DNA of 64,000 nt, from NCBI GenBank assembly GCA_039028635.1, contig JBCCHV010000003.1, positions 1 through 64,000 of the forward strand, read 5' to 3'. The stretch is from Acidobacteriota bacterium. Its GTDB lineage: Bacteria > Acidobacteriota > Thermoanaerobaculia > Multivoradales > JBCCEF01. The notes under the pieces are model-generated. The model did no database searches. It saw only the letters and a list, made by a program, of their open reading frames with translations, and was not told the DNA's origin. A program made the translations under genes and the position numbers. Within the stretch, counting starts at the first letter, position 1; each line of letters opens with the position of its first letter. This document shows positions 1 to 64,000 of the stretch, in pieces.

Positions 1-2161
1 ACCAGGACACGTACGGCCTGGGCGTAGCGTCCGATGGCTTGCGCTTGCGCTGCCAAAGTCTGGAAGCGGGTCTGCGCCTCGGTGACGTGGCCAAGATTGA
101 GCGCCAGCCATGCCAGGTTCTCCTCGACCATCGAGGCCGAGAGGCCATCGCCCACCTCGCGAAACCCCGCCGCTGCATCCGCCCATAGGCGTGTCGCCAG
201 AGCGCCCTCGCCACTTGTCGCCGCGCGCACCCCCAGGCAGGTGTCGACGCGGGCATTGCCCGCGACATCGCCAAGTCGGGAGAATGTCTGACGAGCTTGC
301 TCTAAATACCGAGCAAACTCGGCACGATCGCCACTGGCTCGCGCCAACAATCCCCGCGCCATCGCGATGTCTGCCTCGAAAGCCGGATCCGGGTGATCCC
401 GGACAATCGAGCGGGTTTCGTCGAGCAGGCCCTGCGCCAAGTCGACCTCGCGGCGCTCTACCAGCTTGACGGCAAATCGTGCCAAGACCCGGCCGGTACT
501 GACCAGATCACCGGACTCGGCAAACAGCTGGCGTGCGTTTTCGGCGGCGACCAGCGCCTCGGGCAGGCGCGCGGCCGAGAGCAGCGAATACGCTTCGGCT
601 TGATGCGCTCGCGCCGCCAGGTGGGTGGCGCCGAGCGCCGAAGCCAGGCTCGTTGCCTTGCGGGCAGCTTTCGCCGCCGCCTCATGCCGCCCCATCTGTT
701 CGGCGGAGGCAGCGGCGATCAGCTCGATCCGGGGGTCCTGCTGGGCTGCAGGGTTGCTGCGCAGGCGCTCGATGCTGTCGAGCGAAGCCTCGAGCATCCC
801 GGCGCGCAGCTCGGCCTCAGCGGTTCGCAAGCCGTACTCGAGGCTCTCCGGCGACAGCAGCCAGAGCGCCCGATACTTTCTAGAGCCGCTTCCCACGAGC
901 GCGCCGCCCGGGAAGCGCCGGCCTCGACCCAGAGACGTTGCTCGTTGGGCAGGCCCGGGGCGAGCTCGAGCGCGGTGGCCGCGACTCGCCGCGCCTCGTG
1001 GTAGTCGCCGAGCTCCGACCAGGCTTTGGACAGCGCCAGGTGCGCCAGCGGTTGGGACGGGTCTTCGGCGATCGACATTTCCAGCTTGGCGCGCGCCGCC
1101 GCGGCTCGATGACGCTGCAACAGCCACTGGCCCTCGTGAAACAGACGCGCGGCCAACGAGGAACGGGAGCGAGCATGTTCGTCGCCGAGCGGCCGTCGGA
1201 TCGCTTCGCCGCCCAGCCCCAGGCTGGCCCGCAGCCGAGCACCGACCAAGGCCAGCGTCTGGAGCAACTCATCGGCCGGGCGCTCTTCGATCAGCACCTC
1301 CTGCAAACCGCCCGGCGCCGAGGTGTCCTTGACCCAGACGTTGATGCGGAGAGCTTCCTGCTCCCCCTGGCCATCTGCCAAGAAAGAGCCGAAGACCACG
1401 AGATCCACACCCAAAGCCGCTGACAGATAGCGATGCCCTTGCTCGTCGTCCGAGGGATCGGTCGACAGCTTTCGTTCGACGCTGCGCACCGCCGCCGTCG
1501 GCACGACCCGCAACTCCGGAGCCGCCGCCAACTCGGCCGACAGGCTCTCCGCAAGCCCGGTGGTCATCCAGTCATGCTTCGTAGCACCGGTCAGATTCTC
1601 GAATCTCAGCACCGCAACCGTTCGCCGCGCTGCCATCGGCTCGTTCGAGACGTCGACGGCGACTGGGCCGTTTCCCGTTGCTGGGATGAGCGGGGCGCCT
1701 CCCTTCAGCAGTCCGATGACGCCCCAGGCGCCCGCCAAGACGAGCAGTGCCAGCAGCACCGCGACCCAGGGAGGCCGCCTTGGCCTTCGCTCCTCGGATG
1801 GCGCCTCAGGGACCGCTGGGCTCTCGACGACGGCGACCAGGCGGTAGCCGCGGCCCCGCACCGTCTCGATGTAATCCGGGTTCTTCGCGCTGTCGCCCAG
1901 AAGCTGACGCAGCTCGGACACGCACCGCGCCAGGGCCCCGTCTTCGACCTCCGCACCTCGCCAAACCGCTGCCAGCAATTCGGCCTTGCTCACCAGCGCC
2001 CCTGGACGGGCGCAAAGGAACACCAGCAGATCCATTTGCATCGGGCTCAAGGCCCGATCCTCACCACCGCGTCGAATGCGCAGCTCGCGCGGTTCTACCA
2101 ACCAGTCACCGACGGTGAAGTCACTGGCCAACAGCGGCTTGTTCGTCACGAGCGCGGACAT
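1..2161 (-). CDS. Winged-helix transcriptional regulator with TPR region, partial and frameshifted
   Basis: The first ~110 residues form a Trans_reg_C (OmpR/CadC-type) winged-helix domain, ending in the typical IETVRGRGYRLV. A proline-rich linker and one membrane segment follow (about residues 130-152, WVAVLLALLVLAGAWGVIG). Next comes a TolB/FlgO-like domain starting at RTVAVLRFENLTG, then TPR-like helices. This architecture is common in Acidobacteria: a membrane-anchored regulator with a sensory TPR part. The reading frame breaks at a T-run at 877-879. One extra A on the coding strand would join WEAALE to KYRALWLLSPESLEYGL, and that second frame stays open, with good TPR-like sequence, to base 1. 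The gene therefore continues past the left edge. The break is either a sequencing or assembly indel or a real mutation. Start ATG at 2161; no strong ribosome site seen. Confidence 0.85.
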
Positions 2162-2529
2162 GGGGATCGAACGACGATTCGCGGGCCTCGCCTGGATTGG
2201 TGGACGGTGTTTATGTCGACCCTAGGATATCTCGAAGGATCTATGCGCTACCTCGGATCCCGGAGAGCGCAAGGCAGGGCGCGAAGGTCGGGCGAAGAAA
2301 CCGCGGAGGAATCGCGAAGCGGAAGCGAAGGACCCAGCGGTTCCCACGAAGCCACAATCAAGCTCACAACGCAAAGGGCCCGCAGACGTCGATTCGCGTT
2401 CAGAACCGGCGTTCCGGGTGACCTTCGACAGAGCCAAGGAACCGTGCAGCCTAGCGACCTCGACCCGCGTGATGCCGGCAATGTCGATGGAGACGAGATT
2501 GCACGCCGCAATCCACGCAGGAGGAAACC
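2162..2529. other. Divergent intergenic region
   Basis: A 368-base gap between the divergent regulator gene on the left and the HAF-repeat gene on the right. It must hold both promoters. No convincing sigma-70 boxes, tRNA or repeat were recognised. An AGGAGG ribosome site lies at about 2519-2524, just before the right-hand gene. Confidence 0.5.
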
Positions 2530-3612
2530 GTGAAGAAAACACCCTGGATGGTTTGGAGCTTGTTCTTGTGTATCGCCCATCTTGCCGCGCAGGCCGAAGC
2601 CCAGACGATCATCGACCTGGGGCCCAACGCGATCGTTTCCGGAATGAGCGACGACGGCCAGGTGGTCGTCGGCTCCTTCGGGCTCGGCGGCTCTGCCTTT
2701 CGCTGGACTCGGGCCAACGGCCTCCAACTGATCGGCGGCAGCGGGCCGCCCTACGTGTCCGGTGACGGCGCGGTGATCGGCGGCACCATCATGGATGGCG
2801 CGATCGAAAAGGCGGCGATCTGGGTGAACGGCACAAACTGGCAGCTGCTCGGCGATGTTCCTGGTGGGGCGCCTTGCGACATCCTTAGTAGCAGTGTCTG
2901 GGGGATCAACGGGGACGGGTCGGTGATCGTGGGTTTGGCCTGGCATGACTGTGTCAGCGCTCGAGCCTTTCGCTGGGACGAGGTCAACGGCATGGTCGAC
3001 CTGGGTGCCGTCGGCGACAACAGTCGGGCCAACGGCGTGTCGGAAGACGGCACGACGGCCGTGGGATGGGATGCAAACCCTGACACGGGGACATGGGAAG
3101 GTGCTCGTTGGGTCAGTGGCACAGAAAGCCCTCTGAGCGACGAAGAGACCGTGGGAGAGGCGACGGCGGCCAATTCGGACGGTTCGATCATCGTCGGCGG
3201 GCGCGGCGGAGCACTCTCCAACCAGGCATACCGCTGGACCAGCACCACCGGTATCGAGCTGATCGGGGTGCTCAGCAACCCGGCCGGAAGTGCGCGGGCA
3301 ACAGATCTCAGCGAGGACGGCAACCTGATCGTCGGATTCAGTGGCGGGTCACCCATCGATCGCGCTGGCTTCGCCTGGACCCCAAAGGACGGTATGGTCC
3401 GAATCGACGATTACCTGACGACGCAGGGTGTCGAGGGGCTCCAATCCTGGTCCTTGGATACACCGATTGCGGTGTCTCCGGACAAGCGCTTCATCGCCGG
3501 CTGGGGCATACGCAACGCCGCGTTTCACGGCTTTCTCGTCGATTTTCTGGGCCTGTTCACCGACGGCTTCGAGAGCGGCGACACGTCCGCCTGGAGCGCC
3601 ATGGCTCCCTGA
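2530..3612 (+). CDS. Secreted HAF-repeat protein with C-terminal DGFESGDTSAW motif
   Basis: A 360-aa protein with a Sec signal peptide (MKKTPWMVWSLFLCIAHLAAQAEA). It has four to five HAF-type repeats of about 45-60 residues. Each pairs an AFRW/AYRW strand with a DG..VVG strand, for example AFRWDEVNGMVDLGAV followed by SEDGTTAVGW. HAF repeats are predicted to form an extracellular beta-propeller-like fold; the ligand is unknown. The last 20 residues contain FTDGFESGDTSAWS, a short motif also found at the end of the giant protein at 8516-18298 and just after the signal peptide of the protein at 60042. Start chosen for the AGGAGG site 6 bases upstream and the signal peptide. Transcribed away from the regulator on its left, which could control it (inference). 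Confidence 0.85.
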   Translation: MKKTPWMVWSLFLCIAHLAAQAEAQTIIDLGPNAIVSGMSDDGQVVVGSFGLGGSAFRWTRANGLQLIGGSGPPYVSGDGAVIGGTIMDGAIEKAAIWVNGTNWQLLGDVPGGAPCDILSSSVWGINGDGSVIVGLAWHDCVSARAFRWDEVNGMVDLGAVGDNSRANGVSEDGTTAVGWDANPDTGTWEGARWVSGTESPLSDEETVGEATAANSDGSIIVGGRGGALSNQAYRWTSTTGIELIGVLSNPAGSARATDLSEDGNLIVGFSGGSPIDRAGFAWTPKDGMVRIDDYLTTQGVEGLQSWSLDTPIAVSPDKRFIAGWGIRNAAFHGFLVDFLGLFTDGFESGDTSAWSAMAP

Positions 3613-4404
3613 GCCGACCCACCTCGCAACGACGTCGCCACACCGGTCGGCGCGATCGGCGAGTGCAAAATTTCGAGAGCCCCTTAACCCGGGCGCCGGC
3701 CTTCTCCGGCCCCGGGAACGGCTACTCGAGCGGGAAGAGCGCTGCTAGGACCTCGGCCATCCGGCCCTGCCGAAGGCCCTAGCCAGCGCCGTCGAAGATC
3801 ATCGGCGGCCGTTCGTCGAATTCTTCGACCGCCACCACCAGGCCCTGCCCCTATCCACCCGCGTTCGACAACAAGGCGACGATCACCGGTGCGACCGTCT
3901 CGCCGATGAGGTTTCGAGGCTCTCGCACATCTCGCGAAGTCAAAGGGTGGCACCTCTACCAGCCCGGCCCAGCACCTCTACCAGCCCGGCCGGCTGGAGA
4001 GCACCAACTGCGAAGGACATTCGGGAACTCGTGAAACGGGATTTCGAATCGTCCATCGAGCCATCGGCTCAGGGATCCATATTTTCATGGATGTCGAGAG
4101 CCACTGACTCCTAGGAATCCTCGATCCTCGGCTCGAGGAATGACTTAGGCCCGGCAAAGCCTTGGGACTCAAACCACTGAACCCATTGATCTAAGTCAAT
4201 CCCAACTCAAGCGGACGGCAACTACTTCTACAGGCCCTGTCTCACCTGGCCCTGGGCGAGGCACTAACGATAATAGGTTCTCATTTTCATTTCTTTATTC
4301 GATCCAATGTAGATATATGTATCCATTGACTGATCGGATAAAGAAGAACGCGGGCTCGCGACCGGAGCTCCGGCCGCGGGCCCCCTCCCAAGGGAGAGCA
4401 ATCG
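3613..4404. other. Gene-poor intergenic region with decayed element
   Basis: About 790 bases with no convincing gene; the ORFs here look like random GC-rich frames. There is a short imperfect direct repeat around 3949-3990 (AGCACCTCTACCAGCCCGGCC-like, two copies). A 91-base block at 4109-4199 is related to 8104-8193 beside the IS3 remnant. The stretch 4265-4345 is AT-rich and could carry the promoter of the protease gene, but no clear boxes were picked. Confidence 0.5.
4109..4199 (+). repeat. Diverged copy of the block at 8104-8193
   Basis: By eye this block aligns over its whole length with 8104-8193. Shared pieces include AGGAATGA/GGGAATGA, GGCCC.GC, GGACTCAA.CCACTGA and the near-palindrome TTGA.CTAAGTCAA at the right end. 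At the second location the palindrome is the left edge of a three-copy array next to an IS3-family transposase remnant. The block is therefore best read as the edge, or preferred target, of the same insertion element. No transposase sequence remains here. Confidence 0.6.
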
Positions 4405-6111
4405 ATGAAGTGGATTTCCAGTGCTGCGATTCTGATGTTGGTGGTGGTGCCGGCCTTCGGCACCGAGGTTGGCTCGGAAGTAGTGTCCGGACAGCTCGAT
4501 CCGGCGGCCCATGCCCATGCCATGCATGAACTGAACTCCACGCTCCTAACCCTCGAAGCGCCGGACCGCGAAGCCTTGGTGGCACCGCTGCCGGTGGAGG
4601 AACAGACCCGCCTGGAGAAGGCCCCGAAGGATCAAGGCCGACTGCTGGTGGGCTCCAACATCGCCCTGGGCCTGAAGGTTAATTCGGCCTCGGAGGGCGG
4701 CTTCGGGCAAGTCCTGCGGCGCGCCGAAGGGGACGTCTGGAGCGCCGCCGTGCGCTCTCCTGGGGCCATCGCCGTGCGCCTGCACCTGGGAGACCTCGAC
4801 CTGCCCAAGGGCGCCGAGCTCTATGCCTACAACGCCTCCGGCCAGGCCTTCGGCCCCTACACCGGCCGCGGGCCCCTGGGGGACGGCAGCCAGTGGACCC
4901 ATACCCTCCTCGGCGACGAGATCCGTCTGCAATTGCACCTGCCACCGAGGGCCAGGGGAAATGCCGCTTCGGCGGGAGCTTCCTTCACCGTCAAGGAGAT
5001 CGCCCACCTCGGGCCTAACTTCTTCCTCGCCCAGACACCCGAGGCCTCCGCTTTTTGTGGCTTCAACCAGGCCTGCACCACCAACGCCGCCTGCGAGTCG
5101 ATCCCCAGCGCCATCCAGCCGGCGGCGGACGCTACTGCCCATCTGCTGTTTGCCGTCGGTAGCAGCTCCTTCATCTGCTCAGGCGGTCTGCTCAACGACA
5201 CCGACACCTCCACCCAGGTTCCGCTGCTGCTGACCGCCAACCACTGCTTCAGCAGCGGCTCCTCGGCCAACAGCCTGGAGGCCTACTTCCAGTACACCAC
5301 CCCCTGCGGCGGCGCCTGCTTCAACCCCTACTCCGCCTCATTGCCGCGCACCGTGGGCTCGACCATCCTATCCACCAGCTCCTCCAGCGACTACACCCTG
5401 GTTGAGCTGGCCCAGCAGCCGCCAGCAGGTAGCGTCCTGTTGGGCTGGACCGCCACCGCGGTGGCCAACTCCGCCGGCACCAACTTGTTCCGCATTAGCC
5501 ATCCGGGCGGCGCGCCCCAGGCTTACTCGGAGCACAGCGTCAACACCACCGCGGGCACCTGCGGCTCCTGGCCGCGCGGCCCGTGGATCTACAGCGACGA
5601 CACCCTGGGAGCCACCGAAGGTGGCAGCTCCGGCTCCGTGGTGCTCAACTCGAGCGGCCAGGTGGTGGGCCAGCTCTCCGGCGCCTGCGGCCTCTCTCCG
5701 GAGACCTCCTGCGACGGCGACGACCGTACCGTGGACGGCGCCTTGGCGGCCTACTACTCGAGCGTCGAGCCGTTCCTGGACCCCGGCTCCGGCGGCCCCA
5801 GCGGCAGCTGTCCGGCGGGCTACACCGAGTTCAACGGCACCATCTCCGCCGGCAACCCGGACCAGGTGACCAACATCTTCCGCGATAGCGGGAACTTCAA
5901 TGGTCTCCTGATCTGCTCCGGCGCCGATCTGGACCTGTACCTCGACCGCATGCGCAGCAACGGCAGCTACCGATCCACGGTAGCTTCCTCGACCAGCAGC
6001 GGCTGCAACGAGGTGATCAACTACACGAACAACCGGCTGCGCTACTACCGCTGGCGCGTGAGCGCCTACTCCGGCTCGGCCAGCTTCACCCTCTGCGTCA
6101 ACAAGCCCTAA
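4405..6111 (+). CDS. Secreted trypsin-like serine protease (lysyl endopeptidase-like)
   Basis: A 568-aa extracellular serine endopeptidase of the S1 fold. Signal peptide at residues 1-20 (MKWISSAAILMLVVVPAFG), then a pro-region of about 200 residues. The catalytic domain has His280 in LLLTANHC, Asp329 in SSSDYTLVEL and Ser409 in EGGSSGSVV. The TANHC and GGSSGS forms, with many cysteines, resemble Achromobacter protease I and related bacterial lysyl-specific proteases. Specificity is not proven here. The last ~100 residues, after a Gly/Pro/Ser linker near residue 455, form a cysteine-containing beta domain like bacterial pre-peptidase C-terminal domains. GGGAGA lies upstream of the ATG and a strong terminator hairpin follows, so it is probably a single-gene unit. 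Confidence 0.88.
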   Translation: MKWISSAAILMLVVVPAFGTEVGSEVVSGQLDPAAHAHAMHELNSTLLTLEAPDREALVAPLPVEEQTRLEKAPKDQGRLLVGSNIALGLKVNSASEGGFGQVLRRAEGDVWSAAVRSPGAIAVRLHLGDLDLPKGAELYAYNASGQAFGPYTGRGPLGDGSQWTHTLLGDEIRLQLHLPPRARGNAASAGASFTVKEIAHLGPNFFLAQTPEASAFCGFNQACTTNAACESIPSAIQPAADATAHLLFAVGSSSFICSGGLLNDTDTSTQVPLLLTANHCFSSGSSANSLEAYFQYTTPCGGACFNPYSASLPRTVGSTILSTSSSSDYTLVELAQQPPAGSVLLGWTATAVANSAGTNLFRISHPGGAPQAYSEHSVNTTAGTCGSWPRGPWIYSDDTLGATEGGSSGSVVLNSSGQVVGQLSGACGLSPETSCDGDDRTVDGALAAYYSSVEPFLDPGSGGPSGSCPAGYTEFNGTISAGNPDQVTNIFRDSGNFNGLLICSGADLDLYLDRMRSNGSYRSTVASSTSSGCNEVINYTNNRLRYYRWRVSAYSGSASFTLCVNKP

Positions 6112-6124
6112 GCTTCGTTGGCTG

Positions 6125-6166
6125 AAGCCCCCCAGTCGCGCCGAAGCGCGCTGGGGGGCTTAATTT
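6125..6166 (+). terminator. Rho-independent terminator of the protease gene
   Basis: Perfect inverted repeat AAGCCCCCCAG (6125-6135) and CTGGGGGGCTT (6151-6161). The loop contains a second small GCGC stem, and TAATTTC follows. It lies 13 bases after the protease stop codon. Confidence 0.85.
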
Positions 6167-6195
6167 CTGGGGCCACGGGACCCTCATCGCACGAC

Positions 6196-6265
6196 GTCGC
6201 GGGTGACCTCGGCAGAATCTGGTGGACTTTGCGGCGCAGGTTCCTGACGACTTCGTCGAAGGCGG
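6196..6265 (-). pseudogene. leuS 3'-region fragment
   Basis: About 70 bases closely match leuS codons at 30253-30323, apart from a few substitutions and one missing base. On the minus strand both encode DEVV.NLRRKVHQ.L, in leuS DEVVTNLRRKVHQTL. This is a detached, frameshifted scrap of leucyl-tRNA synthetase sequence far from the working gene. It shows that leuS-end DNA has been copied or rearranged, or that a second, diverged leuS was once here. Not translated. Confidence 0.75.
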
Positions 6266-6347
6266 TAGTTCCACCAAGGCAGCGCCCAACTCTTTCGGGT
6301 CGATCGCCAGGCCTCTCTCGATCATGCCCCGATGGTAGTCTCGCCCC

Positions 6348-6554
6348 ATGGCCGAGAGCATCAAACACGCGAAGGCCCGGGGCACCATCGAAGGCCCTCT
6401 TCTCGATCGTGAGCTCGAGCAGCTCCGTGACGAGGTCGATCCCGGGCTTATCGACTGGTTCCGATCACTCGACGTTTCCGAGCGACTCCGCGTCTGCTCC
6501 CACGCCGCCCGAAGTCTCGCTCGCCTGCGCCATGCTGCATCCTCCGACGGCTGA
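6348..6554 (+). CDS. Small protein preceding nucleotidyltransferase-like gene
   Basis: A 68-aa soluble, helical, charged protein (MAESIKHAKARGTIEGPLLD at the N-terminus). Its 3' end overlaps the next gene by 23 bases in a different frame, so the two are probably translated together. No family recognised. Small partners directly upstream of minimal nucleotidyltransferases are often toxin-antitoxin partners or DNA-binding subunits, but nothing in the sequence proves this. The ribosome site is weak. An alternative is that it belongs to a longer, frame-shifted N-terminus of the next gene. Confidence 0.5.
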   Translation: MAESIKHAKARGTIEGPLLDRELEQLRDEVDPGLIDWFRSLDVSERLRVCSHAARSLARLRHAASSDG

Positions 6555-7014
6555 CCTCGAAGGCCTCCTGGCGGAGATCACAAGAGCCGAAGTCGAAGTC
6601 ATCGTCATCGGAGGCGTCGCCGCGGTGATCCATGGAGCCCCAATCACCACCATAGATCTCGATGTCGTCTACCGACGGACCTCGCAGAGTCTCGACCGCT
6701 TAGAAACGCTCCTGAAGCAGCTCGACGCCCGAGTCCGCGACCCAGCCGGCCGCAGCCTTCGACCCACCCGCGGTCACCTCGAGGCAGACGGAGCCCTGCT
6801 GCTGACCACCCGCCTGGGACCCTTCGACCCTCTTGCCACGCTGCCCGATGGTCGAGACTTCGAGGCCCTCCTTCCCGACTCGGAGGTCGTCGCAACCCAA
6901 GACCTCTCCGTCCGGGTCCTGACCCTCGATGCCCTGATCGACATCAAGCGGTCTACAGGGAGAGCAAAGGACCGTCTGATGCTTGGCCCTCTCCTCGCAC
7001 TCAAAGAGAAGTAG
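6532..7014 (+). CDS. Nucleotidyltransferase-like protein
   Basis: A 160-aa protein, MLHPPTADLEGLLAEITRAE..., with VIVIGGVAAVIHGAPITTIDLDVVY. This is the GG(V/x)A...H G..(R/I)TT.D(I/L)D core of the pol-beta-type nucleotidyltransferase superfamily as in AbiEii/DUF6036-like proteins. Asp residues in TIDLDVVY would bind metal. The middle has DLSVRVLTLDALIDIKRSTGR, matching the conserved LDALI..K..AGR..D segment of this group. Such proteins are often the toxin half of toxin-antitoxin or abortive-infection pairs; that role is inference. Start chosen at the ATG inside the end of the 68-aa gene. The same frame extends upstream to 6118 but reads through the leuS scrap there. Confidence 0.7.
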   Translation: MLHPPTADLEGLLAEITRAEVEVIVIGGVAAVIHGAPITTIDLDVVYRRTSQSLDRLETLLKQLDARVRDPAGRSLRPTRGHLEADGALLLTTRLGPFDPLATLPDGRDFEALLPDSEVVATQDLSVRVLTLDALIDIKRSTGRAKDRLMLGPLLALKEK

Positions 7015-7325
7015 TTCGGTTCGAAACTCACCGACCGACGCCGGCCTGGTGAGACGGAAACTCCTTCGCGCCTTCTCTTTCCGATCGAATAGAATCGAAG
7101 TTAGTAAGAGACGCTCAGCATTTGGTCGAGTTCCACAGGAGAGAACATAGGTTGCGGAAAGGCACGCGGCCCGCAAAGCTAATCCTCCGCTCAACTTATA
7201 GGACGGACGGGAATAACAACGATGGCTCCCTCGATGATTTGGAGCCTACATGCATTAGGAGCGCAGAACCAATGGCTTAAGCATACGGCGAACGCCGTTG
7301 CTTAGCCCGGGAGTCATACGACACT
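7015..7325. other. Intergenic region
   Basis: About 310 bases with lower GC than the surroundings. No gene, RNA or clear repeat recognised. It presumably holds the promoter of the orphan gene at 7326. Confidence 0.4.
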
Positions 7326-7796
7326 ATGACATCGCATCCTTTCGCATTCCGTAGTCTTGCTGGCGTTGAGCCAGGAGTCACGACACTGAACGACGTTCAA
7401 GATCGCTTTGGCGATCCGGATTCGCAGTCGCTGACCCAATCGTCTAACGCCACCGGCGGAGATCCTGGAGGCGATCTTATCTGGCATTACCCTCTTCTTG
7501 GAGTTCAGGTTTATATAGGCCGTGACGATACGGAAGCGCTAAACCCCTTGGTCGACGAAGTCCACATCATTGCGCCATTCGATCAGCCGCTGCGATGCGG
7601 ATTGCATATTGGTCAATCGTTGGAATCGGCACGCAAAGTCATTCAGGAGAACTTTCAAGTCACCGACGAATACGAAGACGCAATCTACTTTGTGCCTGCA
7701 ATCGGCTATCGATTGCTTGCCAGCGTCGAGAACCTGAATACAAACAAAGTCGTGAAGATAGAGTTGATGCGACACCACGACGGAAATGCGGAATAA
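7326..7796 (+). CDS. Hypothetical protein (SmpA/OmlA-like N-terminal pattern)
   Basis: A 156-aa soluble protein without signal peptide. The start SLAGVEPGVTTLNDVQDRFGDP follows the G(V/I)..G.(T/S)....V...(F/L)G.P pattern of small SmpA/BLIP-like modules. A second copy of the pattern is visible as CGLHIGQSLESARKVIQENF. Two repeats of such a fold are therefore likely, and it may act as a binding protein. The GC content and codon use look lower than in neighbouring genes, which fits acquisition by transfer. GGGAG lies 11 bases upstream of the ATG. Function unknown. Confidence 0.6.
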   Translation: MTSHPFAFRSLAGVEPGVTTLNDVQDRFGDPDSQSLTQSSNATGGDPGGDLIWHYPLLGVQVYIGRDDTEALNPLVDEVHIIAPFDQPLRCGLHIGQSLESARKVIQENFQVTDEYEDAIYFVPAIGYRLLASVENLNTNKVVKIELMRHHDGNAE

Positions 7797-8180
7797 CAAG
7801 TGGATAATCCCACTTGAGTTAAGAGGCTGTGACCTCTACCCAAGGGCTGCCACCGCTCCCGGAAATGACGGACCGCAGCACGCCGGGCCGAGGGCGTCAC
7901 CATTTTCTTGAAAGAGCATCCTTGAGGGCCTGCTGGCGAAGCGTCAAATCCGCCACCGCCACCTTCTAAGTAAGAGGCTGGCTCTTCAGCCAACGGGGCC
8001 AGTACCTCGCTCAAAACAATCTGGTCGCTGCAAGCCGGCGGGTCGAGCGACTCCGGAAGCGAGCGCAGCAAGCCACCAAGCATCCTCGTTCAGGCCGCCA
8101 GATTCCTGGAACCGTCGAGCCTGAGTCCGGGGAATGATCGAGGCCCAGCGCCGGCCCAGGACTCAAGCCACTGATTCCAT
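7797..8180. other. Intergenic region with IS-flank block
   Basis: No gene seen. The right part, 8104-8193, is the counterpart of the block at 4109-4199 and leads directly into the three-copy array of IS ends. Confidence 0.5.
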
Positions 8181-8295
8181 TGACCTAAGTCAAGTCGGTG
8201 GCACCTCCACACGGCTGACCTAAGTCAAGTGGGTGGCACCTCCACACGGCAGGCACGCACTGACCTAAGTCAAGTCGGTGGCACCTCCACACGGC
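8181..8295 (+). repeat. Three direct copies of a 35-bp IS-end-like unit
   Basis: The unit starts TGACCTAAGTCAAG and ends CACCTCCACACGGC. Copies lie at 8181-8215, 8216-8250 and 8261-8295. They are almost identical: copy 2 has GGG for TCG in the middle, and 10 bases (AGGCACGCAC) separate copies 2 and 3. The third copy runs straight into the IS3-family orfA remnant, so the unit is probably the left terminus of that element. Tandem ends suggest repeated insertion into, and loss from, the same site. Confidence 0.7.
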
Positions 8296-8299
8296 AGGC

Positions 8300-8515
8300 A
8301 CGTACTACCGCTGGAAGGCCAAGTTCGGCGGCACGGACATCAGTGAGGCCAGGCGCCTACGAGAGCTCGAGGAGGAGAACAGACGGCTCAAGGCAGCCGT
8401 CGCCGAGCTGACGCTGGACAAGCAGATCCTCAAAGAGGTCGTGGCGAGAGAATGGTAACGCCCACGGCCCGGCGTGAGGCGGTAGGTGTCCGGTGCTCGA
8501 TTCGATTGTTGGCGA
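8300..8515 (+). pseudogene. IS3-family transposase remnant (orfA C-terminus plus start of orfB)
   Basis: From 8300 to the TAA at 8456-8458 the frame reads TYYRWKAKFGGTDISEARRL, then an ELEEENRRLK leucine-zipper segment and TLDKQILKEVVAREW. This is the C-terminal half of an IS3-family OrfA; the helix-turn-helix N-terminus is missing. A second frame starting at 8455 reads VTPTARREAVGV, the usual start of OrfB, and is lost after a few codons. The rest of the element is deleted where it meets the 3' end of the giant gene. Inactive. Confidence 0.85.
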
Positions 8516-11500
8516 TCAGGGCACGGTCACCGACCATGCGCTGGTATCGCCCGACTCGAAGCCGTCCGCGAAAACCAACGACGGGATCAGCGTGATGCGA
8601 TCGACCAGGGCCACGCTCGAAGCGGCGTCGGTGGTCCGGTAGCGCAAGCGCGGGCGGGCCGAGACTACGTTCTCTGGCAGCTCGACCGAGGCCTTCGACT
8701 CCAGCCACGCCATACCGGTGCCGCCCTCCACGCTCGACATCGCCTGCGACGTCACCAGCGTGCCTTGGCAGCCGCTCTCGTCGAAGAAGTCGAGCTCGAG
8801 CACGACGGCCGGGGACGCGCCGGTCGGGTCGTCGATCCACACGAGCATGGACGATACGAGGCCGACCTGGCTGGCGTCCACCTCGATGCACGGGTGATCC
8901 AAGACCGCCTCCGTGACCGGCATGGCTGCCGTCGCCCCGGAAGATGGCGCCCCATCGGCATCCTCGTCGCTCCAATCGAAGTCGAGCGAGGACCACGGCG
9001 CCAAGGCCTGGTCGAAGTTCGGGTTCTCGAGCAGGCTGGAGGCACGGACGCTGAAGCCGACACCGAAATCGCCCCCGGCCACACCATCCACGTCACCGTC
9101 GAGCAACTGACCGGCGGCGTCCTCGATCTCGTCACCGCAGGCGAGGACCCGGTACCTTCCCTTCTGCAGTGGCAGCCCCGCGCCGAGCTCGAGCCGGCTG
9201 GTCGGCGTGTCGTAGAGCACCGCATCGTCGTAGACCGTCGAGACGATCGTGATCTCCTGATCGTCGCCTTGGAGACCCAGGCAGGACGACGAGACGACGC
9301 CGTCGGCTCCGGCCTCGAACAGCCGGAAGCTGTCGGCGGCCGCGCCACCCGTCACGGACTCGGAGAACGCGAGCAAAATCTGGGTGATCGGCACCTCCAC
9401 GAGGTCGCCGTCGACGAGCCCCTCGGCCAACGGCATGGCCACGGTGTCTACCCCTTCGACGATCGGCGGCAGGTCGACGGGCGTCGCGAGCGCGTCGGTG
9501 TTGTCCGCCGGGTTCACGTCCACTTCCCCACTGTTGGTCGTGATCGACGCTTCGTTGGTGATCTCGGTCACGTCGCGCGAGAGCGACGCATCGACGAGGA
9601 CCACGAAGGCGACGGGCGACGTGTCTCCGCTCGCCAAATCTCCGACGTCGAGGGTGCACGCCGAGCCGGCCGTGGCGTCGGGCACGCATTGCCAACCGGC
9701 GTCGCTCGCCGCGCTGTCGAAGCTGGTGTGGTCGGGCACGGTCCCGTTGAGGACCACCCCGGTCGCATCCGACGGGCCGACGTTGCTGGCGGTGACCTCG
9801 TAGGTCAAGGTGCCGCCTGGCAACACAGCGGACAGGCCGCCGGCCTCCACCAGAGAGACCGCCAGATCGAGCTCGCGCACGATCGAGGTCGACTCGCTGG
9901 CCGTGTCGTTCGACGTATCGCTGTCCCCCTCGTTGACCGCCGTGATGGTCGCCGCGTTGGTGATCACATCCGTGCCCGCGGCCGCCGAGGCGTCCGCTGT
10001 CAGCGTGACGGTCAAGGTCTCACTGGTACCCGCGGCCAAGGTCCCGAGGGTCCAGGTCGTGCCGCTGAACGTGCCGGCCGACGGCACCTCCGAGTCCGCC
10101 GCGACGCCCGTGGGCAGGGTCAAGCTGTTCGACAGCGTCACTCCCGTGGCGTCGGACCGACCGTCGTTGGTGACCGTCACTGTGTAGACCAGGTTGCCCA
10201 CGCCCGAGCCGGCCACCACAGGATCGATCGACTCGCCGACCGACACCGACACGTCGACCCCGCGGCCGATGGACGTCGACTCACTCGCCGTGTCGTTCGA
10301 CGTATCGCTGTCCGCCTCGTTGACCGCCGTGATGGCCGCCGCGTTCGCAATCACGTCGGTGCCCACAGCCGCCGAAGAATCCACGGTCAGCGTGACGGTG
10401 AGGGTGGCACTGGCGCTGCTCGCCAAGGTGCCGAGGGTCCAGGTCGTGCCGCTGAACGTGCCGATGGTCGGCACCTGCGAGTCCGCGGCGACGCCTGCAG
10501 GCAGGGTCAAAACGTTCTCGAGCACGACACCCGTGGCATCGATCAGACCGTTGTTGGTCACCAAGACCGTGTAGACCAGATTGCCGACACCCGCGCCGGC
10601 CACGGCCGGGTCGATCGACTCCGCCACCGACACGGCCAAGTCGAGCTGGCGCGTGATCGAGGTCGACTCGCTCGCTGCGTCGTTCGCGCTGTTGGCATCG
10701 GTTTCGGTGACGGCGGCGACGGTCGCCGCGTTGGTGATCACGTCCGTGCCCGCGGCCGCCGAGGCGTCCACCGTCAAGGTGACGGTCAGCATCGCGCTCC
10801 CACCCGAAGGCAACGAACCGAGGGTCCAGGTCGTACCGCTGAGCGAGCCCGCAGAGGGCACCTGCGACACGACCGTCACACCGGTCGGTAGCGTCAACAC
10901 GTTCTCCAAGACCACACCGGTGGCGTCGCTCGGCCCGCCGTTCGATGCGGTGACTGTGTAGATCAGGTTGCCCATACCGCTGCCGGCGACGGCCGGGTCG
11001 ACCGACTCCACAACCGAGACACCCAGGTCGACCGAGCGTGCGATCGAGGTCGATTCGCTCGCCGTGTCGTTCGAGGCGTCGGTGTCGGTCCCGTCGACCG
11101 CCGTGACGGTGACCGTGTCCGCGATCGTGTCGACGCCCGCGGCGGCCGACGCGGCGGCCGTCAGCGTGACGGCCAGCGTCTCGCTGGCACCCGCACCAAG
11201 CGGGCCCAAGCTCCACGTCGTACCGCTGAACGACCCGGCCGACGGCACCTGCGACACCACCGTTACGCCCAGCGGCAGGGTCAAGGTGTTGTCGAGCACC
11301 ACCCCGGTGGCGTTCACAGGGGCCTCGTTGGTGACCGTCACCGTATAGACGAGGTTGCCGACGCCCGAGCCCGCGACGACCGGGTCGATCGATTCCGCGA
11401 TCGAGACGGCGAGGTCGACGAGTCCGGCCACCGTGGCGCCGTCCGAGAACTCACTGGTGTTGCCTTCGTCGTCGGTGGCGGTGCTGACGACCTGCTGACC

Positions 11501-14500
11501 GGCGGCCAGGCCGAGCGTCGTGATCGCGCCCAGGTTGACCGTCTTGGGGCAGGGCGCCGCGCCGCAATCACCGTAGTCGTCCACGCTGTACTCGGCCATC
11601 CCGAGCGGCAATGCGCCCTGGGCGTTCGCCTCGTCGGCGACGAAGAGCTCGACCGTCAGCGGATAGGTGGCTTGGGCTGGAGGCGTGTCGACCTGGAACG
11701 TCACGAGCAGGTCGCCGGTGGCACCGTCGACGGTGGTCAGCACGGGGAAGTTCTGCCCACGATTGGCGGTGTCGTCGACGTCGCCGGCATCGTTCGGCGT
11801 GCGTCCCGAGGTGCCTCCGACCTCGAGGTCGATCGCGAGTGTGTCGTTGGCGAAGAAGGCGTTGCCGCGAATGGCCACGCCGTCGCTGTCCTCGGGCACG
11901 ATGATGCCGGTGTCGTTGAACGCGAAGGTATTGCCTTCCCCTTCCTCGGATCCGCCGATGAGCGGGTCGGTGACGAAGCCAATCGGCGAGATGTTCACGC
12001 CGATGGTGTTGCCGAGGTCTTCTGTGCCGCCCTTGTCGGTTCCGATGAGGTTGCCCTGGATGATCGGGCGTTGCGAGTTGGCGAGGAAGATCCCGGCGCC
12101 GGGGAACCCCTGGGTTCCGGCGGTGTTGCCCGACATCAGGTTGCCGTCGCCGTCGTCCGGTCCACCGATCCGGTTGTCCTCGCCGAAGAAGTCGAGAATA
12201 CCCATCCCGTTCCCCGTTGCCATCGCGCCCGTTTCGTCCGTGCCGATGACGTTGCATCGCACGATGTTGCTGTCGCTTTGGTTGAGGAAGATGCCGAAAT
12301 CCACGAAGTTGCGGACATTGAGCCCTTGGAGGATCGATCCGCTGGCGCCCTCGCGAAGTTCGAGCCCGTTCAAGACCAGGCCGGCGCCGCCGATGTCGCC
12401 CTCCAGGACGATCTGGTAGGCGCCGCGATCCGCGATCGCATCGGTACAAACGGTCTCGTTGCCGGCCTGGGAGGCGCCGTCAACGATGAGCGGTTGCTGA
12501 ATCGCCGGCAGGTTCGAGGCGGGCGCGATGACGTGGGGACCCTCGCCCGCGATGTGGAAGGTGAGCCAGCTCAGGCCGGAGGCGCTATTCGCGTTGAGGA
12601 TCGCCTGGCGAAGGGAGCCGACGCCGCTGTCAGCGGTGGTGGTCACCACGTAGGCGTCGACCCCGACCGATGCGGAGAACTCACTGGTGTTCCCGTTGGC
12701 GTCCGTCGCGGTGGCCACGAGCACGTCGCCGGTCGCGACCAGTCCAGGATTCGTGAAGGTGACGACGACGGGCGATTGCGCGTCGGCCGTGCCGTACGTC
12801 TTGCTGCCGACGTAGACGGCGCCTTCTTCGCCGTCGCCGTCCGCCACATAGAGGTCGACGGTGAGCGGATAGGCCGAGTTGGCGGTCGCGCTGTCGACCA
12901 GGTAGGCGATCTCGAGCACGCCGCTCATGGTCGTGGCGCTCAGGATCTGCGGCGTGTTCTGGAGCTGGTTGGTCCCGGTGTCCGCGTCGTCCGCATCGTT
13001 CGCGGTCACACCGTCATTGCCCAGGTCGATGCCCAAGCCGGTATTGGCGAAGATGCGGTTGCCGCGAATCGTATGCCCGACCGTGACGCTCTGGTCGAGA
13101 ACCCCCACGTCGTTGTAGGCGATCACGTTGCCTTCACGCTCGCCGGTGCCACCGACCGTCGCGGTGCCGGCTTGGAAGTCCAGAAGAACGCCCGCGCCAC
13201 CGTTGCCGAGGGGGGCGAGCCCCGTCTTGTCGGTGCCAATGAAGTTGCCCTGGATGGTCTCGTCGAGGGCATTCACGCCGCGCAGGGCGAGACCGTCGCC
13301 CGTGTTGCCGGAAATCAGGTTGCCGTCGCCTTGATCGGAGCCGCCGACCGTCACGTTCGCGACGCTGCCGATGAAGATGCCGAGCACGTTGGCCGCCGCG
13401 GCGAGGCCAGTCTCGTCGGTGCCGATGAAGTTGCACTGAATGGACTGCAAACTGGCGCCGGCACCGGTGACCGAGATGGCTGTGTTCGCCCCACGGATGT
13501 TGAGCCCGCGGATCGTAGAGCCGCCCGAATTGGAGAAGAGCTGAAGGCCCCTGCTGGCGACGCCGTTGCCATCGATCACGATGCCGTAGGGCGGTCGATC
13601 GGGAATGGCCTGCTTGCAGACGCCCTCGCTGCCCGGCTGCGACGCGCCATCGATGATGACCGGATCCACGATGTCGGGCAAATTCGACGCCAGGGTGATC
13701 ACGTGCGGTCCGGCGCCCGGAATGGCGAAGGTGATGGTGTCGAGCCCTGCCTGCGTGTTGGCGCACGTGATGGCCTCGCGCAGAGAGCCGAGTCCGGTGT
13801 CGGCGGCGGTGGTCACCGTCAGGCAACCGGCTGCGGCGGTGGTCGTGCTCGAGAACTGCGAGGTGTTGCCATTCGCGTCCGTGGCCGTGGCGAGCACGGT
13901 ATCGCCATCCGCCACGTCGCCGCCCAACGCGATGCTCGCCGCCTTCGTGCACGGGGCGGCGCCGCATCCCGCGTAGTCGCTCGCGGTGTACGCATCGAAG
14001 CCCAGGTAGGTCATGCCCTCCTGACCGTCTCCGTCGGCCATGAAGAACTCGACCCGCAGCGGGTACGCGGCGTTGGTGGTCGTCGCGTCGACGGCATAGC
14101 TGATCTCGAGGGTGCCGCCGTCGATGATCGGCGTGCCGGTCAAGACCGGGAAGTTCTGAAGCTGGTTGTTGCCCGTATCGGGGTCACCCGCGTCGTTGGT
14201 GCCGCCGCCCGCCCCCAAGTCGATGCCCAATTGGGTGTTCGAGAAAATGTGGTTACCGAGAAGCGCAACGCGCGAGCTTTGCCCGACGGTGACGCCCTGG
14301 GCGCCGTTGAAAGCGATGGTGTTGCCGTCGCCGACGTCGGTGCCACCGATGGTGATGCCGTCCGCCGTGCGGGTGAAACCCGCGGCGATGCCCTGATCGC
14401 CGTTGGCGAGGGGTTGGGTGCCCGTGAGATCGGTGCCGATGAGGTTGCGCTTCATCTCCAGGCCGTCGACGTCGTCGACGATGACGCCGATGGCGGCGTT

Positions 14501-17500
14501 CCCGGAGATCAGGTTGTCGAGGATGGCGAGATCCTCCTGCGTTCCAGAGAAGCTGCTGACGACCACGCCGAAGTCGTTGGGCAGCGCCGCCGTACCGGTC
14601 TTGTCGGTGCCGATGAAGTTGTGCTGCAGGCGATTGCCCGAACCCCCATTGATGAACCTGACGCCGGCCACATTGCTGAGGGGGGAGGCGACAATCAGAT
14701 TGCCCTGGGTCGCGTCGGCGCCGCCGACCGTCACGTTATTCCCGGCCTCGATCCGTACTTCGCCATTGACGCCCACGCGGCTCATGCCGGTTTCGTTCGT
14801 GCCGAGGAAGTTGCAGGCGACGACGTGATTCGCGCTGCCGTCCACGTGGATCAGGCGACCGGAGAACCCGCGGACGTTGAGGCCCCGAATGGTCGATCCA
14901 TCGGAGCCGGCACCCAGCCTAAAGCCGGTCGAACTGACGATGACCTGGTAGGTGGGCCGGTCGGGAATCGCCGTGGTGCACACGGTGCCGTTGCCCGATT
15001 GCGTCGTGCCGTCGATCGTGACGGGCGCCGTGATCGTGGGCAGCGCGGTGCTGAGCGCGATCTCGTGCGGCCCGGTACCAGGGATGGCAAAGGTGATGGT
15101 GTCGTGCTCGGGCGTGGCGTTGGCGCAGGTGACAGCCTCACGTAGGGAACCGGTGCCGCTGTCGGCGGTGGTGGTGACGTTCAGGCAGCCCGGGGCCATG
15201 AGGGCCACGGAGGTCGAGAACTCGCTGGTGTTGCCGTTCGCGTCGGTGGCGAGGGCGACCACCCGATCGCCGGCGCCGAGGCCGAAAGTCGACGCCGTGA
15301 CCGACACCACGACGTCGCCCGGGTGGTCGCCGGCCTCGAAGACGTCCGAGAAGAGCAGGGTCTGCCCTTCCTCGACGTCCGCGTCCGGCGTGTAGAAATC
15401 CACCGCAATCGGATACGCCTGGTTCGACGGATCCGAATCGACGGTGTAGGTGATCTGGGCCTCGGTATCGACGATCAAGGCGCCCACCAGCGCAGGCGCG
15501 TTTTGCAGCAGGTTGGCGCCAAGATCAGCGTCGGCCGCGTCGTTGGCCGTGGCACCGTCGGCGCCGAGGTCGATGGCGAGGCCAGTGTTCTGGAAGAAGC
15601 TGTTGCCGCGGAGGTTGTTGGCCACGCCGCTCGCCGCGAGAATGCCCGTGACGTTGAAGGCGATCTCGTTGGCGTCCACGGCGAGCAGGCCACCGACGGT
15701 GTTGCCCGCGGAGGCGAGGGAGACACCGACCGTGTTGCTCATCGCAAGCATGCCGGTCTCGTCCGTGCCGATGCCGTTGCAGCGGATCGTATGGTCGGCG
15801 CTCAGCGCGACGATGGCGGCATTGCCGTTGCGGAGGTTGAGTCCCTGGATCGTCGAGCCCTCGGAGCCCGCGACCAGGGTCAGAAGGTCCGGACGCCCGC
15901 CCGCGGCACCGTCGATCACGATCTGGTAATCGGGCCGGCTGGCGAGATCGGTGCTGCACACCGTCTCGGCACCCGGCTGCGTGGCACCATCGATCGCCGT
16001 CACGCCGGTGATCGGCGGCAGGGCCGATAGAGGGCTGATCACGTGGGGTCCGCTGCCCGCGATGTCGAAGGTGATCATCGTCGGCACGGACTGCGGGTTG
16101 CTGTCGAGGATGGCCTGGCGCAGGGAGCCCGCGCCGGCGTCGTTGGTGTTGGTGACCTCGAAGGCGCAGCTCGAGCTGACGGCGATGGCGGGCGAAAATT
16201 CGGAGGTGTCGCCCAAGTTGCTCTGGGCCGTGGCAACCAGCGGGTCGCCGAACGTCACCCCCAGGTCGGCGCCCGTTCCCAGGACCGTGGATCTCACGTT
16301 GGGGAAGAACGTGTAGTTCGCCCTGCCGAGGGAGACAGCGCCCTCTTCGGCGTCGGCATCCGCGAGGAAGAACTCGAGGACATGGGTATTGGAACCCGTC
16401 GCCTGGCTCGAAGACAGGCTGTACTCGACGGTCAACTGATCGGAGCAGTCGAGGCTTGCGCTCACCAGGTCCGGGAAGTTCTGTCGCCGGTTGGGCCCAC
16501 CGTCACCGTCATTGTTGTCGTTCGGCGTCACGCCGTCATCTGCGAGGTCGATCCCGAGCCCGTCGTTCTCGAAGATGAAGTTCTGATCGATGCGGTTGCC
16601 CTGACTGGTGCCGCCGACAATGTTGACGCCGTTGCCGTCGTTGAATGCAATGGTATTGGCCAGGGTCGGGCCGTCGCTCTGAAACTGACCAATGCGGGAG
16701 TTTTCGATGTTGTTGCCGAAGTTGATGCCATCGAGTCCGTTCCCGAGATCGACCGTTTCGGTGCGGTCGGTCCCGATGAAGTTGCCGAGAATGAAAACGC
16801 GCGTCCGCAGGTTGTTGTTTTCATCGGTCACGTGGATGCCGTGCCCGACGTTGCCGCCGATGACGTTGCTGAAGGTATTTCTGCGGAAGCCGACCCCCAC
16901 GTTCAGGAGCTCGGTGCTGCCCCCGTCGTCGTTGAAAATCGTGATGCCGTTGCCACCGTTCGGAACCGCAGCGGTCTCGTCGGCGTTGGTTCCGATGGAG
17001 TTGCAGTGGACATCCGTATTGTCGGCCTCATGCCCTGAGATAAGGACGCCATCCCCGACGTTGCCTGAGATGAGATTGCCGTTGTTGCAGCCCCCGAAAC
17101 CGATGGAGTTGTCCGCACCGGTGACCGTGACGCCATGGCTACCGTTGGACACGGCAAAGGTGCCGCTGATGTCCGTGCCGATGTAGTTGGAAACCACTTC
17201 GTTGTCGTCACCGTCGACGGACACGCCAACGCCCGTGTTGCCGGAGATGACGTTCCGCCCGCTTCGACCGATGTCGTTGTCATCACCTGCGATGAAAATA
17301 CCCACGCCGTTGGGCACCGCAAAGGTGCCGGAGACGTCCGTGCCGATGAGGTTGGCATCGACCCTTGTACCGGTTCCGCCGATGCTGACGCCTCGGTTGG
17401 CATTACCGGAAATCAGGTTGCCGTTGCCTGACCTGCCGACCTCGTGATTTCCACTGATAGAAACGCCGATATTGTTCGGCACCGCGCCGGTTCCGGCGCG

Positions 17501-18298
17501 ATTGGTCCCGATGAAATTGTCGAGAATGCTGATACTGCCGATCACCGAGCCGACACGAATACCGTTGCCGTTGCCTGAAATCAGGCTGGTTCGAATGGTG
17601 CTTCCTCCAGCGGCAGCCTGGAGGTCGAAGCCTCGATTGGTCCCCTGCGTGGCTGAAGAACCGTCCGCGTTCGTACCGACGAAGTTGCACTCAAACGTAT
17701 GGTTGCCCGACTGAACGATGATCGTACGGAAGTTGAATCCTTGCAGGTTCAATCCCTTGACGGTCGATCCGTCGCTGCCGTCACTGAAGCGAAACGCGGT
17801 GTTGGCCCCGGCACCGGTCAGGAGGTCTCCCAAGATCGAAAGGGTGTAGGTTGGCCGATCGGGGATCGGCATGGTGCATGCACCAGAATTGCCCGGCTGG
17901 GTCGTGCCGTCGAGAACGACCGGATCGGTGACGATCAACTGATCGACCAACTCGATCTCGACTGGGGCGGTGCCAGGGATGTTGAATGCGATCGTGTCCG
18001 TGCCCGAGCCGGTGGTGCAGTCGCCGCTGGTGGTGTTGTTGTTGGCGTTGGCGTTGTTGAGGGCCTCGCGGAGGGTGCACACACCGTCGCCTTGGGTCTC
18101 GTTGTCGAGGCTCGAGTTGACCGTGATGGTGGCGGCCCACATGGGCTCGGCGGCTACCAGGAGGGCCAGCCCGGCGAAGAGTAGCGTCGTGAGCCAACGG
18201 CCACGTGTCCGCCGGCTGGCGGTCGAGTCCGACGAGACGCCGGGGATGGGCGGGTCGATCCGGGGAAGGACGGAGGGGGGGGTGTGGATGAACGTCAT
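8516..18298 (-). CDS. Giant secreted CSLREA / beta-helix / DUF11 protein
   Basis: A 3260-aa extracellular protein. A GAGG site lies upstream of the ATG at 18298, and the signal peptide RRTRGRWLTTLLFAGLALL ends near residue 55; the frame is open further upstream but lacks these signals. The mature protein opens with a CSLREA domain (ITVNSSLDNETQGDGVCTLR). Five blocks follow, each with a T..AD.G.GSLR(E/Q)A start, a FAIPG.GPH.I...LP.I..P element and many GN.IGTD.TG.....N right-handed beta-helix rungs. Then come four near-identical DUF11 (beta-sandwich) repeats, a fifth diverged DUF11, an Ig-like part and a C-terminal sandwich ending VFADGFESGDTSAWSVTVP. Likely a surface or released adhesin or matrix protein; ligand unknown. 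The 3' end abuts an IS3 remnant but keeps the family-typical ending, so it appears complete. Confidence 0.9.
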   Translation of the reverse strand: MTFIHTPPSVLPRIDPPIPGVSSDSTASRRTRGRWLTTLLFAGLALLVAAEPMWAATITVNSSLDNETQGDGVCTLREALNNANANNNTTSGDCTTGSGTDTIAFNIPGTAPVEIELVDQLIVTDPVVLDGTTQPGNSGACTMPIPDRPTYTLSILGDLLTGAGANTAFRFSDGSDGSTVKGLNLQGFNFRTIIVQSGNHTFECNFVGTNADGSSATQGTNRGFDLQAAAGGSTIRTSLISGNGNGIRVGSVIGSISILDNFIGTNRAGTGAVPNNIGVSISGNHEVGRSGNGNLISGNANRGVSIGGTGTRVDANLIGTDVSGTFAVPNGVGIFIAGDDNDIGRSGRNVISGNTGVGVSVDGDDNEVVSNYIGTDISGTFAVSNGSHGVTVTGADNSIGFGGCNNGNLISGNVGDGVLISGHEADNTDVHCNSIGTNADETAAVPNGGNGITIFNDDGGSTELLNVGVGFRRNTFSNVIGGNVGHGIHVTDENNNLRTRVFILGNFIGTDRTETVDLGNGLDGINFGNNIENSRIGQFQSDGPTLANTIAFNDGNGVNIVGGTSQGNRIDQNFIFENDGLGIDLADDGVTPNDNNDGDGGPNRRQNFPDLVSASLDCSDQLTVEYSLSSSQATGSNTHVLEFFLADADAEEGAVSLGRANYTFFPNVRSTVLGTGADLGVTFGDPLVATAQSNLGDTSEFSPAIAVSSSCAFEVTNTNDAGAGSLRQAILDSNPQSVPTMITFDIAGSGPHVISPLSALPPITGVTAIDGATQPGAETVCSTDLASRPDYQIVIDGAAGGRPDLLTLVAGSEGSTIQGLNLRNGNAAIVALSADHTIRCNGIGTDETGMLAMSNTVGVSLASAGNTVGGLLAVDANEIAFNVTGILAASGVANNLRGNSFFQNTGLAIDLGADGATANDAADADLGANLLQNAPALVGALIVDTEAQITYTVDSDPSNQAYPIAVDFYTPDADVEEGQTLLFSDVFEAGDHPGDVVVSVTASTFGLGAGDRVVALATDANGNTSEFSTSVALMAPGCLNVTTTADSGTGSLREAVTCANATPEHDTITFAIPGTGPHEIALSTALPTITAPVTIDGTTQSGNGTVCTTAIPDRPTYQVIVSSTGFRLGAGSDGSTIRGLNVRGFSGRLIHVDGSANHVVACNFLGTNETGMSRVGVNGEVRIEAGNNVTVGGADATQGNLIVASPLSNVAGVRFINGGSGNRLQHNFIGTDKTGTAALPNDFGVVVSSFSGTQEDLAILDNLISGNAAIGVIVDDVDGLEMKRNLIGTDLTGTQPLANGDQGIAAGFTRTADGITIGGTDVGDGNTIAFNGAQGVTVGQSSRVALLGNHIFSNTQLGIDLGAGGGTNDAGDPDTGNNQLQNFPVLTGTPIIDGGTLEISYAVDATTTNAAYPLRVEFFMADGDGQEGMTYLGFDAYTASDYAGCGAAPCTKAASIALGGDVADGDTVLATATDANGNTSQFSSTTTAAAGCLTVTTAADTGLGSLREAITCANTQAGLDTITFAIPGAGPHVITLASNLPDIVDPVIIDGASQPGSEGVCKQAIPDRPPYGIVIDGNGVASRGLQLFSNSGGSTIRGLNIRGANTAISVTGAGASLQSIQCNFIGTDETGLAAAANVLGIFIGSVANVTVGGSDQGDGNLISGNTGDGLALRGVNALDETIQGNFIGTDKTGLAPLGNGGAGVLLDFQAGTATVGGTGEREGNVIAYNDVGVLDQSVTVGHTIRGNRIFANTGLGIDLGNDGVTANDADDADTGTNQLQNTPQILSATTMSGVLEIAYLVDSATANSAYPLTVDLYVADGDGEEGAVYVGSKTYGTADAQSPVVVTFTNPGLVATGDVLVATATDANGNTSEFSASVGVDAYVVTTTADSGVGSLRQAILNANSASGLSWLTFHIAGEGPHVIAPASNLPAIQQPLIVDGASQAGNETVCTDAIADRGAYQIVLEGDIGGAGLVLNGLELREGASGSILQGLNVRNFVDFGIFLNQSDSNIVRCNVIGTDETGAMATGNGMGILDFFGEDNRIGGPDDGDGNLMSGNTAGTQGFPGAGIFLANSQRPIIQGNLIGTDKGGTEDLGNTIGVNISPIGFVTDPLIGGSEEGEGNTFAFNDTGIIVPEDSDGVAIRGNAFFANDTLAIDLEVGGTSGRTPNDAGDVDDTANRGQNFPVLTTVDGATGDLLVTFQVDTPPAQATYPLTVELFVADEANAQGALPLGMAEYSVDDYGDCGAAPCPKTVNLGAITTLGLAAGQQVVSTATDDEGNTSEFSDGATVAGLVDLAVSIAESIDPVVAGSGVGNLVYTVTVTNEAPVNATGVVLDNTLTLPLGVTVVSQVPSAGSFSGTTWSLGPLGAGASETLAVTLTAAASAAAGVDTIADTVTVTAVDGTDTDASNDTASESTSIARSVDLGVSVVESVDPAVAGSGMGNLIYTVTASNGGPSDATGVVLENVLTLPTGVTVVSQVPSAGSLSGTTWTLGSLPSGGSAMLTVTLTVDASAAAGTDVITNAATVAAVTETDANSANDAASESTSITRQLDLAVSVAESIDPAVAGAGVGNLVYTVLVTNNGLIDATGVVLENVLTLPAGVAADSQVPTIGTFSGTTWTLGTLASSASATLTVTLTVDSSAAVGTDVIANAAAITAVNEADSDTSNDTASESTSIGRGVDVSVSVGESIDPVVAGSGVGNLVYTVTVTNDGRSDATGVTLSNSLTLPTGVAADSEVPSAGTFSGTTWTLGTLAAGTSETLTVTLTADASAAAGTDVITNAATITAVNEGDSDTSNDTASESTSIVRELDLAVSLVEAGGLSAVLPGGTLTYEVTASNVGPSDATGVVLNGTVPDHTSFDSAASDAGWQCVPDATAGSACTLDVGDLASGDTSPVAFVVLVDASLSRDVTEITNEASITTNSGEVDVNPADNTDALATPVDLPPIVEGVDTVAMPLAEGLVDGDLVEVPITQILLAFSESVTGGAAADSFRLFEAGADGVVSSSCLGLQGDDQEITIVSTVYDDAVLYDTPTSRLELGAGLPLQKGRYRVLACGDEIEDAAGQLLDGDVDGVAGGDFGVGFSVRASSLLENPNFDQALAPWSSLDFDWSDEDADGAPSSGATAAMPVTEAVLDHPCIEVDASQVGLVSSMLVWIDDPTGASPAVVLELDFFDESGCQGTLVTSQAMSSVEGGTGMAWLESKASVELPENVVSARPRLRYRTTDAASSVALVDRITLIPSLVFADGFESGDTSAWSVTVP
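9871..11427 (-). repeat. Four tandem 387-bp repeats encoding DUF11 domains
   Basis: Four in-frame units of 387 bases (129 aa) within the giant gene, each beginning (D/V)(L/V)(A/G/S)VS...ES(I/V)DP and ending in SNDTASESTSI. They are similar enough at DNA level to recombine, so copy number may vary between strains or be collapsed in assemblies. Edges are approximate. Confidence 0.85.
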
Positions 18299-18530
18299 GG
18301 CAGGGATCCTCTGAATCGATGTTCGGGCGTACCGGACGCCCCCCGACTCATCGCCGAGCGCGAAACGCCCCGGTTCGGAGGCCGCCCTACCAAGGCATGC
18401 GCAGGAATCGCAAGCAGTGGCACATCCACCGTCAACACCAGTAAGTGCCGCACAGACTTGGTCTCGGTCTGAACCGACTCTCGGGGACCGGCGCCTAGAC
18501 TTTGAATGTGCGGGAAGAAGCGGTCGCCTA

Positions 18531-19717
18531 GTGGCCAGGATACGGCTCACCCATCGAAGCATTGACACCCTCACCGCCGGCAAGTGGCTGACGGACTACT
18601 GAGACGATCGCTTGCCCGGTTTCGGCGTCCGGGTCGCGCAGAGCGGGCGCAAGTCCTTCATCGTCCGCTACAGCGCCGCCGATGGCCGCAAGCGTCGCCT
18701 CACCCTCGGGGCCTATCCGATGCTGACCCTCGCCGATGCCCGCGACAAGTCTCGCGAGGCTCTGGCCGCCGTCGCACGGGGCGAAGACCCCAGGGTAAGA
18801 AGAAGGCCGAGCGGCGGGCGCCGACCTTCGGTGAGCTGGCGAAGGTTTACCTCGAGCGCCACGCCAAGGTGAAAAAGCGCCGCTGGCGGGAGGACGAGCG
18901 GGTGCTCCGGGTCGACCTTTTGCCGCACTGGAAGCGCCGCAAGGCCAAAAGCATCGGCCGGCAAGACGTCAGCGAGGTGCTCGACGGCATCGTCGCCCGT
19001 GGAGCGCCGATCATGGCGAACCGCACAAAGGCGCTGATCTCGAAGATCTACAACTTCGGCATCGGCCGCGGCCTGGTCGAGCACAATCCCTGCCTCGGCG
19101 TGCCGATGCCAGCCAAGGCTCGGCAGCGCGACCGGGTGCTGTCCGAAGAAGAGATCCGAGCCCTGTGGCGCGTGCTCGACCACGCCCACCCGGTGATGGC
19201 CGCCACCTTCAAGATGCGGCTGCTCACCGCTCAGCGCGGCGTCGAGGTGCTCGCCATGCGCTGGGAGCACATCGACGGCGACTGGTGGACGAATCCCGCC
19301 GAGGTGGCCAAGAACGGCCTGACCCACCGCGTGCCACTGGCGCCGCAGGTCCAGTCGCTGCTCGACGAGCTACGGCCGGTCACCGGCGGGTCCGTGTGGG
19401 TCTTTGCGAGCCCGCGCCGCAAGGGTGCCCACATCACCGCCGTCCAGAAGGCGGCCGAGCGAATCGCGAAGCGGGCCGAGGTCGACTTCGTACCCCACGA
19501 CCTGCGCCGGACGGCGGCGAGCTTCATGACCTCGATGGGCATCTCTCGGCTGGTGGTGTCGAAGATCCTCAACCACGTCGAGAGCGGCATCACCGCGGTC
19601 TACGACCGGCAGAGCTACGACGCCGAGAAGCGTCAGGCCCTGGTCCGATGGGCGGGTAAAATGGACGAGATCCTGGGCGCGAGTCGGAGCACGAGCAATG
19701 TGATCCAAATCGCTTGA
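18531..19717 (+). pseudogene. Tyrosine integrase, P4/DUF4102 type, with stop and frameshift
   Basis: A GTG start at 18531 reads MARIRLTHRSIDTLTAGKW, then meets an in-frame TGA at 18600-18602 where a Trp codon (YWDDRLPGFGVRV) is expected. The arm-type DNA-binding domain continues in the same frame to EDP, then a base is missing in the C-run at 18788-18791. The rest continues in the next frame (QGKKKAERRAPTFGELAK...) to 19717. The catalytic part is intact: Arg in TAQRGVEVLAMRW, HDLRRT, His in ILNHVE and Tyr in TAVYDRQSY. Two disruptions suggest a dead integrase; a downstream restart could still give a ~370-aa C-terminal product. It marks the left side of an accessory island. Confidence 0.85.
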
Positions 19718-19738
19718 GACTCGAAAGGAGTCCTGACC

Positions 19739-20029
19739 TTGTCTCTCGAAATCCCTCGGCCGCTAGAGGCCAGACTCGCTCGCGAGGCAGAGCGCCGCGG
19801 AGTATCGACCGAGCAACACGCTCTCGAAATACTTGAGGCTCGGCTTGGGCGAAGTGGCTGGCTGCGCAGTGGGGCCGAGGTCGTGGCGTTCTGGCGCCGC
19901 GAGGGGGTCATCGGCTCCTGGCCAGCTATCGTGGACAGCAGCGCCCACGCCCGCAGAATACGGCAGAAGGCCGAGAAGCGAGCACGATCGTGTGCTCGAT
20001 CGGACGAGCGAGGAAGCGACCTCCCATGA
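19739..20029 (+). CDS. Small antitoxin-like protein upstream of Fic gene
   Basis: A 96-aa protein starting at TTG, preceded at 8 bases by AAAGGAG. The N-terminus [20 protein letters not shown] is followed by [15 protein letters not shown], the RHH/FitA-like pattern (strand followed by two helices) of small DNA-binding antitoxins. The C-terminal half is basic. Its stop codon overlaps the start of the Fic gene as ATGA at 20026-20029, so the two are translationally coupled. A natural reading is an antitoxin or autoregulator for Fic, but classical FicTA antitoxins look different and this Fic protein already has its own inhibitory motif. Confidence 0.65.
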
Positions 20030-21078
20030 GCACCTTCTCCCCGATCTTCACGATCACCAATGCCATCACGCGAGGGCTGACGTCCATCGAGCGCGCACGG
20101 GGCTTTCTGGAAGCGGCATCGCTATCTGAAGAGTGGCTTCGCCGCATGAGCCAGCGGGCGCTGCTGCTCGAAGCCCACCATACGACGCACATCGAAGGAA
20201 CTGAGCTGACCATCGAACAAGCCGAGCGCCTGTGGACAGGGCAAGAGGTCGAGCAAGCTCAAGAAGACGATGTCCGAGAGCTGTTGAACTACCGCGAGGC
20301 CTTCAACCTGGTCTCGGACTACCTCGACAGCGGAGAGCCGGTCACCGAGGGGCTGATCCGGGAGATCCACAAGCGGCTGGTGGACGGTGTGCGAGGCGGC
20401 GAAGGAGGACCCGGCGCCTATCGCACGGTTCAGAACTACGTGATCAGCAGCCGAACGCGTGAGGTGATCTACACGCCACCGCCGCCCGAGGCGGTCGCAC
20501 CGGCCATGGGAGACCTGGTGACGTGGCTGCGCGAAGAGGACGCGATTCACCCGGTCTTGGTCGCGGGCATCGCCCAGTTTCAGCTCGTGCACATTCACCC
20601 CTTCGTCGACGGCAACGGACGTACCTCCCGCCTGCTCTCAACCCTTTGTCTGTACCGCGCAGGCTACGACTTCAAGCGTCTATTCACGATCAGCGAGTTC
20701 TACGATCGCGACCGAACCGCCTTCTACCAAGCGCTCCAAAGCGTGCGCGACCATGGGATGGACCTGACCAGCTGGCTCGGGTACTTCGTCGAAGGACTCG
20801 CGACACAGCTGGCAGAGGTCAAGGCTCGAGGAGAGGTCGCGATCCGGACAGACGTCATCGCCGCCGAGCAGGGGCTCAATCCCCGCCAGGCAGCTGCCCT
20901 CGACCATGTCCTTGCGCACCATAGGCTCACAGTCGGCGATTTCGAGGGGCTCTTTCCCAAGGTCAGCCGCCGAAGCTTGCAGCGTGACCTGAAAGCGCTC
21001 CTCGCCCAGGGAATCCTGAAAGAGGTGGCAACGGGTCCGACCGACCCCAATCGTCACTACGTGCTCGGGAAGCTATGA
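20026..21078 (+). CDS. Fic family AMP-transferase-like protein
   Basis: A 350-aa protein. The Fic core motif [12 protein letters not shown] (from His191) is complete, so it probably transfers AMP, or another nucleotide-monophosphate moiety, to protein hydroxyls. An N-terminal inhibitory helix TTHIEGTE (about residues 53-60) matches the (S/T)xxxE(G/N) motif of class II Fic proteins that self-inhibit. The N-terminal Fic_N-like region and C-terminal winged-helix region ([20 protein letters not shown] then [11 protein letters not shown]) are those of the common bacterial Fic/DUF4172-type proteins. Start at 20026, from the AGGAAG site and the ATGA overlap with the small gene upstream; the frame is open to 19990. 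Confidence 0.9.
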
Positions 21079-21113
21079 CAAGCTGTGACACGGAGCTGTG
21101 ACATGCTGTGACA
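21072..21113 (+). repeat. Four short direct repeats GCTGTGACA
   Basis: GCTATGACA at 21072-21080, then GCTGTGACA at 21082-21090, 21095-21103 and 21105-21113. Spacings are 10, 13 and 10 bases. They overlap the Fic stop codon and fill the short gap before the next gene. Helical phasing suggests a binding site array, or they may be simple slippage repeats. Confidence 0.6.
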
Positions 21114-21130
21114 TGAGCAGGTGAATCGCC

Positions 21131-22285
21131 TTGTCAGTAGAAGCAGAAAAGGAAGTCAAGAGTCCGTCCCAAGACGAGCAGATCGACTGGTCGTGGGACC
21201 GGTTCATTTCGATTCTTGCAGGGGAGATCGGCGAGGAAGAGCGCCAGCGCGCTACGAGCTACCTACGAAGCTCCCAGGGTTACAGCTTCGAGCAACTTCG
21301 AGACGCCATCAACGATCCAGAGCATGTGACATCTTGGGCCGATCCCTGGCTCGGCATCCGACTATCTCATCCCTGGGAGTGGATTCAGAGCGTGCCGCGC
21401 AAGGAGTTCGATCCCAGGAACCCTAGGAAGCCCGAGGTCCACGAAGAGCTGATTCCACTGGATCTACTGGTAGCAGGGGCAAGCATCGTCATCGATGGCG
21501 ACATGGAGTATCCGTCGATTCCTTTTCCCCTTCTGGAGGGTGTGGCCAGACTACCTCCAGCCAAGCAGAAGCCGATCTTCGAGAAGTGGCTGAGTTTCGA
21601 TGAATGGATGGGAAGAGTCTCCTACGGTGATCCGTTCGAAAACGAGTCCGACATTGGCCGGGGATCGATCATCGGCCGAGGGCCGGGCGGGACATTCCGC
21701 GCCTCCCTCTGCTATTTCCTCTGCCCTCATGTAATCGACAAGAAAGAAAAACGGGCATATCACGATATCCATGTTGGGCTCCCCTGGGTTGGGGAATCAT
21801 CGCCGGACACATGGACCCGCGAGGAGCAAGATGCCCTCTGGGAATCGGTCCTGAAGATGCTGGATGCACTGGTTCGTGAGGCGGAGGAGGGCAAGCCCTA
21901 TCCCAACGCAGTTCGCACGACGGTGCGATCAGCGAAAGGGGTTCGGTTTCGAGAATTCGTCGCAGTCATCGAGAAGCCGTCCGGAAGGTCGTTCGCGGAG
22001 CGAGCCACTCTCAGAACCCTGGAGCGTTCGGTTCTTCGCCGCATTCCTGTCTACGCGCGAGGCATCAAGGACCCAACCCTCGACATCTCGGGCAGCGGGG
22101 ATGGTCTCGATATGCTTGCCAGCTTCGAGATATTTGCGACGATGTACTACCCCGAGGATGAGAAGAAGAGACGGGAGTATGTGGCAGTCGCCTCGTCTCA
22201 CCTGATGGCGGAGATCATTCCTCAGAGCATTGCGAAAGAGTTTCCTACGCTGGATCTCAAATCCCCGGAATGCTGGAAGGTCTAA
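21131..22285 (+). CDS. Hypothetical protein in island
   Basis: A 384-aa soluble protein with no signal peptide, membrane segment or recognised motif. Start TTG at 21131 with GAGCAGG upstream. It is rich in Trp and charged residues, for example IDWSWDRF, WADPWLGIRLSHPWEW and VGLPWVGESS. Same direction as the Fic gene, with only 52 bases between them, so probably cotranscribed. Function unknown. Confidence 0.65.
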   Translation: MSVEAEKEVKSPSQDEQIDWSWDRFISILAGEIGEEERQRATSYLRSSQGYSFEQLRDAINDPEHVTSWADPWLGIRLSHPWEWIQSVPRKEFDPRNPRKPEVHEELIPLDLLVAGASIVIDGDMEYPSIPFPLLEGVARLPPAKQKPIFEKWLSFDEWMGRVSYGDPFENESDIGRGSIIGRGPGGTFRASLCYFLCPHVIDKKEKRAYHDIHVGLPWVGESSPDTWTREEQDALWESVLKMLDALVREAEEGKPYPNAVRTTVRSAKGVRFREFVAVIEKPSGRSFAERATLRTLERSVLRRIPVYARGIKDPTLDISGSGDGLDMLASFEIFATMYYPEDEKKRREYVAVASSHLMAEIIPQSIAKEFPTLDLKSPECWKV

Positions 22286-22315
22286 TCGGAAGCCCTCGAA
22301 GCGCAGTCTCCTCGT

Positions 22316-23044
22316 ATGAAGATGAATCTCGAGAAGCAGCACGCCCTGTTGTCCGCCGGGACATTCGATGAAGTCATGGAAGCCTCGTTTGACCGTGGCC
22401 AGGGTGGGATCACGGCAGGGGAGATGCTGCTCTTCATGCTGATGGCCAGCGAGCATTGCCCTGAGCACATGAGTGTTGGTCGCGCGGCGTACCTTCGGGT
22501 TCTCGACCTCAAGGACAAGAAAGATCACTTAGGACGATCCAGAAGCCGTGGAAGATCCACAGTTTTGAACGACTGGAGCTGCTTCAGGTCGGTGGCCCAC
22601 CTCTGGGCTGCCTTTCAGATCACCAGAGAGCATGGCGGCGAGGATTGCAGTTTCGGCTTGAAGCCAGGGACCGAGAAAGAGTTCCTGGCGGTGGCCGAGT
22701 ATCTCCGCAATCTTGGAGAGGCTACCTTTGCACGCGCCCAGGAGTCCAAACACGGGCCTATTCTCAACCCCTCTCAGACTTGGCGAGTCCCTGGGGAACT
22801 GATCTTGCCCAGGACGGTCAGAGCGTCCTGGTGGGACAAGCACCGTGGCAGCCTCTGCTCTGGATCGCTTTCTCGCACGCCGAATCACCCGGGGACATCT
22901 CCAGGCAGGCGATCGAGGACTGGATCTTCTTCGGAAGGAGCGAAAGGAGCTGGTCGCCAAAGACGATCCGGAATCGCTTGCAGGCGCTTGGGTTGTTCTT
23001 CGACTGGATGGTTCGGGAAGGGCTTCTTCGGAGCAATCCAGTAG
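22316..23044 (+). CDS. Hypothetical protein, 3' half doubtful
   Basis: The frame gives 242 aa. Residues 1 to about 165 look like a genuine soluble protein (MKMNLEKQHALLSAGTFDEV...). After about 22800 the composition becomes Arg/Ser/Gly-rich and overlaps the better-supported integrase frame. The gene has probably lost its true 3' end to a frameshift or to insertion of the integrase. No family recognised. It follows the 384-aa gene by 30 bases. Confidence 0.45.
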   Translation: MKMNLEKQHALLSAGTFDEVMEASFDRGQGGITAGEMLLFMLMASEHCPEHMSVGRAAYLRVLDLKDKKDHLGRSRSRGRSTVLNDWSCFRSVAHLWAAFQITREHGGEDCSFGLKPGTEKEFLAVAEYLRNLGEATFARAQESKHGPILNPSQTWRVPGELILPRTVRASWWDKHRGSLCSGSLSRTPNHPGTSPGRRSRTGSSSEGAKGAGRQRRSGIACRRLGCSSTGWFGKGFFGAIQ

Positions 23045-23649
23045 CAGAGATCCCAAAGCCGAAGCTGCCCGTGAGAATCCCGCGGCACCTCACTCAGGAA
23101 GAGGCGTTTCAGCTCCTGGACTGGACGAAGAACTTCCCATTCGGCTATCTGTTCGAAAGGTCTCGTGCCGCCGCCATCATCGCGACCTTCATCTACACGG
23201 GAATCCGTGCTGAAGAGCTGAGGATGCTCAAGATGTCAGCCATTGACCTCGCCAACAGGACGCTCTTCGTAGCTTCTGGGAAGGGCAACAAGGACCGCAT
23301 CATTCCGATCACCCGTTCGTTGGCGCTCTTCTTGGAAGAGTATCTGAGGGACCGGAGACGGATGCGAAGATCTTGCCCGTACTTCTTCACAGCGATGAGG
23401 CAGGATAGCCAGATGGGGCCTCTGGTGGTCAAGCGTCTGGTCGATCGCCTCAGGGAAAGGAGCGGGATCTACTTCTACCCACACATGCTCCGCCACACCT
23501 TCGCGACGCTGATGCTAGAAGGTGGCTGCGACCTCTTCAGCCTGTCGAAGATGATGGGTCACTCCGACATCAAGACGACAACGATCTACCTGTCGGCGAC
23601 GACAGGCCACTTGCGGGAACAGATCAGGAAGCACCCGCTGGATGCCTAA
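22831..23649 (+). CDS. XerC/XerD-like tyrosine recombinase, N-terminus uncertain
   Basis: About 270 aa. The core-binding part ISRQAIEDWIFFGRSERSW is followed by the catalytic domain. The catalytic set is complete: Arg in YTGIRAEELRML, Lys in GKGNKDRIIP, HMLRHT, His in MMGHSDIKTT and Tyr in TTIYLS. The frame is open from 22645, but the upstream portion overlaps the preceding gene and does not look like the missing SAM-like end. GTG at 22831 is the assumed start. Another frame (VAASALDRFLARR near 22845) resembles the usual integrase beginning, so a small indel near 22880 may have damaged the N-terminus. Probably an island or transposon-type recombinase. Confidence 0.7.
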   Translation: MGQAPWQPLLWIAFSHAESPGDISRQAIEDWIFFGRSERSWSPKTIRNRLQALGLFFDWMVREGLLRSNPVAEIPKPKLPVRIPRHLTQEEAFQLLDWTKNFPFGYLFERSRAAAIIATFIYTGIRAEELRMLKMSAIDLANRTLFVASGKGNKDRIIPITRSLALFLEEYLRDRRRMRRSCPYFFTAMRQDSQMGPLVVKRLVDRLRERSGIYFYPHMLRHTFATLMLEGGCDLFSLSKMMGHSDIKTTTIYLSATTGHLREQIRKHPLDA

Positions 23650-23668
23650 GACCGAGAAGAGGGTTCGC

Positions 23669-23800
23669 CTACTTCTTCTTGGGTCTCTTGATGGTCTCGA
23701 CCACCGTGGTGCTTGGCCTCTTCTTGGCTTCCCGGACAGGAATGAACTTGCCACTCTTTGCGTCTCTGCCGATCTTCGTGGACTTCGAACTCTTCTTCAT
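23669..23800 (-). CDS. 43-aa basic small protein
   Basis: Starts MKKSSKSTKIGRDAKSGKF, then IPVREAKKRPSTTVVE; very basic. This looks like a family of small proteins with the GRDA.(S/T)G.F.PV.EA..RP.TT..E pattern that recur in bacterial genomes, often in mobile regions. An AGAGGA site lies 7 bases before the ATG at 23800. It follows the DUF1883 gene by 32 bases on the same strand. Function unknown; possibly nucleic-acid binding from its charge (inference). Confidence 0.7.
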   Translation of the reverse strand: MKKSSKSTKIGRDAKSGKFIPVREAKKRPSTTVVETIKRPKKK

Positions 23801-23832
23801 CAGTGGATCCTCTTGCCTCTCTTGTTCGGGTT

Positions 23833-24099
23833 TCAGGCGGCTCGGACAACTCGGCAACTCGCGCGAACGGTGCCGGGATACCCGCCCAGGTTGACGACGA
23901 CCTTCCAGGTCCCTAGATAGGGCGCACGAAGGCACACTGGACTCTGCTTCGCGAGCCCGCCCCTATACTGATAGCGCCGACCGCTCTTGAAGTTCTGGAA
24001 GGCGCATTGGTCTAGCAGCAGGACATTGGCCTGCTTGTCCAGCGAGACCTGGACTACATCCCCGGGGCCTGTCTGGACCGTGTAGTGGAGAAAGCTCAT
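23833..24099 (-). CDS. DUF1883 family protein
   Basis: An 88-aa protein matching the DUF1883 pattern: FLHYTVQTGPGDVVQVSLDK, a GRRYQYRGGLAKQSPV segment, and WKVVVNLGGYPGTVRAS. The family is a small all-beta domain found alone or joined to TIR domains in bacteria. No biochemical role is established that I know of. An AGGAGC site lies 7 bases upstream of the ATG. It lies between the WxxGHW small gene and the 43-aa gene on the same strand. Confidence 0.85.
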   Translation of the reverse strand: MSFLHYTVQTGPGDVVQVSLDKQANVLLLDQCAFQNFKSGRRYQYRGGLAKQSPVCLRAPYLGTWKVVVNLGGYPGTVRASCRVVRAA

Positions 24100-24215
24100 G
24101 AGTCTAGCTCCTGATCACGCCTAACGCGGCGTCGAAGTTGAAGTTTGGCCTGCTACCATCTGACGTTTGGCATTGCCGTACTCTCGGGAGTATGGCTCGT
24201 TGCCGGCTCTCGAGA

Positions 24216-24386
24216 TCACTTTCTCCAGTGTCCCTTCACCCACTCCCATTGACCCCGCTCATAATCCCATCGCCAATGAGCCCTGACCCATTCGGTCCTT
24301 CCCAAGGGGCGAGGTTTTCTGAGATTCTGTACTCGGTCAGGTGGCTTGGGCGGCCTCGAAGATCGTAACGTTCCGATTCTGCGCAT
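24216..24386 (-). CDS. 56-aa WxxGHW-motif small protein
   Basis: A very short gene read from an ATG at 24386, preceded by a strong GGGGAGGAA site. It encodes MRRIGTLRSSRPPKPPDRVQ and ends with a Trp-rich tail, WVRAHWRWDYERGQWEWVKG followed by HWRK. The tail resembles YXWQ/WxxGxW repeats, usually found in exported proteins, yet no signal peptide is present. It begins 13 bases after the GRDP-like stop, with the ribosome site inside that gap, so expression is probably coupled. Codon pattern and ribosome site argue for a real gene. Confidence 0.55.
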   Translation of the reverse strand: MRRIGTLRSSRPPKPPDRVQNLRKPRPLGRTEWVRAHWRWDYERGQWEWVKGHWRK

Positions 24387-24399
24387 TCTCTTCCTCCCC

Positions 24400-24885
24400 T
24401 TACTTGCACCGCATCGGCTTGCATTTCGTACGGCACTTGGCCCTGTTGTTGGCCGCACCGCCCCAAGACTCTGAAAAGTGCAGGGAATACAGATCGGCTG
24501 TCTCATCGAAGGCCGCGCAGAGTCTCAAGTAATCGTCGTCGCCCTGCATGCCGAAGTACGGGTAATGGTGCAGAAATTTACCAAAGATCACCTGGCAGTC
24601 CTCAGCGTACCTTTCCGTGTCTAGGATGTGCTGGTGCCAAAAGATATCCACATCGCGATTGGGGACAATGTCCTTGTCTGGGTAGGCTCGCTTGAGCGCG
24701 AGGAATCGCTTGTAGCTCTTTTCGACCTCATCGCATCTCGCTGAAGACCAGCCCTGGCCCTCCTCGACGTCTTGCAGCTTCAGCTTGATCATCTCGAAAT
24801 CAAGATGGTCCAGATCCCTTAGGTTCAGTTGGATGCCACAACCAACGCGGTCAGCTAGTGCTGTTTCAGACCGAGCGATTTCCAT
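24400..24885 (-). CDS. GRDP-like (glycine-rich domain-containing protein-like) protein
   Basis: A 161-aa protein with the hallmark VDIFWHQHILDTERYAEDCQ followed by FGKFLHHYPYFG. This is the PF07173 (formerly DUF1399) core also seen in plant glycine-rich domain proteins and scattered bacteria. The extreme C-terminus is basic and Cys-rich (AKCRTKCKPMRCK), which could bind metal or form disulfides. GGGAGG lies 9 bases before the ATG. It heads a run of four small minus-strand genes. Molecular function unknown. Confidence 0.8.
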   Translation of the reverse strand: MEIARSETALADRVGCGIQLNLRDLDHLDFEMIKLKLQDVEEGQGWSSARCDEVEKSYKRFLALKRAYPDKDIVPNRDVDIFWHQHILDTERYAEDCQVIFGKFLHHYPYFGMQGDDDYLRLCAAFDETADLYSLHFSESWGGAANNRAKCRTKCKPMRCK

Positions 24886-25011
24886 TTGGAATACCTCCCT
24901 GGTATCGGTCCACGTTCCTTGGCGCGGCCACCCACGCTGGACGGGCCTACGACCACGAACGCGAAAATGCTAGCGAATAGGCTCCGTTGGAGATATGGAT
25001 GCGCGAGGGAA

Positions 25012-25095
25012 AGATGTGACGGGGGAGGCCAGAGAGCCCCGAAAACTAGAGGACAGGGCAAGAGAGATGTGACGGCGATGAGGAAGATGTGACGG
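25012..25095 (-). repeat. Three copies of AGATGTGACGG upstream of the GRDP-like gene
   Basis: Copies at 25012-25022, 25065-25075 and 25085-25095 (plus-strand sequence), in the 280-base gap between the IS66 remnant and the GRDP-like start. They may be a regulatory site or a decayed repeat; no promoter boxes were assigned. Confidence 0.4.
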
Positions 25096-25169
25096 CACTG
25101 CGGCAAGCAGCACAGTAAGTCCTCGCCCCACCCCGTCTTGACACCCCTGAGGAGCAGAGGCAGTCAGAG

Positions 25170-25489
25170 TCAACCGAGCAGCATCACGGCCCCGGCCGCC
25201 GGATCGCGGCCTTGACGGCTCAGCAGGTACTGAGCTGGATCCTCGCCGCAGAGATTGGCGGTCTCGACGAGGCTCTAAAGGATGACGGCGACTTTGGCGC
25301 CGCGGCGCGGGCGCTTGCCGGAGAAGTTCTTGCGCCCGATGACCGGGCCGTGCAGGGCCCGCTCAGCTGCGCTTTTGTCGAGCGGGATGCGTGCGCTGTC
25401 GGGGAACATCGTCAGCCCTTTCCAGTGCTTGAGCAGGTAGCACAACGCCTTGTCGCAGAGGAAGCACGCAGTACTTGCGCTGACGCTAA
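25170..25489 (-). pseudogene. IS66-family transposase C-terminal remnant
   Basis: The minus strand reads KALCYLLKHWKGLTMF, then SARIPLDKSAAERALHGPVI and GRKNFSGKRPRRGAKVAVIL. An in-frame TAG follows (25275-25277) in place of the usual Tyr, then SLVETANLCGEDPAQYLL and a stop at 25170. This is the conserved C-terminal third of an IS66 TnpC transposase. The 5' part is gone; it begins directly at the 3' end of the response-regulator gene. Inactive. Confidence 0.85.
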
Positions 25490-26275
25490 CTACCTTCTGA
25501 CAACATAGCAGGTCTCGAAGTTCAGATCGTAGCCCTTCCAGTCTCTGGTGTTACGGATGATCTCGTGTTGCTCAACCGCTCCTAGGCCTCGACTCTCATA
25601 CTCTCTGGCAATCCACTTCCGGAACTCAGACACCTGCTTCCGTACTGTAGCTTCTTGCACGCTAACTGTCTTCGCGATCTCCTTTCCTGTCATTCGTCGC
25701 GTGTCGTCGTCAGCTATGCCGCGGGAGGACATTAGTGTCCGGCTGGCCAAAAGCCACAAGAGCTTCGCGAAGCGAGGAGGCCCAACTTCAATGCCGCTGA
25801 TGAGCACAGTTCCATTCGTGAAGAGAATCTGGTGCTTCCCTGTAGTGCTTTCGTGGGTACTCGATTCGCCTATAGCGCGAGTTATCGCGGCGAGCTTGTC
25901 GTCAAGAGGGACAGGACTGTCTTGAAACGGCTTTGTGATGTAGTCATTCGCTCCGGAAGTCAGCGCTCTAACTGCGGTTTGTGATGACTCCTCGTAGGCT
26001 GTCATCACAATCACCGGAAGCTGGTTGGGGGCGAACCGATCTCGGATATGAGCAAGCGTGTCAAATCCGACTTGTGTGTGCGGATACATATCGCCATCGT
26101 GCGTCGGCAATCGGAGATCTAGCAGGGCGAAGTCGAATTGCTGCTGGTCTAGAAGGTGGTAAGCCTCTCGTTGCGTAGGAGCGACGGTTACCCGGTGGCC
26201 ATCGTGCTGAAGCCTCATGCGGAGAACGTCAGCCACAACATGATCGTCTTCGATGACGAGGGCTTCATATCCCAT
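25490..26275 (-). CDS. Response regulator with divergent winged-helix output
   Basis: A 261-aa protein. The receiver domain has acidic pocket residues in VIEDDH, the phospho-acceptor Asp53 in FALLDLRLP, Thr in VMTAY and Lys in YITKPF. An insertion after LRLPTHDGDMYPHT is longer than usual. The C-terminal half (about 140-255) has a short beta-hairpin (LFTNGTVLISGIEVGPPRFA), then helices TGKEIAKTVSVQEATVRKQV. It ends NTRDWKGYDLNF, like the wing of OmpR-type DNA-binding domains, but diverged. Its start overlaps the kinase gene by 11 bases, with GGAGAG upstream. It likely receives phosphate from that kinase and acts as a transcription factor. Confidence 0.88.
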   Translation of the reverse strand: MGYEALVIEDDHVVADVLRMRLQHDGHRVTVAPTQREAYHLLDQQQFDFALLDLRLPTHDGDMYPHTQVGFDTLAHIRDRFAPNQLPVIVMTAYEESSQTAVRALTSGANDYITKPFQDSPVPLDDKLAAITRAIGESSTHESTTGKHQILFTNGTVLISGIEVGPPRFAKLLWLLASRTLMSSRGIADDDTRRMTGKEIAKTVSVQEATVRKQVSEFRKWIAREYESRGLGAVEQHEIIRNTRDWKGYDLNFETCYVVRR

Positions 26276-27431
26276 GGTTGCACTCTCCTCGCTTGAAAGG
26301 TAGCCTAATCGTCACTGTCGTCCCTATTCCTAGTTCGCTTTCGATCGCTAATTGTCCTTGATGCTCGCGCTCGATGATCTTTAGGGCTAAGGGTAGACCC
26401 AAACCTATTCCCCCTCGCCTCTTCTTGAGCGACCTGAATCTCTTGGTTGCGCTTTCCAGCTGAAGTGGATCCATTCCTGTTCCCGTATCAGCAACTGAAA
26501 GCAACAGATGGTCTGGCGGATCCTTCATTGCGTTGACTTCGAGCCGTGCGCCTGAAGTTCTCTCAGACAACGACTCGAATGCGTTAGAGAAGACATTAAC
26601 CAGTGCTCGAACAAGACGGTCCTTGCTGGCCTCGATCTTGATGTCATCTGGGACGTCAAGAACGACTTCTACCTCTGCTCCGTCCAGGTACGCTTCGGCC
26701 TTCTCCTGCGCCAAGCATAGTGCCTCAGCAGCTAAGGAGTGGAAAGACTCCACCTGAAAAACTAGCTCAACGTTACGCGAGTATTCAAGAAGGCTGCTGA
26801 CGAGCGTCTTGAGATAGCGCGACCGGTCTTCAATCTTATCAACGATTTCGAGGATCTCCGGGGCGCCACCACTGTAGCTACCCACTCTGCGTTTGAGCTC
26901 CAGAATCAAGCCTTCCACCGCCGTACGGTAGGTGTTCAGTTCGTGGGCGGTGTCTCCTGCAAGCTCCTCGTAGTGCCTCTCGCCAACGCGGATCGCCGCC
27001 TCGTAGATCCTTTCGGATGTCTCGCCCTCCAGGCTCTTAATGGTCTCGAACGCGAAACGTGCCTGGCGATCCGACTTCTCCGCCGAACTCGTGATTCTTG
27101 CTAGCTTTCGCCTACCTCGCTCAGCTGCCTGGCGGACCCACCTGTTGCGATCTCTAGCAAGCTGCTCAACTAGGCTGTTGGCCGCAGGACGTCTTGCCTC
27201 GACCAGTACCGGAACCACAGCTCTCCTGACCTCCCACTTGGCGTCTACTGCGAGCTTTGCCAGGCCATCGATAATGCGCTCAACGGTATGCTCTGTTGGA
27301 AGGTCTTGAAGCAGCCCGCGAAGATACTCGATCGCAGACAACCTCTCTTGCCAGGACTCGGAGGCGGTCTTTGCCGCGATCTTCTCGAGGATTGCGCTAT
27401 GCCCCTGTCGTTCGTTTCCATCAGTAGCCAT
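26265..27431 (-). CDS. Soluble histidine kinase with N-terminal HEAT-like repeats
   Basis: A 388-aa protein from the ATG at 27431 (GGAAAGAG upstream). No membrane segment, so cytosolic. Residues ~15-115 form HEAT/Armadillo-like helices (LAKLAVDAKWEVRRAVVPVL, then LARDRNRWVRQAAERGR). The dimerisation helix has the H-box AGDTAHELNTYR, with His163 as predicted phospho-site. The ATPase domain has N-box NVFSNAFESL, G1 DTGTGMD and G2 GGIGLGLP. Upstream it overlaps the ATPase gene by 11 bases, and downstream the regulator by 11 bases, a strict three-gene operon. The HEAT part probably senses a protein or nucleic-acid partner, perhaps the ATPase (inference). Confidence 0.88.
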   Translation of the reverse strand: MATDGNERQGHSAILEKIAAKTASESWQERLSAIEYLRGLLQDLPTEHTVERIIDGLAKLAVDAKWEVRRAVVPVLVEARRPAANSLVEQLARDRNRWVRQAAERGRRKLARITSSAEKSDRQARFAFETIKSLEGETSERIYEAAIRVGERHYEELAGDTAHELNTYRTAVEGLILELKRRVGSYSGGAPEILEIVDKIEDRSRYLKTLVSSLLEYSRNVELVFQVESFHSLAAEALCLAQEKAEAYLDGAEVEVVLDVPDDIKIEASKDRLVRALVNVFSNAFESLSERTSGARLEVNAMKDPPDHLLLSVADTGTGMDPLQLESATKRFRSLKKRRGGIGLGLPLALKIIEREHQGQLAIESELGIGTTVTIRLPFKRGECNHGI

Positions 27432-29322
27432 ACCGCTCTTTCCGCTTCTGAAACGCTTCTCTCCCTCCCTCAAGAATCGTCTCGATCTCGTCCTTCACCT
27501 CATCTACCGTTCCTGCTGCCTTAACTGAGGCCCTCCGGCCTGTGGACTGCAAGACAACCACTCGCTGGGCATCGCCCAGGACAGGTACGTTGGGATTGTG
27601 GGTCACGAATATTAGCTGGCGGCGGCCGCTGACACCCCGGATACTCTTGACGATAGTTTCGTAGATGAAGGCATTGTCTAGGTTGTCCTCTGGCTGGTCG
27701 ATCAAGAGCGGGCTGGCGCTCTCCAGCAATAGTATTGGCAGTATCGTGGTGCATTTCTGGCCCGTGGAAAGCACGGTTGAGTCCTTGTAGTCCGGACCAT
27801 CCTTGAGTTCGATAGTAGGGCGGTCGTGAAGGTCGACAGTTTCTACCTCGAACACAGTAGTTGTATCCTTGATCTGAAGGATAAGGCGGTTCGCTCGATC
27901 GGTGTCGATCTCCAGATGGTCTGACAAGGTCTGGGAGTCGCCCCGTTGGACGATACTCGCGAACTCATGCGGCGGAATCCTCTGAACTACTCGATCAACA
28001 ACCTGAGTGTACTTGAATCCCGAACCCTTCATAGCTTCCAGCAACAGACTCCGGTAGGAGTCGGTATTTCCATACTGCTCAATCTGGACGCGGATAGCTG
28101 GAGAGAGCTGTTCAGAAAGCGACTGTGCCACAGTCAAGCGTTCTTCGAATCGATCATCTTTCAAGTCTGACAGCCGGTGGAGTAGTGTCGCTCGGGCCAA
28201 TTCCGTCTGCTGCAATACAGCCTGGCGCTCTTCAAGCCGCTTCTGTTCTTCCTCGAGCTCGGCTTCGCGACGAAGAAGCTGATCGCGTTCCTTTAGCTTG
28301 TCTTTCTCCTTCTCGCGTTCGTCTAGGAGATCTTGGTAGGCTTTCTCCTGCTTGATGTGCAAGGCCGATAGATTGTCAGACTCTTTCTGGAGTTCTTCAC
28401 GCATGCCCTCGAGTAGGCGAGACGCCTCTTGGACCTTTAGGATAAGCTCCTTGGCGCTATCGGTGAGTATGTCTTTTATCCGCTGAAGCCGCGTGCCATT
28501 CGGTCCGCTAAGTATGCGTTCGTGTATCAGCTCACTTATGGACGCGGGCAAATCGGTGAGGCCTCTGCTGAGCCTTTCAGTCTCGTCCGACAGAATCTCG
28601 TCAAGCCGGTTGAGAGCGCGTGTCTCCTGATCTCGAAGGGCCTTGCCTTGACTCGCTTGACGGAGGACTTTTCCTTCTTCATCGCCCGCTTCAATCTTGT
28701 GAGCTTTGAGTTTTTCCGAGACTTCAGGCAGAGCGGATAATTTCTCTCTAAGGCCTGTGATGTCGCCTCGAAGCTTGAGGATCTTCTCTGCGTTCTCTCG
28801 TAGTTCCGATTCAAGTCGTTGAATCTGCCTAGTGATCTCACTGATTTTCTCTTCGACGAACTTATCGATGAGCTTTAGCTGAAAGAGTGGATCGTTTGCG
28901 ATTTCCTCGACCTGGTTCTGGCTATAGAAATCGGCTGAGAAGATCGTGCCCCTCCCTATCTCGATTCCTACCGGGTCGCCGGCAGAGTTCATGACTAGCG
29001 AAGTCCCATCGGCATCTTTCCGAACTCTATAGCGGATGTCGTCGCGGGTCTCGACCTCTAGCTCGACCTGTCCGCCCTGGAGGTTGGCGGTGATGAGCTT
29101 GTCGACTCTACGATAGTGGGCGGAAGAATCTGTCTGATCCGGCATGTGATCGAGCGTCCAGCGCAGGACTTCGAGCACTGTTGTCTTTCCCGCACCTCTT
29201 CCTCCGATTAGGCAGTTCAAACCATCCTTGAACTCGACGTCTAACCCATCGAGGAAGCCTCCCTTGACTCGTATGCTACGTATCCGATGGAAGGCATTCG
29301 AAGTAGGCTCAATCCCGATCAT
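27421..29322 (-). CDS. SMC/RecN-like ABC-type ATPase
   Basis: A 633-aa protein. Walker A GGRGAGKTT at residues ~40-48. A long coiled-coil middle (about 150-420) is rich in Glu, Lys and Leu. The C-terminal lobe has ABC signature LSTGQKC (~516), Walker B PLLIDQPEDNLDN (~540) and the switch His in FVTHNPNVPVLG. This is the two-lobed head plus coiled coil of SMC/RecN/RecF-type ATPases and resembles the ATPase part of TrlF-type proteins, but no PHP or nuclease domain is attached. GGAAG lies 6 bases before the ATG. First gene of the operon with the HEAT kinase and regulator. Probably binds DNA or DNA ends and hydrolyses ATP. Confidence 0.85.
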   Translation of the reverse strand: MIGIEPTSNAFHRIRSIRVKGGFLDGLDVEFKDGLNCLIGGRGAGKTTVLEVLRWTLDHMPDQTDSSAHYRRVDKLITANLQGGQVELEVETRDDIRYRVRKDADGTSLVMNSAGDPVGIEIGRGTIFSADFYSQNQVEEIANDPLFQLKLIDKFVEEKISEITRQIQRLESELRENAEKILKLRGDITGLREKLSALPEVSEKLKAHKIEAGDEEGKVLRQASQGKALRDQETRALNRLDEILSDETERLSRGLTDLPASISELIHERILSGPNGTRLQRIKDILTDSAKELILKVQEASRLLEGMREELQKESDNLSALHIKQEKAYQDLLDEREKEKDKLKERDQLLRREAELEEEQKRLEERQAVLQQTELARATLLHRLSDLKDDRFEERLTVAQSLSEQLSPAIRVQIEQYGNTDSYRSLLLEAMKGSGFKYTQVVDRVVQRIPPHEFASIVQRGDSQTLSDHLEIDTDRANRLILQIKDTTTVFEVETVDLHDRPTIELKDGPDYKDSTVLSTGQKCTTILPILLLESASPLLIDQPEDNLDNAFIYETIVKSIRGVSGRRQLIFVTHNPNVPVLGDAQRVVVLQSTGRRASVKAAGTVDEVKDEIETILEGGREAFQKRKERYGY

Positions 29323-29747
29323 GCAAGCTTCCGATCATTCAGCTTGGGTGCGTTGCTGGTTCGCGGCTGTCGCCGCAGTCGATCGACCTATTCGGCTCCT
29401 AGTCGCTGGTTGGAGGAAGATTCTAACGCAGGGAGATCGGCAGATCAGGTTCCTGTCTTGGTCGGTCCCCCGAGGGCTACCCAGGATCGTCTTCACTCTG
29501 TTCGATGCGTTGGTCGAGCCCTCGGCTCGGCCGGCTGGCAGAGGAGTTCCCTCAAGATGCGGACGACGATTCACGGCGGGGATTGCTGGACGTCACGCCA
29601 ACTTGACGTCCAGCCGATCTGTCCAACGTCGCAGGACCCGGAGCGGAGTACGACAGACTGCGATGGTCCCTCCGCCGAGGTGGTTACTCAGCGGTTACTC
29701 TGGAGAGGTCTTCTGAGGCTTGAGTTGCTGTAAACTTTTGATTCTAA
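29323..29747. other. Intergenic region upstream of the ATPase operon
   Basis: 425 bases between the ATPase operon and the tRNA fragment. Frames on both strands lack protein-like composition and none has a good start site. It must contain the operon promoter; no unambiguous boxes identified. Confidence 0.4.
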
Positions 29748-29802
29748 TGGAGCCGACGGCCGGATTTGAACCGGCGACCTGCTGATTACGAATCAGCAGG
29801 TC
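29748..29802 (-). tRNA. tRNA-Thr(CGU) 3' fragment (not functional)
   Basis: On the minus strand the sequence has an anticodon arm GCTGA-TTCGTAA-TCAGC (anticodon CGT), variable loop AGGTC, a T-arm GCCGG-TTCAAAT-CCGGC, and an acceptor 3' strand ending CGTCGGC-T-CCA. The D-arm and 5' acceptor strand are absent; leuS sequence begins only 15 bases away. Such 3' tRNA pieces are typical attachment-site relics of tRNA-targeting integrases. The bases flanking the anticodon arm extend it to a perfect 10-bp hairpin (29776-29785 with 29793-29802), which could now help terminate leuS transcripts. Confidence 0.85.
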
Positions 29803-29817
29803 AGCTTGCCCACGCCC

Positions 29818-32283
<2,466 letters not shown>

Positions 32284-32434
32284 GATGGCACCTGGGTTCG
32301 ATTTATTCGACTTGAAGAGTGGCTATTGGGAATGGATTCGAGCTCTTCCACGGATACGCGGGGCCAGGGGCTTGCTTTCGCGGAGGAGCGAAGGGTGATT
32401 CTATGGCACGCGGGGTGATGAGCGCTGCTGCAGG

Positions 32435-32661
32435 GCGCGTGGAGCGCCATGGGGACCTCAGTCCCAGCGCTTCGCTCGACGCCCGCGTGGGCCTGTCTCG
32501 GGGCCGTTGCGTTGCTGGGGGGCGCGTGGAGAGCCATGGGGACCTCGACCCAGCGCTTCGCTCGACGCCCGCGTGGGCCTGTCTCAGGGCCGTTGCGTTG
32601 CTGGGGGGGCGCGTGGAGCGCCATGGGGGCCTCGACCCAGCGCTTCGCTCGACGCCCGCGA
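32435..32661. repeat. 87-bp tandem repeat, about 2.6 copies
   Basis: Units begin GCGCGTGGAG at 32435, 32522 and 32609, an exact period of 87 bases. They contain AGCGCTTCGCTCGACGCCCG. Copies differ at only a few bases. The last copy passes into the inverted hairpin element. Although 87 is divisible by 3, no frame has a convincing start or composition. Confidence 0.8.
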
Positions 32662-33115
32662 GGTCAACCTCGGACTCCGGACGGTCCGTGGGAGAGCGGA
32701 GGCAGAACTCGCCTTCGGCTCAGACAGATGCCTCCGCTTTTTCTCCCACGGACCTGGAGTCGGACTTCCAAGATCTTGCCCGCGGGCTGACGCTCCGCTT
32801 CTGGGTCGAGGGCCCCATGGCTGGACCGATATCTCCATCACACTGAGGTTGAGGAATCGCCTGCAGTTCCCTCATTTCGAGTGCGCTACTCGAAGAAAGA
32901 CCGGGGGCGAAAAAAGAAGCCCGCACAAGACCAACCGGAGGTCTCGGTTCGGTTGCCCCAGAGCGGAGCGTCAGCCCGCGAGCACCGGCCGCGACAGTCC
33001 GAGGCTCGGCCCGTGGAGGATGAGCGGAGGCATCTGTTTGAGCCGCAGGCGAGTTGTGCCGCCGCCCGGAACGGGCCGATTCGCAGGTCACCAGAGGCCC
33101 TCGCGGGCGTCGAGC
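32641..33115. repeat. Pair of inverted ~165-bp structured repeats
   Basis: Copy A (32641-32805, plus sense) and copy B (about 33115-32950, read on the minus strand) share the order CTCGACGCCCGCGAGG, AACTCGCCT.CGGCTCA, ACAGATGCCTCCGCT and GCGGGCTGACGCTCCGCT. Within copy A a long hairpin pairs GGTCCGTGGGAGA and GCGGAGGCA with TGCCTCCGC and TCTCCCACGGACC. In copy B the outer stem sequence differs but still pairs (CGGCCCGT with ACGGGCCG), so pairing rather than sequence is kept. Confidence 0.7.
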
Positions 33116-33178
33116 GGAGCTCCTGGGGTGACCGGGCCGAGACCGGCCCAGCAAGCCACCAACTTGGGCTCGTCCCGT

Positions 33179-34588
33179 CTAGAAACCTTCCGAGGCCAGA
33201 CTCCAGGGGGACTCGACCATGTCGAGGAAGCAGCGCCAGAGGGCGTCGGTGGAGCCTTTCTCTTCGCCTTCGAGGACGCCGTAGCGGCGAAAGATCTCCT
33301 GGACCCCGACGGTGACGATGGAGCGGGCGTCGGCGTCGACCGCCTCGGGCTTCCACTGCGGTGCCAGCTCATGGCTGACGGCGATGACGCCGCCGGGGCT
33401 GACCAAGGGGTCGGGCACGAACCAGATGCGCTCGGAGGTGAGGTCGTCGAGGGCGGCGCGGCGGGCGGTTTCGCCGGCATCGCTGATCGGTACCTGGTCG
33501 TTGCCGGCGCCGAGTACGAGGCGGAGCTTGCCACCGGCGGCGACGCCATCGGCGAGGATCCGAGCGCGGCTGCGCTTCTCTTCGCCCCCCTTGGGCGCCG
33601 ACGACAACCAGCCCGTGGAGCCACCGTTGGGCGATAGGACCGCGACGTTCGAGAGGGCGAGGGCGTCGGCCTCGCTGGTCAGGATGCGTCCGGCAGCGTG
33701 CAAGCGGCGCAAGACCTGGCGGTAGGTGTCGCGGACGTCTTCGGCGGCCTTCGACACCAGCACCTCGATGCGATCGCGAAGGTCACCCTTCTCGAAGGCC
33801 CAGTCGTAGATCCAGACCTCGGCTCCCTCGTTGAGGTCGAGGTCGGCGAGCAGCGGCAAGCCGACTTTGCCGGCGCCGATCACCAGGATCGGCAAGGCCC
33901 CGAGGGGCTGCTTGCGCCCTCCGGGGCCCGCGGCGAGCTCCCCGAGGGCGCGCAGCTCGATCACCGCCTGACGCAGGCCGGCGACCACCCCGGCGGCGGT
34001 CGCCTCGCCGGTGTCGCGCAGGCAGCCGTTGCCGATGGTGAAGCGAGTCGCGAACTCCATCCACTTGAGCTCGCGGCTCCCCACCCCCATGTCCTTCGAG
34101 CCGATGTACTCGCCGGCGAGGCGCTGCAGCAGCAGCCCGTGGCAGAGCAGGCGGCGCGGGGTGAGGAAGCGCCGCCGGTTGGCGGCGGCGGTCAGCTCGG
34201 GCTTGTGGGGAGTCCAGACGACACCCTTGCCGCCCTGCCAGCCGAAAAGACCGCGGGCCTCCGTTTCGTCCGGCGGCAGGCACTCCTCCGCCCGACGCAG
34301 CAGGGAGTTCTTGAGATACATCGCCTCGGCCAGCTCCACTGCCTCGTGCAGCGCCGCCTGTTGACGGGCGCCATGGGAGGCGCGCTGCGCTCCCTGGTAG
34401 AGGCGGGTGCCGCCGAGGGCCGGCCAGCCACCACCCCAGTTGCGGCGGCAGAGGGCAACGCACGAGTAGATGTGCTCGTCCGGATCCGGCGAGCTGTCGT
34501 CGACCGCCTCGAAGACCTCGCAATCGCCGATGCGACGCGGGGCCGGAAACCGCAGGGTCGACAGATTCTCCTCGAGCGTCTCGAACAT
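33179..34588 (-). CDS. Glu/Leu/Phe/Val dehydrogenase-family protein
   Basis: A 469-aa predicted NAD(P)-dependent amino-acid dehydrogenase. Family signs: PALGGTRLY near residue 60 (the glycine-rich substrate loop), a region of conserved Lys (YLKNSLLRRAEE), and EYIGSKDMGVGSRELKWM with the Asp typical of the ELFV dimer domain. The Rossmann fold starts ALPILVIGAGKVGLPLLADL, and LVLGAGNDQVP resembles the conserved GAAN.Q segment. It is longer and more divergent than leucine or glutamate dehydrogenases, and the exact substrate-lysine motif (GGGKGG-like) is only approximated by WQGGKGVVWTPHK. Substrate unknown; oxidative deamination of a branched or aromatic amino acid is likely. Appears monocistronic. 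Confidence 0.75.
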   Translation of the reverse strand: MFETLEENLSTLRFPAPRRIGDCEVFEAVDDSSPDPDEHIYSCVALCRRNWGGGWPALGGTRLYQGAQRASHGARQQAALHEAVELAEAMYLKNSLLRRAEECLPPDETEARGLFGWQGGKGVVWTPHKPELTAAANRRRFLTPRRLLCHGLLLQRLAGEYIGSKDMGVGSRELKWMEFATRFTIGNGCLRDTGEATAAGVVAGLRQAVIELRALGELAAGPGGRKQPLGALPILVIGAGKVGLPLLADLDLNEGAEVWIYDWAFEKGDLRDRIEVLVSKAAEDVRDTYRQVLRRLHAAGRILTSEADALALSNVAVLSPNGGSTGWLSSAPKGGEEKRSRARILADGVAAGGKLRLVLGAGNDQVPISDAGETARRAALDDLTSERIWFVPDPLVSPGGVIAVSHELAPQWKPEAVDADARSIVTVGVQEIFRRYGVLEGEEKGSTDALWRCFLDMVESPWSLASEGF

Positions 34589-34868
34589 GGCGCTACCTCG
34601 CTGACGATGGCGGGGGAATTCCCCCGGTGCGAATAGGCGGAACCGGCGAGGTCGCAGACGAACCCCGCGCGGCCTGCCGATGGGCGGTTCCGAGAGTTCT
34701 ACGGGCGATACCGGAGAAAAGATTCTATTTTTTCAATACAAAGAGAATCAATCCTTCCAGCGAGCGCTCTCGGCCGCCCCAAGGTAGCAGATTCGGGACG
34801 ATGGCGGGGAGGACGAAGCTCCATGGCAAAGACCCTCGAGCCGGCCCCGAGTCGGACCAGGAATGGCG

Positions 34869-35477
34869 CTAGGACACCTCCGCCAGACGACCACGCTCGG
34901 CTAGGAGGCTGGTCCGCAACCGCCGCAGGCCGAACAGGATGCGGCTCTTCACGGTCCCCAACGGCAGCGCGAGGCGTTCGGCGACTTGGCGGTGGGAAAG
35001 GTCGCCGAAGAAGGCCAAGCGAATGACCTCTTCCTGCGCCGCCGGCAGCTCTGCAAGGGCGGCCTCGAGGAGGTCGGCGGTCTCGCGCTCGAAGAGCGCC
35101 CGAATCGGCTCCGGCGGACTCGGCCGGCGCAGCTCGTCGCGCTGGAGAGCCTCTTCGCGACGCCCCCGGGCGGTGCCCGAGCGCAGGGCATCGAGGGCCC
35201 GCGAACGGGCGATCAGCAAAAGCCAGCCGCGCGCCGTGGCGCGGCGGGGCTCGAAGGTGTCGGCGGTGCGCCAGACCTGCCAGGCGACCTCTTGAAAAAC
35301 CTCTTCGGCGACGCCGCCCTCTCCCACCAGGCGACGCAAGAACTGCAAGACGAAAGAACGATACCGGCCGAGGAAGGCGTCGAGGGCGGCCTCGTCGCCG
35401 CCGCCGATGCGCTCGACGAGACCATCGTCCGTCCAGTCGTCGAAAGAAACCAGATTCGCAGCTTGGGACCACTCCAT
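34869..35477 (-). CDS. ECF-type RNA polymerase sigma factor
   Basis: A 202-aa sigma-70 family protein. Sigma region 2 at ~25-95 (LQFLRRLVGEGGVAEEVFQE, then AWQVWRTADTFEPRRATARG, WLLLIARSRALDALR). Region 4 at ~130-190 (ALAELPAAQEEVIRLAFFGD, then LSHRQVAERLALPLGTVKSR). This directs RNA polymerase to alternative promoters. Start chosen at 35477 for GGAGGA at 6 bases; the frame is open 22 codons further. No anti-sigma factor gene follows on the minus strand. The winged-helix/TPR regulator gene diverges from it on the right. Confidence 0.92.
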   Translation of the reverse strand: MEWSQAANLVSFDDWTDDGLVERIGGGDEAALDAFLGRYRSFVLQFLRRLVGEGGVAEEVFQEVAWQVWRTADTFEPRRATARGWLLLIARSRALDALRSGTARGRREEALQRDELRRPSPPEPIRALFERETADLLEAALAELPAAQEEVIRLAFFGDLSHRQVAERLALPLGTVKSRILFGLRRLRTSLLAERGRLAEVS

Positions 35478-35651
35478 CTCACGTCCTCCGGCTCCGCGGG
35501 TGATGAGTCCGTGGGCCGGCGTGCCTGATACACTGCCTTCCAACCCACCGACATCCCCTCGAAGCTGACGTGGAGCAAAATAGGTGGCCCTCCCCGCTCG
35601 AGTCCTCAGAGCCAGTCCAAAGTTCCCTCAACGGAATTTCAAAGCCGTAAC

Positions 35652-37406
35652 ATGAAGCAGGAAAAGAACTTCTACGAGTTCGGATCGTTCCGTTTAGATC
35701 CCTCGGGAGGGCTCTTGACGTGCCAGGGGGAGCCGGTGGGGTTGACCCCGAAGGCCTTCGACACGCTGCAGCTCCTGGTGGAGCGAAGGGGTGAGGTGCT
35801 GTCGAAGGAGGAGATGCTGGAGTCGCTCTGGCCGGGGTCCTTTGTCGAGGAATCGAACCTCTCCCAGAACATCTACACCCTGCGCAAGGCCCTCGGCGAG
35901 CAGCGCGCCTTCATCGAGACGCTGCCGCGACGGGGCTATCGCTTCGTCGGACCGGTGCGCGAAGGCAGCGCCGATGCGCCGGCGGCGGCAGTGCCCGATT
36001 CCCTGGCCGTGCTGCCCTTCACCGCCCTCACGGACCAGCCCGAAGACCGCTACCTCGGCCTCGGTCTGGCGGACGCGGTGATCACCCGCATGACCCAGCT
36101 GCAGCGCTTCGTGGTGCGGCCCACCAGCGCCATTCGCCCCTGGCTCGAGCGCAATGATGGACCGGTGGCGGCAGGCCAGGCGCTCGGCGTCGATGCCGTG
36201 CTCGAGGGCACCCTGCAGCGCTCCGGCAGCGACATTCGGGTGACCGCCCAACTGGTGCGGGTCAGCGACGGCGTGCCGCTGTGGGCGGAGACCTTCGATG
36301 GCGACGACGCCAGCGTCTTCGAGCTGCAGGATTCGATCTCGCGTCGCCTCGCCGGCTCACTGGTGCGGCACTGGACCCTGCAGGACGAGGAGCGCCTGTC
36401 GCGGCGCGAGAGCACCGCCGTGCCGGCGGCCTTCCAGGCCTATGTCAAGGGACGCTACTACTGGAACAAGCGCTCCGGCAGCGCCCTCACCAAGGCCATC
36501 GCCTGCTTTCGCGAAGCGCTGCAGCACGATCCGGCCTACGCCGCCGCTTTCTCGGGCATCGCCGACTGCTATGGGCTGCTGCCGATTCACGGCAGCCGGC
36601 CGCCCTGGGAGTGCTTTCCGCAGGCCCGCGAGGCCGCCGAGCGCGCCCTCGCCCTGGAGCCGTCCCTCGCCGAGGCCCACACCTCCCGCGCCTACGTGCA
36701 CTTCTTTTTCGACAGGGACTGGTCGGCGGCGGAAGAGGAGTTCCTGCGCGCCCTCGAGCTCAACAGCGACTACCCCACCGGCTACCACTGGTACTCCTAC
36801 TATCTGAGCGCCATGGGGCGCCACGACGAGGCCATCGACCGCGCCCGACGCGCCCTTGAGCTCGACCCCAGCTCGCTGGTGATCAACACCGACCTGGCGC
36901 TGGTCTACTACTTCGCGCGCCGCTTCGAGCAGGCCGAGGCCCACGCCAGCGAGGCCCTCGAGCTCGATCCCGCGTTCTCCTACGGCTGCTTCGCCCTCGC
37001 CCACACCTATCAGCAGCAGGGTCGCCTCGACCGCGCTGTCGACACCTTCCGCCAGGGGGTGGAGCGCTCCGGCGGCAGCACCACCATGCTGGCCTCCTGG
37101 GCCCAGGCCCTGGCAGCGGCCGGTCGCCAGGAGGAAGCGCACGAGGTGATGGCGCGCCTCGAGGAGCGCGGCCAACGCAGCTACGTGGATCCCTTCCACC
37201 GCGGCCTGATCGAGCTCGCCTTCGGGCACCACGATCGCGCCCTCGAACAGTTTCGGGCGGCCTGTGAAGACCGCTCTCGCTTTGTCGTGCTGTTGGGGGT
37301 CTGGCCGGTTTCCGACGCCCTGCGCCAGGAGCCGGGCTGGAGGGACTTGCTGGGAAAGGTCGGGCTGCCGGCGGAAGGCGCCGGCGGATTCGATCCGGAA
37401 AACTGA
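35652..37406 (+). CDS. Winged-helix regulator with TolB-like and TPR domains
   Basis: A 584-aa protein. Residues ~8-105 are a Trans_reg_C winged helix (YEFGSFRLDPSGGLL..., ending FIETLPRRGYRFVGPV). Residues ~118-250 match the FlgO/TolB-like module (SLAVLPFTALTDQPEDRYLG, then GQALGVDAVLEGTLQRSGSD). Residues 270-560 carry at least six TPR units (for example HDPAYAAAFSGIADCYGLLP). Unlike the regulator at the left edge it has no membrane segment, so it is cytosolic. Such proteins are abundant in Acidobacteria; targets unknown. Divergent from the ECF sigma gene across 170 bases. Confidence 0.9.
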   Translation: MKQEKNFYEFGSFRLDPSGGLLTCQGEPVGLTPKAFDTLQLLVERRGEVLSKEEMLESLWPGSFVEESNLSQNIYTLRKALGEQRAFIETLPRRGYRFVGPVREGSADAPAAAVPDSLAVLPFTALTDQPEDRYLGLGLADAVITRMTQLQRFVVRPTSAIRPWLERNDGPVAAGQALGVDAVLEGTLQRSGSDIRVTAQLVRVSDGVPLWAETFDGDDASVFELQDSISRRLAGSLVRHWTLQDEERLSRRESTAVPAAFQAYVKGRYYWNKRSGSALTKAIACFREALQHDPAYAAAFSGIADCYGLLPIHGSRPPWECFPQAREAAERALALEPSLAEAHTSRAYVHFFFDRDWSAAEEEFLRALELNSDYPTGYHWYSYYLSAMGRHDEAIDRARRALELDPSSLVINTDLALVYYFARRFEQAEAHASEALELDPAFSYGCFALAHTYQQQGRLDRAVDTFRQGVERSGGSTTMLASWAQALAAAGRQEEAHEVMARLEERGQRSYVDPFHRGLIELAFGHHDRALEQFRAACEDRSRFVVLLGVWPVSDALRQEPGWRDLLGKVGLPAEGAGGFDPEN

Positions 37407-37440
37407 TCGCCCTCGCAGGCGGAAGAGCGAGCTTCAGAAG

Positions 37441-37471
37441 GCCGGGAAGGCGGCCAGGCTGCCTCCCCGGC
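37441..37471. terminator. Hairpin between convergent genes
   Basis: GCCGGGAAGGCGGCC at 37441-37455 pairs with GGCTGCCTCCCCGGC at 37457-37471 (13 of 15 positions). It sits between the stop codons of two convergent genes, so it probably terminates both. There is no U-tract. Confidence 0.55.
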
Positions 37472-37479
37472 GACAACCC

Positions 37480-38091
37480 TCAGCCTCCTCCGACAATCGC
37501 TGAACCCCGGCTCATGGTCACCACGACCTCGCCGGTGTCGACATCCTCGAACTCGACCGTGCCCATAAGCTCGAAGCGAGCCCCCGAGGGAGGCCAGGAG
37601 TCGAGATTCTCACTCCGCACAGAGAACGGATTGAGGGTGCGGAAAGTCCTCCCCGGAAGAGCCTCGGTCTGGAGCACGAGGTGGCTGTACATTTCCTGGG
37701 TCGCCGGGAATCCGGTGCCCGGCTGGTTCTCGCGCAAGAAACTCCCATCCAGGGGACGGTCCCGGTCGAGCCAGAGGCGAGTCTCGCCCAGACCCTCGAC
37801 ATAGCCACGCATCGAGCTACCGAGAATCTCCACCGTCACCGCTCCCCGGCCCCCATCGTTGTAGGTCTGCCCGACCCGGGCCGTCAGACTGCCGGTCATC
37901 TGGGCGTCGAAGGTACCGAGGTCAGCCACCGCGATCAGGTGGCCACACGCCTCATGGCAGTCGAAAGGCTCGGTCGAGAGATCTTCGATCGTACCGGCCA
38001 CCAACTGCTGCTTGCCGGCAGACGCCCACGAGCTGAGCAAGGCCAGTGCACCTGCAACGACAATCAGGGTAAGCAATAGTTTTTTGGACAT
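37480..38091 (-). CDS. Secreted protein, paralogue of 41414-42022
   Basis: A 203-aa protein with a signal peptide (MSKKLLLTLIVVAGALALLSSWASA). Start at 38091, chosen for AGGAGAGG upstream. It contains a pair of Cys (FDCHEACG), then LGTFDAQMTGSLTARVG, a segment RGYVEGLGETRLWLDRDRPL, and GSFLRENQPGTGFPATQ. A paralogue at 41414-42022 shares the whole layout (SGDCQEYCG; MRGYVEGLGETMIWLDKSRP; GSFLREN.AGT.FPATQ; EFEDI/V.....VVV...G.A.VG). All-beta, extracellular or periplasmic; family not recognised. Single gene with its own promoter at 38232-38260, very like that of the paralogue. Confidence 0.75.
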   Translation of the reverse strand: MSKKLLLTLIVVAGALALLSSWASAGKQQLVAGTIEDLSTEPFDCHEACGHLIAVADLGTFDAQMTGSLTARVGQTYNDGGRGAVTVEILGSSMRGYVEGLGETRLWLDRDRPLDGSFLRENQPGTGFPATQEMYSHLVLQTEALPGRTFRTLNPFSVRSENLDSWPPSGARFELMGTVEFEDVDTGEVVVTMSRGSAIVGGG

Positions 38092-38231
38092 GACCTCTCC
38101 TTTCAAAAGAGAAATATTGAGGAGAGAGGGGCCACGTCGCTAAACGCTGGACCGTGGCCTCCTCTGAGCCGGGCCCCAGTCAGGGGCTCGGCAGCTCCCA
38201 AGAATCTGCTTCTGTCCGGACAGGCATTTTC

Positions 38232-38260
38232 AACATAGTACAAATTAATTTATAATGCAA
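38232..38260 (-). promoter_or_regulatory. Promoter of secreted paralogue 1
   Basis: Minus strand: -35 TTGCAT (38260-38255), 17-base AT-rich spacer, -10 TATGTT (38237-38232). The same TTGCAT with 17-base spacing is found upstream of the paralogue operon at 42224-42196. Start point would be near 38225, giving a ~135-base leader. Confidence 0.6.
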
Positions 38261-38293
38261 AATTTGAATAAATAAACAGATAAGATTGGACCC

Positions 38294-38423
38294 TGGTGCG
38301 CAAAGGATCGCCAGTTCCCGAGTCCTGATGCGCAAAAGCTCGCCAGTTCCCGAGTCCTGATGCGCAAAGGCTCGCTGGTTCTCGGGTCCTGATGCGCAAG
38401 GGCTCGCCAATTCCGCGAAGTCC
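38294..38423. repeat. 32-bp tandem repeat, four copies
   Basis: Units TGATGCGCAAAGGCTCGCCA plus GTTCCCGAGTCC at 38294-38325, 38326-38357, 38358-38389 and 38390-38423, the last degraded. There are no spacers. It lies between the end of the RND operon and the promoter of the first secreted paralogue. Confidence 0.85.
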
Positions 38424-38440
38424 TTACGGAACGCGCCCGC

Positions 38441-38623
38441 TCAAGCGGCGCCGGCCTGCTCCACCATCCACCACATCGCGACCGCCAGGGCCACGAAGAA
38501 GGCCAACGTGAGTCCGGCGACGAGGGCACCCATCGCACGGGAGCGGAAGCGCGCGCCGATCCAGTAGCCGCCACCGGCGCTCATCAAGGCGAAGAGGACA
38601 AAGAGGATGAGGGCGAGGATCAT
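38441..38623 (-). CDS. Small two-helix membrane protein
   Basis: A 60-aa protein: MILALILFVLFALMSAGGGY, a short basic loop with GARFRSR, then GALVAGLTLAFFVALAVAMW. Two transmembrane helices. It starts 48 bases after the end of the RND exporter gene on the same strand, so probably the last gene of that operon. No family recognised; possibly a small exporter subunit (inference). Confidence 0.65.
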   Translation of the reverse strand: MILALILFVLFALMSAGGGYWIGARFRSRAMGALVAGLTLAFFVALAVAMWWMVEQAGAA

Positions 38624-38670
38624 GGCTTGCGATCCCACCACATCCTTCGCCCGCTGCCAAGATCCGGCGT

Positions 38671-40815
38671 CTAATCGCCGCCGAAAGTGGCGAGGGCCGC
38701 GAGTCCGGCGGTCACCATGCTGGCCACCAGCAAAACGCCGAGCTTGGCGATGGTGGGATTGGCGGACAGCATCAGCACGGCGAGTCCAGCTCCCACCACC
38801 AGGACGTTGACCGCCACCCGCAACCGCACCGCTCCGAGACGTCCCCGAGCATCGGTGAAGGCCAGGTGGATGGCGTAGTCGAGGCCGACCCCGAATCCGA
38901 GGGCGAGGAAGCAGGACGACGCGACGCCGAGCTCGAGACCGCCCCATCCCGCCAGGGCGAGGGTGGCCGCCAGCGCCGCCGCGGTGGCGATGACGCACAG
39001 CAGGGAGCGCCGCCAGCGTCCTGAAGCCAGACCGAGGGCGGCGATCGAAAGCGCCAAGGCCGCCAGAATCGAGCGCCCCTGAGTCGAAACCACCGCCGCG
39101 ATCAGGGTACGACCCCGTTCGGCGCTGCCGCCGATCGAGATGGTTCCCGGAAAGTCGGCGAACAACCGGTCGATGGTCTGCCGGGCCCGCGTGGTGGTGG
39201 CGTAGTCGTCGCCGGCACTGAACAGAATGAGGCGGGTGACGCGCTCATCGGCGGTGAGGAAGGAGCGCACGAAGACTTCTTCGTTGAACAGCCGGAAGGT
39301 ACCCAGCCAATGGCGCACGGCGGCGGGGTCATCGGGAATCTGGGGGCGAGCGGTCGTCGGGCCGGCGAGCTCCCAGCCGCGATCACGCAACAGGTCCGCC
39401 ATCGAAAAGCCGACCCCGAAGGCGGGATCCGCCTGCAGTCGCTGGCGCCAGTGATCGAGCTGGCGTAAGGCCGCAGGCTCGGTCCAGCGGCGGCCGTCCT
39501 GGCGCGCGAGAACGATGTCGAAGGGATAGAGCCCGGTCGACTCGCGCTGGAACCAGCGCACGTCCCGGACGATCGGGTGGTCGGGAGCGAAGTTGCGGGT
39601 CCAGCCATCGTCCACCGCCAGGCGCGCCAGCCCCCAGGGTACCCACAGCACGGCAAGTCCCAGGATCACCGGCAAACTGCCCCGCGGCAAGGTCAGACCG
39701 CGCCCCTCCCGCGCCCAGCGCGGCCCGCGCCCCCAGGGCAGCCACAGCAGCATCGCCGGCACGAAGGTGAGGGTGAAGAACCAAGACAAGAAAACCCCCA
39801 GGCCGGCGACCAGGCCAAAGGCCCGCAGGGCCGGAATGTCGGTGGCGAAGAAGGACAGCAGGCCGATGACGGTGGTCAAGGTGGTCGCGGTGACCGGAAA
39901 GAACACCCGTCCGACGGCCCCGGCCACCCAAGCGGGACGACCGGCGGCGGGCCGCAGCTCGCGCTCGTGGAAGAGCTCCCCCACCAAATGGACCTCGTCG
40001 GCGACGCCGAGGGTGGTCACCAGCACCGGTACCAGCGCGGTCATCAACGAGATGTCGAAACCCAGGACCTGCTGCAAGGCCAAGGTCGAGACCACCGCCA
40101 GCCCGACCTCCACCATCGCCAACAGCGCCAGGATCACGGACCGGAGACAGAGGGCGAGCACCACCACCAGAACGGCGAAGCACCACGGCAGAAGGGTGCG
40201 CAGGTCCTCGAAAATGGCCTGGCCGAGGCCATTGAGCACGATCTGGCGGCCGAGCAACCGCACCCGATAGCGGCGACCGGTCTCCGCCTCGAGGCGCTCC
40301 CGAGCCTGCTCGATGCGCTCCACCAGGGTGCTCACGCCGGTGGCCGACAGGGCCGGGAACTCGAGAAAACCGGCCTGCTCCGAGGCGCTCACCGAAAGGT
40401 GCCGGAAGCTGCGCGCCTGATGGCGAGCGGCCCTCAGCCAGTCGGCGCTCGGCTGGTCGAGAACAAAGGTCTCAGGCCCCGCCGGAGCATGGCGCAGCCG
40501 GGCGCGGTCGACGCGATCGAGCATCAGTGTCTGCAGATTACGGCGCTCGAGGAGAAAGCCGCGGAAGCGGCGAAAGTCGCTCAGCCAGAGGTCGTCCCCG
40601 AACCTCGAGTCGAGGCCTTCGAAGGCGAGGAAGAAGCGCTCGTCGGAACCGAAACGGGCGCGGTTCTCGGCGTCGACCGCCAGCACCGGCGAGCTCGCCG
40701 GCAGAAACTCTTCATCGAGCACCCGGATGCGCAGCTCCGGCAGTCGGGTCGCCGCCCAGGCGGCCAGAACGAGCTGACCGAGAATCAGGAGCGCCGACGC
40801 CAGCCGCCAGCTCAT
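38671..40815 (-). CDS. RND/MMPL-type exporter
   Basis: A 714-aa integral membrane protein with the duplicated layout of the family. N-terminal helix (SWRLASALLILGQLVLAAWA), then a ~190-residue external loop. The first membrane bundle is ~210-385, including LLPWCFAVLVVVLALCLRSV and VPVLVTTLGVADEVH, where Asp in GVADEVH matches the proton-relay position. After a second external loop, the second bundle is ~595-710 with FLALGFGVGLDYAIHLAF, where GLDYAIH is the matching motif. Members export lipids, hopanoids or other hydrophobic compounds using the proton gradient; substrate here unknown. It overlaps the upstream 200-aa gene by ATGA (40812-40815). Confidence 0.88.
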   Translation of the reverse strand: MSWRLASALLILGQLVLAAWAATRLPELRIRVLDEEFLPASSPVLAVDAENRARFGSDERFFLAFEGLDSRFGDDLWLSDFRRFRGFLLERRNLQTLMLDRVDRARLRHAPAGPETFVLDQPSADWLRAARHQARSFRHLSVSASEQAGFLEFPALSATGVSTLVERIEQARERLEAETGRRYRVRLLGRQIVLNGLGQAIFEDLRTLLPWCFAVLVVVLALCLRSVILALLAMVEVGLAVVSTLALQQVLGFDISLMTALVPVLVTTLGVADEVHLVGELFHERELRPAAGRPAWVAGAVGRVFFPVTATTLTTVIGLLSFFATDIPALRAFGLVAGLGVFLSWFFTLTFVPAMLLWLPWGRGPRWAREGRGLTLPRGSLPVILGLAVLWVPWGLARLAVDDGWTRNFAPDHPIVRDVRWFQRESTGLYPFDIVLARQDGRRWTEPAALRQLDHWRQRLQADPAFGVGFSMADLLRDRGWELAGPTTARPQIPDDPAAVRHWLGTFRLFNEEVFVRSFLTADERVTRLILFSAGDDYATTTRARQTIDRLFADFPGTISIGGSAERGRTLIAAVVSTQGRSILAALALSIAALGLASGRWRRSLLCVIATAAALAATLALAGWGGLELGVASSCFLALGFGVGLDYAIHLAFTDARGRLGAVRLRVAVNVLVVGAGLAVLMLSANPTIAKLGVLLVASMVTAGLAALATFGGD

Positions 40816-41414
40816 GGCTCCGCTCCGCAGCGCAGCCAGGCCTCGGTAGTGCCCTCGGCGGTCGGGGCCCGTGACAGAACCTCTCCGGTATCGAGGGGAT
40901 CGCCGTCGCCATCGTCGTCATCGACGAATCCGCGGACAGCATGGCGGGGTTCGATTGCGCCGCCGGCGAGCGGCGGCGCAATCGCCAAAACCGCCAGCTC
41001 GGAGCGGCTCAAGGTTCGCCGCACCCAGTGGTGGCGCGACAGGCGCAGCCACAGCTCGCAATCTTCCGGAGACCCCCGATCGGAGGATCGTTGGGAAAGC
41101 TCCGCAGGGGGGCCTTCGCCTCTCGGCCAGAGAACCGAGCGCGACTGCAAGAGATCGGGGAGATCGTCGGCGAACTCTTCGCCGATGGTGACCGGCGCGG
41201 CGGAGACGGCCACCGGCAGGAGTTGCTGGCCTTCTTCCCAGACCACCTCATAGGTCGGTGGCAGGAGGGGCTCGAGCTGCACCGCCTGGATCACCAGCAT
41301 CGCCAGAGCGAGGGTAAAGAGCAGCACGAGACGGGCCCTTCCCAGACCCAGGATGGTGGATCCGGAGAAGAGCCGCCGGGGAGGGCCTTGCGGCGGCTCC
41401 CCGGCTGACGACAT
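40812..41414 (-). CDS. Single-span membrane protein of RND operon
   Basis: A 200-aa protein with a proline-rich start, one transmembrane helix at ~30-48 (LVLLFTLALAMLVIQAVQL) and an outside domain of ~150 residues. The end is Asp-rich (FVDDDDGDGDPLDTGE), reminiscent of calcium-binding loops. The start overlaps the stop of the secreted paralogue gene (TGATG at 41412-41416). The stop overlaps the exporter start. This tight coupling suggests it is an accessory or adaptor subunit of the exporter. No family recognised. Confidence 0.65.
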   Translation of the reverse strand: MSSAGEPPQGPPRRLFSGSTILGLGRARLVLLFTLALAMLVIQAVQLEPLLPPTYEVVWEEGQQLLPVAVSAAPVTIGEEFADDLPDLLQSRSVLWPRGEGPPAELSQRSSDRGSPEDCELWLRLSRHHWVRRTLSRSELAVLAIAPPLAGGAIEPRHAVRGFVDDDDGDGDPLDTGEVLSRAPTAEGTTEAWLRCGAEP

Positions 41415-42022
41415 CAGCTACTGCCCACCACGGCCTCGCCGCTGAGCAGCCGGACGACCACCTCGCCCGGAGCGTTGATGTCCTCGAACTCGACCGGCTC
41501 GACGAGCACGAACTCGGCATCCTGCGGCGGCCAGTACTTCATGCCCTGGCTCTCCACCGTGAAGGGCCCGATCGAGCGGAAGGTCTGGCCGGGCAGCGCA
41601 TCGGTGCGCAGCAGGAGATGGGACCTCATCACCTGGGTCGCCGGGAAGTTGGTTCCGGCCTTGTTCTCACGCAGGAAGCTGCCGGTGAGCGGACGGCTTT
41701 TGTCGAGCCAGATCATGGTCTCGCCAAGGCCCTCGACATAGCCGCGCATGGCGCTGCCCATGACGACGATCGGAACCGCCTTGCGGCCATTGTCGTTGTA
41801 CTCGCGCCCGGCACGGGCGGTGAGGGTGCCACGCAGCTCGGCCTCGAAAGTTCCGAGGCGAGCGACCTCGATCACCGGACCGCAATACTCCTGGCAATCA
41901 CCGGACTGGTCGGGTGCCGGGAATTCGGGCTTCAGATCGCCCTTGTTGGCGAGGATCGCGGTGCTGAGGAGCATCAAGGTGGCGAGCGTCAGGGCAACCG
42001 CCAGATGAGTCTTCTTGAACAT
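41414..42022 (-). CDS. Secreted protein, paralogue of 37480-38091, first gene of RND operon
   Basis: A 202-aa protein with signal peptide MFKKTHLAVALTLATLMLLS. Cys pair in SGDCQEYCG. Conserved blocks with the paralogue: RGYVEGLGETMIWLDKSRPL, GSFLRENKAGTNFPATQ, and VEFEDINAPGEVVVRLLSGE. Coupled to the single-span protein, then the RND exporter and a two-helix peptide. The pairing suggests it is a substrate-binding or cargo component acting outside the membrane, but this is inference. Promoter at 42196-42224. Confidence 0.75.
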   Translation of the reverse strand: MFKKTHLAVALTLATLMLLSTAILANKGDLKPEFPAPDQSGDCQEYCGPVIEVARLGTFEAELRGTLTARAGREYNDNGRKAVPIVVMGSAMRGYVEGLGETMIWLDKSRPLTGSFLRENKAGTNFPATQVMRSHLLLRTDALPGQTFRSIGPFTVESQGMKYWPPQDAEFVLVEPVEFEDINAPGEVVVRLLSGEAVVGSS

Positions 42023-42195
42023 GCCTTCTCCTTATTCGAACCACTCTCTGCGCAACCACGGCAGCGCCTTGGCCGAGGGCACCACCGTGATGCGGGCCGG
42101 ATCCCAAGGACACGCTCCCGAGCTCCGGTCCCTCCGTCGGCCCGAGCTCGAGGACTTTCCGAAAGCTGGGCCTGCTGTTCGAACAGATCGCATTG

Positions 42196-42224
42196 ATATT
42201 ACATAATCGAAACTCATTATGCAA
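42196..42224 (-). promoter_or_regulatory. Promoter of the secreted paralogue 2 / RND operon
   Basis: Minus strand: -35 TTGCAT (42224-42219), 17-base spacer, -10 TAATAT (42201-42196). It is AT-rich against a GC-rich background and shares the ATTTTGCATTAT-like context with the promoter at 38232-38260. The leader is ~170 bases. Confidence 0.65.
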
Positions 42225-42343
42225 AATATTACAGAAATGCATAGCGAAGCAATGCTCCGCGAATCCTCTCAGGAACGGAATCTCTGAGGCAGAGGAATAG
42301 GAGCGCGAATCCGCCCCTCGAAGCAACGGCGGCCAGCGCGAGA

Positions 42344-42375
42344 AAGGCCGCCCCGAGTGAGCTCGGAGCGGCCTT
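42344..42375 (-). terminator. Terminator of the fatty-acid oxidation gene
   Basis: AAGGCCGCCCCGAG (42344-42357), a short loop, and CTCGGAGCGGCCTT pair with one mismatch. On the minus strand the stem is followed by TTTCTCG. A second perfect palindrome, GGCGCCCGGCCGGGCGCC (42393-42410), lies between it and the stop codon at 42415. Confidence 0.7.
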
Positions 42376-42414
42376 GGAAGGGGCGGCGGGCAGGCGCCCG
42401 GCCGGGCGCCCGGG

Positions 42415-44565
42415 TCAGTCCTTGTGGAAGGTTTCGCCCCGTGACGCCATGTCGCGCAGGAGCTGGGCCGGGCGCAGACGATCGCCGTGGATCTCGGCAT
42501 AGGCATCGAGACGATCGACGATGTTGCCCAGACCAACGCGGTCGGCCTCGCGCAGGATGCCGCCGCGGAAGGGCGGGAAGCCGAAGCCGAAGATCACCGA
42601 GATATCGATGTCGCGGGGGTTGTCGATCACCCCGTCTTCGATGGTCATGGCGGTCTCGTTCAGCATCTGGAGCCAGCAGCGCTCGGCGATCTCGTCGTCG
42701 GACACCTTGCGCTCCTGCCAATCGATCAGGCCATAGACGCTTTCGTCGACCTGCTTGCCCTTGCCACCGTCATAGCGATAGAAGCCCTTCTTGCCCTTGC
42801 GGCCGGTGCGGCCGTCGGCGCTCATGCGCTCGAAGACCGGCGGCGGCTGGACGCGCTCGCCGAAGCTCTCCACCATCACCCGCGACACGTGGCTGGCGAC
42901 ATCGAGGCCGACCTCGTCGAGCAGCGCCATCGGACCGACGGGCCAACCCCAGGCCTTGACGGCGCGGTCGATCTGGTCGATGCGGGCGCCCTCCGTGAGC
43001 AGGTAAGCGGCTTCGTTGACGAACGGACCGAGCACCCGGCTGGTATAGAAGCCGGGGCCATCGTTGACCACCACCACGGTCTTGCCCATGCGGCGGCCGA
43101 CGTCGACGGTGGTGGCGAGGGTTTCCTCGGAGGTGCCGGCGTGACGAATCACCTCGATCAGGGGCATCTTGTGCACCGGGCTGAAGAAGTGCATGCCGAC
43201 GAAGTTCTCGGGCCGGCTGCTGGCCTCGGCGAGTTGGGTGATCGGAATCGTCGAGGTGTTGGAAGCGAAGATCAGATTGTCGGGACAGGCAGCCTCGGTC
43301 TCGCGGATCACCTGGTGCTTGATGCCGACATCCTCGAACACCGCCTCGATCACGAAGTCGACCCGCTGGAAGGGCTGATAGTCGACGGTCCCAAAGAGAC
43401 GACCCATGGCGATCTCGCGCGCTTCCGGCGTCATCCGGCGACGCTTGACGAGCTCGGCGAAGCGCTCGCCGGCATAGCCCAGACCACGGCCCAGGGAGGC
43501 GTGGTCGCGATCCTTCATCACCACCGGAACACCCTTGTGGGACAGCACCTGGGCCACTCCGGCGCCCATGAAGCCCGCCCCCAGAACACCCACCTTCTCC
43601 ACCGGGCGACCCTTCTTGGCGAGCGCCGCGGCGCGACCTTCGACCTCGTTCTTGGTGAAGAAGATCGACATCAGGCTCTTCGCCGTGTCCGACACCACCA
43701 GCTCCGAGAAGGCACCGGCCTCGATGTCGAGGCCACGCTCGAGGGGCAGGCTGATGCCGTCCTTGATGACGTTGATCGCCACCAGCGGCGCCGGGTAGTG
43801 CCCACCGGTCTTGGCCAGCACGCTCTTGCGCGCCTGCTGGTACACCACCTTGTCACCCAGCGGGCTCTTGGCGAGGAAATCGCCGACCCACTTGGCGAGC
43901 GGCTTCTTGGAGCTCGCCTTCTTGGCCTTCGGGGCCTTGGTCAACAGCCCGAGGGCGGCCTCGGCGAGATCTGTCGGGTGGCAGATGGCGTCCACCAAGC
44001 CGACCCGCAGGGCCTTCTTGGCGCGCAGCTGCTTGCCGGTGAGGATCAGGTCGAGGGCATCGGGGACCCCGATCAGGCGCGGCAGGCGCTGGGTGCCGCC
44101 GAAGCCGGGAATGATGCCGAGCTGGACCTCCGGCAGGCCGAGACGGGTCTTGGGGTGCTCGGTGGCCACCCGCAGATCGCAGCACAGGGCGAGCTCGAGG
44201 CCACCGCCGAGGCAGGCGCCGTGGATCGCCGCCACCTTCTTGCAGGGCAGCGCCTCGAAGCGGCGGCCGAGGGCATGGCCACGCTGCAGCAGGTCAAGCA
44301 CATCGGCGGAGGTCTCGGTTTCCTTGAGCTCGTCGATGTCGGCGCCGGCGATGAAGGTATCGGCCTTGCCGGAGACGATCACGACCCCCCTGGGGCGCTC
44401 CGCCTCGAGTTGGGCCACCTGCTCCTCGATCCACTCGAACACCGCCGTCGAGAGGGTATTGACCTTCTTTCCCGGCACATCGAAGACCAGCCAGGCCACG
44501 TCGTCGACGAAGGTCAAGGTCCCAGGTGCGGACTGCACCGCTGTAGTCTCATCCTTCCCTGCCAT
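42415..44565 (-). CDS. fadJ: Fatty-acid oxidation multifunctional enzyme (enoyl-CoA hydratase / 3-hydroxyacyl-CoA dehydrogenase)
   Basis: A 716-aa alpha-subunit of the beta-oxidation complex, converting enoyl-CoA to 3-hydroxyacyl-CoA and then 3-ketoacyl-CoA with NAD. N-terminal crotonase fold: oxyanion-hole segments IVSGKADTFIAGADIDE and IHGACLGGGLELALCCD, and catalytic Glu in LGLPEVQLGIIPGFGGTQRL. Rossmann domain: VGVLGAGFMGAGVAQVLSHK at ~315. 3-hydroxyacyl-CoA dehydrogenase catalytic His in FVGMHFFSPVHKMPLIEVI, then the two C-terminal helical domains (NDGPGFYTSRVLGPFVNEA). FadB versus FadJ cannot be decided from sequence alone; the symbol is tentative. No thiolase gene is adjacent. Confidence 0.93.
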   Translation of the reverse strand: MAGKDETTAVQSAPGTLTFVDDVAWLVFDVPGKKVNTLSTAVFEWIEEQVAQLEAERPRGVVIVSGKADTFIAGADIDELKETETSADVLDLLQRGHALGRRFEALPCKKVAAIHGACLGGGLELALCCDLRVATEHPKTRLGLPEVQLGIIPGFGGTQRLPRLIGVPDALDLILTGKQLRAKKALRVGLVDAICHPTDLAEAALGLLTKAPKAKKASSKKPLAKWVGDFLAKSPLGDKVVYQQARKSVLAKTGGHYPAPLVAINVIKDGISLPLERGLDIEAGAFSELVVSDTAKSLMSIFFTKNEVEGRAAALAKKGRPVEKVGVLGAGFMGAGVAQVLSHKGVPVVMKDRDHASLGRGLGYAGERFAELVKRRRMTPEAREIAMGRLFGTVDYQPFQRVDFVIEAVFEDVGIKHQVIRETEAACPDNLIFASNTSTIPITQLAEASSRPENFVGMHFFSPVHKMPLIEVIRHAGTSEETLATTVDVGRRMGKTVVVVNDGPGFYTSRVLGPFVNEAAYLLTEGARIDQIDRAVKAWGWPVGPMALLDEVGLDVASHVSRVMVESFGERVQPPPVFERMSADGRTGRKGKKGFYRYDGGKGKQVDESVYGLIDWQERKVSDDEIAERCWLQMLNETAMTIEDGVIDNPRDIDISVIFGFGFPPFRGGILREADRVGLGNIVDRLDAYAEIHGDRLRPAQLLRDMASRGETFHKD

Positions 44566-44847
44566 GGCTCGGCTCCTTCCCAGTGGGGTTGAATCGGACG
44601 CCGCGAGAAAAAAGCACAGTCGTCCGGCACTGCCGATCGTAAGGACCGATGCCGCAGTGTGTCAAGAAGGCCGCCCTGAAGGTCTGAAGGAGACCGCTCC
44701 CGCAAGCATCGAAAAGGCCCCTCCCGCCGCGACGCATTGCGGCGAGAGGAAGCAGCGCGGTTGGCGCCGACGTCGACGAGGGGAATCCGTACGACACGCG
44801 CAGAAGGCCGTAAGGCACCCTTAACCACAACAGCAACGGCAGTTAGC

Positions 44848-45060
44848 GACAGGCTGCTACGCCAGCAGCCTGTCTCCGAGCCGACAAGGCGAGGCGGCGG
44901 CACATGCCGCCGTGGACGGGGCCGCCCTGGACGGGGGTGAAGGCGAACGACATGTGCGAAGCCGAGCCGCGAAGGCCTGAGGGGGGCGCCCAGCCCCCCT
45001 GAAAACACCACGTAGCAGCGCCGAGAGAATCCGCCTCGCGGATTCTCTCGATGTTGCTAC
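44848..45060. repeat. Structured dispersed repeat, copy 1
   Basis: A chain of hairpins: GACAGGCTGCT-AGCAGCCTGTC (44848-44874), GGCGGC...GCCGCC, AGGGGGGC...GCCCCCCT (near 44979-45000), and GAGAGAATCCGC-ctc-GCGGATTCTCTC (45023-45049). It is bounded by GTAGCA/TGCTAC. It shares the order and loop sequences (GACGGGGGTGA, CGACATGTGCG, GGGGGGCGCC...AGCCCCCCTGAA) with the copy at 60953-61138. Its right end holds the TAG stop (45057-45059) of the minus-strand gene and probably acts as its terminator. Confidence 0.7.
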
Positions 45061-47177
45061 AGCGCTTCGGTGTCGCCGCGGCCGCAGATGTTGCCGCCCT
45101 GGTTCTGATAGACCGCCTGGTTGCCGGTCTCGGTGTCGGTGACCGTGATGGTGTACTCGACGTCCGAAAGCGCCCCGTAGAAGACCCAGAATTTGCCGGT
45201 GACCGGACGGCCATCGATCATCTTGACCACCAGCTCGACGTTGCCGGCATCGAAGAACCAGTAGAAGCCCGATTCGTCGGTGAAGGGAATCGCCGTCGCG
45301 ACCCCTTCGTCGCCGTTGCGATGGTTGCGCCAGTCGACCTGCACCCGGAAGCGGTTGTCGAGCAGGCACAGGGTACGCGTGTCGGGGGTGCAGGGGCCCG
45401 CGGCGCCGGCCGCCGTGTGCGGCACCACCAGCTCGGCGAGATCGAGCGGGGGCTCCCCGGCCGCAGAGCCCAGCGGCGAACCCACCGACGAGCCCACGGA
45501 CGAGCCCACGGACTCAAACGGCACCTGGTGGAAGAGCTGCGGCCTGGTTTCGTCAACAGCCTCCGGAGCCTGGGCCGAGGCCCCCAGCGGGAAGGCCGTG
45601 GTGTCGCCCCGGCCACAGATGTTGCCGGCCTCGTTCTCGTAGAAGCGCCGCTCGCCGGTTTCGGTGTCGGTCACCGTGATGGTGTACTCGACGTCCGAAA
45701 GGGCGCCGTAGAACACCCAGAAGAAGCCGTTCGACGACCGCCCATCGATGATCTTGACCACCAGCTCGACATTGGCGGCGTTGAAGAACCAGAAGAAGCC
45801 GGTCTCGGTAGAGCGCTCGATCGCCTTGCCGGTGCCCACTTCGCCGGTGCGCTGGTTGCGCCAATCGACCTCGACGGAGAAGCGGCCCGCGGCCCCCAAG
45901 CAAAGGGTTTCGAGGCCCGCCTCGCAGGGATCGACGGCCACCGGCAGGTTGAAGCGGCGCGCCAGCACGCGGCGGCGAAACTCCTGGTCGCGGCGCTGCC
46001 AGAACACCATCGGTCCGGCCGAGCCGAAGGCGACGTCGGGCTGGGTGTGGCTGACGCCGGAGCTGGTGCTCACCGCCACCGGCGTCCCCAGGGGAACCCC
46101 CTCGGAGCTCACCAGGCGGCCGAGAATGTTGCCGTTCTGCACCGCGATTTCCTGCCAGACCACGAAGTAGCGGCCACTGTCGTCACCGGCGACGGCGGGA
46201 GCGCTGCGCTGCGCATCGCCGCCCAGGGACATGCGGTTCTCGGCCGGACCGACGGGCCCGGTCGCAAAGACTCGCCGGGCGTAGATCCCGGGACCGGTGC
46301 CGGAGTCGGAACGGCTCTCCCAGGTGACCATCGCCTCCTCGTTGCCGGCGACAGCGATGTCGGGAGAGTCCTGAATACCGTCGCTCTGCAGGTGGACGAC
46401 GAACTCGCCGGCGAGCGGCTGACCGGTGGCATCGAGCCAGCGCACCAGGACGTCGTCGCCGTCGAGGTCGAAGTCGAAGCTCTGCCAGGCCACCACCAGT
46501 CGGCCGCTCGGAGTCACCGCGACTTTCGGCTTGCTGACGATGTCCGGCGCCGCCTCGTCGACCCGGAACACCGCTCCCACCGGTCCGCCCGCGGCGCTCA
46601 GCAACCGACCCTCGATGGCGACGCCGGTGTAGAGGGGGACATCGCCCACCAAGCCTTCGAAGCGCAGGTTCTCCCACACCACCACGAAGGCCCCACCGGG
46701 AGTGACCGCGACGTCAGGGCTGGCCAGCAGCCGCCCTACCTGCGACGCGATCAGCGTTTCCGCTCCGAGAGGATTGCCGGAAAGGTCGAAGCGCCGCGCC
46801 ACGATGTCGCCGGTGAAGGCTCCCGAGGTCCGCGACCAAACGACGATCTGCTCGCCCCCGAGGGTGACGGCCGTCGCCGGAATCTCTTCGAATGCGCTGG
46901 TGCTGACGGAGCGTGACGATTCCCCACCGAGGGCGGCTCCGGCGGCATCGTAGGCCCGCGCACAGAGGCCCGGGACTCCGCACTGACCGCTCCACAGAGC
47001 CACCACCTCGCCGCGACCGTTGCGTGCCGCCGTCGGTCCCAGAACGACCCCCGAGATTTCGCTGCTGACCTCGATCTCACCGTCGGCAGGGGTGAGTTGG
47101 CCGAGGGCAGGCGCGAGAGCGGACAGTCCGGCGAGAAGGCAGACGACGAGAACGCGGTTCAGACGAGCTGGTTTCAT
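45057..47177 (-). CDS. Secreted protein with two WFF/VKVLDGR domains (member A)
   Basis: A 706-aa protein, start at 47177 chosen for the signal peptide (MKPARLNRVLVVCLLAGLSA) and GGAG upstream. Residues ~25-430 are repeating ~55-residue units with VVVW/VVAW strands (GGEQIVVWSRTSG, GGAFVVVWENLRF), a likely beta-propeller. Then come two copies of a ~105-residue domain: LCLGAAGRFSVEVDWRNQ, TGFFWFFNAANVELVVKIID, GFFWVFYGALSDVEYTITVT, ending GRGDTTAF. The second copy is at the C-terminus and ends GRGDTEAL. The linker has a VGSSVGSSVGSPLG repeat. Extracellular; function unknown. Members B, C and D lie next to it on the opposite strand. Confidence 0.8.
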   Translation of the reverse strand: MKPARLNRVLVVCLLAGLSALAPALGQLTPADGEIEVSSEISGVVLGPTAARNGRGEVVALWSGQCGVPGLCARAYDAAGAALGGESSRSVSTSAFEEIPATAVTLGGEQIVVWSRTSGAFTGDIVARRFDLSGNPLGAETLIASQVGRLLASPDVAVTPGGAFVVVWENLRFEGLVGDVPLYTGVAIEGRLLSAAGGPVGAVFRVDEAAPDIVSKPKVAVTPSGRLVVAWQSFDFDLDGDDVLVRWLDATGQPLAGEFVVHLQSDGIQDSPDIAVAGNEEAMVTWESRSDSGTGPGIYARRVFATGPVGPAENRMSLGGDAQRSAPAVAGDDSGRYFVVWQEIAVQNGNILGRLVSSEGVPLGTPVAVSTSSGVSHTQPDVAFGSAGPMVFWQRRDQEFRRRVLARRFNLPVAVDPCEAGLETLCLGAAGRFSVEVDWRNQRTGEVGTGKAIERSTETGFFWFFNAANVELVVKIIDGRSSNGFFWVFYGALSDVEYTITVTDTETGERRFYENEAGNICGRGDTTAFPLGASAQAPEAVDETRPQLFHQVPFESVGSSVGSSVGSPLGSAAGEPPLDLAELVVPHTAAGAAGPCTPDTRTLCLLDNRFRVQVDWRNHRNGDEGVATAIPFTDESGFYWFFDAGNVELVVKMIDGRPVTGKFWVFYGALSDVEYTITVTDTETGNQAVYQNQGGNICGRGDTEAL

Positions 47178-47234
47178 CACGGATCTCCGGCCTCGAGAAA
47201 CGGCTGGGTTCGAATTCAGGAACTTGGCTAGCAA

Positions 47235-47436
47235 CCTGCCAGCAGGCTGCTGAAAAAGTCCGCCTTGCGGATCTCCAGCGCTGCTAGCTGTTTTTTTCCG
47301 AGAGGGGCTACGCGCCCCTCCGGCCCAAGAAGCGCGGTTCTTGGGCCTCCTCTCCCGTCGCGGCGGCTGCGCCGCCGCCGGGCCCCTACGGGCCCGGAAG
47401 CAGCTTGCCGATGAGTTTTCAGCAACCTACTAGCTG
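47235..47436. repeat. MITE-like element with terminal inverted repeats
   Basis: Left end GCAGGCTGCTGAAAAAGTC; right end is the inverse of GTAGGTTGCTGAAAAC. Between them are back-to-back GC hairpins (GAGGGGC...GCCCCTC; GGCCCAAGAA...TTCTTGGGCC; GGCGGC-TGC-GCCGCC; GGGCCC...GGGCCC). No coding capacity. The same GCAGGCTGCTGAAAAAGTC end is present, inverted, at the right end of the element at 60953-61138. Confidence 0.7.
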
Positions 47437-47559
47437 AGTGACTGTAGCAAGGACCGGCGGTCTCTCTCTTGATGGTCGGCCCCCTAGGCGCGGACGGCAA
47501 GAGAGCCGACAGCTCTCTCGTCCCGAGATTTATGTCCTGGCATCATACGACAGTCACTC
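47436..47559. repeat. Short inverted-repeat element
   Basis: GAGTGACTGT (47436-47445) and ACAGTCACTC (47550-47559) are perfect inverses. The inner sequences stay partly complementary (AAGGACC against a TGTCCTGG stretch). It may be a small nonautonomous element next to the MITE-like one. No gene inside. Confidence 0.45.
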
Positions 47560-47743
47560 CCGCACACCGAGTCCCTTGCACCGACATGCCCCAAGCCAGG
47601 CCTCGAGACACCTCCAGAACGAGATCATAAGACACTCGAAAGAAGCGAGATAGAGCTCCCGAACCGATCTCCCTCGAGGGCCCTTCTCAACCACCACTGA
47701 AGTTCTGAGACGGAGCATTCTTGACCCGAAGCGGGAAGACATG

Positions 47744-47816
47744 CAACGATGTTGGCGCAACATTTCTTGCAGCTCCTGTTGTTCCTTCAGCAAAACCGTT
47801 TCCATCAACGATGTTG
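47744..47816. promoter_or_regulatory. Two CAACGATGTTG palindromes upstream of member B
   Basis: CAACGATGTTG occurs at 47744-47754 and again at 47806-47816. It is an 11-base near-palindrome, in the same orientation, 62 bases apart (six helical turns), the second ending 20 bases before the GTG start. Possible operator pair; no matching regulator known. Confidence 0.35.
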
Positions 47817-47835
47817 ATCGTGGGAGTGGTTTGCC

Positions 47836-49737
47836 GTGAAGAGAACGATCCTCTGTTTTGCCCTCTGTTTGATTCCCTTGTCCCTGCTGGGCCAGGTCCT
47901 CGAGCTCACCCGAGACGAGACCTTCAGAAGTCGCCTGATACCGATGGACGACGATCTTTCGATCGCCGTTTGGTCCCGTCTGGCGACCAACCCCAGTGTG
48001 GAAAGGCGTTATCAGCTCGAGACTCGGGCCATCACTGACGATGGCAGTGCTCTCGGACCGATTTTCACCCTCGGCAGCCCAGCGTCCGAGAGCAGATTCG
48101 ACGCCGCTCGTAGCGGGGATCACATACTGGTCGCGTGGTTGCACCAGATCCCGTTCTCGATCCGGGGTCATGTGCTGAGCTCGGCGGGAGAACCCACCGG
48201 CAACACGTTCGAGATCCTCCGCCCAGGAACCAGTCCCAGCAGCCACCTTGCGGTTGCCGGAAGCACCAGCGGATTCACGGTCGCCTGGAGCACCCGGAAT
48301 GGCCACCTCTATGGCCAACGTTTCGATCTCTCGGGCCATCCCGTGGGAGCCCGCCTCACCCTTTTCGAGCCCGCAGGCAACGACCCCTTGGTGAGCAATC
48401 CGATCGTAGATTTGGCGCCGGCCGGCGACATGACGGTGGCAGCTTTCATCATCAATTCCGAATCGTTCCCGACCAACCGCGGCACCCTGTATTTCCGCCA
48501 AATTCCGTCAGCCGGACCTCCAGGCCCCCTCACCGAGATTGCCAACCAGCAGATATCGCTCGGCGCTCAGATCGCACCCGCACCTTCCAACCGATTCGTC
48601 GTGACCTGGATCGAGATCCGACGCGCCTCGCCGCGTGCGATCAAGTGGCAGCTCATCGATGCGGACGGCCACCGCCAAGGCCCGATCCATACCGCCGTAG
48701 AAACCGACAGCCCGATCTTCGAGACCAGACTCTCTTCTCGTGGAAATCAGGCAGTCATCGCTTGGATCGAGGCTCAGCGTGTGCAAGCGCTTCCCTTCGG
48801 ACTTGCGGGCGAAAGCTTCGGCCCTGCCTTTGCCATCTCGCCTCTCGACGGATCCACGGAGCGGAGCGTAGATGTCGCCTGGGTCGGCCCGGGCATTGTC
48901 CAAACCACTTACTACGCCTCTCTCGACGGCTCGACGCCGTTGGCCAACGGCTCTCTACCGGCCCTCTTCACCCAGCGCCTGAGCTTCCGCTGTCAACGCA
49001 GTCTGACCAATGCCTGCTTGCAAGAAGATCGCTTCACGGTACGAGTCCTTCGCGATACGGAGGACGGCCCGCGACCGGCCCGCGCCACGGTTCTGACACC
49101 GGACACGGGCGGCTTCTGGTTCTTCAGCGAGGACAACCTCGAGGTGCTGGTCAAAGTGCTCGACGGTCGCCTGCAGAACGGCCACTTCTGGGTGCTGTTC
49201 GGCTCGATGTCGAACCTGCCCTACACAGTGGTGGTCACCGACACCGAAACCGGCATCTCACGCCACTTCGAGAATCCCGCCGGCACCCTCGCCAGCCAAG
49301 CGATCACCACTGCCTTTGCAGACGACGGCGAGCCCCCGGCTCGAGACGACATCCCGCTCCCGGCGACCGACAGCGGCTGCTTCGAAAGCGACAGTCCACA
49401 GCTTTGCCTGACCAACGATCGCTTTCAGATCACCGCTGCCTGGAGCGACCCGCGCAGCGGCCTGTCCGGCCTCGGCGTCGGGCGCCTGATCTCCAGAAAC
49501 AGCGGCGCCTTCTGGTTCTTCGAGGAGAAAAACCTCGAGCTCATCGTCAAGGTGCTCGACGGCACCCTCTCCAACGGCCACTACTGGGTCTTCGTCGGCT
49601 CCCTGACGGACGTCGAGGTCGAGCTCCAGGTCCAGGATCTCTTCACCGGCGAAAGTTGGACCCACCGCAAGCCCGCCTTCACCCTCCAAAGCCATGCCGA
49701 CACCTTTGCACTGCCGGCAGATCCGCCGCTTTACTGA
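47836..49737 (+). CDS. Secreted protein with two WFF/VKVLDGR domains (member B)
   Basis: A 633-aa protein from GTG at 47836, signal peptide MKRTILCFALCLIPLSLLGQ. Residues 20-385 are weakly repeating beta units (ILVAWLHQ, FTVAWSTRN, VIAWIEAQ). The first WFF domain at ~395-510: CLQEDRFTVRVLRDTEDGPR, GGFWFFSEDNLEVLVKVLDG, GHFWVLFGSMSNLPYTVVVT, ending ASQAITTAF. The second at ~525-630 ends HADTFAL. Same direction as members C and D. Function unknown. GTG is the only reasonable start giving a signal peptide. Confidence 0.8.
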   Translation: MKRTILCFALCLIPLSLLGQVLELTRDETFRSRLIPMDDDLSIAVWSRLATNPSVERRYQLETRAITDDGSALGPIFTLGSPASESRFDAARSGDHILVAWLHQIPFSIRGHVLSSAGEPTGNTFEILRPGTSPSSHLAVAGSTSGFTVAWSTRNGHLYGQRFDLSGHPVGARLTLFEPAGNDPLVSNPIVDLAPAGDMTVAAFIINSESFPTNRGTLYFRQIPSAGPPGPLTEIANQQISLGAQIAPAPSNRFVVTWIEIRRASPRAIKWQLIDADGHRQGPIHTAVETDSPIFETRLSSRGNQAVIAWIEAQRVQALPFGLAGESFGPAFAISPLDGSTERSVDVAWVGPGIVQTTYYASLDGSTPLANGSLPALFTQRLSFRCQRSLTNACLQEDRFTVRVLRDTEDGPRPARATVLTPDTGGFWFFSEDNLEVLVKVLDGRLQNGHFWVLFGSMSNLPYTVVVTDTETGISRHFENPAGTLASQAITTAFADDGEPPARDDIPLPATDSGCFESDSPQLCLTNDRFQITAAWSDPRSGLSGLGVGRLISRNSGAFWFFEEKNLELIVKVLDGTLSNGHYWVFVGSLTDVEVELQVQDLFTGESWTHRKPAFTLQSHADTFALPADPPLY

Positions 49738-49808
49738 AGAGAAGGCCTGCCGCGTCCCTGCGCTCGACCTCGCAGCGACCGGTTGAAGACTCTCCAGAGT
49801 CCCTCCGG

Positions 49809-49837
49809 CCGACCGCACCCACCGCGGGTGCGGTCGG
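49809..49837 (+). terminator. Hairpin after member B
   Basis: CCGACCGCACCC (49809-49820), loop ACCGC, GGGTGCGGTCGG (49826-49837): a perfect 12-bp stem about 70 bases after the stop codon. No U-tract, so termination strength is uncertain. Confidence 0.6.
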
Positions 49838-50039
49838 CGGCCAAGGGCAGGTTCACACCTCGGCCTGAGCGGTCACTTCGACGCATCGCCATGTCCATAG
49901 ACCATAGGTAACCCGATCGCGGTCTTCTGCCGGCCAACCCACTCGCCCCTCGAGCACCGTCTCGCAAGCAGGCGAAGAAGACAAATTAATCAACGCTTTA
50001 TCGGTTGCGATGGAAGATTCACGGCAGGGTCTTTCCCCC

Positions 50040-50069
50040 TTGACAGCCGGTTCGAGACAATCCTAATAT
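50040..50069 (+). promoter_or_regulatory. Promoter of members C and D
   Basis: Perfect -35 TTGACA (50040-50045), 18-base spacer, perfect-looking -10 TAATAT (50064-50069), in an AT-richer stretch. The leader would be about 100 bases to the ATG at 50175. Confidence 0.75.
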
Positions 50070-50174
50070 GTCGCTACGACATTTTCATAGATCGCCCGGG
50101 ATCGTTCGCCACGATCCCAGTTCCGCTCGATGCTCGACGTTCGCTTGCTAGGTGAGTCCCTGGGAGAACTTCTG

Positions 50175-52076
50175 ATGAAACCGCGACACTTCCTCTGCCT
50201 TCTGCTTCTTCTGAGCGCCATGACTTCCGGCCTCGCCGCCGACGACATTCGACGCCTCGATCCCCAGCTCGAGGGCCAGAGCTGGTCGGTCCGCACCGCC
50301 GAAGACTCCTTCGTCACGCTGTGGTTCCGCCCCGCCAACCCGAACTGGCAGCTCGTCAGCCGCGGGTTCGACGGCACCACGAGCTACGAGATCGGTCCTC
50401 CCACCACCAACCCTCTGATCGCCGTCACGACCTCGCCCCGCGACACCATCCTGGTCACCTGGTTCGACGACCTGGGCTTCATCCGCGGTCAGTTCCTCGA
50501 CTCGGACGGAGCCCCCGACGGCTCCGATTTCTCCCTCGTGCCGGCCGGAGGCGTGGTGACCTCGATCGGCCTCGCTGCCGACACCGATGGCTTCTCGGTG
50601 GTCTGGACCACCGGCAGCGGTTTCAGTTTCTTTCAGCGCCTCGACAACTCAGGAGCCACCGTCGGCGACCGCATCACCCGCAGCGCCCCCTTCGATGGCT
50701 TCGGCGTCGGCGGCCGGGCTCACCTCACCAGCCTCGCCGCCAACGGCAACGGCATGGTGGGGGCCTCCTCCTCCGATCAGCGGCGAGACGCCAACTTCTT
50801 CACCACCCTCGGCAGTGCTCGGGTGACGGCGAATGGGTCGAGCCTCGGCGGCTCCGAGCTCGCCGTCGCCCCGGTGCAGAGCTCTTTCGAGCTGGCGATC
50901 GCCGCCGACGCCGGTCTCGGCTACGGGGTCGTCTACAGCCGCTTCGACCCCAGCGACAATGGCCGCGAGATCTGGTTCCAGCGCCTCGACCTCGGCGGCC
51001 TACCCGCGACCAGCCCGCGGCGGGTCGACCCCGGTCCCGAGCCGACGGACGTTCACTCACCGCGCATCGCCTGCGACCTCGGCGGCGCCTGCATCGTCCT
51101 CTGGCAGCGCGGCCGGGGCCAAGGTTCGAAGATCTTCACCCGCACCTACGACTCACTCGCCCACCCCTTCGGTCCGGCCCGCCCCCTGATTAACTACGAC
51201 ACGACCGCGGAGAGCGGCGCCAACGTGACCTTCGATCGCCAAGGCGAGGCCCTCTTCACCGCCTTCGTCGAGGCCAGCGATCCACAAGGCCCTCCGCAGC
51301 CGACCGGCCTGCTGGCGATCCGCCGAGCCCTTCCCTGCCGCCCCGGCCTCGACACGGTCTGCTTGCGAGAAGGGCGCTTCGCGGTGCAGGTCACCCTCGA
51401 GGACGACCTCCACGCCACCGGCTTCCCGGCCCCCGCGGAGCCGATGACGTCGGACACGGGAGGCTTCTGGTTCTTCAGCCAGGACAACCTCGAAGTGCTC
51501 GTCAAAGTCCTCGACGGACGGCCCGTCAACGGCCACTTCTGGGTCCTCTTCGGGTCGCTTTCGAACCTCGCCTACACGGTGACCGTCACCGACACCTCGA
51601 CCGGCGAAACCCGCCAATTCGCCAACCCGGAGGGAACGCTCGCCTCGCAGGCAAACACCGAAGCATTCACCGACGACGGCTCACCCCTGACCGTCGCCGC
51701 GCCAGCGCCCGACAGCCCGCCCGGCGCCTGTCCCGCGCTCTCCGACGCCGCCCTCTGTCTGACCAATGCCCGCTTCCGCGCCACCGTCGAGTGGATCGAT
51801 CCGCGCAGCGGCCGCACCGGCTTCGGGGTCGGACGCCTGATCTCCGAGAACAGCGGCGCCTTCTGGTTCTTCGGCCCGGAGAACCTCGAGCTCATCGTCA
51901 AGGTGCTCGACGGTCGCGTGTCCAACAGTCATTTCTGGGTCTTCGTCGGCTCCCTCACCGACGTCGAGTACGAGATCCGCATCGACGACGACGTCACCGG
52001 CGAGTCGTGGACCTATCGCAAGCCTCCCTTCAGCCTCGAAAGTCACGCCGACATCGAAGCTCTTCCCGCACCGTGA
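50175..52076 (+). CDS. Secreted protein with two WFF/VKVLDGR domains (member C)
   Basis: A 633-aa protein; start at 50175, from GGGAG upstream and the signal peptide MKPRHFLCLLLLLSAMTSGL. The N-terminal ~370 residues hold beta units (ILVTWFDDLGFIRGQFLDSD, FSVVWTTGSG, CIVLWQRGRG). The first WFF domain is CLREGRFAVQVTLED, GGFWFFSQDNLEVLVKVLDG, GHFWVLFGSLSNLAYTVTVT. The second is CLTNARFRATVEWIDPRSGR, GAFWFFGPENLELIVKVLDG, SHFWVFVGSLTDVEYEIRID, ending HADIEAL. Very similar to member D, with which it is probably cotranscribed (45-base gap). Confidence 0.82.
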   Translation: MKPRHFLCLLLLLSAMTSGLAADDIRRLDPQLEGQSWSVRTAEDSFVTLWFRPANPNWQLVSRGFDGTTSYEIGPPTTNPLIAVTTSPRDTILVTWFDDLGFIRGQFLDSDGAPDGSDFSLVPAGGVVTSIGLAADTDGFSVVWTTGSGFSFFQRLDNSGATVGDRITRSAPFDGFGVGGRAHLTSLAANGNGMVGASSSDQRRDANFFTTLGSARVTANGSSLGGSELAVAPVQSSFELAIAADAGLGYGVVYSRFDPSDNGREIWFQRLDLGGLPATSPRRVDPGPEPTDVHSPRIACDLGGACIVLWQRGRGQGSKIFTRTYDSLAHPFGPARPLINYDTTAESGANVTFDRQGEALFTAFVEASDPQGPPQPTGLLAIRRALPCRPGLDTVCLREGRFAVQVTLEDDLHATGFPAPAEPMTSDTGGFWFFSQDNLEVLVKVLDGRPVNGHFWVLFGSLSNLAYTVTVTDTSTGETRQFANPEGTLASQANTEAFTDDGSPLTVAAPAPDSPPGACPALSDAALCLTNARFRATVEWIDPRSGRTGFGVGRLISENSGAFWFFGPENLELIVKVLDGRVSNSHFWVFVGSLTDVEYEIRIDDDVTGESWTYRKPPFSLESHADIEALPAP

Positions 52077-52121
52077 AGCGCGTGAACTCGCCTTGACGCA
52101 GGATCTATTGGAGAGAGTAAT

Positions 52122-54032
52122 ATGAGATATCGACATTTTCTTTTGCTCAGCGCCCTTGCCCTCGCCCTTTGCGGGCCGGCCAGCGGCCAGACCTTCGACA
52201 TCGATACCCAGGTTCAGGGCACCAGCCGGATCGTGGCTCTCGAGAACGGCGGCTTCGTGACCGTATGGGCGCGACCGACCAGTCCCTTCCCGACCGGTAC
52301 CTGGCAGATCGCCAACCGCGCCGTGCTGGTGGACGACATCGGCGAGCTCAACATCCTCGGCGCACCGGTCAACGAGCCGGCCTTCGATGCCGCCGCCTCT
52401 GGCAATACCGTACTGGTGGTCTGGCAAGACCTGATCGCCGGCAGCCTGAAGGGTCAGGTGCTCGACGCCAGCGGCCAGCCGACGGGGAACGCCTTCGACA
52501 TCGCCGGAATCGGCGCTGCTCCCAGCAGCATCGCCGCCGCCGGAGGAGACGAGGGCTTCGCCGTGGTCTGGTCGCTGGCCGGCGTCCTGTACGCGCGCTT
52601 TCTCGACCGTTCCGGCAATCCGACCAGCGGCGTCATCGCGGGACCGTCACCGCTGACCGGCAACGGCACCAGCGTCGGCGTGGGGATCGCCACGGTGGCG
52701 ATGAAGGGCGACTCGACGATGCTCCTCTATGCCGTCGACACGATCCAGCTCGGAGCCCGCCTTTTCTCGGATCTCTACTCCCAGCGCATCTTCTCGGACG
52801 GCCGCTTCGGCCCGGAGCGGCTGCGCGGCACCCAGCCGGGACCGACCGGCTACGAGCTCGACCTCGCCCCCTATCCGGACGGGGGCTTCGTCGCCGCCTG
52901 GTCCGACCGCCGCTTCGGAACCACCAGCGATGTCACCTTCCAACGCCTCGATGCCGACGGCGTACTGGTCACCGACTATCTGGCGGCGGATCGCCGCCCG
53001 ATCACCGGGGACCGCACGATGCCGCGGGTTGCCGCCGACCGCAACGGCGCCATCGCCCTTTCCTGGCTGGCCCCCTTCGAATCGCAAACTCGCTTTGCGA
53101 CGCGCACCTTCGACCCTCAGGGGCACCCCCTGGGGACGCCTCAGGTCACCTCCGGAGACTTCCTGTTCACGGCAGGCGGCGATCTCGACTTCCTGCCGAG
53201 TGGCGAGTGGGTGCGATCCGAGTTCCGCCGCCAAGAAGCGCCGATCCTGCTTCCCGATGGGACTGACTCGGGCCTTTTCGCGGTCCAGGAATCTCTTCCC
53301 TGCCGACCCGATGGCCACACCCTCTGCCTACGCGAAGGCCGCTTCGCGGTGCAGGTGCTGCGCAACGGCCAAGCGAGCCCGGTTCAGGTCTTGACCTCCG
53401 ACACCGGCGGATTCTGGTTCTTTTCCGAGGACAACCTCGAAGTGCTCGTCAAGGTGCTCGACGGCCGGCCCGTCAACGGCCATTTCTGGGTTCTCTTCGG
53501 ATCCCTTTCGAATCTCGCCTACGTGGTCGAAGTGACCGATACGGCCACCGGCGAGATGCGCCGCTACGGCAATCCCGACGGCATGCTGGCCAGCCAGGCC
53601 CATACCGAAGCCTTCGTCGATGACGGCTCGCCGCTGACGGAGACCTCCCCGGTGGTCGGCGCTCCCGACGGCAACTGCCCACCGGGAGCTCCGGAGGTGC
53701 TGTGCGTCACCGAGGGTCGCTTCGAAATCTCTGCCGAGTGGATCGACCCACGCAGCGGCCGCACCGGCAGCGGCACCGGCCGCCTGATCTCGGACAACAG
53801 CGGCGCCTTCTGGTTCTTCGGCCCGGAGAACATCGAGCTGATCGTCAAGGTGCTCGACGGCCGGACCTCGAACGGCCACTTCTGGGTCTTCATCGGCTCC
53901 CTGACCGACGTCGAGGTCAACCTGCGGGTCGACGACACGGTCACCGGCGAGACCTGGACCCATCGCAAACCGCCGTTCGTCCTCGAAAGCTACGCCGACA
54001 CGGAGGCCTTGCCGGCAGCGACACAAGACTGA
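52122..54032 (+). CDS. Secreted protein with two WFF/VKVLDGR domains (member D)
   Basis: A 636-aa protein, signal peptide MRYRHFLLLSALALALCGPA, GGAGAGA before the ATG. Beta units include VLVVWQDLIAGSLKGQVLDA and FAVVWSLAGVLYARFLDRSG. WFF domain 1 (~395-510) has CLREGRFAVQVL, GGFWFFSEDNLEVLVKVLDG and GHFWVLFGSLSNLAYVVEVT. Domain 2 (~520-630) has CVTEGRFEISAEWIDPRSGR, GAFWFFGPENIELIVKVLDG and GHFWVFIGSLTDVEVNLRVD. High DNA identity with member C in the domains suggests recent duplication or gene conversion. Likely exported by the general secretory route; role unknown. Confidence 0.82.
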   Translation: MRYRHFLLLSALALALCGPASGQTFDIDTQVQGTSRIVALENGGFVTVWARPTSPFPTGTWQIANRAVLVDDIGELNILGAPVNEPAFDAAASGNTVLVVWQDLIAGSLKGQVLDASGQPTGNAFDIAGIGAAPSSIAAAGGDEGFAVVWSLAGVLYARFLDRSGNPTSGVIAGPSPLTGNGTSVGVGIATVAMKGDSTMLLYAVDTIQLGARLFSDLYSQRIFSDGRFGPERLRGTQPGPTGYELDLAPYPDGGFVAAWSDRRFGTTSDVTFQRLDADGVLVTDYLAADRRPITGDRTMPRVAADRNGAIALSWLAPFESQTRFATRTFDPQGHPLGTPQVTSGDFLFTAGGDLDFLPSGEWVRSEFRRQEAPILLPDGTDSGLFAVQESLPCRPDGHTLCLREGRFAVQVLRNGQASPVQVLTSDTGGFWFFSEDNLEVLVKVLDGRPVNGHFWVLFGSLSNLAYVVEVTDTATGEMRRYGNPDGMLASQAHTEAFVDDGSPLTETSPVVGAPDGNCPPGAPEVLCVTEGRFEISAEWIDPRSGRTGSGTGRLISDNSGAFWFFGPENIELIVKVLDGRTSNGHFWVFIGSLTDVEVNLRVDDTVTGETWTHRKPPFVLESYADTEALPAATQD

Positions 54033-54118
54033 ACGCAACGTCGGCCGGCGAAGATCTCGCCGGCCGACCCCCTGCAATCGAGGATCGACGAGCCACCATC
54101 TCGAAACCGGCGACCACG

Positions 54119-54532
54119 TCCGGCGTCGATGTCGCCTTCGCCGGACTCGGCTCCCTGGTAGCGACCTACTTCATCCAGGCCGTCCAGCCGGTGATCATGG
54201 CGTCTCATCCGCCGGTGGAAACGGGCTTCTTCGCCCGTCGCTTGAGACTCGCTTGCCGCCCGGACTCGGCGACCCTCTGCCTGCGCGAGGGGCGCTTCGC
54301 GGTGCGGATCGAGATCGAGGACGTCGTCGCGCCTCAGGGCCGGCCGGCGGTGGCGACGGCCTTGACCTCCGACACCGGCGGCTTCTGGGTCTTTCTGGGC
54401 TCCTTGACGGATGTCGAGGTGATCATCCGGGTCGAAGACAACGAAACCGGCGAGACCTGGACCTATCGCAAGCCGCCTTTCGTCCTGGAAAGCCACGCCG
54501 ACATCGAGGCCTTGCCGGCACCGGGCCCCTAG
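54119..54532 (+). pseudogene. Collapsed fifth WFF-family copy (member E)
   Basis: The frame reads GVDVAFAGLGSLVATYF, aligning with VDVAWVGPGIVQTTYY of member B just before its first WFF domain. It then reads CLREGRFAVRIEIEDVVAPQ and LTSDTGGFW and jumps straight to VFLGSLTDVEVIIRVEDNET, the end of a second domain, finishing HADIEALPAPGP. The 5' part with signal peptide is missing, and the segment between the two FW(F/V)F sites has been deleted. An ATG at 54197 would give a 111-aa unexported product, so it is probably dead. Confidence 0.8.
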
Positions 54533-54560
54533 AACCGGATCTATGGTGCGCCGAGGAAGG

Positions 54561-54800
54561 TCAGTCTTCCGGCTCTTCTTCGAGGGACTGGACGATCTGA
54601 CGCACTTCGACCTCGGCGCGCCGGATCTTGCCGCGGCAGAGCTCGAGCAGGCCGGCGGCGCGGCCCAGCTCCTCGGCGAGGCGGTCGATGTCGACCTCCT
54701 CGCCCTCGATCTTGCCGAGGATTCCCTCGAGAGCTTCGAGGGCTTCCCCGAAGCTCAGGTCGTCGGGGGCGTTGTCTGGGGATGCACTCTTCTGGCTCAT
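54561..54800 (-). CDS. xseB: Exodeoxyribonuclease VII small subunit
   Basis: A 79-aa protein with the family pattern LSFGEALEALEGILGKIEGE, then LAEELGRAAGLLELCRGKIR: the helical hairpin that assembles in several copies around one XseA. ExoVII degrades single-stranded DNA from both ends into short oligonucleotides. The ATG overlaps the stop of xseA (ATGA at 54797-54800), the usual operon order reversed in reading (xseA first, then xseB). Length is normal. Confidence 0.93.
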   Translation of the reverse strand: MSQKSASPDNAPDDLSFGEALEALEGILGKIEGEEVDIDRLAEELGRAAGLLELCRGKIRRAEVEVRQIVQSLEEEPED

Positions 54801-56152
54801 GACTTCTCCACCCGGCTGCGCACTTCGCCGTGCGCCAGGGTCGTGACCAAGGGTTCTCCGGCGGCGATCTCTTGCGGCGAGCGCAACGCTCGGCCGCGGC
54901 TGTCGCGGGTGATGCTGAAGCCGCGCTCGAGGGTGCGGCGCGGCGACAGATGATCGCACAGGCGCTCGATGCCCTGCAGCTCCGAAGAGGCTTCCCGCAA
55001 GCGCTGGCGAGCCCCCCGGAGGAGCTGCCGAGAGAGCTCTTCGAGGCGCTGCCGGCGACGCTCGAAGAGGGCCGGCAAGGGGCGCCGCAAGCGATCTTCG
55101 AAACCGGCGAGACTCTGACCGCCGGCCCGGAGCTGGCTCCACGACTCCCGTTCGAGGGCCCGACCGATCTCGGCCAACCGGTCGCCCGCCCGCACCAGCC
55201 GCCAGCGAGCCACCTCGGCCGCTCGGCCGGCCCTCGCCAATCGGTCCCTCTGCTCGCGCAAGCGCTCACCGGCAGCGCGCGGGATCATCTCTTCCAGGCG
55301 CAGCAGACGAGCATCGGCTTCGGCGACCCGCTCAACCAGCGACTCGGCCGCCTTGGTGGGCGTCTTGAGGGCTGTATGGGCCGTCAGATCGGCGATCGCG
55401 ACATCGATCTCGTGACCGAGTCCGGTGAGCACCGGCACCGGGGCGCGAGCGATCGCCTCGGCCACCGCCCGGTGGTCGAAGGCGGCGAGATCGCTGCGCG
55501 CTCCACCGCCACGCACCAGGGCGATGCAGTCCGGCGCCAGCTCGCCGGCAGCGCGCAGAGCCGACACCAGCTCCTCCTCGGCTCCCACACCCTGCACCGA
55601 CGCATGAAGGAGGGTGACGCGAAAGCCGTAGCCACTTTCATCGAGGGTGGCGAGAAAGTCGTGGTAGGCGGCGCTGTCGGCGGACGTGATCAGGGCCACG
55701 TCGAGGGGCAAGGTCGCGAAGGGTAGCGCCGCGTTGCGCTCGAGCAAGCCGGCCTCCGCCAGAGCTTCGAGGGTGGCGCGGCGCTGGCGCTCGAGGAGCC
55801 CGAGGGTGTAGAGCGGGTCGAGCTCGCGCAGGACGAACTGCAGGCGCCCAGAGGGCGCGTAGAAGTCGAGATTGCCCCGAGCGCGAATCTCCACCCCTTC
55901 GGCGAGGGGCTCGGCGCTCCGGCCGAGGCGGCGCCGATCGCCGGCCCAGAGCACCGCCTCGAGCTTGCCGCGGATCCCTTCGCGGCCGTCCTTCTCGACC
56001 AGCTCGAAGTAGACGTGGCCGCGACGGCTCTCGCGCAGCCGCTGCACCTCTCCCGCCACCCACACCGAATAGAAGCCCTGGGCGAGAAAGTCGCGAACTT
56101 CCTCGCAGAGCTGCGAAACCGAGTAGGTTTCCTCCTCGAAGGGCAGATTCAA
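54797..56152 (-). CDS. xseA: Exodeoxyribonuclease VII large subunit
   Basis: A 451-aa protein. N-terminal OB-fold (YSVSQLCEEVRDFLAQGFYS, then VWVAGEVQ...GHVYFELVEKDG). The catalytic core has IALVRGGGARSDLAAFDHRA, VPVLTGLGHEIDVAIADLTA and THTALKTPTKAAE-type residues, the signature of the family, with conserved Asp and His. Long coiled-coil helices follow (~290-400), then the C-terminal beta part (RTLERGFSITRDSRGRAL). It cuts single-stranded DNA, aiding repair and recombination. Followed directly by xseB. Confidence 0.95.
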   Translation of the reverse strand: MNLPFEEETYSVSQLCEEVRDFLAQGFYSVWVAGEVQRLRESRRGHVYFELVEKDGREGIRGKLEAVLWAGDRRRLGRSAEPLAEGVEIRARGNLDFYAPSGRLQFVLRELDPLYTLGLLERQRRATLEALAEAGLLERNAALPFATLPLDVALITSADSAAYHDFLATLDESGYGFRVTLLHASVQGVGAEEELVSALRAAGELAPDCIALVRGGGARSDLAAFDHRAVAEAIARAPVPVLTGLGHEIDVAIADLTAHTALKTPTKAAESLVERVAEADARLLRLEEMIPRAAGERLREQRDRLARAGRAAEVARWRLVRAGDRLAEIGRALERESWSQLRAGGQSLAGFEDRLRRPLPALFERRRQRLEELSRQLLRGARQRLREASSELQGIERLCDHLSPRRTLERGFSITRDSRGRALRSPQEIAAGEPLVTTLAHGEVRSRVEKS

Positions 56153-56161
56153 GGGATGACG

Positions 56162-56710
56162 CTAGTGGTAGGTCTTGAGCTCGCTCGACGACGCCAGCGG
56201 AATTCCCTCGGCCCACTCGAGGGCTTTCTGGTCGCCCATGGTCAGCTTGTCGAGGAACTTCACCGCCTCGTCGCGCTCATGAAAAAGACGCCAGATGAAC
56301 GTATGACCGGCGGGCGCGGTAAAATAGGTGAAGTTCTTGGTGCCTTTGCTTAAATCGAAGCCTAAATTGCTCTCGCCGTTGACCCCGACACACGCCAAAG
56401 CGATGGCCCGAAAAGCCAACGCCAAGGCCTTGATCGGCTCCTCGAAGTCTCCCAGCTCTTCCTTCGACAGGGGGGAGTGGAGCAGCGAGATTCGGTCGCT
56501 CGTTTCAGTCGCCAGGAGGTTGTAGGGGACATCGTAACGGTCCATGGCGTCCTTGGTCTCGGACGTCGTGACGAAGACATCGTCGGTGCCTGTTACCTTA
56601 TAGGTAATGGCATATATCTCGCTGTCGAATCGCGAGAAGGCTTCCGAGAGCATGCTCTCGTCTTCGATGGTGAAGTAGTAGAGACGGTTCATCAGGCTTC
56701 GGGTGGTCAT
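56162..56710 (-). CDS. Hypothetical protein upstream of xseA
   Basis: A 182-aa soluble protein (MTTRSLMNRLYYFTIEDESM...). The C-terminal part includes FRAIALACVGVNGESNLGFD and TFIWRLFHERDEAVKFLDKL. No signal peptide, membrane helix or known motif. It is read from the ATG at 56710; the frame runs on upstream without a better start. It lies 9 bases before xseA and is probably in the same transcript. Function unknown. Confidence 0.65.
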   Translation of the reverse strand: MTTRSLMNRLYYFTIEDESMLSEAFSRFDSEIYAITYKVTGTDDVFVTTSETKDAMDRYDVPYNLLATETSDRISLLHSPLSKEELGDFEEPIKALALAFRAIALACVGVNGESNLGFDLSKGTKNFTYFTAPAGHTFIWRLFHERDEAVKFLDKLTMGDQKALEWAEGIPLASSSELKTYH

Positions 56711-56827
56711 GGGTACATCCCCGTCGTGGTTGCTTTTCGGCGAGCGGAGTGGAAACTCGAAGCTCAGGGAAGGAATTTTCGAGGGCGGGCGTGACGCCCT
56801 GGGCCCGAAAGCATAGGGTAACAGAAC

Positions 56828-59800
56828 TTGATCGACGCCGTAGATTCCGCGAGCTTCGAAGCCCCCGAAAGTCGCCAAGACCCGCAGCCGCAGCGGGTTC
56901 TGCCGGCCGGCCTGCTCCATCTCTGGCCGCAATCGGAACCCGAAGTGTGGGCCGCTCTGGTCGACCATCTGACCGCCTCCCTGGGCCCCGACTCCGGGGT
57001 CTACGCGGTACGCGACGGGCTGATCGCGGTGGTGCCGACGGCCGGCGATCCGGCGGTGCTCGACACCGCCACCTCCTACGCACGATTTCTGGCCGCCGCC
57101 GCCCGCCGGCCGAAGAGCGGTGGCGGCGCCGAAGCCACCATGCTGGTGACTCCGGGCACCGTTCGGGTCGGATCGGATCGCATCACGGTGGTCGCCGACC
57201 GCCTGTTTGAAGACCTGATCAGCCAGCCTCCGCAGTTGACACCCGGACAGGTCCACCTCACCGGCCGCGCCGTGCAGACCCTCGAGATTCGGCGCGAGGC
57301 GGAGGCGGTCGATCCCCTGGTGGGAGCTTCCGGTCGGCCGGTGCCGCTGTTTCGACTCGGCCACGTCAGCCAAACCCATCGCCTGTGGCGCAATCCCAAC
57401 CTGCTCGGCCGCAAGCTCGCTTCGGCCCATCGGCCCGAGCTGGTGGAGGCCTTGAAGGATGCCCTCGGCCAGGCGGTGGTCCGAGTTCGAGGCGCCATGG
57501 GCTGCGGCAAGACTCGCGCGGTTCTCGAGGCCCTGGACCCGGAGAGCCGCCGCATTGTTCGGGTGGTGGTCCCGGCCGGCCGCTCGGCGGTGCCGCCGCT
57601 GGCGGCGCAACTGGCGCGTGCCCTGCTCCAGCTCACGGACGGCCTCGAGCGCGTCGAGCTCGGCACCCTGATCAACCAGCTCACCACCCGCCGTCGACTG
57701 GAGCTGATGGGGCGCGAGGCTTCCGGCGACGGCCTCTCGCCCACGATGGTGGCACAGCTTCTACGGCGCATCGCCGAGACTCACGCCTCCCGCGGCCAGC
57801 ATCCCCTGACCCTGGTTTGTGACGACCTCGAACGGGCCTCGCAGGACGACCTGGCGCTCCTCGCCGAGCTCGCTGCCGGCTGTTCCGTGAGCTCTTTCCA
57901 GCTCGTCCTGGTGGGCCGCGGCGAAGTCGCTTGGCCCGACGAGGTGCGCTCCGTCGAGGTGCCTCCCTTCGAAGCCGAAGAGATGGACGAGGTCACGGAA
58001 AGCCTGTTCTCGGGCCTTTCCCTGCCGGAAGCGGTGCATCAGGACCTCCTCGAGTCCGCCGGCGGCGTTCCCTTCGTGCTCGAGGAAGGCCTCGCCGCCC
58101 TCATCCACGCCAAGCTCCTGCGCCAGATCTACGGCTCCTTTTTCTTCAGCGGCGAGGACGACGTGCGGTTTCGGCCCTCGGATCGCCTGGTGGCCCACGT
58201 CGAGGCGGAGGCGCTGCGGGTCGGCCACGCGGTGCCCCTTCGCCTGCTGGCCGCTTCGGCCTTTGCCGTCCCATCTTCAGAGCTGCGCTCGGCGGCGAGC
58301 ATTCTGGGGTCGGCCGGCGGGCCCAAGAACTGGTATCAGTCCTACCTCGAGGCCGGATGGCTGGAAGCTCGAGAATCCCCCTGGGGCGAGGGTCTGCAGT
58401 TCGCCAGCCGCGGGATCGGCGACAGCCTGCGGCGCACCCTCGACGATCCGGTGGCCTGCCGCCACGCGGTGGGCGAGCTGTTGGTCGAGCTCTCCGGTAG
58501 CGACCGCGCTCGCTGGCAGGCTTATCAGTTGGTCAGCGGCAGCGCCGAGGGAGTTCCGATCTTGCTGCGCGTCGCCCGGCAGCGACGCGACGCCATCAAC
58601 TCCAGCGACCGACCGGCAACGGATGAGGACCTGCTCGCCGCCCTCACCCACGAGGTGGTCGCCCACCGCAGCCGCAAGGGCGATTCGGAAACCGAGCTCG
58701 AGCTGCTCATGACGCTGCTGCCAATCGCCCTCCAGACGGCCAACCTTGAAGGCCTGGCGGAAGAGCTCAAGCACGCCATGCACCTGGCCCTGCAGCAGGC
58801 CGAGGCGAGCCCCGAGACGCTGCTGGCGCTGGCCCGCCTCAAGGCTGACCTCGACCGCCGCGAAGGCCGCCTCGACAAGGCCGAACAAACCCTGCAGTCG
58901 GCCCTGCGTTCGTCGCGCACCACCGACAAGGCGGGCAAGGCCGCCCTGCTGCTCCAGCTCGGCCGGGTGCTGATGGAGCAGCAACGCTTCGACGAGGCCG
59001 AGCGCCTGCTGGAGCAGGTGCTCGAGCCCATCGACCAGCCCGGGTTCGAGTCCCTCACCGCCACCTGCCGCTTCTATCTCGGCAATATCGCCCTGCGCCA
59101 ACACCGCCTGGACAAGGCCTACGATCATCATCTGCAAGCCCTCAAGCAGCGTCGCGAGCGGCCCGAAGACTCGGGCAAGCCGACCATCGCTTCTCTCACC
59201 GCCCTCGGCGCCGTCTGTTTGTCGATGGGACGCTACTCGGAGTCCCTGCTGCACTATCAGGCCGCCGAGCAGGGAGCCCGCGCGCTAGGCGACCGGTCGG
59301 AGCTCTCCTACGTCCTGCTCGGCCTCGGCCGCATCCTCGGCCGACTGGGCGACTTCGCCGCCGCTTCGGCGCCGTTGCGCCAAGCCCTCGCCTTGCGGGA
59401 AGAGGCCGGCGACGAGCTCGGCGAGGCCCTCGCCCGACTGGCGGTAGCCGTCAACCACCTCGACCTCGACCGCCCGCAGGATGCCCTGCGGGAAGCCCGC
59501 GAGGCCAGCTTTCGCCTCAACTTGCTGCCGGACAGTCCCTTCGGGGGCCGCGCCGAGAGGCTTCTCGGTCGCATCCAGCTCGCCCGTCGGCGCACCGAGG
59601 AAGCCCACTCGCATCTGCTCAAAGGCCTGCAGCTCCATCAGCGCTTCGACGATCCGCTGGCGGCGGCCTTCGACCGCGCCTGGCTGGTGGAAACGGCGAT
59701 CACCCAGGAACGCACCGAAATCGTCGATGGCTTGATTCAGGAGCTCGGCGACTTCCTCGCCCGGGAGGAGTATCCGGAGCAGGGAGAGCGGCTCGACTAC

Positions 59801-60001
59801 CGCATGTTCCGGGCCCTCGAATGGATGGCCGAGCGCGGCCACGCCCGCAAGAACCCCCTACCGTTCCTGCAGCGAGCCTACGATGCACTGTTGCGCAAGG
59901 CCGGGCGCCTCGATCCGGAGCTGCGCCAGCACTTCCTCTACCAGATTCCAATCAATCAGCAGATTCTGGTCGCCGCCACCCGCAACGGTATCGCCAGTTG
60001 A
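56828..60001 (+). CDS. STAND-type ATPase with TPR domain
   Basis: A 1057-aa protein from TTG at 56828. Residues ~20-180 look like a diverged nucleotide-cyclase-like or regulatory domain (HLWPQSEPEVWAALVDHLTA, then VGSDRITVVADRLFEDLISQ). The ATPase domain has Walker A RGAMGCGKTRA (~224), Walker B PLTLVCDDLERA (~330) and sensor FQLVLVGRGEV, as in AAA_16/STAND proteins. From ~600 to the end there are ten or more TPR units (AALLLQLGRVLMEQQRFDEA, TALGAVCLSMGRYSESLLHY). MalT-like signalling ATPase without an obvious DNA-binding output domain; trigger unknown. Confidence 0.82.
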   Translation: MIDAVDSASFEAPESRQDPQPQRVLPAGLLHLWPQSEPEVWAALVDHLTASLGPDSGVYAVRDGLIAVVPTAGDPAVLDTATSYARFLAAAARRPKSGGGAEATMLVTPGTVRVGSDRITVVADRLFEDLISQPPQLTPGQVHLTGRAVQTLEIRREAEAVDPLVGASGRPVPLFRLGHVSQTHRLWRNPNLLGRKLASAHRPELVEALKDALGQAVVRVRGAMGCGKTRAVLEALDPESRRIVRVVVPAGRSAVPPLAAQLARALLQLTDGLERVELGTLINQLTTRRRLELMGREASGDGLSPTMVAQLLRRIAETHASRGQHPLTLVCDDLERASQDDLALLAELAAGCSVSSFQLVLVGRGEVAWPDEVRSVEVPPFEAEEMDEVTESLFSGLSLPEAVHQDLLESAGGVPFVLEEGLAALIHAKLLRQIYGSFFFSGEDDVRFRPSDRLVAHVEAEALRVGHAVPLRLLAASAFAVPSSELRSAASILGSAGGPKNWYQSYLEAGWLEARESPWGEGLQFASRGIGDSLRRTLDDPVACRHAVGELLVELSGSDRARWQAYQLVSGSAEGVPILLRVARQRRDAINSSDRPATDEDLLAALTHEVVAHRSRKGDSETELELLMTLLPIALQTANLEGLAEELKHAMHLALQQAEASPETLLALARLKADLDRREGRLDKAEQTLQSALRSSRTTDKAGKAALLLQLGRVLMEQQRFDEAERLLEQVLEPIDQPGFESLTATCRFYLGNIALRQHRLDKAYDHHLQALKQRRERPEDSGKPTIASLTALGAVCLSMGRYSESLLHYQAAEQGARALGDRSELSYVLLGLGRILGRLGDFAAASAPLRQALALREEAGDELGEALARLAVAVNHLDLDRPQDALREAREASFRLNLLPDSPFGGRAERLLGRIQLARRRTEEAHSHLLKGLQLHQRFDDPLAAAFDRAWLVETAITQERTEIVDGLIQELGDFLAREEYPEQGERLDYRMFRALEWMAERGHARKNPLPFLQRAYDALLRKAGRLDPELRQHFLYQIPINQQILVAATRNGIAS

Positions 60002-60041
60002 CCTGACCTTCTCACGGCCCATGCCCTCGAGAGGAGCCCCC

Positions 60042-60926
60042 ATGCGAGCTGTTCTGCCCGTCTTGATCGCCCTCGCTCTCATGCTGTCGGCGGGCTCTTC
60101 CGCCAGCGCCCAGCTGCTCTTCGCAGACGCCTTCGACTCGGGCGATCTCTCCGCCTGGACCTCGTTCCTGAGCGTTCCGGAGCGGGTCTACCGCTTCGAT
60201 GACCTCGATCTGCGCGATCCCCACCTGTTCGTCGACGCCGGTCCCTTCGGCTGCCTCGACGTCACCGACGGTCCGGTACCGTTCGACATCGCGCCGGCTT
60301 TCAACGAGCTGGTCGCCACCGCCCTCGGCGGGGACGGCGACGGCGATGGCTTCCTCGATCTCAATCCGCTGCTGATCTTTCGCCCCTTCGACCTCGGTGC
60401 TAAGGCGGCCCGCCTGAACTTCGATCCGGGCCGGTGCGACGCCCCACCGGATCCGCTGTCTTGCTTCCAGGTCAGCGGCGGATCCGCCGCCGACTACGAT
60501 GGCGAAGAGTTCGGGCCGGCAACCTGCCTCGAGGTCGTGACCGGCACCACCGGCGGCTACTCACCGGCGATTGCGGAGCCCACCAATCCCTGCTTCTCCA
60601 GTCGCCCGCGGACCCTGTTCCTCGAGGTCCAGGGCATCAATGTGCCGCTGCAAGAGGGTCGCATCGGCGCGACCACCGTCTTCGCCGGCACCGAGACGCT
60701 GGCCGACGGTCTGCTGAGCGGCTTTCTCTTGCAGAGCGACGCCGACGCCATCACCCTGCCGGCGGACTTTCCCATCGTCGGCGGTCAGCCGCTCTCGGTG
60801 CTGCTGCCGGGAGGTACCGGCAACTGCGCCGCGGTCAGCGATCTCGATTCCCTCGACGGCGACGATGGCTGGTGGTTCTACTTCAACTTCACGGCCGCCG
60901 AGCTCGACCTCTTCACCGGCTTCTAG
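60042..60926 (+). CDS. Secreted protein with N-terminal DAFDSGDLSAW motif
   Basis: A 294-aa protein. Start at 60042 chosen for AGAGGAG and signal peptide MRAVLPVLIALALMLSAGSS. The mature N-terminus reads LLFADAFDSGDLSAWTS, close to the FxDGFESGDTSAWS ending of two other proteins here, in this case placed at the N-terminus. A long Asp/Gly-rich beta region follows with GGDGDGDGFLDLN, a possible calcium loop, and several Cys pairs. It follows the STAND ATPase gene by 40 bases and may be cotranscribed. Function unknown; likely surface-attached or released. Confidence 0.75.
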   Translation: MRAVLPVLIALALMLSAGSSASAQLLFADAFDSGDLSAWTSFLSVPERVYRFDDLDLRDPHLFVDAGPFGCLDVTDGPVPFDIAPAFNELVATALGGDGDGDGFLDLNPLLIFRPFDLGAKAARLNFDPGRCDAPPDPLSCFQVSGGSAADYDGEEFGPATCLEVVTGTTGGYSPAIAEPTNPCFSSRPRTLFLEVQGINVPLQEGRIGATTVFAGTETLADGLLSGFLLQSDADAITLPADFPIVGGQPLSVLLPGGTGNCAAVSDLDSLDGDDGWWFYFNFTAAELDLFTGF

Positions 60927-60952
60927 CGGCGCGCGAGCCCCTTTTGCCCAGG

Positions 60953-61138
60953 AGAAGCCGCCTGCTACTCAGCAGGAGGCCTCCGAGGGCGAAGCCCGAG
61001 GCGGCGGCAAAGCCGCCGAGGACGGGGGTGAGGGCGCGCGACATGTGCGCGCGGCCGAGGGGGGCGCCTCTAGCCCCCCTGAAGCAATCAGCAGGCGCTA
61101 AAGAAGTCGCAACGCGACTTTTTCAGCAGCCTGCTAGA
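60953..61138. repeat. Structured dispersed repeat, copy 2
   Basis: Hairpins in order: CCTGCT-actc-AGCAGG (60961-60976), GGCGGC-AAA-GCCGCC, GCGCGC-GACATGT-GCGCGC, GGGGGGC...GCCCCCC, and AAGTCGC-aac-GCGACTT followed by TTT (61104-61123). It ends in CAGCAGCCTGCTAG. Homologous to 44848-45060 and sharing its right end with the MITE-like element at 47235. As with copy 1, its edge contains the stop codon of the adjacent minus-strand gene, and it supplies a terminator for the plus-strand gene. Confidence 0.7.
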
Positions 61139-61823
61139 AGGGCACGTCGACGGCGCGGCAGAGAAAGCTCATCAGGGGCGCCCCCTGACTGCAGAGCTCC
61201 GTCAGACGATCGAGCAGCGTGGACTGGGTGGCCTGGCGTTCGGTGAACCGGGTCACCGCAATGAAGTCCTTCCGCTTGATGTCCTCGATCAAGGGATGGT
61301 CGCCATCGAAGCCCCGCGGCGGACGCTTCAAAGAATCACCTTCGAACTGAAAACCGCTGTCCTCGCCGTAGTGGGACGCCGCCTTCTTCCAGGCTGCCGA
61401 CCGCTCGACGATGGCGCCGCGAATCTGCTTCAGGGTCGCCGAGTCCGGGTGCCAGATCCCGGCCCCGAAGAACACCTGGCCGGGTTCGAGATGGAGATAG
61501 AAACCGGGCGCATGGACGTCCTTCGCCTGCTTGTGGCGGAAGTGAATCCCGGCGTGGGTCTTGTAGGGGCTCTTGTTTTTGGAGAAACGAACGTCGCGGT
61601 AAATCCTGAAAAAGGAACCGCCAACTGCCTTGGGGATGGCATCGACGTGCCGGCTGACGGTCTCGAGCCGCGGACCGAAGTCGCTGATGAGCTGCAACGC
61701 CGGTGCCTTGACATCGTCCTCATAGCGCTTCTTGTTGGCTTGGAACCAATCGCGGTTGTTGTTGTCCTTGAGCTCGCGAAGGAAATCGAACAGCGCCGGG
61801 CGGATGGGGTTCTTCCAGGTCAT
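61134..61823 (-). CDS. DUF2461 family protein
   Basis: A 229-aa soluble protein with the family pattern FLRELKDNNNRDWFQANKKR YED near the start, FRIYRDVRFSKNKSPYKTHA in the middle, FYLHLEPGQVFFGAGIWHPD, and KDFIAVTRF near the end. The family (TIGR02453) is widespread in bacteria and fungi with no assigned biochemical role. The stop codon lies in the edge of the structured repeat. Single-gene unit. Confidence 0.93.
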   Translation of the reverse strand: MTWKNPIRPALFDFLRELKDNNNRDWFQANKKRYEDDVKAPALQLISDFGPRLETVSRHVDAIPKAVGGSFFRIYRDVRFSKNKSPYKTHAGIHFRHKQAKDVHAPGFYLHLEPGQVFFGAGIWHPDSATLKQIRGAIVERSAAWKKAASHYGEDSGFQFEGDSLKRPPRGFDGDHPLIEDIKRKDFIAVTRFTERQATQSTLLDRLTELCSQGAPLMSFLCRAVDVPF

Positions 61824-62003
61824 GGTCGGAATTCTAGCTCGGGCGGCTCACAGGCTCATCAGCGAGAGTGTAGGTTCCAACCTCGAGCTCTTCACCATCG
61901 GGTGAATGGTACTCGCCAACAGGATATGATTTGCTCAACAGCGAAAAGCACCGCAAAGTCAACCGCTGTCCGAACTGAACCTCGAGACCGTGGGAACCGC
62001 CCT

Positions 62004-62795
62004 ATGACTGGCTACTTCCTGATTCTGTTACTCACATCCTCGGCCTTCGGCGAAGCATCAGCCTCGGGTGCGCGTATCGCACCGCCGCTCGACGCTGGCT
62101 CTCAATCGAAGACCGAATCCCCTCTCACTCTCGAACCACCGCACACGCTCTGGAACCTCGAAGAAAAAACAGGGGCTGCGCTCTTCATTTCGGGGGACCT
62201 GATCGACCAAGTACCAAGGGACGAGCTCCCCGCCGACGACTATTGCCTGAGGGCTCTCTCGAGATCCGCCGATTTTCACAAGATGGCGACGTCACCAGAG
62301 ACCTGGTACGTAGGGCTACCAAAACAAGGGTGCTCATTTGTTGGATCGCGCCGTGATGATTCGACAGTAGACCGCGAGGCAGAGATCTCGAATACGGTCC
62401 AGACCGCCAAGATCCTCCTCACAGCCAAAGTTCGAAGTGATCGCATCGGCTGGAACTGCCATCGCTCGCGCGTCGAACGGATCGTTGTCGTCGACATCCT
62501 CGAAGTGATCAAGGGGGACTTGTCCGACCAAGATCCACAGCAAGCTCTATTTCTCGACACCGGCGGATCTCTCACTTTCGAAGGCCGAAAGCTCTGTACC
62601 TTCCCGATTCGAAATCAATATCGACCTCAGATCGGCGACACCGTCGTGGTCGCCGCGAAACACTTCGAACCAAGCAATCGCCTCCTGCACCAAGTCACAG
62701 TGCTGCCATCCGAAGACGGATCGATCTACTGGCTCACCGACTCCCTGCGTGAAGGGCCCAGCGTTTTGATGCGAGATATGCCGAGGACTCCATGA
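62004..62795 (+). CDS. Secreted hypothetical protein preceding metalloprotease
   Basis: A 263-aa protein, ATG at 62004 with signal peptide MTGYFLILLLTSSAFGEASA. Four Cys in the mature part. A segment ERIVVVDILEVIKGDLSDQD, flanked by conserved Cys (GWNCHRSR and RKLCTFPI), resembles the NTR/TIMP-like core of secreted inhibitors or C345C-type domains, only weakly. The stop overlaps the next start (ATGATG at 62792-62797), so the two are translated together. A partner or inhibitor of the downstream protease is an attractive reading but unproven. Confidence 0.65.
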   Translation: MTGYFLILLLTSSAFGEASASGARIAPPLDAGSQSKTESPLTLEPPHTLWNLEEKTGAALFISGDLIDQVPRDELPADDYCLRALSRSADFHKMATSPETWYVGLPKQGCSFVGSRRDDSTVDREAEISNTVQTAKILLTAKVRSDRIGWNCHRSRVERIVVVDILEVIKGDLSDQDPQQALFLDTGGSLTFEGRKLCTFPIRNQYRPQIGDTVVVAAKHFEPSNRLLHQVTVLPSEDGSIYWLTDSLREGPSVLMRDMPRTP

Positions 62796-64000
62796 TGCGT
62801 TCCATATCTCCGGCTGTCGGTATCTTAGCTTGCTCAATAACCTTTTGCGCCGCCGGCCAGCCCAGCTTCTGCCCGAGGGGAACCTCTCTGGAAGAAGGCA
62901 ATACGATCCCCTTTCTCGGCAATAGATACGCCGGCATTCACCAAGTCACAATCTACGCGAACGGAGAAGCCCGATCGACCAACTTTCTCGACCTCCAGGA
63001 TGTCGAGACCGGTGCAAACGAATGGAACGACGCATGTCCTCAGGAAGAAAGTTCCCCCTATCGGGGATTCCCGAGCTTTAACGTCGACTGGGAAGGAACC
63101 CGGCCTCCTCTCGAGGGCGGCCAGAACGGAATGACCTACCGTAGCTCGATCCAGCTCAATTACCTCCCAAACGAGAGGGCCTACATTGAGGCCATTGCCG
63201 GAACGAGCAAACTCGTCGCTGCAAAGTGGATCCCTGAAGACAACTCCCTAGAACTTTACGGAAGATGCCCTTCAACAGACGCCGGCAACCTACCTTGCAT
63301 CCCAGGGCCCAATGGAAAAATAAATTTCTCAACGCCATGGGGCCGCAAGCTCATTGCCCATGAACTAGGACATGCCCTGGGATTCGATCATGATGCGACG
63401 ACGGGCTGCTCCGGCCCTTCAGTAATGCAGGCCTCCATCGATCCCGTAGACGCTCATCTCCTCGGCGTTACACCGGCAGCCGCCCAGCTCGCAAAGAACA
63501 TCAATGACGAGGAGTCAGGCTGCCATAGTGAGGAGCCCGCGCCAGGCCACACCAGCCCCTGCGATCCCCTGACTCCGCGTGAGGCAGGTCAAGACCCTCG
63601 ATCGGAGACTCGCATCGACGGTGCAGGCGCCGACCTCTGCCTGCGGACGCCCGACGCCTGTAACCAACCCAACGTACCCGGCGGACCCTGGATTCACTGC
63701 GGCTGGGCCTGCGTCACTGTGAAGGACGGGGCAGGGAATATCATCTCGACCCACTGCTCTTGGCAATGTGACCAGTTTGCCCTAGCGAGCGCCCCGGCCA
63801 ACGGCCTCGGTCCTCTGGTCGCGCTGACCGATCCCGGTCCGGGCACTGTCCTCAGCGGCACTGTCCGGCTCTCCGGATGGGCAGTCGACTACGCCGGCGT
63901 GCCGATCCTGAAGGCCAGCGTCGACGGCGCGGAGATCCCTCTAACCCAGCTCAATCTCGGTTTGCACAACCCTGCAGCCTGTCAGCCACCCTTCGGCTGG
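62792..64000 (+). CDS. Secreted zinc metalloprotease, matrixin-like, partial
   Basis: Open from the ATG at 62792 to the right edge (403 codons, no stop). Signal peptide MMRSISPAVGILACSITFCA. The catalytic motif HELGHALGFDH has His190, Glu191, His194 and His200, with a Met-turn SVMQASIDP after it, as in matrixins and related metzincins. The segment between signal and catalytic domain (~160 residues) contains Cys pairs. After the protease, residues ~340 onward form a beta-sandwich with VLSGTVRLSGWAVDYAG, an Ig-like domain common on secreted proteins of this group. The remainder lies beyond the window. Coupled to the upstream secreted protein. Confidence 0.85.
   Translation, partial: MMRSISPAVGILACSITFCAAGQPSFCPRGTSLEEGNTIPFLGNRYAGIHQVTIYANGEARSTNFLDLQDVETGANEWNDACPQEESSPYRGFPSFNVDWEGTRPPLEGGQNGMTYRSSIQLNYLPNERAYIEAIAGTSKLVAAKWIPEDNSLELYGRCPSTDAGNLPCIPGPNGKINFSTPWGRKLIAHELGHALGFDHDATTGCSGPSVMQASIDPVDAHLLGVTPAAAQLAKNINDEESGCHSEEPAPGHTSPCDPLTPREAGQDPRSETRIDGAGADLCLRTPDACNQPNVPGGPWIHCGWACVTVKDGAGNIISTHCSWQCDQFALASAPANGLGPLVALTDPGPGTVLSGTVRLSGWAVDYAGVPILKASVDGAEIPLTQLNLGLHNPAACQPPFGW

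What the first reader, a model, noticed from the sequence alone, without database searches (positions are those of the whole stretch)
25490..29322. SMC-like ATPase + HEAT-repeat soluble histidine kinase + response regulator operon in an island
Seen: three minus-strand genes, each overlapping the next by 11 bases, encoding a coiled-coil ABC-type ATPase (GGRGAGKTT, LSTGQKC, DQPEDN), a cytosolic kinase with HEAT-like N-terminus (His163 in AHELN), and a receiver/winged-helix protein (Asp53). Known: SMC/RecN-like ATPases sense DNA, and defence islands carry such ATPases; a two-component anti-phage system (Detocs) exists but has a different make-up. Inference: this could be a DNA-damage or phage-sensing switch in which the ATPase signals through the HEAT kinase. 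I know of no described system with this gene set.
Basis: partly seen in the sequence, partly recalled or inferred. Interest (0 to 1): 0.75.

Follow-up and report, generated by a model that had tools for sequence, protein, structure and literature searches.

The report
DNA-sensor-type ATPase wired to two-component relay
Three overlapping genes in a mobile island form a conserved unit in which an ATPase of an anti-phage protein family, lacking that family's usual enzyme domain, comes with a soluble histidine kinase and a response regulator; this would be a defence alarm run through bacterial two-component signalling, although its function is untested.

Summary
Three minus-strand genes overlap by 11 nt each: an ABC ATPase (633 aa), a cytosolic HEAT histidine kinase (388 aa, His163), and an OmpR-type response regulator (261 aa, Asp53). 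The ATPase is not a plain SMC protein. It is the ATPase half of the TrlF/Ppl family, whose members normally carry an N-terminal PHP domain; here PHP is absent.

In related loci, every full-length PHP-less ATPase with readable downstream DNA (92 loci, 75 distinct at 90% identity) is followed by the kinase, and the regulator follows wherever enough sequence was held (two short loci excepted). None of 21 PHP-fused relatives with room has them. Phosphorelay residues are essentially invariant. In a tree the kinase-linked ATPases form one clade, so the PHP/phosphorelay exchange happened once. There are two subtypes: A (window; regulator with winged-helix domain) and B (plasmids; regulator fused to an APH-like kinase domain). 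Neighbours are rich in defence genes; homologues ride on plasmids and prophage-like contigs.

Most likely it is a mobile anti-phage/anti-plasmid switch: a DNA-responsive ATPase signals through a phosphorelay. Defence function and ATPase-to-kinase signalling are inferred. No description was found, but the 2020 ABC-ATPase survey could not be read.

The parts
27421..29322 (-). PHP-less TrlF/Ppl-type ABC ATPase with short coiled coil, 633 aa
   Evidence: AAA_23 7e-12; NCBIfam TrlF_fam_ATP 2.6e-97 to profile 286-944 of 944, 327.7 bits, below the 350-bit cut-off; aligned with relatives
29179..29205 (-). Walker A, GGRGAGKTT (residues 40-48)
   Evidence: Direct reading; G40, R42, G43, G45 and K46 invariant in 11 relatives
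27751..27771 (-). ABC signature LSTGQKC (residues 518-524)
   Evidence: L518, S519, G521, Q522 and C524 invariant
27685..27708 (-). Walker B LLIDQPED (residues 539-546); glutamine in place of the usual catalytic glutamate
   Evidence: D542, Q543, P544, E545 and D546 invariant; the same Glu-to-Gln change is reported for Lamassu LmuB (PMC10586767)
26265..27431 (-). Soluble HEAT-histidine kinase, 388 aa, no transmembrane segment seen
   Evidence: AlphaFold2 pLDDT 86.9; PDB fold matches ZraS and HK853 kinase cores
27102..27374 (-). HEAT-like N-terminal helical repeats of the kinase (about residues 20-110)
   Evidence: HEAT_2 residues 23-105; paired helices in the model; W66, R69, D94 and V99 nearly invariant
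26943..26945 (-). Phosphoacceptor His163
   Evidence: His in 55 of 55 and 92 of 92 homologues
25490..26275 (-). OmpR/PhoB-like response regulator, 261 aa
   Evidence: AlphaFold2 pLDDT 89.3; top PDB matches over both domains are DrrD 1kgs, MtrA, RpaA and KdpE bound to DNA
26117..26119 (-). Phosphoacceptor Asp53 of the receiver
   Evidence: D10 and D53 in 54 of 54 homologues
25493..25840 (-). C-terminal winged-helix domain of the regulator (about residues 146-261)
   Evidence: Helices H167-184, H197-203, H208-228 plus a terminal beta wing; fold match to OmpR-type regulators

Best explanation
This is a mobile three-gene defence module in which an ABC ATPase of the TrlF/Ppl kind has a phosphorelay in place of the PHP effector domain of its relatives. 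Proposed working: (1) the ATPase dimer binds an abnormal DNA state made by a phage or plasmid, such as ends or replication intermediates, and ATP locks it (inferred from family and Walker B Gln). (2) The ATP-bound complex engages the HEAT domain of the soluble kinase (inferred from gene pairing and the absence of any other sensor domain). (3) The kinase phosphorylates itself on His163 and then Asp53 of the regulator (chemistry strongly supported by conserved residues). (4) In subtype A, including this window, the regulator's winged helix binds DNA and changes transcription of defence or phage genes; in subtype B, the regulator's APH-like domain phosphorylates an unknown target to halt the cell or phage.
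For: HK follows the ATPase in 92 of 92 loci, and an RR follows in 53 of 53 first-set loci with room. 0 of 21 PHP-fused ATPases with 1 kb or more downstream have either. PHP is detected in the fused relatives and missing here. A tree gives one TCS clade with SH-aLRT 94, split into A 97 and B 100. His163, N-box, G-boxes, RR D10 and D53 are conserved. Models: HEAT plus kinase core; OmpR-type RR. Type B RR: receiver plus APH/TCAD9. Defence neighbours: type III R-M, BrxL, pAgo, DrmD, CBASS cyclase, caspase, TIR, GmrSD, WYL; 172 PADLOC models matched against 36 in control genes. Carriage on plasmids and prophage-like contigs. The ATPase family includes the curated anti-phage protein Ppl.
Against: No functional data. 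No physical link between ATPase and kinase was tested. Subtype A has no obligate effector gene, so how DNA binding alone would stop a phage is open. The control for defence neighbours comes from only five Acidobacteriota genomes, and PADLOC models are redundant. The window's own island has only a Fic protein and integrases nearby, not a recognised defence system.
Confidence: 0.6

Rival explanations
1. A lifestyle switch of mobile elements: the ATPase senses DNA damage or replication state and the regulator controls excision, lysogeny or transfer genes of the element that carries it, rather than defending the cell.
For: Subtype A often sits in prophage-like contigs with serine recombinase, DUF2924, AAA_24 and DUF669 genes, and its output is a transcription factor. 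The window copy is next to integrases.
Against: It also occurs in defence islands without phage genes (L034, L035). The elements that carry it differ widely. Subtype B has an enzyme-like output instead of a DNA-binding one. WYL regulators beside it resemble those of defence systems.
Confidence: 0.17
2. A host DNA-damage response operon: the ATPase detects broken DNA and the relay induces repair genes.
For: Distant profile similarity of the ATPase to Rad50/SMC/SbcC.
Against: Patchy presence (about 1% of sampled Acidobacteriota genomes), absence from the same-genus genome G238, and carriage on plasmids and defence islands; repair systems are normally core.
Confidence: 0.1
3. The ATPase and the two-component pair are neighbours by accident and work separately.
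For: Two-component pairs are common; the window's genome has many kinases and regulators.
Against: 92 of 92 loci with overlapping or near-abutting genes, 75 distinct at 90% identity, and a single clade.
Confidence: 0.01

Closest known systems
TrlF family PHP-ATPase (NCBIfam NF045780; trlF of the Photorhabdus temperature-restriction locus, PMC7554251)
   Same: Same ATPase region end to end, including the C-terminal EGGxxAFxxR motif; mobile, patchy distribution
   Different: No PHP domain; below the curated cut-off; own kinase and regulator genes instead
Ppl anti-phage protein (NCBIfam NF042955)
   Same: Shared C-terminal ATPase lobe (2e-35)
   Different: Ppl is a single PHP-ATPase protein without phosphorelay (own knowledge); match far below the cut-off
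Lamassu / ABC-3C (LmuABC)
   Same: Three-gene logic with a short coiled-coil ATPase of about 650 aa and Walker B Gln, with a variable effector (PMC10586767)
   Different: No LmuC middle component or LmuA effector; the second and third genes are a histidine kinase and a receiver protein
Detocs (DtcABC; own knowledge, paper not held)
   Same: Cytosolic two-component relay used for defence with exchangeable output domains
   Different: Detocs has no ABC ATPase, and its known output is a PNP-type ATP-cleaving domain; none here
Classical OmpR-type two-component systems
   Same: Kinase core and OmpR/PhoB-like regulator
   Different: Kinase has no membrane sensor; HEAT repeats and an obligate ATPase partner instead

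Membership tests
TrlF family | N-terminal PHP domain fused to the ATPase | tested here: not met
   Window ATPase aligns only to profile 286-944; no PHP in Pfam, while fused relatives show it
TrlF family | Score above the curated cut-off of 350 bits | tested here: not met
   327.7 bits; other PHP-less members 248-287 bits; PHP-fused 404 and 465 bits
TrlF family | TrlF-type ATPase core | tested here: met
   2.6e-97 across the whole ATPase
Ppl anti-phage | Score above curated cut-off 1000 | tested here: not met
   122 bits
Lamassu/ABC-3C | LmuB-type ATPase | tested here: inconclusive
   Best PADLOC LmuB match 6e-10, best stretch residues 13-104 only
Lamassu/ABC-3C | Middle component (LmuC) and LmuA effector | tested here: not met
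   Genes 2 and 3 are kinase and receiver proteins; no such Pfam or PADLOC match
Detocs | Regulator with PNP effector domain | tested here: not met
   No PNP match among 38 regulators or the type B regulators examined
Detocs | Kinase sequence homology to DtcA | not tested
   No Detocs sequences at hand; PADLOC 2023 gave no Detocs match
Two-component system | Phosphoacceptor His, ATP-binding boxes and receiver Asp | tested here: met
   His 92 of 92, Asp 54 of 54, G-boxes 90 or more of 92
Two-component system | Phosphotransfer from this kinase to this regulator | not testable with these tools
   Needs biochemistry
SMC/RecN proteins | SMC or RecN curated family score | tested here: not met
   recN 27.7 bits of 407.85; SMC_prok_B 19.3 of 567.35; SMC_N 29.7 of 40

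The most novel reading that the evidence does not exclude
A previously undescribed class of bacterial immune systems in which an ABC ATPase that detects foreign DNA transmits its signal by histidine-aspartate phosphorelay, with exchangeable outputs (DNA-binding winged helix, or APH-like kinase), separated from its PHP-fused relatives by one exchange between a PHP domain and a two-component system.
Probability: 0.5. Interest if true: 0.82.

Novelty: new variant of a known kind. Interest (0 to 1): 0.66.

Why it matters
Two-component systems are the main environmental signalling route of bacteria, usually fed by membrane or small-molecule sensors. An ATPase of a defence family that feeds one would join immune sensing to phosphorelay signalling and allow amplification, reversal or transcriptional priming before commitment. 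The natural pairs (PHP-fused against phosphorelay-linked ATPases of one family) make a testable system for asking what these ATPases sense, because a phosphorylated receiver is an easy readout. It is spread over several phyla and plasmids but is not in the 2023 PADLOC set as far as tested.

Tried and rejected
Kinase-only search of genome contigs gave no relatives, because the chosen peptides were not conserved. E. coli complete genomes have no close copy of the Klebsiella trio. Known-name searches (TrlF, ABC-3C, TCAD9, Detocs, PHP-SMC) found no paper describing the trio; the Krishnan 2020 and Detocs papers are not held. Promoter and terminator scans are at chance level. No conserved fourth gene was found downstream across subtype A; families shared there are phage or mobile-element genes or unrelated. 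The idea that the regulator was cut short by the IS66 remnant beside it was rejected: relatives of similar length exist and the model shows a complete winged helix. A plain SMC/RecN assignment was rejected.
Full report
Observation. The three genes are present exactly as described. Reading the minus strand, the ATPase stop overlaps the kinase start (ATGGCTACTGA) and the kinase stop overlaps the regulator start (ATGGGATATGA), 11 nt each, which suggests translational coupling (inference).

What the ATPase is. Its best curated match is not SMC or RecN but the TrlF family of PHP-ATPases, 2.6e-97, covering profile positions 286-944 of 944. The roughly 285 N-terminal positions that hold the PHP domain are missing. 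It also matches Ppl, an NCBIfam-curated anti-phage protein, in the C-terminal lobe (2e-35). It scores 327.7 bits against a cut-off of 350, and other PHP-less members 248-287, while PHP-fused relatives pass with 404 and 465. PHP is found by Pfam in five of six PHP-type relatives tested. The window's own genome also holds a PHP-length TrlF paralogue at C9; its PHP domain was not called by Pfam at 1e-3. Walker A, Q-loop, signature, Walker B and H-loop residues are invariant in 11 relatives, with Gln at the usual catalytic Glu position. A review reports the same substitution in Lamassu LmuB and argues it makes hydrolysis slow and activation lasting (PMC10586767). Applying that to this protein is inference.

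Co-occurrence. ATPase-based searches, which know nothing of kinases, brought in loci from Acidobacteriota, Planctomycetota, Verrucomicrobiota, Gemmatimonadota, Myxococcota, Magnetococcales and viral contigs. In the first set, 55 of 55 PHP-less ATPases with at least 1 kb downstream are followed on the same strand by the kinase, and 53 of 53 with at least 1.9 kb by kinase and regulator. None of 17 PHP-fused ATPases has either. The eight plasmid type B loci in that set were picked by me from plasmid hits, but with the Leclercia plasmid they cover every genus with a long match. A second set from two further phyla gave 37 of 37 with the kinase, 35 with the regulator visible in the 1.5 kb held, and 0 of 4 PHP-fused ones with room. 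Together these are 92 loci, 75 distinct at 90% identity, with the phosphoacceptor His in 92 of 92. One 273-aa ATPase fragment (L186) has no kinase and looks like a remnant. The seeds were trio members, so remoter relatives with other partners could be missed.

Evolution. A tree of 76 ATPase regions puts all kinase-linked ATPases in one clade (SH-aLRT 94), divided into subtype A (97) and subtype B (100), with all PHP-fused ones outside. The tree is a quick one with long PHP branches and is unrooted, so it shows one exchange between PHP and phosphorelay but not its direction.

Subtypes. In subtype A (window, L034, L035 and most others) the kinase is about 370-390 aa with HEAT repeats and the regulator has a receiver plus winged helix. 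The window regulator model (pLDDT 89) aligns over both domains with OmpR/PhoB regulators, including KdpE on DNA. Some relatives add a second helix-turn-helix. In subtype B (plasmids of Klebsiella, Leclercia, Shinella, Rhizobium, Phaeobacter, Rhodococcus, Caballeronia, Vibrio and Pantoea, and chromosome G214) the kinase is about 300 aa and the regulator about 480 aa, with a C-terminal APH/TCAD9 domain in those scanned. All nine type B sequences keep the HxDxHxxN loop and the following [IV]D[YF] motif (read by eye), so an active kinase is plausible.

Kinase input. The kinase has no recognisable transmembrane or small-molecule sensor domain. Its N-terminus is HEAT-like, with W66 and R69 nearly invariant in subtype A, and the remainder matches ZraS and HK853 cores. 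The constant partner is the ATPase, so the simplest reading is that the ATPase is the input. This is inference; no complex could be modelled.

Context. Within about 7 kb of 25 subtype A loci, 112 genes matched 172 PADLOC models at 1e-15, including type III R-M, BrxL, pAgo, DrmD, an oligonucleotide cyclase, caspases and WYL regulators. Pfam adds GmrSD, a TIR effector and XamI. 110 control genes from five Acidobacteriota genomes matched 36 models; most of those listed are alternative models of one Ser/Thr kinase. PADLOC models are redundant and the control is not matched by phylum, so this is support, not proof. In L034 the trio starts 27 nt after a type III restriction gene. A WYL regulator lies beside the ATPase in 9 of 47 loci with upstream sequence. 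Several loci carry serine recombinase, DUF2924, AAA_24 and DUF669 genes typical of prophage-like elements.

Window island. Right after leuS lies a 50-nt piece, 86% identical to the 3' part of the genome's intact tRNA-Thr(CGT) on another contig. A tyrosine integrase lies at 18584-19717 and another at 22645-23649, with a Fic gene between them. In the same-genus genome G238 only leuS matches in this region, and the sequence after it is unrelated. The trio is therefore accessory here, probably brought by a tRNA-targeting element (inference).

Mechanism. Shown: gene unit, domain content, conserved phosphorelay residues, clade exclusivity, mobile and defence context. Inferred: DNA sensing, ATPase-to-HEAT signalling, and anti-phage effect. 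Subtype B gives the clearer defence logic, with a phosphorelay-gated kinase-like effector. Subtype A would act through transcription, and its targets are unknown; this is the weakest link of the explanation and the reason the element-switch rival keeps 0.17.

Known systems. It works like Lamassu/ABC-3C in gene logic and like Detocs in using a phosphorelay, but it meets neither definition (membership table). It shares the TrlF ATPase core but fails TrlF membership because PHP is absent. Literature searches found no description; the most relevant paper, the 2020 ABC-ATPase classification, is not held.

Noticed in passing
29748-29797 (-): tRNA-Thr(CGT) 3' fragment directly after leuS; intact gene on G000:C28:3816-3890. 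Likely attachment-site remnant of an integrative element.
   Followed up: partly
18584-19717 (+) and 22645-23649 (+): Two tyrosine recombinase genes at the left part of the island; the first looks like a P4-type integrase by eye.
   Followed up: partly
19990-21078 (+): Fic/DOC family gene in the same island.
   Followed up: no
about 25310-25480 (-): Remnant that reads like an IS66 transposase C-terminus just downstream of the regulator (by eye, not searched).
   Followed up: no
8516-18583 (-): 3355-aa secreted-looking repeat protein just outside the island.
   Followed up: no
L118 1343-3959: Vibrio tectivirus-like phage PE001 carries PHP and most of the ATPase on two separate genes, a split TrlF.
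   Followed up: no
L117 7204-9822: TrlF-type PHP-ATPase in a P2-like Yersinia phage between the gpA replication gene and portal gene, an accessory-gene position.
   Followed up: no
L040 12535-15815: Caballeronia plasmid: subtype B trio a few genes from a DUF1837 plus DEAD/DEAH helicase pair, Hachiman-like.
   Followed up: no
G406:C1 (L153, L157, L159): Three nearly identical trio loci in one genome, suggesting recent spread of the carrying element.
   Followed up: no
Piscirickettsia salmonis plasmids: 34 plasmids with a short ATPase C-terminal match (54.5% to the Klebsiella subtype B protein), possibly decayed or split copies.
   Followed up: no
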